A DNA stretch of 64,000 nucleotides, taken from Alitta virens. Taxonomy: Eukaryota > Annelida > Polychaeta > Phyllodocida > Nereididae. Below, piece by piece: positions 1 through 64,000 of this stretch (positions are counted from its first letter, which is position 1; each line of letters begins with the position of its first letter). The notes under the pieces were generated by a model. The model was not told where the DNA came from and made no database searches. It worked only from the letters and a program-made list of their open reading frames with translations. Where the stretch lies: the NCBI GenBank assembly GCA_932294295.1, contig OW028573.1, forward strand, positions 1,746,001 to 1,810,000, written 5' to 3'. The translations under genes and the position numbers were made by a program.

Positions 1-247
1 CCTTATTTGCACTTTCATAATTTTCTTTTGGGATATAGTCCTCATTATAAATAAGGACTATATCGCTATTTATATTGCAATTTTGAATCTGCCTTTCCCA
101 GTAGTTCATGATAATGATTTTGGTCTGTATAAAGATTTTGGTATGATAGCAATTCATTGCCTTTTATCATTTATGTTTATACACTGACACTGATCATAAG
201 AATCGTTTGCTGTGAACATGCCGTTAAAGTTATTTTATTTATCACAG

Positions 248-3200
248 GCGAAAGCAGTGGGCCTTTTGGTGGGCAAGATGAAGTGATCTACTGGAGATGC
301 GAAGTAGGACAAACTCTGAAAGAAAGCATTCCTGTTCCAGTGCTCAACGAAGCTGCAGAACAGGCTTTGCTGACTGTTGCACAGCAGGTTAATGATTTAC
401 TAAAATTCAGTTTATTGTCCCAGTGAAATGGTTGTATAATTAGATCAAATTGCTTTGATATTGGGTGGCGGTAATCATGGAGTTTCATTATACACGAAAG
501 TATCTGCTATGATTTGTGTAATTGCACTGCAAGAATGTCATCATTGTGAATTTATCAACAGAACATGACGGATGTTGAGCTTAACAGACGAAGAGTCACA
601 GGGACCCTGGAGTGTGCAACAGTAACCACCAAGGCAGTGGACAGACTGAGCACATCAGCTGGCCCTCGTCCACCTCCTAAACCACGGGTATGATACCACA
701 CGTGTTCACTTATCTGTTTTCACGTTATAGCATATTGTTAACTGTTGTAAATGAATAATCTTATTTGCAGACCAAAGAAACAACCTTCATGGTAGACATA
801 AACTCCAAGTATTTCTCCGCACCAAAAACATTAACCATACCCATGGCAGCTCATCGAACTAGAACCAGCGTGTCGCTTAGACCCAGCTCTACTAATTCCA
901 TTAACCTGGGTAAAATAAACTGACCTTTCAATCAAATTATAAAGTTAAATTATTTCAGCTAGTGCTCACTAGTGTTTCGCTAATTACCAAATATGCTTAA
1001 TAGTTGTTGTTATGTACTTGTCCTTCTTCAGGAGTTCCACAAGGGTTGGCCATGGACCTCCCCATCACATTTAATGCTACAGCTGCAGGGCAGTATCCAT
1101 GCAGGGTGGTTCTTACTGCACCAGACGACGTACGGGTCTACAACATAGAGTGCATTGTTGTTGCTCCTGGGAGTGACGCAGAGCTGCAGTTCACATCGCC
1201 AGTCCATCAAAGTGTCACCCAAGATATTCCTGTGGTATGTGCTGCAATGTTTGCAGATTCCTGATTTACAGATTAGAAATTACTTTGTCTCGCTTGATAC
1301 ATGCATGATATCTTATGGTTGATTTTCATTTGAAAAGGTAAATCAATCTGCAACAGACTGGTTCATGGAAGCAATAATTGAGGGTACCGGTTTCACAGGA
1401 CCAACAAATGTTCTTGCAAAGGCGTATAGTACAACTTCTTATCCTCTGATTTTCCGACCACAAAAGGAAGGTCTGGTCCAGGTATTGAATCAGTTACTTC
1501 ATCTCTGCTCATTGAATCAGTTACTTCATCTCTGCTAAGTAGCTTGGGTCTTACACACAAATGTGATTATGCTGTAGCTAATTCTGTCTTGTAGTTTCAT
1601 AATTGTTCATTGTTCGGTTGAATGTAATCACTTAAGTTTACTACATTTTAGGGACAACTTATTCTGCACAACACCAATGATGGAGTGAAGCAAAAATTCA
1701 ATTTGAAGGGAACAGGAGAAGCCCCTCTACCACTGGAACAGCTTGTTTTCCATGCCCAAGTGAAGCAGGAGTGAGATTTTAATTCTTAATTTGTCCTTTT
1801 AATGCTGCCACAGGTTTTGGACAGTTAGAAATAATAGTTCCACAAGTAGCAAAACAATAATTGATTGAATTCATTTAATGCAATATTTAGAATTTATGCA
1901 CAACAAACAAGAAATTTCTAGTTTGGAATTTTTAATAGAGCCAAGTAAAACAAAATAAAATACATGAGGTTTGGCAGAAACATGGGGCTGCTTGCTCACA
2001 CTAAGCTAAAAGTTAACATTGAACTGTGTTGGGTTGAAGGCAAGGCAGTATAGACTAGGAAAGTTAGAAGTAGCTCGAAGTGGGTCCAGATGGTGTCAAC
2101 ACATAAGCTGTAGGTGAAAAAACCAAGATGGACCAAGGTGTATGCACATGACAAGCAGGTGCATAGACCGACTAGCTCTAACCTACTGACAAATTAAAGT
2201 TAGGAAATAGATAAATCAAATAAACTAATGATACAATTTCAATAAAAATCATTACAAAACAAGAGTTGGGGGAAATCCCCCCGGATAAAAGTCCAAACGA
2301 GCGAAAAGTGAGCAAGAGCCCACCCAATATATAGAATCAAAATGCCTGTCAGGTATCTGTTAATACATGTCTTAATGTATGAAGCATTCACTGTTCATTA
2401 GGCATACACAATATTCTTCATTCTAGATTATAGACTTTGAATGTATATTTTCAGTGTTCAGAGAATATTACAGATACCTAACATCACTCGGAGGAAGTTG
2501 TGCTACAAAGTAGGTCTTTGAAACATTTTCAATCATTTCACATTAATTTTTTTAATTGTAAGTTTTGATTCACATACTAGTCTATCTCCTTATAGGTGTC
2601 ATCAGATTTGCCTTTCATCAGTGGACCTGACTACGTCACAGTTCTCCCTGGTAAATCAGTATCGTATCCAATACATGTGAATCCAGACAGACGCGGCCAT
2701 TACAAAGGAGTCCTTAGTTTCGTCGCTGGTGCAAGTGGTGCCAAGTAAGTTAATATCTTCGTCATTATTTTTACAAACTTAAATAATGGTGGAAAGCATA
2801 TATAGTTCTAACTTAAGTCCTCATTTTTACAGCCAAGATGATGTCACTATCCTGGAGTAAGTTATATGAACTGTTGTGGGGTCCATGTTTTGTAATCACA
2901 TTTATATGTATTTTTTAACAATGCCTGTGTCTGCTATCATGTACATCGTAAGCACTCAAATTTTGTTTTTGTTGTCCAATAGTGAGCACCGAGTTGTGTG
3001 ACATGACCATGAAAACATAAATGTGCTTGTTGCAATTTTTTGTGCAATGTGTGGACTACGTGGAGATTCAGTTATTCATCTGTGTGCATGATTTGTAATT
3101 TTTGATATAAATTTTTTTTTTATTGACCGATGGAAAGGTCAGTTATTCTCTGTGTATGTAGTAGGACATTCTGGCATACAATGGCATATGTTGTCAATTG

Positions 3201-6200
3201 GCAGTATCATTTTTTCTTTTTTGCAGCAATAGTTATTAATGGATAAAAGAAAATTGTACATACATAATCTGGAGAAGTTTTTCAGTGTTGATATGAAGTC
3301 GAGTGTTTGTGAAATGATTACTTGCTCAATTTGGATTTTCTTGTGGTAAATCTTACCTAGATCTCAGTGCTTTGAAATGCATTGTATGAGGGATTTCTTA
3401 AGTTTGGCTTGCATTGTTGTGACATTTTGCAGGGAGGTTGACAGTGATGGAGATGAGATGAGTGATGCAAATGATGAAGAGGATCTCAATGGTTACACGG
3501 TCTGGTACTCACTAGAGGCTCATGTCTCTCCTGCTGCACCAGAGAAAAGCATCATCATAAAATGTCCCTGTCAAGTAAGTTTGATAGAAAATTACGAAGA
3601 AAAAAAAAACTTGTTTCAAGATTTGTTGTGACTATGGGAATATAAATTTGAGACATTGACATTGACTTTATTTCCAAATAGTTCATAAACTATAAAAACA
3701 AAACAGTTACAGAGACTGAAAGTTATTGCTTCCAATTGCTTCCAATTGCTTCCAATTTCTTCCAATAGAAACAAGTGGCAGTCGAAGTGGGCTTCACCAA
3801 CCCCACAGAAGAAGAGATTACTTTGGACGTGGAAATCCGACCCCACAATGTAGGCCTCAGTGGCTCAAACAAATTCAGTGTCAAACCAAAAGAGAAAGGC
3901 ATCTACCAGTTGCTGTATGGTCCAGCTGTCATTGGTCCTGCCAAGGGAAGGTAGGTGTGCCAAAGATATTGCTATGTTTCAGGTGTTTTGTCATGGCATG
4001 TATTCTAATTGACAATTATTCATGTATTCTAATCAGTTATTCTTTCTTTTCTTGTTTCAAGTTTGATATTCTACAGTCCCGCAGTGGGTGAGTTTTGGTA
4101 CAGCCTGGAGCTTGATGCATTGAAACCAGTCCCAACCCAACTTCCGCACATGGAATGTGAGCTTGGTCGATGGGTCAGACAGAACATAAAACTAAACAAT
4201 CCAACAGACGAAACACTATCGCTGTTCCCAACAATATCAAACAGCAACAACTTTGTGCTGGAAAGAGACAACGAAACGCATATTGAACTCGGACCTCATT
4301 CTTCCTTGAAGTTGCCTGTGACTTTCATGCCATCAAACCTCGGACCAGCTGACCACAGGGCAATTGTAACTTTCCATTGTGAACAGGTGGGCATTGGTGA
4401 AATAAATTACAACCTGATTTTTTATGAATATGGTATAGAGTGTAGTACTTCTAGTAGTATTTTCTTGTTATGTAATCTCCTGTAATTGTTGCTGCAGTTG
4501 GATGAAGAGGTAAGTTATGCATTTCAAATTTGCATTTTTCTTTCTGCAGATAAGTTTTTTAAAATTGTTAATAGTTATTTCTTGTAATTTATCTCTTATA
4601 TGTTGGTTGATTTTTCAACTTAATTAATTTAACTGTTGTGATTACATGAATACACTGTCAACCAACTTTGTGAGATAAGTCCTATTTAATGTGAAGAATT
4701 TGTGTGGTGCTTAATCCCCCTACGAGTCACTACTCAGCACCACTGCGGTGTTAATTAAATAAATTTGATATTGCAGTTGGGAGAATGGACCTATTACGTG
4801 ACTGGATCAGGCTGTTTGCCACAACCTCAGGATCCTGTGAGTGTCACTGCTCTGGCCGGGTCCAACTCTACTCTTATCATACCTTTCCGCAATCCTCTGG
4901 ACGAGACAGTGGTCGCTGATGTGGTTATCAAAGGTATGTCTACTCTGGTGTTTCTTTAAGATCTCGATCTGCTGGTCAATTACCACCATATAACTTGTAT
5001 TGACACATACTTATTTTCTTACAGACAGAGAAAAAATGGTCAAGAAAGCCTTGGACAGTGATGCTGCACCTGGTCAGAATGAGAATGAGCCAAAAACTTC
5101 CTCGCCTTTCTGCTTACTAATGAAGCATGACAAAGGTGTAAAGGTCGGACCTAAAAACAACTTCGACATTCCAGTATCCTTTGCTCCTCAAGATATGAAA
5201 ATGTCAGAGGCCGTAGTCCTTTTAAGTGTGAGGAGAGAAAATGGGGAACCGTGGAAATATGACCTTACCCAAGAGAGGTGAAGTATTACAATATTACCAA
5301 AATCATTTTTGGCCTCTACACTTAATCACAACTTTCACAAAATAAGCAGCTTATGTCCAACAAGTAATGTCTTTACAGCAAACATGTTCCTGAGAGTGCT
5401 GTGGATGCTGAAGTACGAACAATCGAATGGCAGTTCCCCATCAAGGGCTACCCCGAGGTACTTTCCACAGACATGCAACCGGCAATTGTCCAATGCCAGG
5501 CCAGGGAGAGACTGGAGGAACGTTTGGAGGTATCTCTCACTGGAGTCGCACCTGCTGTCGGAGGACCCAAGAGGGGCATCAAAATGAGAGCCAAGTCTGG
5601 AATATCACTTGAAAGCAGCCAAAATTCTGCAACTTCTCAGACTGGTGTCGTCATTGGAGAACGTAAGCATCTAAAAGGGCGTTAAATTTACTCAAATGTG
5701 GTTTTACTTTTGTAGAGAGAGAACAGGAAACCAATAAGCATAGTGTGCATAAAATGTTTGCAATAATTTCCAGCCATTGCCTTGGCAGAAGAATTTTCGT
5801 ATGAACTCGTCTACAAAGATGAAGAATCAAGGAGGAATCTGGATTCATCTGTTGTTCTAAACCTTGTCAGACAAGAACGAGACAAACACACTGGCCTGGT
5901 GATCTTGGTCTTCAATGTTATCTACGCACCTTATAAACCAATGAGGTAATAATCAGCCTTACAATTACATGTTTTCCCTTTGAAATTGATACAAGCTATA
6001 ACGAGCTATGACTGGCTCTTTTTGTTTTATGAATTTTTTAAAATATTCTTTAGCCACGATGTGCAACTTTTGGTCAAAGGAGCAACAGGAGGCATCTGGA
6101 AATTCCAGTTGCGATTTCAAGCAAGTGAACCGGAGCCTGATGATTGTATTACCATAGAAGCCCTCGGCCTGTGTAAAGAATCGTCTGTTGGATTCAGACT

Positions 6201-7801
6201 CACCAGCCAAGCCAAGTAAGAATCTCACCTGTAGACATGTTATTGTTTAAACAAATAAGGTTTGCCAGTAGGGTCGGGACGATTCACCGATTATCCCCGA
6301 CAATCGTCGCTATAGACTTACGATTCAATGCATCGATTCTGAACTGACATGAATCCACTCAGCAATATTTGTGAGAATACAGAGAGTGTACTACTACTAG
6401 GCTACAGAGCATAAATTGGCACTAATTGCAAGGTCATTAAGGTGAATAGCAATTATAAGAGGGGTTCAGTGTGCCCCTTTGAATTGAATTGAATTGAATT
6501 TATTTAGCATCCTGATATCATACATGCATGTACATACATCAATTATTACAAATAACACTTTTCATATGGCTTTAAATTATTAATTATTATGTAAAAACTA
6601 GGACGCTGGGTCAGGCATCTGAGCTATAAGCCCCTTTGTTCTGGTTACTGAGAAAGTCAATTGCAATTGTAGAAGTGTGACGTTCAAAAAGCAATTAAAC
6701 CCTCACACCTTCCAATGAGGACATTTTAAAAGAAAAGATCTGTATTTAATTGGGCTTGTCCAGTTTAGTTTGAACTACGTTGAAGAAAAGGAACTCCTCT
6801 GACATGCAACGCAAATGGTTACTGAAACGGGTTTAAATTAATGAATATAAAAAATCATAGAAGAATCAATGCAAAGTCATTGGGAATATCATTGATAAGT
6901 AACATTTACTGAAATATTCTGTCATGCTAAGATAATTATTGGTTGATATTATGAAAAACATCCCGATTAATTGATTCAACTGCCAAAACTGATTTCCCAA
7001 CCCTATTTGCCAGCACTTCTATGGAATCTTAAAACAGTTCTTTCCTCCTCTGGCAAGTGATTAAGAGCTGTAAAGTGTCATGGGAAAATTTTAAAATAAC
7101 CTGATCTCAATGCATCGTACACTGGTTTATCATGAATGCTTCTGGTGACACTAGCCGATATTGCAATGCGTTTAATGATAAATGTTTGAATTAACAAGTT
7201 GCTTGTCATACTACTGAGCTACAGATAAGGTCAGCCTAAAGTTTTGACTTCAAATCAATAAGTATTCCTCAATTTTATAATTTGTTTCCAACTTCATTTC
7301 AGGCACCCTGGCCCATACAATGCCTTCCTCGTTGCCGGGAGCGATCCAGAATTCTCTGTGTCGCCGAATTCAGGTGAATTGTTGCCTGTCGGAACCAACG
7401 GAACACTAATCAACGTGTTATTTTGCCCTCAGAAGTATGGCAAACTATTCCAGGGCAAGCTAGTTGTTCAGGTGGGTTTTGTAAACTTGAACTGTACATC
7501 ATATCAGAGTCCGTAATAGCAAATATCTTCACACATGACATGATGCGCTAACTTTACAACTCCCTTTCAGACGGCTGACATGCAATGGATCTACAATGTG
7601 AGAGGGGTGTTGCCAGATTACATTCCGCCAAGGGGTTACTCCTCAGGTCCAATGTTGGGCCCTCACCCCGACCCTAGAGTGAGGCACGAAAGAGTGAACT
7701 TCATCCGCGAAAACATGCACCTTACAACAACGGCCGTGTCATCTCCAATCAAAGGAGCTCCTTTGATGCCAAGAATGAATTCCACCCAAGTCTTATATTA
7801 A
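248..7801 (+). CDS. CFAP47: CFAP47-like ciliary protein, C-terminal part (5' incomplete)
   Basis: Multi-exon gene entering from the left. Exons read from splice signals and frame: 248-387, 562-687, 771-909, 1032-1234, 1338-1481, 1652-1770, 2455-2509, 2596-2744, 2833-2856, 3433-3574, 3769-3950, 4062-4386, possibly 4498-4509, 4777-4933, 5025-5277, 5379-5662, 5774-5945, 6054-6215, 7303-7471 and 7571-7801 (stop TAA). The protein is a chain of beta-rich ASH/MSP-like segments; recurring GTGE, FRPQ and SFAPQ motifs are typical of ciliary HYDIN/CFAP47-type proteins. The end, with SDPEF, ADMQW and a basic tail, resembles the C-terminus of CFAP47 as I know it. CFAP47 is a central-apparatus protein of motile cilia and sperm flagella. 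The known family is about 3,000 residues, so most of the gene lies left of the window. DLEC1 or HYDIN relatives are alternatives. A tandem TTCCAATTGC-type tract (3725-3768) forms the polypyrimidine tract before exon 3769. Confidence 0.68.
1484..1536. repeat. 27-bp tandem duplication in an intron
   Basis: Two nearly perfect adjacent copies of a 26-27 bp unit (…GAATCAGTTACTTCATCTCT…) begin just inside the intron after the exon ending at 1481. The first copy starts 2-3 bases after the donor site. Confidence 0.85.
6216..7302. other. Long intron of the CFAP47-like gene; no gene seen
   Basis: This 1.1-kb intron is non-coding. It contains a GAATT pentanucleotide run at about 6480-6501 and an AT-rich stretch with 'GGGTCGGGACGATTCACCGATT' near 6270 (an old dispersed repeat is possible). 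I see no exon in it. Confidence 0.6.
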
Positions 7802-8547
7802 AATTTGAAGGACATTTGGTAGATCTACAAAAAGTGTGATGCTCTGTTATTATGCTAAACTAGTGGAACTTTTAAATAGATATGGGAGGGCATGCAAATT
7901 TATCATTTCTACGAAGGATCTGTGATAGATTTCTTTTTGCAGTATTTACATTGAATTTAATGCGTAATATCCAAACCCAATCGAGTGTATTTGTTTTTAA
8001 TATACATGTGCAAGTACCAGTAAAGAAATATGTTAATTTTAACATGTGACTTTATTTCTGGATAATTGTTCATAATCATGATCACCAAAACTCTAACAAA
8101 AATCTGATTAGGCATTACATGTAAATATGGCTCATGTAAAACAACAACGAATCGTCAACAAATTCAGAAGCTTCTTGTCTCTAGAATATTTAAGACATGT
8201 TAAGTGATTTTTTTTAATCAACTCTTGAATATCACAGAATTCAATTTATAGTACAACATGAAAGAAACGTCCAGGTGGGAAGAAGAATACATTCAGTAGG
8301 ATATTTAAGCACAGCTTAGAATTTAAGATCATTTAATATCAGATAACATCAATCAAAAAGATAAGGTTATCATATACTTCACAATTGTGTACATTGTGTA
8401 CACTGTACTCAAGGATAGGCTAGGTATGCCTAATCTAGTTGACCTATTACTAATAGGTTCTGGAATGTTTCATACACATAATCTTCATTAATCAGTCTCC
8501 AGTAGATCAAAATATGACATTCTTCAGCTGATATATGCAGAAGTTAA
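7802..8547. other. Convergent 3' spacer between CFAP47-like and vWA genes
   Basis: Tail-to-tail spacer of about 750 bp that must hold both 3' UTRs. A TTTATT at 8051-8056 (AATAAA on the minus strand) could be the poly(A) signal of the vWA gene. I see no other gene. Confidence 0.5.
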
Positions 8548-11500
8548 TTACTCCATCTTATCATCTTTATGCGGTTTAAAACTCTTTCCTGGCATTTTCT
8601 TCATTTTCAAAAAGACGTTTGCGCTGGAATCTTTCATGTTATATATATTACCAGGTGCTAATCTGGCACTGTCAGTGACACCCTGCTGAAAAAAAGAAGA
8701 AATCCTAAATAAGCATACAAGATTTATGGTAGAAGTGTGAAAAATCGTCTGAGTATTTATTGGCCCAGACATGATAAAATAACTCTATTTTATCAATTTG
8801 TGAATCACAACTACTGCACTGCTGCAAAAGTATAAATGTATGGCAATTTATTGAGTTACAGGACAGGTGGAGGCAGTATTAGGCAGCTCCTCTAATAGTC
8901 TTGCTAAGTGAAATTTTAGACTTATTACTGGCAGCATAATGGATATATGTGGCGCAGATTTGTAATTTTTCTTGTGGGGTATGAAACCTCTCAGAGCCTC
9001 AAAATAATAAAATTTTACATGACAATATGACAAAAATATTAATTTGTAGGGGGAGATGTATCCCTTCCATCCACCCAGATTTGCACCCATGATGGTAGAA
9101 CTAGTTCCATTGTTGAGCGCAATTATGACCTGGCAGGTTTATGGCTGCAATTGTGGGAAGCTGGGCCTGCCAGGGAGTAGGTGCTAATTGAACTTCTCAT
9201 ATTGCACTGCTCGAAGTTGTTGATTCAAACCGGATCATGTGGTCAATACTACCGGAGATTAGAATCAAGTAATGCACAGACAGCATTGCACTGTTCTCCC
9301 TTCACACAATAACCACACCAGTCTAGGCCACGTGTGTGAATCACTTAATATTGAGAATAATAATTTATTTACCTCTTCCATTCCTGATGCAGCTACCAAT
9401 GGGGCAACGTTGGACAAATATCCCTTATATGCTTCTTTAGCTCCAGATGACACCCTGTAGATTTCCATGGAAAGGAAAAAAAAGGCTCATTTAAGACATG
9501 AAACAATAAAACCCAATTCACACTATCATGAGTAAGAGAGACGAGTGACCACGGACGTCAAAAAGGGACTATACGTGCTCAATCGTGGCTGTTAATCACG
9601 TATAAATTCTTATGACGAGCATTCATGAGGCATCCATGAGGCACTCGTAGATCGCTCGTGCGAGTGGTTTAAGAGTGAATGAGGAGAGGGCCACTAATGG
9701 GCACGGTGCCAGAGCAGACAGTCGGTGGATGTCCGCCGAATGTCTCCCAAACATTCCACGTTCTGTACAAGAGTTAACAAGAGTGGATGGCAAGTATACG
9801 CAGATGGACAGCCATCCATGCGTACCCGCGAGTTAGCACGAGTGGCTGCAAATGGCCATGGATGTATGTAAAACGCTCACCGACTGACTCCCGAGCGAGT
9901 ACTGAGTAATTCCCGATTGATTCCCGTAATAATGGGAACAATTTACTTGCCAAATATTTAAACATGTTAAACAGTTTGTGCCCTCTCCCCAGATGGTCAC
10001 GGATGATTTGGAGGGACTACAAGCATGTTATTACAGATTAGCAGGAGTATCCTTAAAACGCTCGGCGAGTGAATTACGTATGAACAAGAATAAGCAAGAG
10101 TAAAATTTTTGGTCATCCACGCTCACTCGCCATGCCCATCCGTGAAAGTGAGAACGCCCCTTAACACAAGTTTGTTAACTTGTAAATGTTACTGTGGTGG
10201 TAATTAATTTTGCCAACATAGAAGCAAAAGTGTTTAAGAAAACTGACTGTTATCAAACTATGAAAAGAGAATGAGCGGAAAAATCAATGGAGTATAAATA
10301 AGTGAGTCTTACTTCTGTCTGTACATGAATCTCTGGTTCATCATTGCATTGAGACGGGCTTCCTTGTACAATCCTTGATGTGCAAGACGGGCCGACTGGT
10401 GAACAGCATTCAGGCCAAGGACGTTATAGTTCACATCTGCAAAATGTAGAAATTTAGTAAGAGTCGGGTTAGAACTAATTATCTTGTTAATAGTCCCATT
10501 TGCATACGATTAGTATAGGTGTTAGGTCTCTTCACAAAAATAAGTGAAGCACAGCAAAAAATATGCTTACTTTATAAAAAGTATTTATATCAATTCAGTT
10601 TTAAAACTTACTTTTCTCTGCTTTTTGGCGCTCTTTAGTGACTGGTTTTTTCTGAGTGACAACTCTCATAGCTTTAGCCCCTTCCAAGTCAGTGTAAGTT
10701 ATCTGAATCTGGAATGGGAGTTCTGTAGGGCTGTCTCCTGCTTCACTTGCGCCACCCGCAGCACCACCTGCAGTGCCCTCTGCAGCACCAGCTTTCTTTG
10801 CACTGTCCACCTCGTCTTTTTTGACCTCATCTCCTTTTGGTTTGCCCTTTGATTCTGAAGAGTACAGGACATCTTGCCTTAGCTTGACATATGGTGAAGT
10901 TGTACAATCGAACACTTTGCATGCATTTTGATCGACTTTCGAATACCCATTTGTAATAATTACTTCAAAACTGAAAGATCTCAATTTACCTTTGTCCTTA
11001 GCCGATTTGCGCTTGGGTGTATGCCGAACTCCAAATTCAAATGTTATTTCTGCATCAGCTGTAACATTTCCGATAGACCTCTCGGTCCAGTTACATTGTG
11101 ATGAATCCTCAGCATCCCGGATGTACCTGGAAGTTAAGATAAATTTCTGTTTGAAAGAAAGTTGATTCCCTCTTCACTACACTTACAGCGATGTAAAGGT
11201 ATTGTATAAGCTATTTAAAATAGCAAAAAAAAACCCTCACAGTTGGTTATGAACAGTGAAAACTGCAGTGACATTAGTTGCTATAATCGGTTCAGCCAAA
11301 ATCGTGCCAAACTCCTTGGTAAGATTCTCAGGTTTGACGATATTGACTTGCCCTCCAGTTATATCAGCAACACGACCAAGGTCCACCAGTTTACAATCAG
11401 TCCCTTCAATGGTTATTACTGAGATCGATACTCTGGAACGAAACAAAAGAGAGGATATTAAGACACAAGGCATTGCTATCTCATTAGATAACTTAATTAT

Positions 11501-14500
11501 CATCAAAGAAACAAGCTTATTGTACCAACCCTTGTTCAAGGGCCATGTTCGCAACATCAGTATAGAAGTTGCTAGCGGCTTCAGCATCCTCATCAGTTTT
11601 GGTTTCAAGACTCCCCAGACCAACATTAGCCAGTCCATCAGTGCAGATGATAACTTTCGATGCACTCTGACGACATGCCATGACCACTGACAAGAGCAGC
11701 GCGGGGCCAAGTGCTGTTTGTCCCTTCTCTTCCAAATCAAACAACTTCTTTCCTAAAGTTTCTCTGGACTTCTTCACTGAATCTGGCGTCGACAATTCCT
11801 TAGCACAGGCTGTTACTTGTTCTCGATCTTTCAATTTGTCACCAGACAGTACCCTTTCTTCTTGTAATCCATCACCGATGAAAGTTACCTACAATAGAAT
11901 ATACAACAATCATGGATTGATCACATCTATAATGTTTAGTGTAGAAGGCAATGGTGAAGCTCACACATGCAGTTGTTCATTGTTAAATATCAACTGCACT
12001 CCTTTTATTTGACGGCAACTCATTCTTGTGGTCACTTGAGAGGCTTAGTACAAATAATTTGTATTATGCAAATAAAAGTTCCCACCCAAGGCAAGTAGGT
12101 GATGCCTACAAGACCATATACATACACTGGAACTGAAGGTCACAAGAGCGACTTTTCTGTCGGGGTGTTCCTTGGCCATGTTCTCCAGTTGATGGTCCAC
12201 TGCAGCCTGGGTGCTTTGCAGACGTGACACATAGGTGACGTTTCGCCTCTGTCCCGGGATCCACTGGTCTTCTCCTGTATCATTTAGGGACTGCAGCCTT
12301 TTTGTTTTGTCTCCCCTTAATGCGATCCTGCCTGCCACCTAAAATTTGAATGTAATGTGTAGAGTCAATGAATGCCATTCAATTCTGATGAAAAATTTCA
12401 ACTGTTATGACAGACAATAATTACTACAACAAACCTCTGTTGTGACACACATGCTTCCTGAAGTGTCCATACAAAATACGACGAGGGATTCATCTTTGCC
12501 AGATTTTCCAGTCGCAGTTGTAGTTGGTGCGGGTGCAAGCATGTACGTCACATCATCTATCTTGGGTATCTCTTCGTCAACAACATCAACCACATTGACG
12601 CTGCCACAAAAGTCACATTCCCATATCTGTGTGAATGAAGAAATTTCAGAATACTTAATTTCTACACCGGTTCTCGATATACCGTATGTACCGGTACAAG
12701 GATAACGATACGGGTATTGACAACTTTTATGTTATAATAACGATAAAATCAAGCGATATGCAGAACGGCATTTTTAAGTTAATAGGACATAAGAAAAATA
12801 TCAGCCCACTTTCATTGCAAAGACACTAAACAACATTGGAATTACTCCACAAAGATTTTGTTTATTATATTTTCGTCATTAATTGTCAATATTGTAGGCT
12901 TTGTTCATTCTATAGCTTACCGATACGTATCATGATACGTATCATATCGGTCTAACCGTATCGTGATACGTATCGTATCGTATTAAAGATAAAGGTGTAC
13001 AGCCCTATTAATTTCATACTAATCCCGGGGAAAAGATAACAGGTGATTGCAAAATGCAAAGTTAGACCAACCTTGTCCTCTCCACTGTCCTTTAACTTGC
13101 TGACGTGTGAAATCACACCTTTGCAATTGTGGCATCGGACATATTCGCCTGTATGCATATTGCTTGGTGAAACCAATTCTTCCAGTTGGACGGAAACCAC
13201 ATTTGTGTCTGTCCTTCTATATCGCTTGTTTATATCGGGTCGCTCGTCAGTTGTTGGAGGAGGTGGGGGTGGTACACAACCACCACAGGTAAGTCCTAAC
13301 ATAAATACAAAATGTACACGAATCAGGTCCGCTGAATTGACAATATCAATTCAGAGTGATGTCATCACCAAGGAGAATCAGATGTGTGATGTATGCTACT
13401 AAATATGGATTCAGATTTTGAATTGACAATGATGATCCAACAAAATAGATTACGTTAAAAAAACTTAATATTGGTCCAATTGAAGATCATGACATCATAA
13501 GGGCAGTAACATCTCCCAATTTTTATTAACAGCAGAGCCCTATAGTAATTTGTGTTCACATGGTTATAATTGATGTGACAAACTGTAACTAAACAAAATT
13601 ATACTAAAATACAAAGACAAAATTCTAATCTGAACGTTGAGGTAACACTTACAACATAAAATAAAAACTACTCGCTGGCACTTAACCTTACCTTTTGCCT
13701 CCGTCTTCCATCTGCGCTCTTTCTTCTTCTTCTTCTTAGCTTTTTTTGGCGCCTCAGTTGCAGATGCAGGTGTGCCACAATCTGAGGCGGTGGTTGATCT
13801 GCTATGAAAGAGAGATCCAAAAATGCCACCGCTCCCACTGCCTCTACCTCCTCTGCCTCCTCCGCCAAATGAGAACCCTGACAACAGATATACAGTTGAA
13901 TTGTAACTTGATGAAATGCCTATTAAATACAAAGCAAATAGTGCTGACCAAAAAGCAAAATCAATTATTTATATATAAAGAAAATATATATATATTGTGA
14001 GGAAGAATATATGTAAACTTAACTGGAAGTAACAAAATGAATTCCTTTAAAAATAAAATGTGTTTATATATTGAGATATACCATACACGTAAGCATCTCT
14101 TTTTGATGAGTATGTTCTATGATTATATTGATTATATGTAACATTTATACGTGTACAGCCAACACGACTATAAGCAATAAAGATCATTCATGATGAATAA
14201 AATAGATACACTTTACCTCTGGTAGGAGGTGGTGGGGCTGGAGCTGGTGCTGGTACACCAAATACTGCATCCGCTGAATCCGCCTCCTCTTCATCCCCAG
14301 ATGAGTCACTGAAAAAACAAAGTTGATTCGAAGGTTCATTTCACACTATTAAAAGGATACTATTCTTAAACAAATCTTCACTGCTTTTAAATTACTCTGC
14401 AAAAAACATTTTTCGTATTTAACATGGTGTTATATAGCCCCATTGTCTTAACCACTTGGCGTCTATAGTATAGTGATGTCCCAATTCTACTTTTTCATTC

Positions 14501-16218
14501 CCAATACTGATACTGAGACATCCTGACATACAAGTATCTCCCTGATTGTGAGGATGATACTGACACTGGATATTTGGGTATTGGTTAATTATACTTCATA
14601 AACACTAAACATCTCATATTGTTTCTATTGTACCAGACTTTCAAGGGCAGTCACCAATTTCTGGTGCCGAACTTTGACCAATATTGGCCCAGCACGGATC
14701 GGGACATCACTAAGTGTACTACACTACTACAGTCCAATGAATGAATAAAGGAATTATACCAACACTGTGAGGTCACAAAAGACCTATATGTCAATTGAAG
14801 GATTTATTACCTGGGGGTTCTGCGAATGAGGAATCAGATGCCAGCAGCTTAGATCGATGCAACTTCAAAAAACATGTTGCATATCTCCGCTTTATGCTTG
14901 CAAAGCAATCACTAAAATACCTTAAAATTGATTTGCAATATGACAGCTTATCATGCTTATAGTGCCACCAGTTAGCAGTGGCTGAATCCACTACACTTGG
15001 CGACATCCTCCCATTCTAGGAAAGGCTAGGGCTAATATGGATAGCAGAGGACCAGACTACAAAAACATCTATCAAACATTTGAGTGCTAATAATACAAGC
15101 ACACTAGCCTATAGCTTTGGAGATTAAATTGACCAACACTTCCCTGTTGGTGCATGGAATCTATAGTTATCGTTATCGCTGTATTTTGCTACAGTGTATA
15201 CAGATAAGTGCAGGAAATTATTTCTATAATTTTTAGAAAAAATAAGACAATAGAATTTCCTTAGTTTAAAACAATTAAATACGGTAGGTCATCCATAGGC
15301 TACCAGGTGCTAAATCGTGGAACCTTGTTCCCAGTGCTATAAAAAGTGTTCAAAATGTTAACGCCGTGCCTTGCCCGATGCCTAATGCCTAATGCCTGAC
15401 TTTGTCAGCACCATGGCCAAATTTAAGTGAGTGCCTTCTTTTTTTATTTGCTTTTAAGGTAGAGTGGTTTATGTGAGTGTAGGCTTATACAGTTGCCCTA
15501 TTTTTGAATGCCATGCCCAAATCAAATCCTAGTTGGAACACTGAGTTAACCTCAATACATGTACATCGGAGTATGGTCAACTGGTCCGCTGTCCGCCCGA
15601 CTCGTCCGCCGGTAAAGTCAACTTGTCTGCTGCCGAAGCCTACTCGTCCGCCGCCTGACATCTCCTTCTGCATCTCTGTAACATCTCCTTTTTTTCGGGC
15701 AGACCAGTTGACTCTTAGTGACGAACCAGTTGACTCATAGTATCGGACCAGTTGACTCATAGAATCGAGCCAGTTGACCACAGGTAGCGGACGAGTTGAC
15801 CTGACTGGCGGACCAGCTATACAGGCGGGCGAGTTGGTCAGAGGACCAGTTGTCGGGCAGACCAACTAGACCCCTGTACATCATGATTTAAAAATTATTA
15901 AGATAAAGTTAAGTGACAAGTACATATAGTTACTGAGCGCAGGTATTTTTCAGTTCCTCTATGCTCAGATCATAGTGTAATTGGTTTGAGCCCGGTTATG
16001 TTGTATTTACATAGGATAATAAAAAATACACATCATATTATGATTCACATATATATATATATATATATATATGACCCATATATATATATAATGATCATCA
16101 GACATCACTCAGGTATATATACCCACCTTAATGTAGTCTTTGCCTGAATTTCATCGTCTGACAAATACTCTTCATCGGATTCATCATACAGATAAACGTG
16201 AGAAGACGCGAAATTCAT
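8548..16218 (-). CDS. Zinc-finger plus von Willebrand A domain protein (802 aa)
   Basis: Exons on the minus strand: 16127-16218 (ATG), 14217-14308, 13692-13877, 13072-13295, 12435-12626, 12126-12338, 11530-11888, 11241-11432, 10612-11126, 10313-10436, 9373-9454 and 8548-8685 (TAA). They sum to exactly 803 codons, which supports the model. Order: acidic N-terminus; Ala/Pro and Gly-rich low-complexity region; Lys-rich stretch; a CHNC…CDFC pair of CxxC motifs split across two exons, like a Sec23/24-type zinc ribbon; then a vWA domain with MIDAS motif DTSGS and ICTDGLAN; then a beta-rich region, an Ala/Gly/Glu linker and a helical tail. vWA domains bind divalent metal and mediate protein contacts. 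The zinc-ribbon plus vWA order resembles invertebrate proteins labelled 'circularly permutated Ras protein 1-like', but I see no Ras motifs, so I give no symbol. Exon 10612-11126 reads open through a possible tiny intron at about 10970-10989. Confidence 0.78.
9517..10154. repeat. MITE-like element with ~40-bp terminal inverted repeats, in a vWA-gene intron
   Basis: The left end (TTCACACTATCATGAGTAAG…, continuing to CGAGTGACCACGGACG at 9557) matches the reverse complement of the right end (TTCTCACTTTCACGGATGGG…, continuing to GCGAGTGAGCGTGGATG) over about 40 bp. The ~640-bp interior is rich in degenerate CGAGTGA/GCTCGT words and has no coding ORF, as in non-autonomous DNA transposons. It lies wholly inside the intron between exons 10313-10436 and 9373-9454. 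Superfamily and target-site duplication not settled. Confidence 0.6.
12661..13008. repeat. Palindrome-rich repeat with GATACGTATC words
   Basis: The stretch is packed with CGATACGTATC, TGATACGTATCA and ACCGTATCG words near both ends (12676-12716 and 12919-12985) around an AT-rich core. It ends in GGTGTACAGCCCTATTA. This looks like a short non-autonomous inverted-repeat element in the intron between exons 12435-12626 and 13072-13295. The left end is not sharply defined. Confidence 0.4.
15545..15875. repeat. Inverted array of CCAGTTGAC/GTCAACTGG words
   Basis: The left half reads GTCAACTGGTCCGC, CCCGACTCGTCCGCC, GTCAACTTGTC. The right half carries the complementary orientation at 15700-15860 (ACCAGTTGACTCATAG repeated about every 20-25 bp, then GGCGGGCGAGTTGG). 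The whole is an imperfect inverted repeat built from short degenerate units, as in satellite-bearing MITEs. It lies in the first intron of the vWA gene. Confidence 0.5.
16048..16092. repeat. (AT)n microsatellite
   Basis: Two AT dinucleotide runs, separated by TGACCC, just 3' (on the minus strand) of the first coding exon of the vWA gene. Confidence 0.9.
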
Positions 16219-17638
16219 TTTTCAGATGCACTGACACCTTCAATGAGATCCAGAACAGCAGTGTGCCAATATATGTCAAATATTTGTAGCAGTTGTGGTG
16301 CAATGCCCGACGATGTTTACGTTTTGTTTCCACCCGAGGTGATGGTGTAACTCCACGACAAAAAGTAGTCTCAGTCCGAGATTTCGTTTCCAGTAACCGA
16401 CAGCTGACAGTGACCTGACACAACTTATGTGTGTCTCTTTAAAATACACTTACACTTTACGAATCGTCATACATATATTGTACCAACAAAGGCGAGTCAT
16501 TTTCTATTTTTAGAAATGATCAAGAGCGCGCGCAAGAAACGTCGGTGACGCGTTGCGGGGATTCCCTAATAACTTAATAATAAGACGGAATGCTCTTTAG
16601 TTCCGCAGAGAGTGGTTCTGAATTTTAGTCCAAACTGGGAGCGCGCGTCATTTGAAAGGGTAAATTTTCAGTATCCCTTCTTCCTTTAAAGTACAGTCCT
16701 CTTACGAGTATCGTCGTCCAATGAATGTTGTCCACTAATTGTGCACTGCATCGTCCAATCAGACTAGATGGAGTGTCATATTCTTGTGGAAGATGGACAG
16801 AAATGACTCCTGTAAAGGGGAGATTTATTGTGAACACATGAAAGATTTGACCACCACAGACATAAACCACTCACGTTTGTGTAGAACAGTTTACTCTATC
16901 AGATTTTGAAGGAAAATTCGAAATTTCTTTCATAATTATTTTACAACAACCAAATGACAATCAGACGGTATAGATAGATAGATCATGGAGTCACTAGACT
17001 CCATGGATAGATCAATTTTATTTGACCATACGGAGTCAGTTTTGACCCATTCGTCATAAATTATATATATTATAATATAAGCTGGCAGCAGAATGAGCAG
17101 TCGCTATTCTGTCAGTACATCATACATGTACTACAAACAATGTAGAATAAATCTACATGTACATTGTTTCCATTTTCCTGATATTTGCCTGACACTGACA
17201 ACTCGGATCTCTGCAAATACATGTAATAACAAATAAATTTAGTAACTGTAGCTAGATAAGGTTTATTATATTATGTGTTTGAAATTTAAAAAAACTTCAT
17301 ATCTATATAGTTAATATAAACCAGCAAGCATTGTGTATGCTGTGCTCTCTCTCATTGTGTGTATGATTCTTAACTTGTCATATTATAATATATATATGCT
17401 CTTATAGTAAGTTATACTGAGTTATAAGTATTTTGTGGAAACATTGAATTTGTATAAAAAGTATATTATAAGACCCATATAACATATATAACCCAGGGAC
17501 TGGATCAGGATTAAGCTCATATCTCACTAAATTCATTAAAAGAACTTGAAAGACATCACGTACTCATTCAGCCAAATGTTGTTTTAAGTATAGTGTAATT
17601 CTGGTCCTCTCTTAATTTTGCAGACCACATGCTGAACA
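16219..17638. promoter_or_regulatory. Divergent upstream region between vWA gene and CLCC1-like gene
   Basis: A 1.4-kb head-to-head spacer. It should hold both promoters. The CLCC1-like start codon at 17639 is preceded by a good acceptor (TTAATTTTGCAG ending at 17623), so a 5' UTR exon must lie upstream. Near 16525-16570 there is a GC-richer patch with CpG (GCGCGCGCAAG, GACGCGTTGCG). A perfect 9-bp hairpin, CATGGAGTC/GACTCCATG, is at 16984-17005. No coding gene seen. Confidence 0.4.
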
Positions 17639-18883
17639 ATGGCTGAAGGACATCTGAAGTTCCAAGAGTCTTTATGGAACACTTATGAAGAATTGTCAAA
17701 TTTCTTGAACAGTTATGATGACTGTGTTGTCTATCCTGACGTTATCTGTGATTACTTTACGTCATTGAGAAGGAACATTTACAAGCCTATAAAACTGACT
17801 GTGATCTTCATTATTTGTGTTTCTGTGAGTGTACTGTTTCGGATTTGCTGCTGTGGTAAGAAAAGAAGACGACAACGTGGAACTGTTATGACGTACAGTG
17901 CTCCACAAACCCCGCTGCGCAGATGGAGAACTAAACAACGCATTTTGCCAGTCCTTGCAACCTGGCTTTTCCTCAGCTTCTTCATCGGTTTCATTGTGGA
18001 GTATGTGCGACTTTACCAAGTGCAAAATGCAAAGAAGATGGCCACTCTGGCAAAGGTGAGAATGACTATAAAATTTTAACTTCTGTAATAATTGTACGTG
18101 TGATCCTGATATGACATATATGTAATAATTTACGTGTAATCCTGATATGACATATATATATATAAATATCTGTATTTGATATTCATGTCAATAAACAATA
18201 ATAAAAAGCTATATAATTAAAGGTAATTTCAAATTCATTGTGTCTATTATTAGCTTCAATTTCTATGAACTGCCATTTAATCCTTTTATCTTTTTTATTG
18301 CAGAGCAAACCACTTCAGTGCGAACCAGAATCTATGAGCACATTACAGAAAATGTGGTATTTTGTTTGGGACCTGGTAACCTGGCAAAGAAATGACTGTT
18401 TCGAATTTTATGAGGCGCTTGTGGTTGATCCACTTTGGGAAGTTACACCGCCAATGGTATGAAAATTGTTTACAGCTGTGTAGGTGAAATAATTGTATAT
18501 TTATTCAATTATACATATGGAGGCAGATTATAATATTTGGGATCGTGTATGCTATCATGCCATGTGGCAGAACAGTCAAAATAGTATTTTTGACACGGAG
18601 AACTTAATTTATTTTGATGTGTTTTCAGGTAATGATGTCTTTATTAACAAGAACTGTTGTTACTCCTCTTCATGAACTCAGTACATCTTTGGGCAGGAGT
18701 GTGCACAACTTTCTGCAGTATTTCCCTGGCATTTGGCAGGTTCCAGCATTGCTAGGTTCACTTGCATTAATTTCCTTCATTATGGTTTTGTCTTGTCGTT
18801 ATAGAATTTCCTTTCCTTTCATTAGCATTGAGCCTCATAACCAAAATAGTTCTTTAACTGGGACAACAGTGAAAAAAAGGTGA
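17639..18883 (+). CDS. CLCC1-like ER membrane protein (274 aa)
   Basis: Exons 17639-18055, 18304-18456 and 18629-18883 (TGA) join in phase to 275 codons. Hydrophobic segments: about residues 52-68 (IYKPIKLTVIFIICVSV), about 104-122 (LPVLATWLFLSFFIGFIVEY) and about 230-248 (VPALLGSLALISFIMVL), the last preceded by an amphipathic helix. The block YEALVVDPLWEVTPPM, followed by a helix and then a VPALL membrane segment, is the most CLCC1-like part as I know the family (chloride channel CLIC-like 1, ER anion/lipid-related membrane protein). It differs in being about half the vertebrate length, with no N-terminal signal peptide and only a short tail after the last membrane segment. Either it is a short paralogue or the 5' model is incomplete. 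Confidence 0.6.
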
Positions 18884-19870
18884 ATGATGTATTAAATTTA
18901 CTTATGTCAAGTTATGAGTCATGATAATAAATTCATGCATGTGTCTAATTTATTTTATAATGATCTATAAATAATCATAGCCAAAATATTTTAAATTACC
19001 TGTTGCACATGCAGCAAGTTTTTAGGCTTTATGCGATTATTCTTCAAATCAACCTGTGATTAAGAATGTGATATGAGCTGACTATGTAAGCTAATTGTAA
19101 TTCACACAGATTTCAGGTTGTGGTCATGGACATTTTGTGAAGTGCAATAAAGTTTTAGCACATTGAAAATGTTTTTCTTTACCATATTTACTTATTTTTT
19201 ACCTGCACTACAAAATATGAGGCTTTTATACTGTACCAGGCTGTTGCTCCCAGATAATACAGTATCTTGGCTCCAGCATTGCAAGTAGGACGTTTTCATC
19301 ATTAAGCACAAGGTGGGGACAGCGTATTGTACGAGAACGCCCTCTTGTGAAAACTGCAGCAACTAGCCAAAGCGTCAGCCGTTGCTAAGGAGGTGGCACT
19401 TAGCCCATCTTGTATGTTTTGACAGATCTAAGACGTACTTTAGTTACTGTCATTTTATCTGGTAAGATTTTTGTACTCATTGTACACCGATCAACAGGTA
19501 TCCATTATATGTGTTAATTTCATGGACCTGGACTCCTGGAGACCAGTGGAGTGTCATGCAGTGATCAACATTCATAATATAACACCTGTGAGGCTGTGAT
19601 AAAAAAGGAAAGATACTCCATTTATGTGATAGGTCACTGATAACCAATATCTTAAAATATATTATGATATTCCTAGACTAGAGGGGCAGTGGAGCACCTC
19701 AAATATGCGTACTCATCAAATAAAGTAATTTTGCAAAGAAATATAAGTTGGCCAACTGCAACTTGTGCAAGACACAAGAGTACAATTTCTTACTTTGTCT
19801 CGGTTTGTTGCTATGCATAATGCATTGTAAAGGTAAAGTCAATATGTTACTGTTTCAGTAGTTCTACATC
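18884..19870. other. Spacer between CLCC1-like and SAXO4-like genes (head-to-tail)
   Basis: About 1 kb, holding the CLCC1-like 3' UTR and the SAXO4-like promoter/5' UTR. An AATAAA lies at 19147-19152 (GCAATAAAG). A (C)AG acceptor-like site lies just before the start at 19871 (TTTCAGTAG). No further gene seen. Confidence 0.4.
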
Positions 19871-22800
19871 ATGGGCAAATTGCCTTATGGCGTGCCCAAT
19901 CGGCATGTCAGTGCGAGCAAGGGCGCTGATACAAATATCATGAAATTCTACTGCACCCAGAATTCAACCACGTATGGGCAAAAATTTTCAAATTTCCAGC
20001 CACGGCCTGGGAAGCACACTGGTACAGGTTATTTGTCTAATTTTCGACCTGGGGTGTACTACAGCGGTCACTTAGATCAACTAGATAACCCAGTTATGGG
20101 GTAAGTAATGCATTATAGCACATACACTAAAAAGAAAGGAATTATTACATTATATTGCACACAACAGGTGTTATGCACAGTTAATGCACATGGTACATTA
20201 CATCTGTAGAATCCTCAATATGGATTAGATTTTATGTTACATTGAAAAGGAATTTGTGATTTTTGTCATTAATTTGGCATTTATAGTTACACTTAACATG
20301 CTCTTTTGTATTTTCAGCAAAATTATCAGTGACAACTACTCTTCAGTCACTAAGAATAGTTTTCGCCCATATGAATTAGCTACTGGGACAGAACCACTGC
20401 CCAGTGGGACACATCAAGTAGGAAGCGGCTTTGTCCGGCAAGCACCTCTGACATTCCCAACCAAAGGACAAGTAATAATTCATCTCGTCCTAATACTTAA
20501 AAATTTCAAATGACAGATAAAATTTGAATCATCCCTAAATACTGGCTTATAACATTAAGTCAAAAAATATTTTGTAATAAATATTTAAAATCTGAAATCT
20601 TGATCCACTTTATTATCAGGCCCAGGCTCCTTTCATAGACACAAGGATTGGATCAGCACCAGCCAACTTGATGCCTCGGTATAAGCCACACCTGCATAAC
20701 ATACAAGGAAAAGATCCTGTGTCATCTGAAAATGGTGGCTATGTAAGTAGAGGTACATTTTTGTAAAACCTACGTATCATCCAATATACAATGTATTATG
20801 TATTGTATATGTAAAACTTTATCTTTGTCTAGGGACCCAATTACATGTCTACTGAAACGCATGAGAGATACAGAGGCCAGCAGCCCGACCGTGGTAAGCA
20901 TAATCATTTGAATGCGTCTGTTGGACTGACATTTAATCAATTTGATGTCATGGTATGTATTATCAAAATGTAAATTCTTTTCAGGTCACGCGTCAAGACG
21001 CTCCGTCGGGGCAAAAGAAGGTTCTGGTTTTACCCATTCTTACAACGTAGAGCCCGTCACATTCAACGCTGATAATGCCTACCTGGCTGATGTCCCGGTA
21101 AGATAGGTTTAAATTAATTTTCTTGCTGATGATTTTGCAATCACAAGTACACGAAGCCTTTCGCTGCTATCATAAAATGTATGTCTGCATTAATATTTCA
21201 GGGCTGGCTAACAGACCGGCCCACTGGAGTTAGCATCATGAAAAGTCATTACCGACCCACAGCATTCACTAAGGTACCATATGGTCATCATACACTATAT
21301 TTCAATTCCCAAAAAGCCTAAACATTCTAAAAAGATGTCTAAGCATGACACTCAAACTGTGTAGTACATCACTGTACATGTTAACTGTAATCACATTTAA
21401 TAGGGGTGTATACACTATACAACAGTAGGATGATTTCACAGAACTCTTAGCTACTTGGTAGTTAATTGTTACAAGCCCCATTGTTCCATTGCAGGGTGAT
21501 GAGAATTTACCAATCTTGGCAAACAGATCTGACCGAGACACTGGTTTCACAAGTGGTACCAAGGCTCTCCCAGCATTTCTCAACAGAGTGATGGGAGATG
21601 TAAGTAGCCCTCCATCTAATTACATTACACTTAAGACTATTTAACTGGTATGTATTGGCAATATGTATTGGCAATGTAAATTGAAGATGTCATGCCTATT
21701 TTAATTACATTTCGTTTAAGTATTTTAAATACCTGTACACTATTTATATTTATATTTTAACTACATCTTTATTTATTATATTTTATCAAATGTAAAGCGC
21801 TTAGAGCTATTTTTATTTTTAGATTTTAGCCCTATACAAATAAACATATTATTATTATTATTATTATTTTGGCAATTTCTTATTGATATCAGGCTTATGA
21901 CAAGGCAAGTGATGTCCCAAATGAAGTCCTCAATAGAATAAAAAAGCAAGACCCGGTGGAATACATCAACATGACGAACCCTAACAACTATTCCAGGTAA
22001 CTTGCTATAAAGACTAATTATAACTCACATAAATTTACGAACTTTAATACGTAACTTATTAAATGTTACTTCACTATCTCAGATCTCTTCACCACAGGCA
22101 GTAAGTATTTAGCAATCAGTCTAGAACTCTTAATGTAGATTTACTGAATGCCAATAACATTTAGTCAACTGTATAACTGTAGATCCCATCAAGGTACTCC
22201 TCTTTCTGATTAGTTCCACTAACCCATGTTATTACAAAATTAGTTTAATACTAGAGAAGTATCAATGCCAAAATCCGGCATTTACAACCAGCCTGTATTT
22301 ATCTGAACGACTTCTTTTTTTGGAAAGTCATGGTGAGAAAACTACTTTTTAGATATTAGCCTAATAAGCCTATCTAGTTGTTCAGTATTTATAGATCCCA
22401 ACAAACTTTGAACATAAGCCTGTACCTAACCTATATGGATCGTGCTGTAGGTGCACCATACTATATTGTAGTGTGGAAACTTCACGACACCTTTACCAAT
22501 TGAGCTACAGAGCAGTTACCCCTAGCCAAGCGCCAGTAGGCTAGGTAGTTGCGTTCTAGGATCATCTTAAAATATTACCAAAATATTGCGTAGATTAAAT
22601 TCGTTAATTCTGTCCTGCAATCTGATAACTGTATGACTTTTTTTCAGTGTGGCCCAAAACATTTACAAAGGTGAACAACTGCCTCCTCAGTCTGAAGCTG
22701 GCAGGTTGGGAAAAAGTTACGTGGGACCCAAGGAACTGTCAGGATTTTCAGAAAACAATGATCGCTACGTGCATTCAGCAGACAACCCAGCACGCTTCGT

Positions 22801-23539
22801 TACTCACTACATGACCAAGTACGTGTCTAATATTAGTCACTTAGAAATTCAGCACAGTGTGGCATTATGATACTTCAACAATGCAATCAACAAAAAATGA
22901 GTACCACTTTATAATGGAATGCTCCGCCCTTAGAAAAAGTAGAGTATGTCTCATTAATAGTTATTGTCACTCCCCATCCAAAAATGGCAAAAACGGGAGA
23001 ACTCTTCAATTCTTAAGACCACATATTACCAGTCAATCTTGCAAAATTCTGCAAAATAATTATACAACAAGTGGAAAGCATTAGATAGCAGAGGGACTCT
23101 AATACAACTGTGTCATGTACTCTATTTCTTTATCTTTTTTTTCTGGCTCCATGAATGATTTGATTTGACACTAGCCTCTGTTATTGCAGGTATGTGGACA
23201 GAACTCCGACAGGTCTCGACAGAGAGGGCCATACGTGGGGAAATGTGCAAAGACAAAAGCCAGATGGCTTCACGAAAAGTACAGCAGTTCATAACCATGG
23301 CATGGACATCAATAGTACTGCTACTCTGCGAAATTTGGACCCTTACGTAGGAAGGTATGGTGCTGTACAATATTGATGTTGCACAATATATATCTATGTT
23401 GTTATTTCTCTACTGATGCTAAAGTCAATATTATCTAACTTTGATCAATTTCAGGAGCGTTATGGCTAGAGACACATATTTTGATGACCACACCCATGAT
23501 GCTAAGTTAAGAACAGGCGCTATGATTCCAGCAATTTAG
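19871..23539 (+). CDS. SAXO4: SAXO4/PPP1R32-like axonemal protein (460 aa)
   Basis: Eleven exons: 19871-20100, 20318-20471, 20620-20742, 20833-20893, 20985-21097, 21202-21273, 21495-21599, 21893-21996, 22648-22818, 23190-23354 and 23455-23539 (TAG). They sum to exactly 461 codons. The N-terminus (MGKLPYG, then KFYCT, HTGTGYLSNFRP and LDNPVMG) and the repeated GSGF, DTGF and SHYRPTAF phrases are those of PPP1R32, also called SAXO4 or IIIG9. The protein is known from vertebrates as a PP1-binding, ciliary/axonemal protein and belongs to the short-repeat microtubule-inner-protein-like group. No signal peptide or membrane segment. The window also holds a CFAP47-like gene, but no sign of co-regulation is visible. 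Convergent with the DAGL gene. Confidence 0.85.
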
Positions 23540-23773
23540 ACTAGGCTACATCATTCTTATGAACATTTTAAAGCTGTGACATTTTTACAGATTAAGGTTA
23601 TGTGAGCTTCATGCTTCACATTAATTAGTGGATGATGCACTTTTTACTCACCTAGTCATTTTTAATGCTTTCTGCGATATTGTTGTTCATTTACTGGACA
23701 ACGACTGGTTTCTGTGATATTCATGTATCTTTTTTTGTATTTTTAAGCACTTTTTGTAGAGCTTTTATTATGT

Positions 23774-23779
23774 AATAAA
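23774..23779 (+). promoter_or_regulatory. Poly(A) signal AATAAA of the SAXO4-like gene
   Basis: AATAAA about 235 bp after the stop codon, followed by a T-rich stretch with TTTTCTTGTCG; a consistent 3' end for the plus-strand gene. Confidence 0.7.
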
Positions 23780-24110
23780 ATACGATTGCACAAATTTTCT
23801 TGTCGTTAAGTCAGTCGCCACTTGCACTACGTTCCACATACAGGTCTTAAAATGTTAAGCAGCTATTGGAGACAAAGAACCCCATGACCCCTATTCTGTT
23901 CTTTACCTTCCATTGGTGAAGGTTTCTTGTCAATTTGAGTCGTACACTGCACAGAAGAATATGAAACCTATGGATTTGACATTGATCAATTACTGTTCGC
24001 AAAGCAATTTCATGGCACAAGATCAATTAGAAATTAGAAATGTGACACCAGCAGTTGTCCTTAATGGTTAATGGGGCGAAAAAGTAACAGAGCCTACAGG
24101 GGGCACTACG

Positions 24111-24209
24111 ACCGTAGCAGATAAAAGACAATATGATGACGTCATGGATCAGTTACATAGATGACGTCACAATAGATGACGTCATCCAACAATACTTATC
24201 TGCTACGGT
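24111..24209. repeat. Short inverted-repeat element with three consensus CREs
   Basis: ACCGTAGCAGATAA at the left is the perfect reverse complement of TTATCTGCTACGGT at the right. The ~70-bp interior holds three TGACGTCA palindromes (24137, 24162, 24177). It has the form of a tiny MITE or a structured regulatory element. It sits between the convergent 3' ends of SAXO4 and DAGL. Confidence 0.75.
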
Positions 24210-24265
24210 GTCGGTGACCTCTTGTCACGGGTCGAGTCTTGTACTTTTTCTCTGACAAATTGATA

Positions 24266-24330
24266 GACCAGTATCCTCTGACCAGTATCCTCTGACCCAG
24301 TATCCTCTGACCAGTATCCTCTGACCAGTA
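24266..24330. repeat. 14-bp minisatellite (GACCAGTATCCTCT)n
   Basis: About 4.5 head-to-tail copies, one with an extra C. Just downstream of the CRE hairpin. Confidence 0.9.
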
Positions 24331-26482
24331 AGGCAAAGCCCCACAGGTCCTGTATACATTAATGTTGGATGAATAGTGAATACAACAAAATGTCAAAACA
24401 ACTGAAAACCAGATTAGAATACAGTTCATACTTTATTTAATATATAATATTTGTAATAAACAGTTGACAAGATCAAGCAATGAACGCCACACCATAAGCA
24501 TGAAATGTTACGCGTACAGCACTTGTTTTGGGACTCTGAATATTATTGTCGAGTCAACTGATAATGATGGTGGATTTAATGGCATACAATGTCAGCCCTT
24601 CATATCAATGGACTTTAGTTCTGTTACTGGCATAAACACTTACTTCATTTAACAGGCACCAAACACAAAGGTCTCAGCAAATCACTATAACATAATTACT
24701 AACTGAGCTATGAAATTAATTAATTTAAGGGCTGACATAAAAGGAAGTTCAACTGATTAGTGGTTATCGTTCAAAATTTCAAGTTACCTTGGCATTGGCT
24801 AAGTCTTGGTAGCTCTTTTTGGTCTGAGCTACATTTATCTCAACTGTTGGCATCAAGTTAAATTTGATCACAGAGTGCCCCTTGACTCGTATGCAATGAG
24901 ATCTTTTTTTCAATGTGTAATTTGATAACATAAAAATTTACCTAAAAAGTTGCATTAGTTAATTTAAGTACTTTTTGATTTGAGGCGTAACAAAACACCT
25001 ATTACAAATCACAGAAATTTTCCTATTAAAAAAAAAATTCAAACTTGGGCGATTAACTAATTCTTGACTAGGGCCACCAATAAATGTGAATTTCTCATGA
25101 TATCAAGTTAGTATTTCAATTCAACTAATATAATCACGCAATTACCCAAAGCCAGTCATTGAACTGGAATTGCATAACCATTAAAATAAGCTTCGCATTA
25201 TACAAAATCACAGCACAAAGTCTTACATTGTTACAGTTTGACATTATAACATAAGAAGCATAATAGTTGACTTACTATGAATGCAATAAAGGCCTGTTCC
25301 ATATATTAAAACCCGCTTTATGTTCGTGACTTAAGGTTTAGCCATAGCCATGAAGTTGACAGCACAGCCTAATTAACAAAGACTTGGACATGACAACAAT
25401 TTAACTTGATTAGAGAGAGGCATACCAATGCTAACAATTGTTTCAAGATATATTACAGTAATTATAGTACAATTGTATCGATTATACTATTTTGTAGGCA
25501 GGGAAGTGTCTGGACTAAATACTCAGTGGTTCAAGCAAATATCAATATGAACGATATTGAAATTTAAATCAAATTTGAACTGTGAAATTAGGCATTATTC
25601 TGTAAAGATCATGGTACTGTAATTTGCATTGCGTAGTATTTTTTAAAGGTGCTACAAAACATGAATCATTTATCACAGAAACACAATAACTCAAATTTAA
25701 AAACAAAATTGTGTACATACATGTATGACAAGAAATCATTACACTGACTTAATTATGTTAATATATATGTAAAACAGTCTCCAAAAAATCATATATCATA
25801 GCTACAAAGATCATAATAGACATCCCAAATTCAAATTAGAACTATTGAATCAAGTTCATGAATTCATTTGCATGCTGCATTAAGTTAACCACATGACGCA
25901 GCTGGACAAAAATAAAGCACTTCATTTGCATATTGCAAGACTTCAGATTTTGAGTCGTGCATCAGACGCAATATGCAGAATAATTTCAATCACAATGTAC
26001 ATACTCAAGAATACTCAAGCCCTCAAATGGATACAAACTACCAGTCTAATTATCCTTAGTATGTTTAGAGTCTCCTTTGAGATTCAGTCTTCATACAAAT
26101 CAAACAAATTAACCAAAGGAATAAAAGATTAATTTGACACATTTTGTATTTTGACAAATACTTGTAACTCTGAAGGCTTCAAAAAAAAGACTCCCCTAAG
26201 TATCAAGTTTTGATTCTTCAACTTTCTGCAATTCATGACGGAAAAAGCCGTAAAAAATTGCTTCTTCTACTCATTACAAAATTAAACATGGGAAGTTGTT
26301 GACTTTGACATGAAATAGTCTAAAAAGTGATTAAGTCTTTGTGTCCCTTCATGAGGTCATAATATAATAATTTAAGCACATTTGCTGCCAGACCAATAAT
26401 TCACATTGCAACATACAATAATTAATTTCTAACTCCCGTTCTTTTAAATGCAACAGGAGGGCAATAAGGAATGAATGAGTGA
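24331..26482 (-). other. Probable long 3' UTR of the DAGL gene
   Basis: This 2.1-kb AT-rich stretch follows the DAGL stop and has no convincing gene on either strand. A minus-strand AATAAA (TTTATT at 24432-24437) is the most distal good poly(A) signal. A long 3' UTR is usual for neuronal DAGL-alpha transcripts, but this is inference. Confidence 0.45.
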
Positions 26483-29400
26483 CTAAACATGGCTCTCCTC
26501 CCCCAGATTCTTCAGCTGTTCCAGGAGGATAAGGTCATCAACACGACTGAATTTGTCCTTGGTGGATTTGTTTGAGCTCTTTTCTGGCATGTTTGGCTGG
26601 GAGGGTACATCTCCGTTTGTGACAAGACGAGGTGAACTGTTGTTATGATGGAGAGAGTCATTGGCAGGAGGGAAGGGTTTGTCATCAATGTTGTTGTTCT
26701 GGCCTGGTTTGTCACAGTCTGAGGGGTCAGTGGGACTGACACAGTCAGGGTCTGTACTGTCAATAGTGTTGGGGGTCATGGCAGTCCTGTCATCCCAGTC
26801 TAAGCTGGTCACTGACGTTAAAGTGTCTTCCAGTTCTTCACTGGTCATTTGTTTGTTCCGCACATTTGCATTCATATAACCCCCGTGTGGGTAACCCCTG
26901 CCGCTGTGACTGTAGTGGCCTTTATATGAGTCATATAACAGCTGGTTATTACAGCTGTCTGGACTGTCAGGGCTATGTGGCACATATGGTTGAGAGTTAA
27001 GTGAGCAACTCCCCACAGTTTCATCATCAAGGGCTATTCTGCAGTCATCTTTAGGATTAGTTTTGGCATTATTGTCAAGCACCTGCTCAGCCATAAGCAG
27101 AGATTCACGTTCGGGAGATTGCTCCCTGGAAGAATAGTCTGTATTTCTTGGCAGTTTTGGCTGATCCTCATCGTTTTCATTTGTTGAGATTCGTTTGTAC
27201 GGTGTGGACTGAGCCAGTGGTGCACCTGTTGCAGTACTTAGTCCTGTGAATTCATTTTCTGGCGTTTCTGCATAATCCACAGGACTGGGAACAGGGATGA
27301 AGTAAAAGTATCCCTCAGCTTTTCCCTGTCTCAGTGGGCTTTGTTGGATAGGGGCCATGGTAGGCATCCCTGTCGTTATTCTGTGGTAACCATTTCCTGA
27401 CTTTTGTGATCCTTTCCAGCTGCCAGAATCAACACTAGAAATATCTGAGAGAGTTTCCGGGGATGCGAGAGGAGCACCTCCCATCAGATCATCATCAACT
27501 TCTGTTTCTCTTGTGTTAAGTTCAAGGTTACAAGGGCGCACTTTAGGCTTGACCTTCTCAGCCTCACCTCTATTGGCGCCAGGCTCGGCACCCACTGGCT
27601 CTGCACTCAATGGCGTAACATAATCCCAACTCGGGCTGTTGGATACTGAACTGAATGCTCCTGAGGACCTGTTAGGGCAAGATGGGTTAGTGTGCGTGAA
27701 GCTCGTTTCTACGAATGCGCTGTCAACTGCATCTTGGTCCTGATCAGGGCTGTCCTGGTCGAGCTGTGCCTTTCTCACCGATTCTGGCAATTTCCTCTCT
27801 GGTTTGGCAGGACCGAGGTTCACCAGGACCTGCAAAGACAATTTACACAATATGAAACAATGGTTAAAAAAAAACTGCCACTTTTTCTTAATTAACATTT
27901 ACTCATAGATCCAACAAACCTTCTCAAGTGCTTCAATCACTTTGTCAGGCATGTGATCTTGCACCATTGATGGAGAAATCAACACCTCATCAAAATCGAT
28001 GTTGTCTGCCCAGACAGCTTGATACACAGGCTCATTGGACCCACATAACCTGTTCAAAAGAAATACATAAGTTACATATATCTTCAAAATCAATCTTTAC
28101 TCAGTTCGCAAACACTTCTTTTATTGCAGTATTTCGAATACTCAAATAAAAACAATCAGCAATACAAGTCTCTAAGGGCTGTTCCATTTTTTTTTTTAAA
28201 AGAGGGGGGGGGGGAGACCTTTAAATATTTAGACCCCCCCCTCTCACCCTCGATATCTGGTTTTTGACAGACCCCTCCACCCCCGCTTTCTCCTACATTA
28301 AGATATTAAGAAAATACTGGTCAACCACCTCCCTCCCGATATCTGAAAAATCTTCAGGTCCCCCCCCCCCCCCCCTTTTAAATGGAACAGCCCTAAATCT
28401 CAACAAATCCTACCTTCTAGTTTTTGGATGGTTTCGCACAATGTGGATGATCTTTCCAGGAGGATAGAGGGGTGTATGAGTTGTAAGTGCAATTTGTGAG
28501 TCTGTGGGATGAGTGAAACTTCTCGACTCCTTTTCTTGCTTCATCAACTTATGAGTCTCGACCATCATAGTGGAATCCTCATTATCAATTCTCTCATCCG
28601 AACAACAGCACATCATACTGCCACCAATTATTTTCCACTGCAAAATTAAGGTCAATTGTAACATAACTGATACCACAAACAATTTAATGGAAAATCTAGT
28701 GAAACTTTGAATGAGAGAATTTTCATTTGTTTCTGCTTAATACTGACCTTGGGTTCTGAACTAATTTTTATGACATTGATTAAATCCTGTCTCATAGCTT
28801 CTAACTGATGAAGTCCGATTCTACAAAAATACAAAAAAAGATCAAGACATACTCAGTTGAAAAATAAGTGCGGTTATGAAAGTCATTGCTGAGTGCAGAT
28901 GCACCCTACAGCATCAACTAGAACGGAGTCTTTGAATCTGTAAACTCACCTAGGTACTACATCTTTACCAACAACCACTGATGTTATGAATGACTTAGTT
29001 TCCTCAACTGTTGTAGCACTGAAATTTAAGAGAAAAGCACATAATTATTTTAACTGTTTTGTACTTCTGTGTGGTTATAGAAACAGCAGTGAAACGGTTA
29101 AGCAAGCCTTACCTAAGCAAGCCTCCAGGAGGAGAATAAGCATAACAATGGAGATTAGGATACTCATTGTAGAGAAGAATTGCCAGTATGGCCGCAGTGC
29201 CAGCACCTAATGAGTGGCCAACTAGGATTAATTCATAACTCTTGGTATCTCGTTCCTGGAAAACAATAGGGATTGAAATTATAACATCAAGAATTAAACA
29301 AATATGGATGAAAGAAAGATCACATAGCGAGCTATAGTGAAACACTCAGATGAGCCGATTTGCCTTTAAAATCTTTCACAGTAGTTCTATATCCCAAGCA

Positions 29401-32400
29401 CAGCTGAAAGGTGTTGAAGTTACGTTTTCTAACAAAACTGGATGCACTTGTCTATTGTTTCTTGATGAGAAATTGTTGTCATCAGTCATAATAACAAACC
29501 TGAGGCCAGTTTAATCTTGTTAGGCAAGAAATCTGTCATTGCCAACGGCGCATTTTGGTGTAAAAAATTAATTCTGGGAAGATCCAAAAAATTAAAACAA
29601 GGCACTAGCAATGACGTCATATAAGAAACTACGTCACTTCATGGGTTGAGATGTCATTGGTGTCTGTTCTCCAATAATTCTCAGTGCAAAATGGCGATGA
29701 AGTTTCATTGACCAAATCGGAGCTGTCGTAGTTTTTAGAGAACAAATAACAATTGTCAGATCATTGCTTTCATTTCTCTTAAAAAATCAAGTCTATGGAG
29801 TCCTAAAGAGTGGACAGGGAAGGTCAGCGTAGCGCTGCTTTGGTGTGTCATTATTATAGTTTGACTGCGAAAGTTTTCAGTGGGCAATCAGTCCATCCTC
29901 AACAGAGGACAGATACTCCATCTACGGAACACTCACCAAATCCCTTCCAAATGCCTGGGACAGTAACATCTCATCTTTAATTTTCTTTTTAATATAAACA
30001 GCAGCTTGCACCATTCCCTGCAACAAATCATTGGATGTTTAGAATAAGTGGCAATTCCAATAAATGATGAGGAAGCAACAGGGATTATGAGGACATTAAT
30101 AGAAAATCAAAACTTCATCGTTTTTTAAAACTTCAATTGCAGAAATATATCTGGCAGATCACTAAGTCTGAAGTGTGGCTTATTCAACTAATTCATGATG
30201 TATACCTTATGTCCTAACCAATCCTCCCTGACCGGTTCTACGGGTAACTGTTCTGCATCTGCCTTTAAATCTGTTAGTACGTCCTGTAACATAATATAAA
30301 CATCGTCAATAGGTCATGATGACCTTATGGATATCATTAAGAAAAATGTATCAAATCTGACCTAATTATGAGAATGCATCCCATGAACATACCTGAAGAG
30401 ACAATGTCCCTCGAATAGAAATTACAACAGTCCTCATTTCATGGTCGATAGCTACAAAGAAAGGTGTCTCTCCGATCTGAAAAACCAATTAAAACATCAA
30501 TTTACGAATGTTCGAAAAGCCCTATAAGTTGTTTACAGGTAGGTCAACAAAGAGACGCTCGTCAGATCTCATAACAATCCTGACTTAGTTTGTACAGTTT
30601 TTAGTGTAAATAAGGTGTTATCATGACGTAAAAGATTCCATATGAAGCCATTTCTATTGTTGTTACCAATAATAGGCAAGTGATGCACAATGAAATTTAA
30701 TCCGAACTAATGGCATTTGCTTAAGTCCTGTCTCATTGTGCAGCCAAACAAAGCCAATTAGCCAGAGAACAGAGCCAAAGGTCCCGTCCCAGACTCACAT
30801 CAACATGGTAAGTCACATAGACCAGCTCCAGGTTCTTCAATCCACTGAGCTTTAGCAGAGCTCCTTTGTTGCATTCACAGCAGTTGTCCTCCACTAAGAT
30901 GGTGTGGTGAGCCTGACTCCTGCAGCAGCAGCAACAGCAGCACCTGCAAACGTGATGATGAAAAAAGTATTATTTATGCTCTGATAAATGGTTTACTCAT
31001 ATGATGCTTCAGTTTTCCTTTTTTGAAACTTTGCTGATTCTAATTTGTTTGCACTACAAACACGATTTCCATCATGAATGCGTGTCTGAAGACCAATTAA
31101 ATCATTAAAAATTCTGACGTCATCTCCTAGGAACTAGACGACCAAAATAGATGTGACGTAAAATGTTGAATTATACGAGCATCAAGTTTCTGTTACAGAG
31201 CACAGAAATGCTTAAGTTATGCTATGAAGTGACCAAATTAGGTTCGCCACATGCAAGTACATGTACACACAAAATACTGAATACACAATCACAAAACCAT
31301 ATGTACCTTAGTTCCGGCATAATTTTGCACAGCCCAGTTCCAGTATTCATCTTCATATACATGGGCCATCCATAAGCGGCCAGCGCATACCTCATGTAAT
31401 GTACAACTTGTTTGTAATCCGAGAGCACATCTTGATTCTGCAGATGCAGAAATTTAGTCTGTGGAGTAATTGGCACTCCCGACAGAAACTGATAAACTTC
31501 ATTCGTCCCCTGTAACAGAATCATCAGTCATATGATTTGTTAAATCTTCATTTTCTAATATATCTCTCCATAACAACAGAAGAACAAGTTTATGTACATG
31601 TTCCATGCAGCTGCATTGCAGCACACACTGCATCATACCTGTTCAATGATTACTTTGCGACGCATTCGTTGGTGACGTCTCAAAAGCACTAGGCCAGCCA
31701 CGACGTCAGATGGTACGACATCAAGGTCTCTGAAGAACTCGGTGAATAGCTTTGCCACCTCAGTGAATGAATTCTGGAAAAAGCGGAAAAAAAAAAATTA
31801 ATTAAAAAATGCATCAACAACGTTTTTTAAATTTTTTTTTTAAATTTTATTCAATATAAAAGAACAGAAGCCTTATTATGTTACTTACACTGTGCCTTTC
31901 CTTCTTCACACAACAGAAGAGAAATTTACAACGTCGATCCCAACTTTCTTCATAAGCTCTCATCGCCTTCCTGGAATCAGATAATTGTATGGTATATTCA
32001 TACACAAAACACTCTTTACAGACATGAAGTATGAGGAGAACAATGACTTAATTTGAAATACTGCGACATCAACTCCATTTATCTATAATACACCATTGTG
32101 AATGGACCACTTTAATGATCGATTTAGTTGATTTTAATGCCATCATCCAACTTCTTGCGCAGCCAGTTAATATTTAAATTACCTAAACATTTCCACAACA
32201 TTGTCATTCAAACGATCAATAGCTTTTGTGCATGTCACAAAGAAGTAAGATACATGTGTAGTGTGGAAACAGAAAAACAACAGATTTACTTTCCAGGAAA
32301 CTTTAAAAGCTTTTAAAATATGCTTTAATCATGCTAACAGAAAACCCTGTAGTTTTCCGATGTATAATGAAGGATTGAATTATACAGAGATTTATAAATT

Positions 32401-35400
32401 TTTGCAAGATGTCCAAGATCATGCCCAAATACCTCACAACAAATCATGAGAAAAAGTATGAAATATCATGACCAGTGGACTCATGCTGTAGAAAAACAAA
32501 CAACAATTTAAGATGTCTTATCATATTATCTTATAGTATGAACTTAACCTGTATCTAATTGACTGTTCCTTATGATATAAGAATACATGTAACTTATTCC
32601 AGATAGCAGCAGAATTTCAGAAGTACAAGTGGAGAATTTGACAGTAGAAAGGATGAAAATATAATCATTTGTCAGTCTTATATTCAACAGTAATGTTCTG
32701 TAGCCGCTAAGACTTAACCTAACCTGTCCATTTTGAAGTTACCGACAGCTAATTCTAACAATTAACCGGCCTTTCTGGTTGGTTATATTAGTAACATGCA
32801 GTTAGATAGCAGTGCTGTTATCTTATCATCACAATTAGAAATACCACAAAAAAAATTCCATAATCCAGTGCATTTTCAGTGCTTCAAACGAAATTAAATA
32901 GCAAAAATTCAAAACAAAGTAAAAAAGATCTTGTATTTCAAGGCAAGTAAAATGCAGTAAGTGAGCGTCAATTGCTATTCAGAGGGCATATATAGTCAAA
33001 AAATGACAATTTTATTATTTTAGATTTTGCACAAAACTAGATTCTGTACATGTCACGAATCAACAGTAGTTAATTTGGATCAGGCCCGTTGATTAGCAAA
33101 GACACTGAAGGAGAGCAAGTTAAGAATATAACTAGGAGAAAGAGTTAAGAATATAACTACTATATCGGAGGCATTTATCTTTACCTTACTACTCGGTCAA
33201 CAGAAGCAGTTGAATGGGGTCTGTTATAAATAGCAACACACATGTAAGAACAAAATTGCTATTTAAGAACAAAATTGCTATTGATGTACTGTAAACAGTA
33301 TAAAAGAAAATTTTCAAAACATTATTTCATGCAAATCGGGTCAAAGCGTATGTGATGGTCTTGACATGCTCAAGACTTTTATATATTCTAAACTGTCATG
33401 ATAATATGACCTCTAAATTCTTAAAAATTTCAATATCAAAATCATTAAAGTACAATGTAAAAAATAAAGTTTCCTCTCAACTCAATATAAAAAGCATGCC
33501 TTGCAAACCCAAGCAATGTTTTTAAGTAGACTGGTGAATCAAAAAATAATATAATACCATGCAACAAAAATTAATGGGATACCTCTACATATCAGAGCTC
33601 ATGTGGGGAAAAAGCAGAAATAAATAAAAACTGTTTTATGCCACTCGGTGGTGTCACATATTTGTCACCACTTTTCTGCATTGCAATCTATGTTTATGTT
33701 TATCATTCAGCAGCTTCTTAAAATGAAATGCTTCTGCAATACACTTTCAATAACCTAATTCTAAGAATTAGCACTCTGTTTTCAAATGTGTCTAAGCAGA
33801 TTAATTACTACAATGCAATACAATAGAGATGCCCTATTATTGACATGGCCACAGAAAGATACTTCTCAGATAATAATTAATGTATACATGTTAGCTTTCT
33901 AGACTACCTATATTCTCTTTGTACTGGACGAAAAAACAACTACCAACAAAATTCTCCAACATCACAAGAGCAGAAAAAATTTACGATTAAATTACAGCAT
34001 TCAATTTTCAATAAACCATTTACATTTCCTGCTCTGCGCTAACAAACAAGACGTCTGGTTGCCAGCTCAGGGAAATATGTTTGTCTCTTTTCAGTTTCCT
34101 GCTTCTTCCGATTCTAATATGATTACTCCAAATTACCATCTTGATGACAAAGAAAATGCTAATATACCAAACTCACGAAGCACCAACTTCATTTATCAAT
34201 TACAGCAAGCAGGAGATCTCAGCAGTCAAATGAACACATTTCATGTCTTTCCTTTTTGATTCAACATTTGTTATATTAAACGTGTTTACGGCTTCTACAC
34301 TAAACTTCTAAACAGTATATTCTGATACACTGCACGTTTACTTGAGATGACGTGGACACCAACAATCCACATGTTATCCCAACACCTTTAAAAGCCCAGT
34401 GAGTTTGGCAATTACTGCAGTCCACTGTTTTACAGATTGCTTGGCCAGACTATTTTCAAAATCCAGCATTATTATTGATCTATTATTTATACTGTATGTT
34501 TTATATGAATAAAGCGTATACTATTATTAATCATGCAAGGGATAAGATCCTTAGTTCACCAGAATAAACTATACTCCCAGTTATGGAAGAATTAGATATC
34601 ATTGCTAAAATTATCACCGAGAGAAGATTGCCCACCTACTGTTAAAGGAATGATACAACTATTATGTCAGTGAGAGTAATATGCTTAAAAGGTATCAATT
34701 TATTGTGAATGTCACCATAATCCCTATGAGACCATTATCATACCATGTGAAGTTTCATCCTAAATATTCTATTTATGTGTTTATTTATGTACGTACAACA
34801 AGACTGAATCCAATACTAGCTGAAATAAAGATATGCATATTTAGAGTGGTCTGACAGGCTGGCACAACTCAATATGTATGTTTCAAAACATTTGACAGCA
34901 CAGAATATGTCATTACCTATGACGCCAGTTGCGACGTCGACTACCGGACCGGTGCCTGGCTCCCTGGCGCTGCTCTCGTTCCTTAATGCTCTCTTGATAC
35001 CGTTTCATCTTCACCCAGCTACGTCCTGCTGTGTCGAACGTACACCAGAGGGAGATGACCACGCATAGCATCACCAGCCAGTTGCACACTATGATGCCTG
35101 AATGTTGCAACAAAACAATTTAACATTAACAGTTTAGTTCACTTTCAGTCTCGGTGATTTATGCAGTTACATCATCCATGAAATGGAAATTCAAGTTTTA
35201 ATCAGCAATCAATAATTCACCGACAGTGCCTTCTAGTTTCTAATTAACCAAAGTTTCCTTCTGACAAATGACAGTATGTATTTACAAATGACAGTGTTAT
35301 AATGAACTGCAAAAGAACTAATTGTGAAACGAGTTCACCAGAAAGAATTTGACATTTTCAGAAATGCATGCCAAGGGAGGCAATATGGCAGGTCGGAATG

Positions 35401-38400
35401 ATATACGAGTGCAAAGTGTCAAGAATGGGAAAATACTTTCTAAATGCCATGTCAACCATGGACCTCAGGCAAGCAATGGACAGAAAACCCTCATGTTTGT
35501 GAAGAGACCTCCTTTCTATTTCCCCACAGGATGGAACTCATCTCTTCAACAACCTTACGACAAGAACGAATATTCCCAAGTCCCAATAGGTGCAGACGCA
35601 GGGTTCATGATCGATACTTGCAATATATTCACCCAAACAGAATTTAAAAACATCCGCCCACACAAAATCTGGGCAAATATTACACCATGTGGTTGCAAAA
35701 AGAAATGACTGCAGTGAATTAATACACTGATTCATATCCATACAAGCAGTGTGACAAGTCTAATGCATATGCAGTTTCTATTTACCACAACGGTCCGTGG
35801 GGCAGAAGGTCCATTAATTTAATGACAGTTGGCATTTAAGTAAGGGGAGTGACGATGAGGTCAGGCTGTGGCTACAATATAGAATATGACTGACAGATGA
35901 GCTAGACGCAGAGGTTTGATCAGCTGGTCCTGTCGGTTTCCTTTCCAGGCACCATACACAGTACCTGGAGTGTCCAGCAAACACTCATTAATCTGCCTTT
36001 CAGACTGCTGCCAATGTTGCGCTTTATGAATCAACGGAGAAGCAGCAAAGCGCCTGACATCAGCAGTGCTTCATCATCCTTTTCACTTAGTCTGGTATCA
36101 CTAGAATCAATGCAGTATTTCATTTGACATTGAAAAATGAGCCCTTTTGGCCGGAATGATCAACGTCAAGAAGCTGCATTTCCCGAGAACTCCCTCGGCA
36201 GTGAGTCCAACCTTTGACTCTCAGGTATTATGCATGGCACTTTAGGCATCCATATTGCTTGATGTGATATTTTTTTAGAAAACTGTCCAGCTTCTGGCTA
36301 TATAAAGATTAAAGAAACATAAAACACAAGATACATGAGGTAGTTGTAATCTTGCTGCTCAAGACCATTGGGTAAATTGTTACGGACCCTATCACATGCC
36401 CAATGCCAGTTCCATCACAGGAGTTAAAATTGAAGACTTCTGCAAACAAATACGGCATTTCAGCGAGTTAATTTCTCTGAACAGACTTCACTTTAGTTTC
36501 AAAATTTCATGCTAAAACTACTTGAAACTTTCACGGTTTTAGTTAGATGCATTTCTGCATCTTTGATGCATGCAACATGGATGCTGGCAACAGCAAACAT
36601 TGTACCATTAATGTAAAACCAGAGCACGGCAGCCACAAAAGGCAAATATCAATGCAGCTGCATCCTAATGACTTGTCACTCAACTCAGGAGGGATGGATT
36701 AAGAAGATCAAACGTTGACATGCAATAGCCAAACATGAGCTGCACTCCAATCTCTTTCAGCAGTTTCTTAACTTTTGGCATTAACATCCATTGTGGAATA
36801 AATCTGCGGAGAGCAGGCACATTTGCATGGCGAGCTGTTGGAGAGGAAGCGGAGTTGCCGATACAAAAAGTGTGCGGATGAAGTTCTTCTCCATGCTGAA
36901 CGACTAAATGGAAGCACTCACCAAGAATGGCACGTTTCGGTGTTGAGTTTGGGCAGGTTTTGTAGTTCTGAGCCACCCAGACGACTCCCAGGACCAGCCA
37001 GGCAATCTCTCCAACGAAGACTCCTGCAAAAGATAAGAAAAAAGATTAGAAAAAAAAATAAGAGCATATGCCCAACAATTGTCCATAGGGTGACAACACC
37101 AGTGCCTGGTAAAGCCAATTGACCCTCGCTCTACACACCCTGTTTACGTCAGCCAGCAGCAAATACCATCACCAAGATGTTGTTTCCATGACAACCCTTT
37201 TGCCTCCTCAGTTCTGATAGAATTCCCTCCTTATATTGACACATAATGAACACTCGCTGTTGACTTGCCATCCAACTTGACCTTGTGCAAGGGTATATGG
37301 CCCCAAAATATGGACACACTTCCAGTTAGTTAATCACTGGAAATTCTTTGTTTCCAGCTAAACGGAAATAATCCAATGATTCCATCCATAACACAGCTTG
37401 CAAACATGTATCAGATAAGCAACTGGTTTTCAATGTACGTTTGAAAAGCATAGTTTTATAGTAGTATCACATATTAAAAACTTCAAGCAGAGGATATTTG
37501 GCAAACTGTGTTATTGTGAAAAGCTCTGTATATTAAATTCTTATTGCATGAACGTTTGGTTACAAATATCAATAGAAAGACTGGCATTAGACAGCACATT
37601 TCGGATAAAGGCTGTTATCAAATGTCTCCAGTATTCTTGGAATCCTGTTGACTGTGGTTGTTGATGACAAAAGAAATAACAGAGAGAATAGGAAATGAGC
37701 AACATGAGACTGGAGAGAGAAACATCCCAAGGACAATGAGAAAGAGAAAGATAGAATAAACAATGAGAAAGAGAAAGATAGAATAAACAATAGGAGTAGT
37801 GGTCAGATATAAAAGGGAATAGTAGAGGAAAAATAACAAAAGCAAAAACAGAGAGACAAAGCAAATATGTATGGAATAAGCGAGAATACAGCCACCTTCG
37901 CGACTACATTTCCATTTTACAAGCGGTGTCCACCACACAGTTCACAGTATGTTGCCAGAGAAAATACTGATGCAGTGTACTCAACACCATTGCATTTCTC
38001 CCAAATTCATGACTACTTGTTCATAAAGAACCTTATTACTGCGCAATTCATACATTCCTCGAGTGTATTACAAATTGTTTAGAGGTTTTTTAAAAAAAAA
38101 AAAAAAGAAATGCACACTTGTTGGACCATTTTATAGAAAACTTGCATTTCCTTTTCTGACCGGTATATTCATCTCCGCTAATGCAATGTATGAAATGCAC
38201 ACTTACCAAGACGAACATAGAGCAGATGCTGCATGCTGGTTCGCGGACTGGTGTCCAAAATTGAGCCTCGCATACTGACGAAAGCAATGACAGCCTCAAG
38301 GAGCAGACAGACAGACAGGATGACAATATAGCCAAGGACATGCTCTCTCAGTGTATCCGCACAGTCGTCGCCAAAATGCACCACTCCCAGAATCACTCCC

Positions 38401-38412
38401 AGTACAATTATC
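26483..38412 (-). CDS. DAGLA: Diacylglycerol lipase, DAGL-alpha type (first exon missing)
   Basis: Sixteen minus-strand exons: 38207-38412, 36922-37023, 34917-35097, 31889-31970, 31639-31773, 31307-31509, 30799-30943, 30393-30476, 30206-30283, 29937-30017, 29113-29255, 28950-29018, 28748-28820, 28414-28637, 27920-28049 and 26483-27830. They encode about 1,094 residues. The first three exons carry hydrophobic segments of the N-terminal four-helix membrane domain ([48 protein letters not shown]). Then come [11 protein letters not shown] and [11 protein letters not shown], a Cys-rich insert (CCCCC), [30 protein letters not shown], the nucleophile [24 protein letters not shown] (family Asp) and [11 protein letters not shown] (near the family His). 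DAGL cleaves diacylglycerol to 2-arachidonoylglycerol, the endocannabinoid, at the plasma membrane. The long Ser/Pro-rich last exon favours the alpha over the beta form. The exon with the start codon was not found between 38413 and 47660. Confidence 0.93.
28176..28393. mobile_element. MITE, probably PIF/Harbinger-like, in a DAGL intron
   Basis: GGGCTGTTCCATTT at the left and AAATGGAACAGCCC at the right are perfect 14-bp terminal inverted repeats, flanked by TAA on both sides (28173-28175 and 28394-28396). A 3-bp TAA duplication is the Harbinger signature. The interior has runs of G and C and is non-coding. It lies between DAGL exons 27920-28049 and 28414-28637, ending only 18 bp from the donor. 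Confidence 0.75.
31971..34916. other. Large DAGL intron; no gene seen
   Basis: A 2.9-kb AT-rich intron with only short ORFs without domain character. A duplicated 'AACAAAATTGCTATT' lies near 33250-33285 and two 'AAGAATATAACTA' copies near 33122-33160. Nothing else supported. Confidence 0.5.
35098..36921. other. DAGL intron; no gene seen
   Basis: A 1.8-kb intron between the membrane-domain exons. A 119-codon plus-strand ORF at 35349-35708 has no recognisable features and no splice or promoter context, so it is treated as chance. Confidence 0.5.
37024..38206. other. DAGL intron; no gene seen
   Basis: A 1.2-kb intron with a purine-rich duplicated tract (AATGAGAAAGAGAAAGATAG twice at about 37734-37787). 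Confidence 0.5.
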
Positions 38413-40017
38413 CTGCAAGAACAATAAGAGCAACGGTTAGTACTCAGCGGGTTATAGATGACATGTAAAAATCCCATCAGTAAAGACTTCCATCTCAGTT
38501 TCCTCCATTAATCTGCCATAAAAAAAGAATACTAAGCTCGTTCCACTAGGCTCAAGGTCGCCACTTTTGGCATTTCAAGGACATTCCAAGGTATTTCATT
38601 AGCATTCAAAGGTCATCAAACAAAATGATAGGTATGAATAAACAACAGCATTAAGGCAGATACAGCACCTCCCTGACACACACCCAACACCTATATACGA
38701 CACCAGTGCCTGCTGAAAGCCACCCTCTGAAGAAACGACCTTGAAAGAGGCTTAAATGATTGATGATGTTATTCACATGAAACTGTCCCCCAGAGGATTC
38801 AACCTCCCCTAGTGATGAAAAGAGTCAGAAAGTTGGTGGTCACAGAACTTGCTTTCTCTATCAGCGAAAAACCAGACAACAACACAGCTTAAGTAGCAGA
38901 GTACAATAGAGCACAACTGTCAAAACAACCCTGAGAAATCACTGATTCTTTGTCAAAAATCATATATATTATTATATCATATTTGAGAAAAAGTGGAAAT
39001 CGGTTGAAGAACAATTAAATGCTGGGACCTAATTTGGATAAATACACAGCACTCGCGCCTTTATAATAATAAATATTATATAATGTTTCCAGTACACTGC
39101 ATTGAATAAATGACAATGAAGCAGATCAGGAGGAACTACAATATATAAAATTCACTGGTATTTATGAAACCATTCAAACTAATTGTTTGCCTTCTTCATT
39201 GCATTATGCCAGAATGATCCCGGCTCACGCGACACATCGTTAATTCATCCTGCTGCAAATGAGAGAATATCATTAGCGTCTAAATATGGAACTTGGCCTG
39301 AGGTAGGACCATGTTCGGAGGCTTTCGGGCATTATCCAAAGGCTTCCCTTGTCAGTTCTGTGTCGTGTCAAAGGCAGGAGCATCAGGCAGCCCACCATCA
39401 GGCATCATACCACTCGAAGGAGCTGAAAATGTGCAGTTTTGTTTGTCCAGTGCTCATCATGTAAAATGATGCAGCGTGTAACTGGTGATGTGAAACCAAC
39501 ACGTGCATCACATGAGTTATGACATGAAGCATCGCATGAAGCACAGGATTAGGCCCACGAAGAGAGGCTCCTGAAGCTGCTGTCATGGAGCCTGGCTGCT
39601 GATGGGAGACGCGGTAATTACGCTAAAGACAAGAGAACCCTTGACGAAGGATGTGCAGCACGCCATCACCACCTCAGTACCACCTCAGTACCACCATGGG
39701 ACCACGTGACCACCACGTTGCTAGCACGTTGTCTTCGCGAGGCGCTGACAGGGTGGCATCTTCATTTCCGGGCCCTTTGCTCGGTTAGCATTGCCTGTCA
39801 CAACGATCCCTTCCTCCCATTCACTGCCTCATATCGCCTTACAGGCCAGATTGCCTTAGCTGGTAACCCAACCACCTAATACGCCTGGACTAATCATGCT
39901 CCATGGGTGAGGGGTCAGTGCACCTGTATGCCATCCAGTGCCACTACCACACTGTAGCCGGTCTTAGCCAGTAACAGGACTTCAAGGCAAAGGACTGGCA
40001 GCACCTAATTTGCTCAA

Positions 40018-40180
40018 AAGGCTGGAGAGGTCGAGTGGTTAAGACCTTGGCTAGCTCTGTGGAAGGTTCCAGATTCGAATCTGGTGTCTCAGCTGCGGCA
40101 AGAAAGAGAGACTCCCACCTATGGAATGGGTTGGGACTAATTATTTAACACGGTGTGGATTCCAAAAAAAGTCTTATCTC
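40018..40180 (+). repeat. tRNA-derived SINE-like sequence
   Basis: GGTCGAGTGGTTAAGACC forms a perfect D-arm/A-box and CCAGATTCGAATCTGG a perfect T-arm/B-box at Ser/Leu-tRNA-like spacing. The anticodon arm is not foldable and there is no intact acceptor stem. The downstream TGGAATGGGTTGGGACTAAT… reads as SINE body rather than flank. So it is a pol III-type repeat, not a working tRNA. Confidence 0.5.
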
Positions 40181-40726
40181 GTAATTATCTCTACATCTAG
40201 CAGTTGGTCATATCAGCTGACTAAGCTCAGTAGCATTTAGACCAATGGTCACCATAGACCTACATTAAACCATGAATAGTGACAATACTGGATATATCAG
40301 CAAAGGTAAAGGCTCACATCAAAGAAAGAGTGATTACCTACACTGGATAGAAAAGTAGTTTAAATTCGATCACCAAGAAGTTGGAAGCCATCGATCTAAC
40401 ACCAAGAGCATCACTTGAAGGGAAAAGCCAGCAGGCTGACATCTAAGGGTGCTTGGCTGGCCACTCCATTTGTGCTTGGTTCGTTTGATGCACCCACACA
40501 AATTCATCTAAGCTGGACACTGTGAACAGCCATCCAGTGGAAATAGAAGGGACATGAATAAGAACCCTCAAAAAGCAGAGGGAGAAAAATGCTGAGACCG
40601 AAGCACAGAGGTATGAAGATGCTGGGTATCACAGGTTTACCAAGTAGCGACAAAGTTCCTGCAGCAGACAAACATTAACACAAAGATCATCCAGCCTTGC
40701 TCTTGCTTGGGTGGCCATTGTTCGGC

Positions 40727-40760
40727 TGCTCTTCCAGCTCTTCCAGCTCTTCCAGCTCTT
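40727..40760. repeat. CAGCTCTTC tandem repeat
   Basis: About four head-to-tail copies of a 9-bp unit. Confidence 0.9.
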
Positions 40761-43687
40761 CCATATTCATGACTACATCTCGCCAAATTGTTCGTCTTTG
40801 TTTATGACCATCCCAGTCTTGTCAGTCTTGCCAGCAAGAGAGAACAAGAGAGTCTGACAAAACGGTCCATGCCCGAACAGACGAATGATGCAGAATCCCC
40901 ATCATTGCCCGAGAGCAGTGCAGAGGGGATGGGCCCCCGTACCACTTCTGATTATATACTACCTCATAAGGAAGACAAACTAGGCATTTACTTGTCACAG
41001 TATTGGCACAAATGTCTCACCTCCTGGCAAGTTATGAGAAGAAGATGTTGCATCTAAGATGAAAGCTACATTGCTTAGTTATTTCAAATTCCTCAATATT
41101 GCTCAATTTTTCCCTGAACTTCTCCAGACAAAATCGCAGTTTTCACTGACGAAATAACTGCATGAACATTGTATGTTTGTAGGTCATTGACCTTTTATTA
41201 TCACCTGATGCCGAAAAATAACGTAAAACTACACTGAACTTGATGAAATATAGACGTTTAATCAATATCTAGAGATGTTAAATATAGAAGGTCTATATTT
41301 TGGCAACAGGCGTCTTTTTTTTCTTGACTGTGGTTCCTTATTTCCATAATTTCACTGACCAAGACTTCTTTGATTTGTCTCTGACTTCGAAATCCCTAAA
41401 TCTCCTCAGCCAGTCAAGGCCTTGTATACGGAGGAGGCGGACTCATGCAATTCAGCCTCTTGCAAATATCTCAGTTACACACAAACGGGGGACTGAGCGA
41501 CATTGCTCTCATATCAAATACCCCCATCAGTATTGATCCGCAAATGAGATTCCCACTTTCATGGTCAGGAAGCACTCTGGAATTTATGGAAAGTTCTCCG
41601 GTTTCCCAGCACACCCAATTCCCTTGGTTTGCCAGAAGAATTCAACCCCGTGCACGATACAAGGGCACAGACAATTTCCCCCTTGTTGACTGATAATTAA
41701 AGAAGTAATGACTACTGTTTGTACACAGCCACATTTCGAAGTCAGATCACTCCGAATAAGGCCTAGATGTCTCCAAGTAATCCCGGCGTATTTATTTAAC
41801 CTAAATGAACTTTTGTTCTGTTTGGTTCACATTAACATACGTCTTAATATGCTTACTGAATGTCAGACCTCTTAAGACATTTAATGGAATTAATTGTGAC
41901 GTTGCTAGAATCCTATAGTTCATAGTGACAAACAATATGGAGTGTAGCAAACAGATATGGTAATAGGAGGCCACCTACCATCTCATACCATGTCATTACG
42001 TTCAGAGGCTGATTAAGGTCATGACCCACCAGCAGCTTTTGTGATCTGAGAAGCGCCCCTCGTGAGAATGCTTCTCATTAACACAGCCCCATCTAGCGAG
42101 CCAAGCATATGAGCCGTGTTAAAGGCAGCCCAGTGGGGCACAATACCAACATTTAAGCAGATGGCATGTTCAGTGCTGAGCCTAATGCAAAGCAATGAGC
42201 CTCAGTGGCCGTTTCAATGCAAGTAATAGCCAAGGGTTCACACCTCACTGATGCTGGCGCAACTACGCGCTTTTCTAAAAGTAGGATCAAAGGATGGAAA
42301 CTGCGTCGCTGCAGATTCATTAAAATTAAAGCCCCATGCAGTGATACTCTGTAAAATTCAGTTCATATATTAAAGAGAACTTTCAATATGTTACAAAATA
42401 TTCAGGCATGGCATACACGTGATACATGTAGGCAGTTTTTATGGTTGTCACGTTACTTACTAATCACGAAAAGGTTGGCTCTGGCATTATTTGTGGAGGC
42501 TGAAGCAGCATTGGAAACTACAGCCAGGCAGAGGCAGGAGGGTTTGCAAGCTGATATGCAGACAGGCAACATCACATGTGCGCAGAACTGCTGCCAAAGC
42601 CAGAGCAGGACAAAGGCATAATCCTGTGCATGCCATACCAGCTGCATACGTATTTGCTATTATTTTATGATGAATAATTGGGATGTAGCAGGGATACGAC
42701 AGCTTGTGTTGGGAAAACATGAAGTCCAGCTGAGAATTGCTCTGCAAGGGAAACAATGAGAACAGAAAAAACCGATCCGTCATACTCATCATGAGCCTGA
42801 CAACCTCAAAAGGTGCTCCTGCAATGAGCCACGGAATGTAAAGAACTGGTTTTCAGCAATTCACTGACCTAACCCCAGACCTCGTGGCTGGCAGTGGCTG
42901 GCAGTGGATGCCAATGCCATAAAACAAAAGCAAGACCTTAAACCTGGACAGTGTTTTGTCAAAGAGATCAAAGCTAGCCTGCATATTTCACAAGGAAGCT
43001 GGGCAGAAATGTCAAGCTGCGCTTGGTCGAAATTACATGCATGAAATATAGGGTAGGTCAAAGGTCAGCACTGATTCTAGGTCACCACCAGTGCGTCCAA
43101 TATTCGTATCCACCTTCAGCAAATAGTAATTATGCGCCTAACTTCATTTCCTGCTTGTGCTGCCCCAGGACTGCTGACAGTGCCATCCCAAACGCCTGCC
43201 TGTGCCCATTACTTGTCCGAGGTGGCAATATGCATGGCCAGGTGCCTGAATTGTCCTGTAGGCCAATGGGCTATTATTACCAGTATGCTTTCTATCAGGC
43301 AACAGCCGACCCCATATTGGGCACACACTCTGAGCATAAAGCACAGCAAACCATTTATAGAGTAAATGTACTGAGGTGCTCACGTCTCAAACCGAGAGGA
43401 AGAGATTTTTGTATTGATCTAAAAAAAACACCGCTCCACAGCTTACTCGACGCTCCTATGGTTTCTTTCTTACATCCTTGTCTGAGTTACCTTCGAAATA
43501 AGACCCCGTTCGCACTCTTCTTCTACTTTTGCCACCAAGAAATAAAGCAATCCAAGGAAGACTCGGAGCTCGTCTTTCACCTTAACACAACAATCAATCA
43601 GTCGACAGCCTAATTACACAATTTAAAGGTGGGGAGAGCACAATATGACTGGGGCATCAATCACCCCCTGGAATGGCTGGAATGGTG

Positions 43688-43706
43688 GCTGCTGCTGCTG
43701 CTGCTG
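43688..43706. repeat. (CTG)n trinucleotide run
   Basis: Six GCT/CTG triplets. Confidence 0.9.
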
Positions 43707-45367
43707 TACTCGGCCTTAAGGAGCGAGGCCACACAAGGTGCTGCAGCGTCCTCCAGTCTGGACTAGATGGCAAGCACGGCACTTTATATTCTTCTTGATT
43801 GCCTCAAAATCTTACATCCTAAAGCCTCCCCATTCAAACAGTGGGAAAAATAAGCAGAACTGCAGTTCACTCAGCCTAGCTGATGGAGGACTTGGCACCA
43901 ACCCAAGACACGGGTGCTCTCACTTATTTGTGGAGTTCCATCAACCAACATCAAAAGCTGACACGTGACATGTCAACAACTAAAAGGACATCGATTCAAG
44001 TTCTGGACCAGTTTTATACAAACCTCACTTACGCTTGTCATTAAAGGCCTCTAGTGTGCCATATGGAGATGACGGGTTGAAATCGCATAAATTCACTGAG
44101 CAAGTATAATTTATGAGGACGGAAGCAGCTAAACAATGTAGCATGTATTAATATATGCAAAAATATTAAAAAAATGCTGATCACTACCATATTTGAAAAT
44201 GCTAGGCAATCAGTCAGTCATCGGCATAATGCAGCTAGGGAGACCATATAAGGACATGAGGCATAATATCCATCTGTAACCCAAATACGAGGTGATGGAG
44301 CCAATGTAGAAGTCCATATACTCATCACAGGCTGATTCAAATAAGGGACCACCAGGCCAGCAGCCAGTATATGTAATCAGAGGAGGGACATGAAATGGAA
44401 CATCAGAGCCAAGTTAACTATGCAGGGGATATTGGACCACCATTCAGCCAATTGCACAATATCACCAGTCCCTCAACTAAGTCTCAGAGTGATCAGTTGG
44501 TTGTTGGTCATGCAGGTTCTTCCAGAATATCACACACCACCCTAATACACCATACAGAGCTCTTGTAGCTCCCTTGAACAACTCTCCACACACGCTCACT
44601 AGCTCTCCTGCATTTCAGAAGCCCTGTAAAATCAAGGGAATGGAGTGAATGATGAAGCTCACAAGGTCACAATCTATACAGACCTGAATTTATATGAAGT
44701 AATAACCACTATCTCGAGCAATGCACTACATTTATGACGCTCGATACACAACCGCTCTGGGACTTACTGAGCACTGGTCTATGCATGGTGATAAGAAATT
44801 CATTCAATTTGCTTATACAATGCAGTGACTCTACAATTTATCTACTGTAGCCTTCCCTACCGTCTGTATGATTGTTGCCGACTGAAGTTTGAAAGTTTCA
44901 AGATAACATTGTACATTAGCGTATATTCTGTAATCTCAAAATCAAATATTTGTAAGTTAATTCCTGAAACCCGCGTTCATTCTCCGCTGATTTGACACTC
45001 GTAACCCCGAGTTTCTAGATAAACACTTGCTTCACATACAACCTCTGTAAACTACATTGCTCAAATTAACATCTAGTTAACTCCCTCTGTTGTGCACTCA
45101 AGTTGCACTCATAGATGACATCTCAGTGCATTCAAGGTCAACCCTGAAAAAAGCAATAACACTTTGTAATTCCATTCCAAATTCACCACCTGACAAATCA
45201 TGGCCTCCCAAGTCTGACGTCAATGAATGACCTGCGGCATAAATAATCCAAGAAACGTCAGAGATATTTGTTCACTTTGAGACAGAAAATCTATCACTCG
45301 GTCTTGGTGTCACACACAAAAGGCCTGCACGCGGGTTCAATAGGTTCAATGCATATATACTATATAT

Positions 45368-45410
45368 CTTTCCACACCTATCTATATATTATTTAAATAG
45401 ATGTGGAAAG
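45368..45410. repeat. AT-rich hairpin with CTTTCCACA arms
   Basis: CTTTCCACA-CCTATCTA pairs with TAGATGTGGAAAG around a short AT loop. It could be a small palindromic transposon remnant. Confidence 0.6.
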
Positions 45411-47699
45411 TGCAAACTCTCCAAGGCAAGTTATTGCCGTTAGCGAGGGTTGATTATTCATTTACCTCATGGATGGGTTCTTTTTAATTTCACACTTCAG
45501 CCTAGCCTCAAATAAATTGACAGCTCATTCAAATAATATTCCTGTCTCTTCTTTAGCACATGTCTACGAATCAAGAGTTTATTAAATTACGAAACGTCAA
45601 AAACACCAATTTTGACGCACAAAGAGCTCTCTACAACTGAATGAAGAAGCATACAGCTGAGAAGAGACAACATGCACACAAGTAGGACATAAAACAGGCC
45701 TTTATGCAATTACCACAATATGGTGCATGGGCAAACTGCAGTCGGCTTCAATGTTGCATGAATTTCATATCAATAAATATGCCAAGACAGACAACTTACG
45801 TCTAGTTCAATTAAAAGTACAAATGATTCATCCAGGAATTCAAGACCCTATACACTAGACGAAAAACATCAGCACACTTGGCTGATCAGCTCAGTACATT
45901 CGCCTCATATGTGACTTGGTTTTGGGCAACGACAAAGCTGCCAAGACGCTGACACTTCAGCGTAATGCCGCAACGGCGACGCAGCGTTGTCACGTCCTGC
46001 GTAACGTTCCAGGTAACGGTGCAGCTGTCGCCGTCGATTAGCCGCTCCTTGTCAGCTCGTTATTCTCACACTAGGCCATCCGAACTGTCAGCAGCCGAAA
46101 TGCCACAAACATTTACTGGCCAGCTGACCACTTGAGGCCAACACCTACAATTACTGAACGCTACAGGGTCACTGACCGGCCGGTTTATCTCTTTCAACAC
46201 AGTCTCTGTGTAGAAGAACCCTTTCCTCTATGGCTCCTGTAATGTTTATAAAAGGTTGGCAAAAAGTTTTAAATGATGTATGAGCCCTTCTAACCGGCCG
46301 GATATCCCCAGCTATTTGTCATCTTGGTTACTGTGTCGTTTTTGTTTTTGTTTTTTTTGTTGTTCTTTTTGGCCACACCCATGCATCTTTAGTTACTCAA
46401 TGTCTAACCCTATCATATTATTACCACCATGTCCTATATCATACTACTAATGGACTTCCTTTAATAACCGGGTACACTTGCCCGCAGCCCTTTTATTATT
46501 GTAACATAGTCGTGTTCAGAGTCTGTCGCCACCAGATCAGATGACCTTTTATAATCTAAATACAGAGACGCATTTTCGGAAGATCTCAACAAAAACACGC
46601 GGAAATGGAAGGCTCCAGTTGCTCTTTTTAAAAGGTCACGATTTTCTGGGTTAACACCTGAGCACACGGCTCCTTGTTGGGTTTTATCAGCTTCCTGTTT
46701 ACTCCATATCAATCTGTATTCCATCTTCGTCCCTCAGGTCTTCCATGAACTTTTCCAGCCTTCTGGCTATTTATTTTGTCTCCCTCCATCGGGTCTGTTG
46801 TCTGTTTAGCTGTCCAGAGGCACTGGCCTTATCAGTCTACAGCCCCCATGGATCAAGCTGAGGAGTGTAACGAACGAGAGGGAATTGAGGGATATTCTCA
46901 GATCCACGACGTGACAAGCCTAAGGAAACTACAGCCACAGTTGTCCTGCCTGCACAATCTACACCATTTCCTTTGTTGTCACCTCAGCGTTCTTCTTGTT
47001 GGTGGCCTGGTCACTTCTCCATGCTGTGAAACTTACAATGACACAAACAGCACTTTCACAAACACATTGTATGGATCCATCTGTTGGTCCAGACGATAGG
47101 GCTATTGTTAGCTAGCAATACACGTTAGGAATGTCCAAGTTTGGGTTGTCAGACATGAGAGTATCATGTATCAGTACAACATTACATTAGCCAAGGGCCT
47201 GTGGCTGCTGTAGTCAGGCAATTACAGTCAGGGGGGCCTGGGTTCCTTTGAAATTTAGTTTCTAAGTCTGCGTATGCCACAATACAGCATACAACTTCAA
47301 TAGCAAAGAACAGTGTCCCCTGCGACCATCCCCCATAAAATATACAAGGATGATATCCGATTGCAATATAGCATGCACAAAGAAATCAACATGTGGTGTA
47401 AGGGAATTTCATGCTGCTAAAAGTGGTCCAAGAAATTTAGCAGTTGAATTTATTATTCATGCAGGGGAGCAGCGGACAGGTTCGTGACGAGATGAAACAA
47501 CAATTTTCTGTAATATCTTTGGTAACCTTTTGCCAAGTTTAACAGTGTTCAATGGCATTTATCACACAGCCAAATTATTGCTGGCTTACTAAGATCTTGA
47601 TCATGAACCTAACGACTTCTTTTTCTGACCCAGAAGCAATTAAACAAATAACCCGTTATTGGTGGAACACAAGTAGTTACAGGGCGACTATAAAACGTA

Positions 47700-47760
47700 C
47701 CCCGAGGCTACGTGACGTACACGTGACGTAGCAGTGACGTAGTCAGACCTAGGGCCAGTT
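47700..47760. promoter_or_regulatory. Cluster of TGACGTA CRE-like sites at the element's left end
   Basis: CTACGTGACGTACACGTGACGTAGCAGTGACGTAG gives three TGACGTA half-palindromes and ACGTG cores within about 40 bp. Such clusters bind ATF/CREB or bZIP factors in animals. Whether they act as the element's promoter is inference. Confidence 0.4.
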
Positions 47761-47884
47761 TAGGTGACCTCCAGGCGGCGTAGAAGGTTGGTTACAAGGG
47801 CACGTGCCGCGAATGGGTACCCCGAGGGTAAAGCGACGGTCTTAGATTGACTAATGAGATTGTATTGAGCCAGGGGCTATAGTT

Positions 47885-48120
47885 GAATTGTGTTTCTGAT
47901 GATCGGCGACAGGCGGCGCTAGTGGTACTGGTAAGTGGCCACCAGGGGGCGGAATTGTACTTCTGATGATCGGCGACAGGCGGCGCTAGTGGTACTGGTT
48001 AGTGACCACTGGGTGGCGATTCTGCATGGATCAGAGGTGCATGAGAAATGAGTGTACGGAATAACCCAGAGGCTACACATTTTAATTCCTGCAGTGCACG
48101 ACAGGTTGTGCTAATGGTAC
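47885..48120. repeat. 67-bp tandem repeats at the left end of the element
   Basis: Copy 1 (47885-47951) and copy 2 (47952-48018) share GATGATCGGCGACAGGCGGC and following bases with about 90% identity. A third, more diverged copy (AATTCC…CGACAGGTTGTGCTAATGGTACT) lies at about 48083-48121. GTACCCCGAGG words recur at 47698 and 47816, and an ACCCAGAGG variant at 48064. Polinton termini often hold such internal repeats. Confidence 0.8.
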
Positions 48121-48360
48121 TATAACCCAAGTCGCTGAGCAATACCTCCTTACTATATATGTATAATGTACCTGAGAGTAGCCCCAGTGTCAACCAACAC
48201 AAGAATGCAAAGTGCTGTAGTTAATTGTTTATGGAGGATGCGAGGCGTATAAGACTGCTATATATACAGAACAGTACAACTCAGGAATATACTGCAACTA
48301 TACATTACATGTGTCGCTTTTGAGAGCAGACAAGCCATAAGCACACAGATAACCATTAAC

Positions 48361-48792
48361 ATGTCATACACAATAAGCTGGTATGTTTATTCTTATCCTG
48401 ATTGTGAGGATCCTAACTGTTTAACATTGCTCTACAACTCTGATAATGTATTCACAAGTTTAAATGAGTGCATAAGTGATTATTATCTTTCCGGTGTACC
48501 AACCAAATGTATGGAACGATGTTCAAACTGGGTTGTCAAGTTCTATGCCTTAGGTGACTGTAAACGTGTACCAACACCAGCAGAGACATACAATCTTACA
48601 TGGGCTGCATTTAACATTGTACCATGCTTAATGTGTGCTGAAGAGCATTACATAGAAGTTGAAAGGAGTCATGAATCATTCACCGATCTTATTACCTGTT
48701 TAAAGAACTACCAGGATAATCTTACCATTGATAAATATGATCCTGTACATAGAACTATTGTTAATGTTGAAGTTAGTCGTCATAATCATTGA
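48361..48792 (+). CDS. Cys-rich element protein of unknown function (143 aa)
   Basis: Single-exon ORF with ATG at 48361. A TATATATA about 100 bp upstream (48260) could place the transcript start. It has about ten cysteines, mainly in CEDPNC, KCMERC and CLMC settings, no signal peptide and no membrane segment. The spacing suggests a metal-binding or disulphide fold, but I do not recognise the family. It is the first gene from the left end, upstream of the integrase. The 3' side may be spliced (GTTAGTATAC at 48824, TTGCAG ending at 48910), followed by a 25-codon open stretch. Confidence 0.6.
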   Translation: MSYTISWYVYSYPDCEDPNCLTLLYNSDNVFTSLNECISDYYLSGVPTKCMERCSNWVVKFYALGDCKRVPTPAETYNLTWAAFNIVPCLMCAEEHYIEVERSHESFTDLITCLKNYQDNLTIDKYDPVHRTIVNVEVSRHNH

Positions 48793-49235
48793 ACTAGAGA
48801 CCAGGATACCATCTCATATATAAGGTTAGTATACACTGTATATTATATATAGTATATATTAATTTATTAATATATCATTATGATTGATACCAACTGTAAT
48901 TATGTTGCAGATGGATACTACACACACAGCGCAATCGGAAGGTGTCCTTACACAAGACAACATTAACAATGTATACATTGTACACTAATGTTAATAAACA
49001 TAGATCACGCTTCACGCAATAACAGTTGTTGTCATATATCTCAGACATCGCATACACATTACAGAACAACTGTTGTTAGACTACATTGTTATATAAAGTC
49101 TGACATGATCTTTACATCACCATAACTAATAAACCAGCCGGTGGTAGTAAGGTTATACTGTTGATACTATTAGTATATATACGCCTAGACTAGTTTACAA
49201 GCTGGTAATAACACAGCATTATCTAAATGTAGATC
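48793..49235. other. Spacer upstream of the integrase
   Basis: AT-rich. Contains a TATA-like TAGTATATATACGCC (49168-49182) suited to the integrase transcript, and a short ATG ORF at 48911 that may be a downstream exon of the preceding gene. Nothing else seen. Confidence 0.4.
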
Positions 49236-50366
49236 ATGGCACGAACACCAGAGATAGATCTGTTTTTGAGCGGTATCTATTACGCAATAGGTCAACCTAG
49301 TAGCTATTCCGGCATAAGAAAATTATGGAATGAAGTAAAGAATAGACCACGTAAACCTCAAGGCATAACATTGTCAGTGGTGAGTAAATGGTTGAAGGAG
49401 CAGACAACATACATGATACATAAGACACCAGTAAAAACGTTTGATACGGAGCATATAATAGTTGAACATATTGATGAACAATGGGACAGTGACATCATCC
49501 AGATGGATGACTTTGCTAAGTATAATAGAGGATACAAATATATCTTAGTATGTATAGATGTGTTTTCACGCTTTGCATGGGCACGTGCGCTCAAGTTTAA
49601 AAAATCTGCAGATGTTACAACAGCGTTTACAGACATCATTAAGACATCAGGTAGAGTATGCAAGACTATACGTACAGATCAAGGAGGAGAATATATGGGC
49701 GCAGCATTTCAAAAAATGTTGCATAGTAAAGGTATTAACCACTTAATAGCATATGGTCGTCATAAAGCTTCGTACAGTGAACGATTCAATCGTACATTGG
49801 AAAATAAACTGTTCAAGTACTTTTATGAACGACAGACAGCCATGTACATAGATATTCTGGATGATGCAATGTTTAGCTATAATAACACAGTTCATCACTC
49901 TATTAACATAGCGCCTGCCTCTGTTAATACAGCAAATTCTCATGCTATATATGAACAAGTGTACATGCCTATACTAAACAGATGGGCTAATACACCTGTC
50001 ACGTTCACTATAGCTCTAGGAAGTTTGGTTAGGTTGAGCTTATACACTAGCCCATTTGCACGAGGTTATCATGAGAAGTGGACTGAGGAATTATTCACTG
50101 TTTGTAATCACATTCCCTCGCACCCGCCTAGGTATAAAGTGAAGGATCTCAACGGTGAAGTTATCAAGGGTTCTTTCTATACAGAAGAACTACTATTAGC
50201 ATCTGTCCAGAACTTAGACGATATAACATATAAAATCGACAGAGTTATAAAAACTAAGCGAGTTAAAGGTCACAAACTCAGTCTTGTTAAATGGTATGGT
50301 TATTCTGATAAGTTTAACACCTATATACCTACAACATCCATACAGCGTTACAAAGGTAAACAATAA
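49236..50366 (+). CDS. Polinton integrase (rve-type DDE) with chromo-like tail
   Basis: 376 residues. The N-terminal helical region (YYAIGQPSSYSGIRKLW, then KWLKEQTTYMIHK) is the usual Polinton leader. The rve core follows from about residue 75. The catalytic acids are likely D86 in WDSDIIQM, D148 in RTDQGGEY and E182 in SERFNRTLEN, a D,D-33-E arrangement close to the retroviral D,D-35-E. Residues about 328-372 (IDRVIKTKR…LVKWYGY) look like a chromodomain, which in related elements reads chromatin marks and guides insertion. It would integrate the element's linear DNA into host chromosomes. All active residues are present. Its stop codon overlaps the next ATG by one base (TAATG). Confidence 0.95.
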   Translation: MARTPEIDLFLSGIYYAIGQPSSYSGIRKLWNEVKNRPRKPQGITLSVVSKWLKEQTTYMIHKTPVKTFDTEHIIVEHIDEQWDSDIIQMDDFAKYNRGYKYILVCIDVFSRFAWARALKFKKSADVTTAFTDIIKTSGRVCKTIRTDQGGEYMGAAFQKMLHSKGINHLIAYGRHKASYSERFNRTLENKLFKYFYERQTAMYIDILDDAMFSYNNTVHHSINIAPASVNTANSHAIYEQVYMPILNRWANTPVTFTIALGSLVRLSLYTSPFARGYHEKWTEELFTVCNHIPSHPPRYKVKDLNGEVIKGSFYTEELLLASVQNLDDITYKIDRVIKTKRVKGHKLSLVKWYGYSDKFNTYIPTTSIQRYKGKQ

Positions 50367-50791
50367 TGTTTGTGTACATATCATCCGATGTTGATAAAGA
50401 GAACTACTTTCCTGGTAATACACCAACATCATTCAGGGTTAAACTACCAGGTAGAGTAACATTCAGACCTAAAGGTCAATGGGAAGTTGCTCTGTTAGAC
50501 ATAGATTTACCTAGGCCTATTGACAAGTATAATGCTATATATATAACTATTAATTCGTCTATATGTAAACCTAGTCCTGTCAATGCTATACTGGCACCTG
50601 TTTTAAATAGGGTGTACTTTAACCAGGTTAACAGAGGTGCACCAGTACATTTTGATAACCCTCGTTATATACCTTTATGCATTGAAGACTTAGACATTAT
50701 AGATATATATTTAACAGATAACACCGGCATATACCCATCATTCAAACAAGGGAAGGTCAACGGGACACTACACTTCAGGTTAATAACGTAG
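50366..50791 (+). CDS. Probable penton-like minor capsid protein, short
   Basis: 141 residues, start overlapping the integrase stop (TAATG). The N-terminus, FVYISSDVDKENYFPGNTPT followed by FRVKLPG and QWEVALLDID, follows the pattern of the N-terminal part of Polinton/adintovirus proteins generally assigned as the penton or minor capsid, where a surface strand is followed by 'WEVxL.EI'. It is much shorter than the ~250-residue relatives I know, so a second part may be lost or lie in another exon. It comes before the major capsid gene, separated by a small basic ORF. Role from family pattern and context only. Confidence 0.55.
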   Translation: MFVYISSDVDKENYFPGNTPTSFRVKLPGRVTFRPKGQWEVALLDIDLPRPIDKYNAIYITINSSICKPSPVNAILAPVLNRVYFNQVNRGAPVHFDNPRYIPLCIEDLDIIDIYLTDNTGIYPSFKQGKVNGTLHFRLIT

Positions 50792-50817
50792 TTAGTGTAC
50801 GTATATACAGTTGTAGC

Positions 50818-51279
50818 ATGACTGATAATACTAAGTATAACTCTTTCAACAAGGGTGTAGATTATGACATTTTATTGAAGCATTTCAAAGGTCAAGCGGA
50901 AGGTAGGACCACACCTTATCTAACTAGTTCACGTTTTCATAGCAAAAGGGTCCACATTAATCCTCACACACGCCGTATAATTATCGTTAATAAACCAAAA
51001 ACTAATACCAAACCTACAAATGATAGAAGTATAAGTATAGGCGACGTGATCGATCCTACAGAAGCACAACGCCGTAGGGCGTTACATGATTTAGAAGTTG
51101 CAGCTACTAATATAACTACTGAACAGAAGACCCATCCTAATCACTCTGTTTTGAGCAGAGCTAATGGTAAGACAAACAGTAAGAGACACATAACGCGTAA
51201 GTCACATACAGCAAGGAAGGCAAAGTTGAAGAAGACTGTTGATAAGGTTATACAACGTACGAAGGACGTTTTTGATTAA
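50818..51279 (+). CDS. Basic element protein, possible core/DNA-binding protein
   Basis: 153 residues, strongly basic, no hydrophobic segment. A Ser/Thr-rich middle and a C-terminal tail RKSHTARKAKLKK suggest nucleic-acid binding or nuclear import. It sits 13 bp before the major capsid ATG, in the morphogenesis block, where adenovirus-like elements often encode core or packaging proteins. The tail motif recurs in the small protein at 53894-54292. I do not recognise the family. Confidence 0.6.
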   Translation: MTDNTKYNSFNKGVDYDILLKHFKGQAEGRTTPYLTSSRFHSKRVHINPHTRRIIIVNKPKTNTKPTNDRSISIGDVIDPTEAQRRRALHDLEVAATNITTEQKTHPNHSVLSRANGKTNSKRHITRKSHTARKAKLKKTVDKVIQRTKDVFD

Positions 51280-51291
51280 TAACTAATAACA

Positions 51292-52704
51292 ATGAGTCAG
51301 GAGGTGTTAGATGATGCATACATAGGTTATTCTGAGGAATTAGCTATTTTCCAGAAACCTATTCAGAATGTAGGCATTAAGAATACACATGTGACAGCAT
51401 TCTACCCTGTTAACGACTTTTCAACACAAGGTGTTATTCAGTTTCAAGTAACCAATAATAGTAGTAACTATTTAGACTTACGTAGAACAAGGCTTAATAT
51501 TACATGTAAAGTAGTAAGGCAGAATGGTGATAAGATTGAGCCTGTCACTGTAGCAAGTGCTAGGAATAAAAGATCTAAAGAGGAAGAAGAGACACCGGCT
51601 ACAGCCAGCACTGCTACAGCAACAACTGATAACAAGGCATCTGTTGGAGTTGTTAACAATTTTATGCATTCGATGTTCAGTCGTGTTGATGTATCCCTAC
51701 AGAACAAGGTGTTAACTCACTCTGACGAGTCATACCCCTATCTTGCTTATTTCAAAGCTTTACTACACTCAAACACTGAGCTGAAAGAAACAACACTGCA
51801 GATGGGGATGTTTTACAAAGATACACCAGGCGAATTAGAAGACCCTAACTGGCAGTTAGGCGATAACAAAGGTTTGAGCAAACGATCAAGCTTTTTTGCC
51901 AGCTCTCATGAAGTTGATATGTCCGGACATCTGTATTGTGATGTGTTAGACATATATAAGTTCATTCCAAACGGTGTGAGTTTAGGTATTACATTATATC
52001 CCAGTACACCAGAGTTCTGCTTGATGGCTCCAGAGGTAACAGTGGGTACCTACAAAGTGCAGATTACTAGAGCTTCTTTGAGTGTTTCAATGATAGAAGT
52101 AATTCCTGAAATATTGGTTTCACATGCCGAAATAATGCTGAATAAACCTGCAATTTTTCCATACATTAAAACGGAGGTTAAGAAATTCACTCTAGGTAAA
52201 GGCCAGTTCTCATGCACAGTTAACGATCCATTCACAGGTCGTATACCGTGTGAACTGGTGTGCGGACTTGTTACAGATGTAGGTAACCATGGTACATTGT
52301 TCACTAACCCTTTTATGTTTGAGCATGCATCGCTCAACTTTATTCAGGTCACAGTGGACGGTCAGGATCTAGGCCAAGGTCCTATCACACCATTATATAA
52401 GAGCAAGGTCGAGGCAAGTTCATACATTGATGCATACAAAACTTTGTGCGGTATAGAATATAGTGATCACTTCAATCCTCTGACAAAGGAGGAGTATATG
52501 AAAGGTTACACATTTTATAGATTTGTTGCTGGTTCGCAATGCGATTCTAATAATGATGATGTACTCCCTCTGAAACGTTCAGGAAATTTACGCATTAGTT
52601 TAAGATTTTCTGATGCTTTACCTGAACCAACAACTCTAATTGTTTTTGCAAAGTTCCCTGCCTCAGTTATGATTGATAAATACCGTAGTGTCACTGATAT
52701 ATAG
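51292..52704 (+). CDS. Major capsid protein, Polinton double-jelly-roll type
   Basis: 470 residues, one exon. The N-terminus (ELAIFQKPIQNVGI followed by NDFSTQGVIQFQV and YLDLRRTRLNI) and the central FMHSMFSRVDVSLQNKVL with YPYLAYFKALL are the signature of the 'F54H12.2-like' proteins found across invertebrate genomes, which are Polinton major capsid proteins. Size fits a double jelly roll that forms trimeric hexon-like capsomers. A low-complexity Glu/Ala/Thr insert at about residues 95-113 (KEEEETPATAS) is likely a surface loop. The ORF is intact from ATG to TAG. Position between the basic ORF and the packaging ATPase is as expected. Confidence 0.9.
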   Translation: MSQEVLDDAYIGYSEELAIFQKPIQNVGIKNTHVTAFYPVNDFSTQGVIQFQVTNNSSNYLDLRRTRLNITCKVVRQNGDKIEPVTVASARNKRSKEEEETPATASTATATTDNKASVGVVNNFMHSMFSRVDVSLQNKVLTHSDESYPYLAYFKALLHSNTELKETTLQMGMFYKDTPGELEDPNWQLGDNKGLSKRSSFFASSHEVDMSGHLYCDVLDIYKFIPNGVSLGITLYPSTPEFCLMAPEVTVGTYKVQITRASLSVSMIEVIPEILVSHAEIMLNKPAIFPYIKTEVKKFTLGKGQFSCTVNDPFTGRIPCELVCGLVTDVGNHGTLFTNPFMFEHASLNFIQVTVDGQDLGQGPITPLYKSKVEASSYIDAYKTLCGIEYSDHFNPLTKEEYMKGYTFYRFVAGSQCDSNNDDVLPLKRSGNLRISLRFSDALPEPTTLIVFAKFPASVMIDKYRSVTDI

Positions 52705-52738
52705 CTAGTTGATAAACAGTTGTTGCAGAGGGAACATC

Positions 52739-53425
52739 ATGGCAGAGTCATCTAGGAATATATGTTTAATACCGTTTACACTCCCTCAGAATATGTCTGT
52801 ACAAGGTTCAACACAAGCAGGCAAAACAGAATTCGTCAAACGTTTACTCTTGAATTACAAGACAATGTTCACGCCTCTAGTTAACAAAATTATATATGTA
52901 TATTCCGTATGGCAGGGCAAGTTTGATCACTTGGAAAGTACCTTGGGCGATATAATAGAGTTTAGGAAAGATATTCCATCAAAAGAGTATTTAATAAACC
53001 TGTGGGAGGAAACCAGAGCACCAAGTTTACTCGTACTCGACGATCAGATGAGTAATTTGAGTGATAACCGACAAGGCGCACATGTAGCTGAGATAGTGTG
53101 TGTCCTCAGTCACCACTGTCATGTATCGTGTATTATAACGTTACAGGACATGTTTTATGAAAGTAAAGCAGCTAGATTAATAAGTAGAAACTCACACTGT
53201 ATATGTCTATTTCGTAATCATAGAAATGGCAGACAGGTGTCAACTTTAGCAAGCCAAATATTACCTGGTCAAACCAAATATTTTATGGATAGTTATGAAC
53301 GTGCTACTAAACACAACTATGGTTATTTAATAGTTGATTTATCACCCAATGGTGATGATAGATATAAATTACGTTCTAATATATTTCCAGGCGAGGAAAC
53401 AGTTGTGTTTTTACCGCAGTCATGA
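52739..53425 (+). CDS. Packaging ATPase, A32/FtsK-HerA type
   Basis: 228 residues from the ATG at 52739; an upstream TTG at 52709 is not a likely eukaryotic start. Walker A is GSTQAGKT (residues 23-30), Walker B LLVLDDQ (D101, D102), followed by ITLQDMFY as the sensor region. This is the genome-packaging motor of Polintons, adintoviruses and NCLDV. The ancestral stop codon overlaps a copy of the next gene's start (TCATGA), but a 149-bp tandem duplication of the gene's end now separates it from the intact downstream ORF. Confidence 0.93.
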   Translation: MAESSRNICLIPFTLPQNMSVQGSTQAGKTEFVKRLLLNYKTMFTPLVNKIIYVYSVWQGKFDHLESTLGDIIEFRKDIPSKEYLINLWEETRAPSLLVLDDQMSNLSDNRQGAHVAEIVCVLSHHCHVSCIITLQDMFYESKAARLISRNSHCICLFRNHRNGRQVSTLASQILPGQTKYFMDSYERATKHNYGYLIVDLSPNGDDRYKLRSNIFPGEETVVFLPQS

Positions 53426-53591
53426 AACTGGTTAAGGATAGTAATGAACGTGCTACTAAACACAACTATAGTACTGGTTAGTTGTAATTGATTATCACCC
53501 AATGCTCATGATGGATATAAATTACGTTCTAATATCTTTTCAGGTGTGGTAACAGTCGTGTTGTTCCCACAGTCATGAAACTGGTTAAGGA
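53287..53591 (+). repeat. Tandem duplication of the ATPase gene end (149-bp unit)
   Basis: Unit 1 (53287-53435) is the ATPase 3' end plus the start of the next gene; unit 2 begins at 53436 with GGATAGTAATGAACGTGCTA and runs through a second TCATGAAACTGG at about 53571-53582. Unit 2 is diverged and no longer codes (stop at 53479-53481). It leaves a 19-codon decoy ORF from 53424 and the real start at 53575. Confidence 0.9.
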
Positions 53592-53901
53592 AAACATAAC
53601 ATTCTTAAAGGCTGTTGCATCGCTTAAGAAGAATCAGGTTAAAACGCTCTTGTCACATGTAAACAGGAATCAAGTACTAGTTGTAACAGAAATAGCTAGG
53701 AATATACTTACAGGCGTTGTAACGCTTCCTCGCAAGTATAAAAGTTCCCTCAAAACGTACAAACGCGTCATTAGAGAATTATCTAGCAACGACACAACAT
53801 TCAGAACTAAACGTTATTTAATATATAGTAAAGCTGACATTGTATCGCTTTTGGTCAAAAGCGTGCTCTCTAAACTCGTGAAAGTTGTTGGTCATGGCTG
53901 A
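53575..53901 (+). CDS. Small conserved Polinton protein (108 aa), function unknown
   Basis: The pattern, ARNILTGVVTL followed by YKSSLKTYKRVIREL, a KK/TKR turn and a hydrophobic C-terminal helix (LLVKSVLSKLVKVV), fits a small protein that recurs next to the ATPase in Polinton/adintovirus genomes, where 'HNLLxGNVPL…L.KYK..IR.L' is conserved. Its role is not settled; a minor virion or membrane-active protein has been suggested by its basic and amphipathic character. The stop overlaps the next ATG by 8 bases (ATGGCTGA). Confidence 0.65.
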   Translation: MKLVKENITFLKAVASLKKNQVKTLLSHVNRNQVLVVTEIARNILTGVVTLPRKYKSSLKTYKRVIRELSSNDTTFRTKRYLIYSKADIVSLLVKSVLSKLVKVVGHG

Positions 53902-54292
53902 GGAGAATGTTGTTATACCTCGAGACAAGTACAACAGAATGGTGGAACAGCTCAAAAACAGTAAAGACGATAAATTAACACAATCAACTAATGACAATAG
54001 GGAGGAGGCTGCACTAACACAGTCTGCAGATATTAAACACTCTGACGATGTAACACAACAACGTGATGATTCGATAGTTGTACACACGCCAAGAACAAGA
54101 GACGACATTGTTCTCAACGACGCCTTTCACCCTCCTGGTCTTAAGAATAAGGATATTGATATATTTATGAAAAAGTTCGATAAAAAACAAAAAAAATCTA
54201 GGCGTAATATAAAAACTAAGGTCACCCCATCGAAATCGCATACCTCACGGAAGTCCAAGCTTAAAGCAAACTGGATCAGTATTACAAAATGA
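53894..54292 (+). CDS. Small charged element protein, probably shortened (132 aa)
   Basis: Start chosen at 53894 (MAEENVVIPRDKYNRM), overlapping the previous stop. Polinton genomes usually carry, at this place, a protein beginning with a 'V.IP.D.Y.R' phrase and an acidic, low-complexity middle; this fits. The C-terminus is very basic (KKSRRNIK, then KSHTSRKSKLK), like the tail of the basic protein at 50818-51279. After the stop, the DNA encoding the tail is repeated twice in decayed form, so the gene probably lost its natural end. No enzymatic motif. Confidence 0.55.
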   Translation: MAEENVVIPRDKYNRMVEQLKNSKDDKLTQSTNDNREEAALTQSADIKHSDDVTQQRDDSIVVHTPRTRDDIVLNDAFHPPGLKNKDIDIFMKKFDKKQKKSRRNIKTKVTPSKSHTSRKSKLKANWISITK

Positions 54293-54490
54293 TAAACATA
54301 TGAAGTTTGATAACAAAATCTAGGAACAATATGAAAGTAGTATCACATACCACAAGAAGTCTAAAGCAAATGGGATTGGTATTACAAATGATAACGTATG
54401 AACATTAATGTTTAATAAACAATCGAAATCACCTACCACAAGGAGGTCTAAGCTTAAGCTAACTGGATCAGTATTACAAAACGATAGCAC
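54187..54490 (+). repeat. Three decayed copies of the preceding gene's 3' end
   Basis: AAAAAATCTAGGCGTAATAT…TGGATCAGTATTACAAAATGAT is followed by AAAATCTAGGAACAATATGA…GGATTGGTATTACAAATGAT (from 54315) and then by AATCGAAATCACCTACC…CTGGATCAGTATTACAAAACGAT (to about 54485). Periods are irregular (about 105-125 bp). Only the first copy is coding. Confidence 0.75.
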
Positions 54491-54628
54491 TGTATTGTGA
54501 TGCTAAAACAATATGTGGTTATTTAAGGACATAATCAGTAGTACTATGATGCGGTTGTGTTTGATGTTATTACAGTTGGCACACGTGTATGCCATACATA
54601 TCAGCTTAATGCAGACCGTTAAGCAGAG

Positions 54629-54636
54629 TATAAAAG
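54629..54636 (+). promoter_or_regulatory. TATA box of the PC4-domain gene
   Basis: TATAAAAG about 100 bp upstream of the ATG at 54730. A start of transcription about 30 bp downstream would fall after the in-frame ATG at 54646, which argues for the 54730 start. Confidence 0.6.
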
Positions 54637-54729
54637 ACCTAATACATGCAGACAGTTCACACACCAATCGACCTAAGAGTTCTACAGCATATTATCAGAT
54701 CGTCACACTGTGTTTATCTACTCAATACG

Positions 54730-55603
54730 ATGGCAACCAGTCCGTTAACAGGCGCATATTACAACCAGTGTGGAACCAAGGTAAAGGGCCAGTTCCTCTG
54801 GTTCAGAGAGATAAACTCTAGGAAGTTCTTATCCCTCCAGAGGTACAGAGGAAAGGTCTCCCTGCACATTCGTGTTTACACCATTGACGATCAGGATTAT
54901 TGCCTTATCCCCACAAAGAAAGGGGCTATGCTTGACAAACAACAAACCAGGGATCTAATGACCACAATGCATGAGCTTGCAACGTTCATAGGAGTCGTAA
55001 GTAATTTAACACTAAACATAATACACACTGTACATGTTGATATGCATGACACTACTATTTCTTATCACTTTGCAGGTTGCACCAAACAGCATAACCCACT
55101 CAGATGACGATGGCATTGCTGATGAAACCCTTACACCTGATGCCATGGTTGATGATGTAGAATGGGGTATCGATGGTAGAGAGCTGTCTGCCGATAATGA
55201 TGATATGGACGAATACTCCCAGAATATTTATAAAGTGCACATTGGGAAGAACGTTCACTGCAGGGCAAAGAAAGCATCGAACACCGTAGACGTGCGCCAT
55301 AGTTTCTTTCGCAACATGTCCACCACATCTGAGCACCCTACACAGAGGGGAATTAAGTTGACCAAGTATGAGTTTACCAAGCTTCTTAAGTACCTCCCTC
55401 AGCTGGAAGCGAAATGGAAGGGCTTGGCTGACTTAGCAGCCTGTTACACAACACACACAACTCCAGATGCCCTCCAAGCATGCCACCACTGCACGCCTAA
55501 ACCCTTACCTCCTAAACCCCTGATCATCCGTTCAAATACGAGGGAGCCTGGTGCCGCAACTTCAACAACCGCGATAATTGACGAGTTACCTGTGATTCAA
55601 TAA
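54730..55603 (+). CDS. Double PC4-domain protein (264 aa), probable ssDNA-binding/transcription factor
   Basis: Two exons, 54730-54996 and 55076-55603; the 79-bp intron has GTAAGT and TTTGCAG ends and joins in phase. First PC4-like repeat, about residues 22-85: REINSRKFLSLQRYRGKV, a strand pair, then PTKKGAMLDKQQ and a helix. An acidic linker (SDDDG to DDMDEY) follows. The second, about residues 135-195, has YKVHIGKNVHC, VDVRHSFF and RGIKLTKYEFTKLL. These match the beta-beta-beta-beta-alpha pattern of PC4/p15 (SUB1) and its 'KKGISL' motif. PC4 folds bind single-stranded DNA and act in transcription. In an element with a protein-primed polymerase, this could be the replication SSB, or a late transcription factor; that choice is inference. 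The C-terminus is Pro/Thr-rich. Confidence 0.72.
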
Positions 55604-56224
55604 CTACATGCTGACAACCACCCCTGTATCTGCAAAACTCATAACATTATAGCTAGATCGTTGTACCAGTACATATCTGTTATAAAACGGTATATTGTAG
55701 TACTATACTCTCCATGTTACGACTGTATATGCTATGCTTATAATTGTCACACTTTACCATCACAATGCATACATGTATTACTCTATATATACTGCATATT
55801 ATACTATACTGTGTCTCTATTATATATCTTGTCAATACATACCATTGTGCATTATAATGTATCCATGTATACTACTAATATATCTCTTGTAATTACATTT
55901 ACTCCAGTTATTTGTAACTTATGCTGTAACCATGTATACCATAATAAATATATCTCCGTCAACTCATTCTGTGTGCTATATCACTCAATTTGTCAAAGTA
56001 TATGTTGTAACCATGTATACCATGATAAATATATATCCATTAACGCATTCTGTGTTCTATATCACTCAATTTGTCAGAGTATAAGTACGTTGTTATAGTA
56101 CACGGCTACCGCCCTCCCTTGATGCATGTCATGATCCACTTTAATGAGATGCGTTAATACTGGTTACTACCACTGCCCCCAAGGTGTGTACATAACGAGA
56201 GTCGTTAATGTGTTTCTCACCCAG
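55604..56224. other. Spacer before the CARD gene
   Basis: AT-rich, non-coding. It holds the 81-bp repeats and an intact but low-complexity 145-codon frame (55661-56098) dominated by Tyr, Ile, Cys and Ser, which arises from the repeat composition and is not taken as a gene. Confidence 0.55.
55922..56083. repeat. 81-bp tandem repeat, two copies
   Basis: GTAACCATGTATACCATRAT recurs at 55926 and 56007, and the following ATTCTGTGTNCTATATCACT stretch is also duplicated, with about 90% identity. Confidence 0.9.
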
Positions 56225-56234
56225 TATATATAAA
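56225..56234 (+). promoter_or_regulatory. TATA box of the CARD gene
   Basis: TATATATAAA 56-65 bp upstream of the ATG at 56290, with a plausible transcript start near 56260. Confidence 0.65.
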
Positions 56235-56289
56235 GAAGTTTTAACCATAAGTGAGCAGATATTATCCTAGTACTATCACATAGCTCGCT

Positions 56290-57029
56290 ATGGAAATATT
56301 AAGGGATTACGCCGATGTATTAATCAATATGACTAATACCAACGAAATATGCATAATACTGCGTTGTGAAGGTTTGCTTAAGGATTCTGATCTACTTCTT
56401 ATCAGATCTAAAACAACACGATTCGATAAAACGAAGCTTTTGTTAAAAACATTGTATTCAGGGAAGAGTTACAAAGGTACAGCACTATTTTTTAAGTATC
56501 TGCAAAGGGAGTACAAGAGCGTTGTCAACACAATTCCTGAACTCATAGGAGGTAGCCGTACAAGTCTAACAATTAATACGGCATTAACACTCTGTGTTAT
56601 GTGTACAGACGGCGATGTAACCATTCAGCTGACAGATAATCAGGTTAGTAATACATATGTGTTTACATATTGCACTAGTATTTGATACACATTCTTTAAC
56701 TATAATCCTATTCTCATTTTGTTTAGGATGATGTTCTTAAAGAGGAGTTGACTGTATCATTACCACTTCAACAGTTTGTGAACATGGTATACTATATACC
56801 TGCCTTAGCCTTTGATGATATTGATACAACTGCGCATCTTGGGTGTTTCTACTACTTAATTAAGGAAGGATGTACCACAACGGTATGCAGGACTACTAAT
56901 AGCTCTAAGAAGGATGAACATGTGTCCTTAACTTCTGAGGACTTACAGACCATTAATATGTTGTTAGAACATGTTGAACATGCTGTTCCAGAAATGACTC
57001 TTCTAACACCTCACTTTTGTTACATCTAG
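56290..57029 (+). CDS. CARD-containing element protein (218 aa)
   Basis: Two exons, 56290-56643 and 56727-57029; the 83-bp intron (GTTAGT…GTTTAG) joins in phase. Residues about 3-88 follow the six-helix CARD pattern: LRDYADVLINMT (H1), EICIILRCEGLL (H2), KDSDLLLIRSK (H3), TRFDKTKLLLKTLYSG (H4), YKGTALFFKYLQRE (H5) and YKSVVNTIPEL (H6). The G-LL-SD, R…K-LL and F-L positions are those conserved in CARDs of caspases, Apaf-1, NLR and MAVS-type proteins. CARDs bind other CARDs in apoptosis and innate immune signalling. Residues about 96-215 form two strand-rich repeats each ending in a helix (SLPLQQFVNMVYY and SLTSEDLQTINMLL), which resemble the PC4 repeats of the neighbouring gene. The role is unknown; interference with host death or sensing is an inference. 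A DED is a less good fit. Confidence 0.7.
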
Positions 57030-57975
57030 TCATATACTGTTAACCGTTCAATATATATCCTAAGTAAGCTATTATATATATATATATACAATGATTACGA
57101 TAACACATAAATGACTGTTCATTTATAATATTTTTAATGCACCGTCAACTACTACATATCATATCAAACAATTGTGCGCGTTACATGTCATTATGGACTG
57201 CATAATAAAGAGTACGCTTGCAATGCTGTTGTTGTTGTTGTTCATCTCGTACATGTCCAACACAAATCATTTACCATATAACGTTACATTACATACATCT
57301 CATGCATTCCGGACATACACCATTTAACATAATAACATTACATCGCATATTTATACTACAGATTACGTCTGCACTGCTGTTGCTGTTCGTCTAGTACATT
57401 CATAACATAATCAGTTAACATGCATCATAACATAATCAGTTAACATGCATTCCTGCCATAAACCAGTTAACATATAATAACATTACATCTCATACATCTA
57501 ACATTACATTGTTCGCCTACAAACGATTATAGACAGTATACTACAGATTGTGCCTGCACTGCTGTTGCTGTTCACCTCGTACAGGCAGGGTATAATCAGT
57601 TGACATATTAAACGCATAACTGTACTGCAGCTACATATTACGTTACCAGTTATATATACACCTTGATAACACTGTCTTTATTAAACACATTTGTAACAAT
57701 GCTACATATTAACAAGTTCTCAACTGTACTACAGTTGTGTCTAAAGTACATTAAAATAAAATAGTATGTAATAAAACTCAAGCTGATTACAGCCGTCATG
57801 TATATGGACATATCTACCAGAGAGAGGACCCTGCTATAGCACTTATCGCATATGCATATATAATACTATGCTAAGGTAAACTACCGCTGCTACAATATAA
57901 CGCTAGCTCGTGCTAATATAATGATCAAGCTTGTTACAAACCATCATACATATAGATACACGACGCAAAGGTATC
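57030..57975. repeat. Repeat-rich spacer between the convergent gene blocks
   Basis: Non-coding. A (TA)n run is at 57073-57089. A diverged unit, with CTGCACTGCTGTTGCTGTTC, CTCGTACA and ATAATCAGTTAACAT words, recurs at about 57215, 57368 and 57551. It separates the forward genes from the leftward genes and should contain both sets of 3' ends. Confidence 0.6.
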
Positions 57976-58664
57976 CTAAACTGGTGTACCGTGGCCGGTG
58001 AACGCCCTCAACTTTGATCTGTAATCTGGAGGTGACCCGTCAGCAGCGGGATTGGTATAAGTCAGCTTGACTTTCACGTCGGCGGTGGGTCCATCAGCGA
58101 TTGTACTTGTAAGAGGTGTGGTGGTTGAGCTGCAGGCAGTGGCATCGTGAGTGGTGGGTGTGCACAGAAGTTCTGCAACAGTGCTATCAGCTCGGGTAGA
58201 GTCGTCACACGAGCTACAATAAGAGTCAACGTTATATATAAGTTATACAGTGTGATAGCATTACATTACATAACTACAGTTATCTGTACTGATAATAACA
58301 CCGTATAGATATGTACAACAGGTCTGTAATTGCATCTGTTACTATACAATAGTATGATATGTACAACAACTCATCAGTAACATGAATGTAGCGCTGCAAT
58401 GGTACGATATATATCAGATATACTGTATACATATAGATGTATGTATACAGTACACTAGCAAATAACATGACAATATATACAATGTATACCTGCTACTATT
58501 GGATGTTGTGCTATTTCGCCGCAGTCTATTACGTGCTCCTGTAAGAGTGTGGCGAGCCATGCTGACGACACCTGTCAGTACTGCCGTACCGGCGGCAGGG
58601 TCTCTCTGTAGGATAAATAAGCAGCATTGTATTCAGACAACCATGAAAAAGTATAGTACAGCTG

Positions 58665-58697
<33 letters not shown>

Positions 58698-59374
58698 ATG
58701 TACAGTATGAAGTGTAACCATATCGCACCGCAAGAGAGCTGGTACATGTATAATGTTAAAAAGAAAATGGACAACAATAACACACGTAGTACTACCATGT
58801 ATAAGGACTATATTGCACAATACATATATACTGTTAAGAATATACAGCCGTGTCAGTAATATGTACTATATATATCTATATTTACAGTGTACTATATACA
58901 ACAATAACGTACCTTATAGAGCCAAACGCCAACACAAGTTAGTATAATCACTAACAACACCGTGGAGATTGTGGGTATAACAATAGCTAACGTGTTGTTA
59001 GAATTGTTAACAACTCTGCCACGTGATCCAAGGTTGTAGGTTCCGAGCCCCGGGTTCTGCATCTCTGTGACCTTCATACGCGAGCAAACAACATGCGCGG
59101 CTACATCGTGAGTAGGAGGGGTGTGCAGGTTGCAATAACGTGTGCCAGTCATGTCTATGAAGGATAGAAGACTGTACTCCATTGACGAAAACTCCTCGAT
59201 TGGTACATGATCAAGAGATGGTGAAGTAGTACAATCAGCCCTAATACTACGGCCATCATCCACAACTTTACACAAGCACATACGACTAGCGCATATGTAG
59301 CGGTATCCGTCAGTACTTAATACCAGTGCTGCTGCGAATAGAAGGCTAAAAGACTGTCTCAATAAATTTTCCAT
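57976..59374 (-). CDS. Type I membrane protein A with LRRNT-like ectodomain (271 aa)
   Basis: Minus-strand exons 58913-59374, 58490-58605 and 57976-58213 (TAG) join in phase. Signal peptide about residues 1-23 (LLRQSFSLLFAAALVLSTDG). The ectodomain has CxxxxxCLC, a DGR-S-RADCT step, LDHVPIEEF and LLSFIDMTGTRYC, like the N-terminal cap plus first repeat of a leucine-rich-repeat protein. One N-glycosylation site is NNSN. Then comes a transmembrane helix at about 129-150 (LAIVIPTISTVLLVIILTCV), with WLYK at the cytosolic face, an Arg-rich tail (exon 2) and a Ser/Thr-rich tail. It is a paralogue of the gene at 60340-61158. The role is unknown; a receptor-like or envelope-like protein is possible. 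Exon 3 is notably GC-richer than its surroundings. Confidence 0.72.
58664..58697. repeat. (CA)n(TA)n microsatellite in an intron
   Basis: A run of CA then TA dinucleotides inside the first intron of membrane gene A. Confidence 0.9.
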
Positions 59375-59469
59375 GTTATCTCTTTGACTGTCCAGAACAG
59401 AGTGAATAGAAACCCCCCAGATTGTAAGGGTTCATTATGTAATTACCCTCGTGATTTATTATATAATTA

Positions 59470-59502
59470 ACACCCCCTTAAGATTTCTTTAAACGGGGGT
59501 GT
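59470..59502. promoter_or_regulatory. GC-armed hairpin upstream of membrane gene A
   Basis: ACACCCCCTTA pairs with TTAAACGGGGGTGT around a short AT loop. It lies about 100 bp upstream of the ATG at 59374, in a C-tract-rich patch (CCCCCC at about 59413). Could be a promoter element or structured repeat. Confidence 0.45.
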
Positions 59503-59790
59503 CAAACAATATTAGGTAATTAGCAGGGTGGTGTCAACTACTTAGGTAATACAGGCTGTTATAAACACAGTGATGCTAACAGTTCAAACACTACTACAAT
59601 AGGTCATTGTGTATGAACAATAGTCTAGCTGTCTATCATAATATATCCTGCAGGATTATTGACAAATTACAAATTATGTATTAACTAGTAAATGATGGAA
59701 CTACACTGTATTATAATTATGTGTAGCGCTGAACCCATCCAACCCTAATACATGGATAACAAGTAATGATTACGCGTATATATCAAATAT

Positions 59791-60226
59791 GATATATAGC
59801 AATAATAAGTATACTACATAGGTGTATTATGACCCAATAACTTTATTATTATATACTATGCATGTTACGATACATTAATGAGACATTTGGTGGTGGATGT
59901 TATACATATATATTATATCCTCAATCATGTGTATTATTAACAGAGAGATATATAGCAATAATAGACATACTACACAAGTGTATTATTATCAAGTAACTTT
60001 ATTATATACTATGTATGTAACGATACATTAATGAGACACCAGTAGTGGGTGTTATGCATATATATCCACAATCATATGTATTATTAACGGAGATATATAA
60101 CTGTAAATAGGCATACTACATAGATGTATTATGACCAAATAACTTTATCATATACATTTAATGAGACACTTGGTAGTGTATGTTATACATATATTATATC
60201 CACAATCATATGTATTATTAACACTG
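59791..60226. repeat. ~150-bp tandem repeat, three copies
   Basis: Copies start with GATATATA at 59791, 59947 and 60092. Each contains CATACTACA, TGTATTAT, AATAACTTTAT, TTAATGAGACA and TGTATTATTAACA. Identity is roughly 85%. It lies between the two paralogous membrane genes. Confidence 0.85.
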
Positions 60227-60339
60227 CAATATGTACTACTGTGTGAGAACATTTAGTAGTACTTTAACGCTAGTATCTACAAGGATATATGCTGATATTA
60301 ACAAGTCTGCGCCGACGTTTATTAACGATGTCACGAGTG

Positions 60340-60793
60340 TTACACAAGTTCTTCGTGTGAGCTGGTCACGCCGGTATCTATCTTTATACGTAGCACCAGT
60401 CGTCTGAGACGTTGCACCATTGTAATAGTTATTATACCGATCTGTAAACGAAAGAACAGTTTGGTAATTAATCCTAAATGCATGCTTACATAATGCTACT
60501 GTTCAATTACAGTGTAATCGTATAAGCTAGGCATTGTGCACATGTACCTTGAACGTTATGTATAGTAGGACTATACATGATACACAGAACTGGAAGATGC
60601 TGAGACTATTCATTGTACTATGTTGATTAAGTTCTGTGCTAGATGAATATTGCACTACATTGTGCACTATTGAAACATTGTGATCGTCTTGCGTAAATGT
60701 TGTAATCACTGAGGTGGTATGTACAGTTGCCATGTTACTCGTATGTTTGATAGATCTCTCTGAAATGCATAATAATGTATTATTAATGACGTG

Positions 60794-60828
<35 letters not shown>

Positions 60829-61158
60829 GTTTATGCAACAGAGTAACTCACCTGTAGTACTGCCACGGCATAAGATTGTTTTATTATGCGCAGTTGTCTT
60901 TAATGATGTACTATGACTATGGCAGAACATAGTACCTGACATATCGATCAGCGTTATAAGTTGTAGAATGTACGTTGAAAACGAGGGGAGTTGTCGGAGC
61001 CATGACAGTTTGGTACAATCCGCTTGAAGATGTAATCCATCCCTTAATGTTGTGCATGTACATACACCAAAATGACCACCGGATACATAGGATCCACACA
61101 ATATATTGCCGTTAACGATAAGTGGCATGTAGAAGAGAGTTACAGCACCGAACAGCAT
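60340..61158 (-). CDS. Type I membrane protein B, paralogue of A (206 aa)
   Basis: Minus-strand exons 60852-61158, 60548-60759 and 60340-60441 (TAA) join in phase. Signal peptide about residues 1-17 (MLFGAVTLFYMPLIVNG). The ectodomain has CGSYVSGGHFGVCTC, DGLHLQADCT, LRQLPSFS and LITLIDMSGTMFC, lining up with protein A over the whole cap (C-x-C, ADCT, L-LP/IP-F, ID-M-S/T-GT-x-x-C). A Thr/Ser-rich stem with N-glycosylation sites follows. The membrane helix is at about 150-178 (LSIFQFCVSCIVLLYITFK, then IGIITI), interrupted by intron 2. The short basic tail (QRLRRLVLRIK) is cytosolic. A TATA-like CTATATATTAA about 70 bp upstream (near 61230) is the likely promoter. Function unknown. Confidence 0.7.
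60797..60824. repeat. (TA)n microsatellite in membrane gene B intron
   Basis: TA run just inside the first intron, close to the donor of exon 60852-61158. Confidence 0.9.
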
Positions 61159-61360
61159 TCTATACGCTGCAAAAACGTTTGAGCTACTTCTCTATATTCA
61201 TATCAGCTGTCACGTGCTGCAGGTTAATATATAGAACATTGCGATAGCTGAACCTGCCAAGGTCATAATATAGAACATCCAGTACGTTATCATGTAAGCT
61301 TTAGGTAACAACGCATATCTGGGGTACACATACACACGAGCGCATACAGGTTAACCTAAC

Positions 61361-64000
61361 TTAGTAACCGTAAGGTAATGTGTTGTATGTATCTACACCT
61401 ATGACTCTTTTGTCAAAGATTTTTCTGAATGTTTTACTTACTGACCTATTATACACTATACCTCTATGCTTAACACGTGATATTTGATTACTCTGAGGAA
61501 GTTTAACTGATGTTTCCTGACCAAACACAATCCGTTTCATACACTCGAAATCTATAATTGCATCATTTGTGTAATTAAATGAGATACCTTTGATCTTACG
61601 AACTGTAGCATCCGTGTTTAATTTATACGAGTAGCTCTTAGGACCTGTAGATAGGAAGGTTTTAATATATGTATCTTGTTCTAATTCGTCTGTTAACTCT
61701 CCTAACAGGTCACCTGTTCCAACAACTGCTTCACCATTGCGCTCAACAAATATGACAGAATCTGTGTCATAATACAAGGTGTTGTCGCCTGTTTTATTTA
61801 GAACCTGTAGTAAATGCAAGCGTGCTAATGATGTTGTGAATATACCTATAACTTCATTTGTGAATGTTGATTCCTCTTCAAAAGTCTCAGTGTTCGTAAT
61901 ATCTACCACAACGTAGTCCTCGGAGATTAAATGGAAATTCATTATACACTTTGTCGGATCATTTTTCATCTGCATATATTCCTTAACAGACTTCATGTAA
62001 ATAGATTTAGGTAAGTTTTGGCGCTGTACAAATTTACCCCACACACTGTTGAGGAACAGTTTGCAGATTGTTCTCAAAGAAGGATTATGTGTGATTGAAT
62101 CTTTATCTAACATGATACCTTGTTCTCTATTATAATAGTCTATGTAACGATCTTTGTCATCATCTGTAATGACCCATTGCGGGTAGCCAGATGCCTGCTG
62201 TTTCTGTTTAAGAAACATTTTCACATAATCTGTGAAAATACTACCAAACGCATCATCCTTCGTCGTAGTAGGGAAATGGTACACTTCGTATATCTTGATC
62301 AGTATGTAACCTTGTTTAACAGCTTCTTGTAGCTCTGGTGTTGTCCATGTACCAAATAATGCCCTCTTAGTATCGCTACACTTGCATGATGACTGTGTTT
62401 CGCGTGAGGAACATGTACCGCATAAAGGAAACTTTAGTTTACCTTTACATCTAACTGGTAAGACGGGAATGTAAAGACCTCGTGGAGGTAGGATTCGCAC
62501 CTGGGCTAGACCGTAATACGACTGTAGCGTATAATCAAAGCTTGACGGGTCTTTTATCACTGTAGCATGTGACGTAGGGTAAATCCCCGACATCGTGATA
62601 AAAGGATAAAGCGAAGTTACGTCATAATAACGTATCCTCTCACCATCCTGAGCCTCGTAATATAGCGTTGTGGGTTCAACCCTACCACCAAAAAAACTAT
62701 CGCGGATCTTTAATGGTCTGACAGTGTCGCACGTATTGATAAACTCCCTCATGACAGGATTAGTTGTTATGAGCTTGTCGTAGTGACACTCCCAAATTGA
62801 GATAATACTGTAGCCTAACGTTCTAATTTCCTGAAGACGTGCTATAGTTCTGTCATATAACTTCTTCAGCGACATACGCGTACGAGGATCACGTAATGTT
62901 CGATCTTGTAAACAGGTGTGTCCATGGAAACGACACCCTAGGTACTCGTACACTGTATTACTTTGCAAATGTATACCATCGACGAAGTACCTTGTACCAG
63001 GGATACGAAATTCGCCACCATTCCTAGCATGTTGTATATGTCTACCTTCGGAGTGACTTACCCATTCTAACCATAATGCAGACTTTTGACTATCATTATG
63101 ATGTTTACCATAACCTTGTGCAGGTATTTGAGGTATGGGTGACTTGATAAAGTTTGATGTAGATATGAGGTCTGGGTTAATAGTGTCACCATCAAAGAAC
63201 CATGTGCCCCTCCTGAGAACCGCCTCGCCTGATCTGCCATCAGTTAAGGTAACATTATGGACCTCGTACAACATCAACTGTCTTATGACCTGCATAGCAC
63301 AAGATGCCAGAGTTGCATGTGCAAACGGATCGATACCTGGAACACCACACTCTGGTATAGTTGTAACAACCTGGATAAGTTTTCTAAAACTAGTGCATGC
63401 TTCCCTCAAAATGGAAACATCTGAACGCGTGTAATCCAACATTTCCTGTTGGAAATTAAATGTCTTGCCAGCCTGTTCATTGTACCATATAAAGAAATCG
63501 TTCCTATCGTCTGTTGACATGAAATCAACGCCGTAATAATACGGTGCAAACATCGGGCCTACATAGTCTTGATTGTCTAGAGTGTTTGCCAAGTGTGGGA
63601 AGTCACCTTTTTTCAGGTTCCCCTGTAAGTTTAGCGCTTTAGGCAAGTTCTTCAACCGCATGGGTAGAAAATTCAGGCTGTCTATAAACCTGATGCTCAC
63701 ACCCTGCTTTATATTCATCAGCATAATCTTAGTACCTGAGAATATAATTTCAGGAAAGACGCCGTTATCCACACAATAGCCAAGTATAAAATGAGCATCA
63801 AAGGCCTTAGAGTTATGAGCTATGGCTGTAACATCTTTATGTTGGGGCGTTAACAACCATTTACAAAACTCCTCTGTTGTATCGGGGCCTTTGAATATCT
63901 TCTCACGCATGCCACATGTATCATTTGGGCATGTTGCCCTCGCGTAAGCTTTGTTTAATTTACCATTAACTGAGCAGATGCTACATCTGTCACCACAGTT
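61361..64000 (-). CDS. Family B DNA polymerase, protein-primed type (N-terminus beyond window)
   Basis: The frame is open from the right edge to the stop at 61361 (880 codons in the window, 849 residues after the first in-frame Met at 63910). The part before that Met is Cys-rich (CGDRCSIC, CPNDTC), as seen ahead of the polymerase in Polintons, so the gene continues past 64000. Exonuclease-type features: AHNSKAFDAHFIL (Exo II-like) and DYTRSDVSILREA (Exo III-like). Polymerase motifs: YDVTSLYPF (A, at 62602-62628), LFLNSVWGKF (B, about 62031-62060), YYDTDSVIF (C, at 61757-61768) and KIKGISFN near the end. A Cys cluster (CGTCSSRETQSSCKC) lies between A and B. It would copy the linear element from a protein-primed end. 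All catalytic acids are present and there is no frame break. Confidence 0.95.
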   Translation of the reverse strand, partial: NCGDRCSICSVNGKLNKAYARATCPNDTCGMREKIFKGPDTTEEFCKWLLTPQHKDVTAIAHNSKAFDAHFILGYCVDNGVFPEIIFSGTKIMLMNIKQGVSIRFIDSLNFLPMRLKNLPKALNLQGNLKKGDFPHLANTLDNQDYVGPMFAPYYYGVDFMSTDDRNDFFIWYNEQAGKTFNFQQEMLDYTRSDVSILREACTSFRKLIQVVTTIPECGVPGIDPFAHATLASCAMQVIRQLMLYEVHNVTLTDGRSGEAVLRRGTWFFDGDTINPDLISTSNFIKSPIPQIPAQGYGKHHNDSQKSALWLEWVSHSEGRHIQHARNGGEFRIPGTRYFVDGIHLQSNTVYEYLGCRFHGHTCLQDRTLRDPRTRMSLKKLYDRTIARLQEIRTLGYSIISIWECHYDKLITTNPVMREFINTCDTVRPLKIRDSFFGGRVEPTTLYYEAQDGERIRYYDVTSLYPFITMSGIYPTSHATVIKDPSSFDYTLQSYYGLAQVRILPPRGLYIPVLPVRCKGKLKFPLCGTCSSRETQSSCKCSDTKRALFGTWTTPELQEAVKQGYILIKIYEVYHFPTTTKDDAFGSIFTDYVKMFLKQKQQASGYPQWVITDDDKDRYIDYYNREQGIMLDKDSITHNPSLRTICKLFLNSVWGKFVQRQNLPKSIYMKSVKEYMQMKNDPTKCIMNFHLISEDYVVVDITNTETFEEESTFTNEVIGIFTTSLARLHLLQVLNKTGDNTLYYDTDSVIFVERNGEAVVGTGDLLGELTDELEQDTYIKTFLSTGPKSYSYKLNTDATVRKIKGISFNYTNDAIIDFECMKRIVFGQETSVKLPQSNQISRVKHRGIVYNRSVSKTFRKIFDKRVIGVDTYNTLPYGY

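Follow-up and report, generated by a model that had tools for sequence, protein, structure and literature searches.

A CARD-like domain and a PC4-like second exon in one spliced gene of an annelid Polinton

Polintons have been viewed both as transposons and as viruses. In animal cells, sensors of the AIM2/IFI16 type combine PYD with HIN, and Apaf-1 is a large NB-ARC/WD40 protein. Small CARD proteins have also been described from animal DNA viruses. For example, the ranavirus protein GIV-CARD of grouper iridovirus, which is CARD-only and ICEBERG-like, is reported to inhibit apoptosis (PMC4457926), and human CARD-only proteins bind caspase-1 (PMC7555848). The gene described here, carried by a Polinton in a window of 64,000 nucleotides (the whole stretch of DNA analysed), resembles GIV-CARD and Frog virus 3 064R in encoding what is probably another small CARD protein of an animal DNA virus, a likeness of kind. 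However, those proteins are CARD-only, 91 residues long and from large viruses, whereas the Polinton protein has 218 residues, is encoded by a spliced gene and has a PC4-like C-terminus. The 100 further residues contributed by its second exon, which are conserved and under purifying selection, set it apart from CARD-only proteins.

Several host proteins offer further comparisons. The Apaf-1 CARD (PDB 3ygs and others) is the best-scoring solved relative, with an alignment that is gapless over 78 residues, but Pfam finds no NB-ARC or WD40 domain in the Polinton protein, and neither exon has a Pfam match to an effector domain such as a caspase or NACHT. ICEBERG/CARD18, the best PDB match of a shallow exon-1 profile (A1; E 0.24, not significant alone), has in common the decoy logic proposed below, but is a product of host genes without a DNA-binding part, unlike the Polinton protein with its PC4-like half. 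The AIM2/IFI16 sensors are an analogy only: a death-fold domain and a DNA-binding part share one chain, as they may in the Polinton protein, but the pair is PYD and HIN there and CARD and PC4-like here. A neighbouring gene of the element belongs to the PC4/p15-Sub1 family (PF02229) and its second domain resembles exon 2, whereas Pfam PC4 recognises none of 19 exon-2 sequences. Among the matches listed in the literature search there was no paper on a Polinton with a CARD domain or caspase recruitment, and a word search of a preprint on double-jelly-roll viruses (PMC11071308) returned no mention of sponge, apopto-, death or PC4. A CARD-PC4 protein in a Polinton appears to be new, while iridovirus CARD proteins are already known.

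Table 1. Features of the Polinton and its CARD gene, in window coordinates
Feature	Position	Strand	Remarks
Left copy of target-site duplication AACACA	47666..47671	.	
Polinton, in-window part	47672..64000	.	right end outside window at 66532
Left terminal inverted repeat region	47672..48020	+	blastn, window 40001-49235 against L027
143-aa Cys-rich ORF	48361..48792	+	between left terminus and integrase
Retroviral-type integrase, rve + chromo	49236..50366	+	Pfam rve 8.7e-14
Putative penton/minor capsid protein	50366..50791	+	position and family conservation
Putative double jelly-roll major capsid protein	51292..52704	+	position; 54-98% conservation in relatives
Putative FtsK/HerA-type packaging ATPase	52739..53425	+	weak Pfam FtsK_SpoIIIE 0.031; conserved in relatives
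PC4 gene exon 1	54646..54996	+	Pfam PC4 3.7e-6, above cutoff; donor gtaagt at 54997
PC4 gene exon 2	55076..55603	+	second PC4-like domain and C-x3-H-x8-C-x2-C tail
TATA-like box TATATATAA of CARD gene	56225..56233	+	from sequence; putative
CARD gene exon 1	56290..56643	+	118 codons; CARD at about codons 1-83
CARD gene intron	56644..56726	+	83 nt, phase-0, GT...AG; position common to relatives
CARD gene exon 2	56727..57029	+	100 codons and stop; PC4-like domain
Membrane-protein gene 1	58892..59374	-	signal peptide and TM by eye
Membrane-protein gene 2	60796..61158	-	paralogue of gene 1; cross-matches 29-39%
DNA polymerase B	61361..64000	-	Pfam DNA_pol_B_2 8.7e-44; continues beyond window

The element is 18,861 bp long (Table 1). 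Its termini are AG...CT inverted repeats that start with AGTAGTTACAGGGCG at the left end (47672) and, inverted, at the right end (L027:2532, window coordinate 66532), and the 6-bp target duplication AACACA is present in both flanks. With these termini, the duplication, an rve integrase and a family-B polymerase, it is a canonical Polinton/Maverick. The integrase lies near one end and the polymerase, presumably of the protein-primed type, toward the other; the stretch that separates them holds the capsid-like, ATPase-like and PC4 genes. The integrase chromo domain (Pfam 4e-5) is slightly below its cutoff, the two ORFs that we take to encode the minor capsid/penton and major capsid proteins have no match in Pfam, and no maturation protease was identified in the element. 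Since the CARD gene lies inside the termini and the target duplication, it is cargo of the element, as the earlier note had proposed, and other copies, where the gene has the same neighbours, agree with this; a host gene in the flank is ruled out by the same placement.

Two other parts of the element deserve mention. The Cys-rich ORF has a weak match in a distant family, in L021/L022 (27%, E 0.008-0.015). The two membrane-protein genes, which lie on the minus strand and thus opposite the CARD gene, are small, paralogous and fast-evolving and could possibly have a surface role; in L022, MEM1 falls to ~29% identity compared with 57% for the capsid-like protein.

Re-reading of the sequence bore out the coordinates given previously for the CARD gene (56290-57029), its two exons and its length of 218 residues, as well as the TATA-like box, which lies ~60 nt 5' of the ATG. 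The splice model is supported by metagenomic relatives whose open frames end just beyond the donor or start just ahead of the acceptor, the exon-1 donor being kept in these frames and the acceptor in P0011 and P0012. Of 20 distant copies, 19 have a GT donor, while in L036 the intron apparently has GC instead (~404-409), and in L038 a frameshift falls immediately ahead of the donor. Downstream of the CARD, the rest of exon 1 appears by eye to hold the first strands of a PC4-like domain.

Residues ~1-83 of exon 1 are CARD-like, an assignment that Pfam family matches, a PDB profile search and profile-profile comparison all support. Taken alone, exon 1 of the window has CARD (PF00619) as its best Pfam match at a sub-threshold 0.0015 (18.9 bits against a cutoff of 23.9), and a single-sequence PDB search with it returned no CARD (best E 1.1). 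In a first alignment 6 of 6 members match Pfam CARD. The deeper alignment A3 comprises 24 exon-1 sequences including host-genome copies, has 118 columns, is gapless inside and reaches down to 25% identity; 12 of its members match, the best at 2.7e-5, consisting of nine window-type sequences and 3 of 15 distant ones (L021 0.089, L033 0.094, L036 0.058). The 12 members without a match all come from distant families, and Pfam CARD was not matched in distant L029, L030, L031, L032, L035, L037 and L046. Two relatives, L010 (24.6 bits) and L012 (24.1 bits), exceed the CARD cutoff with matches that span positions 4-82 of the 85 in the profile, the other 8 of 10 proteins being below it. The next-best family on exon 1, PF22386 (0.038), scores 0.0031 on both exons joined, with CARD at 0.004; it was rejected as the identity because it is weaker on exon 1, covers only 31 residues and has few members.

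Comparison of the A3 profile with 177,635 PDB sequences placed the Apaf-1 CARD at the top (E 3.5e-4, residues 4-81, gapless), and the first nine matches are all Apaf-1 or ASC chains. The list with E<=10 has 18 matches, and the names of 16 mark them as CARD-bearing: 13 Apaf-1 chains, ASC, ICEBERG and a designed protein derived from the Apaf-1 CARD; we take the matched stretch of ASC to be its CARD and PDB 1cy5 to be the Apaf-1 CARD. The two other matches are MreC (0.015) and Spc98 (0.19). Similarly, hhalign of the N-terminal 90 columns against four PDB CARDs gave E 9.2e-4 with a probability of 23%; none of 100 column permutations scores as high against the CARDs, and reversing the profile yields 0.14. 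Compared with the Apaf-1 CARD, hydropathy has a correlation of r=0.53 in the aligned register, which was chosen by the alignment, and of <=0.10 for shifts of 1-6.

The earlier note had described a six-helix CARD, and of this claim the homology holds on the sequence profiles above, while the six-helix fold did not find confirmation in structure prediction. The AlphaFold model of exon 1, built on six sequences only, has a pLDDT of 50 and strands at 19-26 and 33-40, where CARD helices 2-3 are expected. The AlphaFold inputs (six and five sequences) predate the deep A3 alignment, and the models, with pLDDT ~50, are uninformative. Hydropathy periodicity is clearly helical for helices 1 and 4-6 and not clearly so across residues 13-36 (helices 2-3). 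An unrelated small helical domain with a chance resemblance to CARDs would account for the poor, partly stranded model, for the sub-threshold Pfam score and CARD-free single-sequence search of the window copy, and for the weak matches that 3 of 24 A3 members have to other Pfam families, Trp_repressor among them. However, independent searches converge on the CARDs of several proteins and the alignment is gapless across the domain, and we consider such a coincidence very improbable.

The PC4-like C-terminal half of the protein had been missed by the earlier note. By hhalign, exon 2 is similar to the second PC4-like domain, with its Cys/His tail, that the PC4 gene of the element encodes, at E 2.8e-5 (74%, 0/60 permutations) and in other runs at E 1.2e-4 (55%) and E 2e-4 (47%, 0/100 permutations), each of these E-values being for one comparison. 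No significant similarity links exon 2 to the first PC4 domain (3/60 permutations reach the score), and the two domains of the PC4 gene are not alike by permutation test (5/60). In two families the second domain matches Pfam PC4 under the cutoff, at 0.006 in one and 0.0015 in the other, and its sole match in a PDB profile search is PC4 6ycs (E 1.9); for the gene itself, an inner ATG at 54730 is a possible start. An exon-2 profile did not find PC4 in the PDB, its best match there being the unrelated PhnB protein 3oms (E 0.014), and one exon-2 member matches Pfam 3-dmu-9_3-mt at 0.22; a PhnB/glyoxalase-type identity is not favoured, since these are single weak matches. Exon 2 therefore likely shares ancestry with the element's own PC4 gene, a claim that, because the profile similarity comes without a Pfam PC4 match, does not extend to membership of PF02229.

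In distant copies exon 2 looks PC4-like by eye and ends in C-x5-H-x8-C-x2-C, which the tail of the PC4 gene resembles, whereas the tail is shortened in the window's family. By eye, the CARD protein may hold tandem PC4 units. Endings of this Cys/His type, which could possibly form a zinc site, occur in the distant CARD proteins L021, L029-L032 and L035-L038 and are absent from the window's family.

Relatives of the gene are numerous. In metagenomes, exon 1 has nine (69-98% identity over 35-100% of the exon) and exon 2 has three (70-77%), besides P0010, which is the window's own. A search of the same genome (671 Mb, 23 contigs) found at least 287 exon-1 places, the window's and pieces of split genes included, a number that combines the best 150 of 379 candidates for the window query with the best 150 of 374 for a distant query, 13 being shared. 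Together, the metagenomic relatives and the genomic places make a chance origin of the gene very unlikely. Of the best 150 for the window query, 112 span residues 1-118 almost completely with 68-100% identity, another 13 are full-length with 31-32% identity, and the remaining 25 are pieces; 12 are identical in protein, the window's own included, and 10 contain an in-frame stop. The best 150 for the distant query are 45-100% identical to it, with a stop in 6. Queries with the ATPase, integrase, capsid, A1 or A3 found no relatives in viral contigs, nor did A3 find any in a single scan of prokaryote genomes.

The earlier note had suggested looking for the gene in other Polintons, and it is indeed there, with the same neighbours in other copies. 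In 14 of the 19 stretches read around matches the CARD gene comes after the second PC4 exon in the same orientation, and the order PC4 then CARD holds in 8/8 of L001-L008 (L001 being the window); for L029-L048 the sequence read covers the gene alone. In addition, a distant Polinton family (L021-L023), which the note had missed and whose capsid-like gene is ~55% identical, carries the CARD gene immediately 5' of the integrase. The gene has relocated between the positions behind PC4 and before the integrase, and the direction could be either way. All loci were picked by the CARD gene itself, and these counts describe such loci rather than its frequency among all Polintons. A host-domesticated defence, in which many copies would serve the host, for instance against related viruses, could be suspected from 287 places that are mostly stop-free (140/150 and 144/150 in the two scored sets). 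It is nevertheless very unlikely, as the gene adjoins capsid-like, ATPase and PC4 genes in most stretches read, and the 12 protein-identical places suggest that the gene spread recently and is not fixed in the service of the host.

The substitution pattern indicates purifying selection on the CARD gene. For CARD codons 1-84, dN/dS is finite in 9 of 14 pairs (0.08-0.19 in eight, 0.42 in one close pair), dS being saturated in the other five; for codons 85-118 it is 0.05-0.27 in 12/14, 0.88 in the window-L021 pair and saturated in one; and for exon 2 it is 0.10-0.33 in 6/6 pairs. Exon-1 identity to the window tracks that of exon 2 over 14 loci (Spearman 0.89), that of the first membrane gene, also over 14 (0.82), and that of the ATPase over 15 (0.67). 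One could read the protein as a replication or packaging factor in which the CARD is a polymerisation module that would let the PC4-like protein build helical assemblies on viral ssDNA, with no host target. The resemblance of the exon-2 profile to the neighbouring PC4 gene, an exon-1 divergence that follows that of the ATPase and PC4 gene, and the presence of the gene in two element families (at loci picked by the gene itself) would all suit such a factor. The element is, however, already served by a free-standing PC4 gene, and the closest solved CARD relatives are host signalling CARDs, which leaves this reading unlikely, if worth keeping in mind.

A CARD that comes without an effector domain and is under selection in a replicating element is best fitted by a decoy. 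Our leading reading, to which we give a probability of roughly 0.5, is therefore that the protein acts as a dominant-negative decoy in the CARD signalling of the host and may be tethered to viral DNA. The element's CARD would pair with a host CARD (in an Apaf-1-like, NLR-like or adaptor protein) and cap the signalling filament, so that caspase activation would be blocked while the element replicates. The PC4-like part suggests a location on viral DNA and may tether the protein there, at the place where the sensors of the host would gather. That the protein folds as a CARD, pairs with other CARDs, binds DNA and inhibits signalling is what we infer, and viral CARD proteins provide a precedent for the decoy. 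More tentatively, Polintons may have taken a CARD from a host and joined it to a second copy of their PC4-type ssDNA-binding protein. The product would be a virus-borne equivalent of a nucleic-acid sensor that, on viral DNA, would intercept or commandeer host CARD sensors and would have been kept across Polinton families diverged to ~55% capsid identity.

The same domain order, with a CARD and a DNA-binding-like part in one chain, fits the logic of a sensor, and the protein might instead act as an agonist, setting off death or inflammation in the host so that the element is released or competing viruses are kept out. This seems improbable, as early death would damage the replicating element and the ranavirus CARD tested is inhibitory to apoptosis (PMC4457926). 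If the gene does target host death-fold signalling, as the decoy reading would have it, it would be direct evidence that Polintons counter animal innate immunity like an infecting virus, and it would provide a handle on the CARD signalling of the host.

Several loci carry interrupted or rearranged forms of the gene. In the distant family, the order pieced together from several copies (L021, L022, L023 and L049) is MEM', MEM', CARD, INT, PENT, P153, MCP, ATP, P108, P132, PC4. A 988-aa open frame at C5:26747769, which suggested a long host protein fused to the CARD, was rejected as such because codon 83 is the insertion site of a retroelement with reverse transcriptase; in this locus (L024:1987-4773) a reverse-transcriptase/RNase H element, recognised by eye, continues the CARD frame of exon 1 and produces the misleading frame. 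A ~3-kb insert splits exon 1 in L026 (1803-4846), and L028 is a truncated piece of the gene. L018 appears to be a rearranged or chimeric element, with capsid and ATPase genes inverted (3000-5911) beside a polymerase fragment and the CARD gene. Six copies in C11:28445275-28753822, of which L026 is the one read, have neighbours ~51 kb or twice that apart and exon 1 split near codon 76-81, and they look like a tandemly amplified block with an interrupted Polinton. Finally, L003/L004 (C14:16274069 and 16276788) have two CARD genes 2.7 kb apart with the PC4 gene repeated, an arrangement that reads as a tandem duplication within one element.
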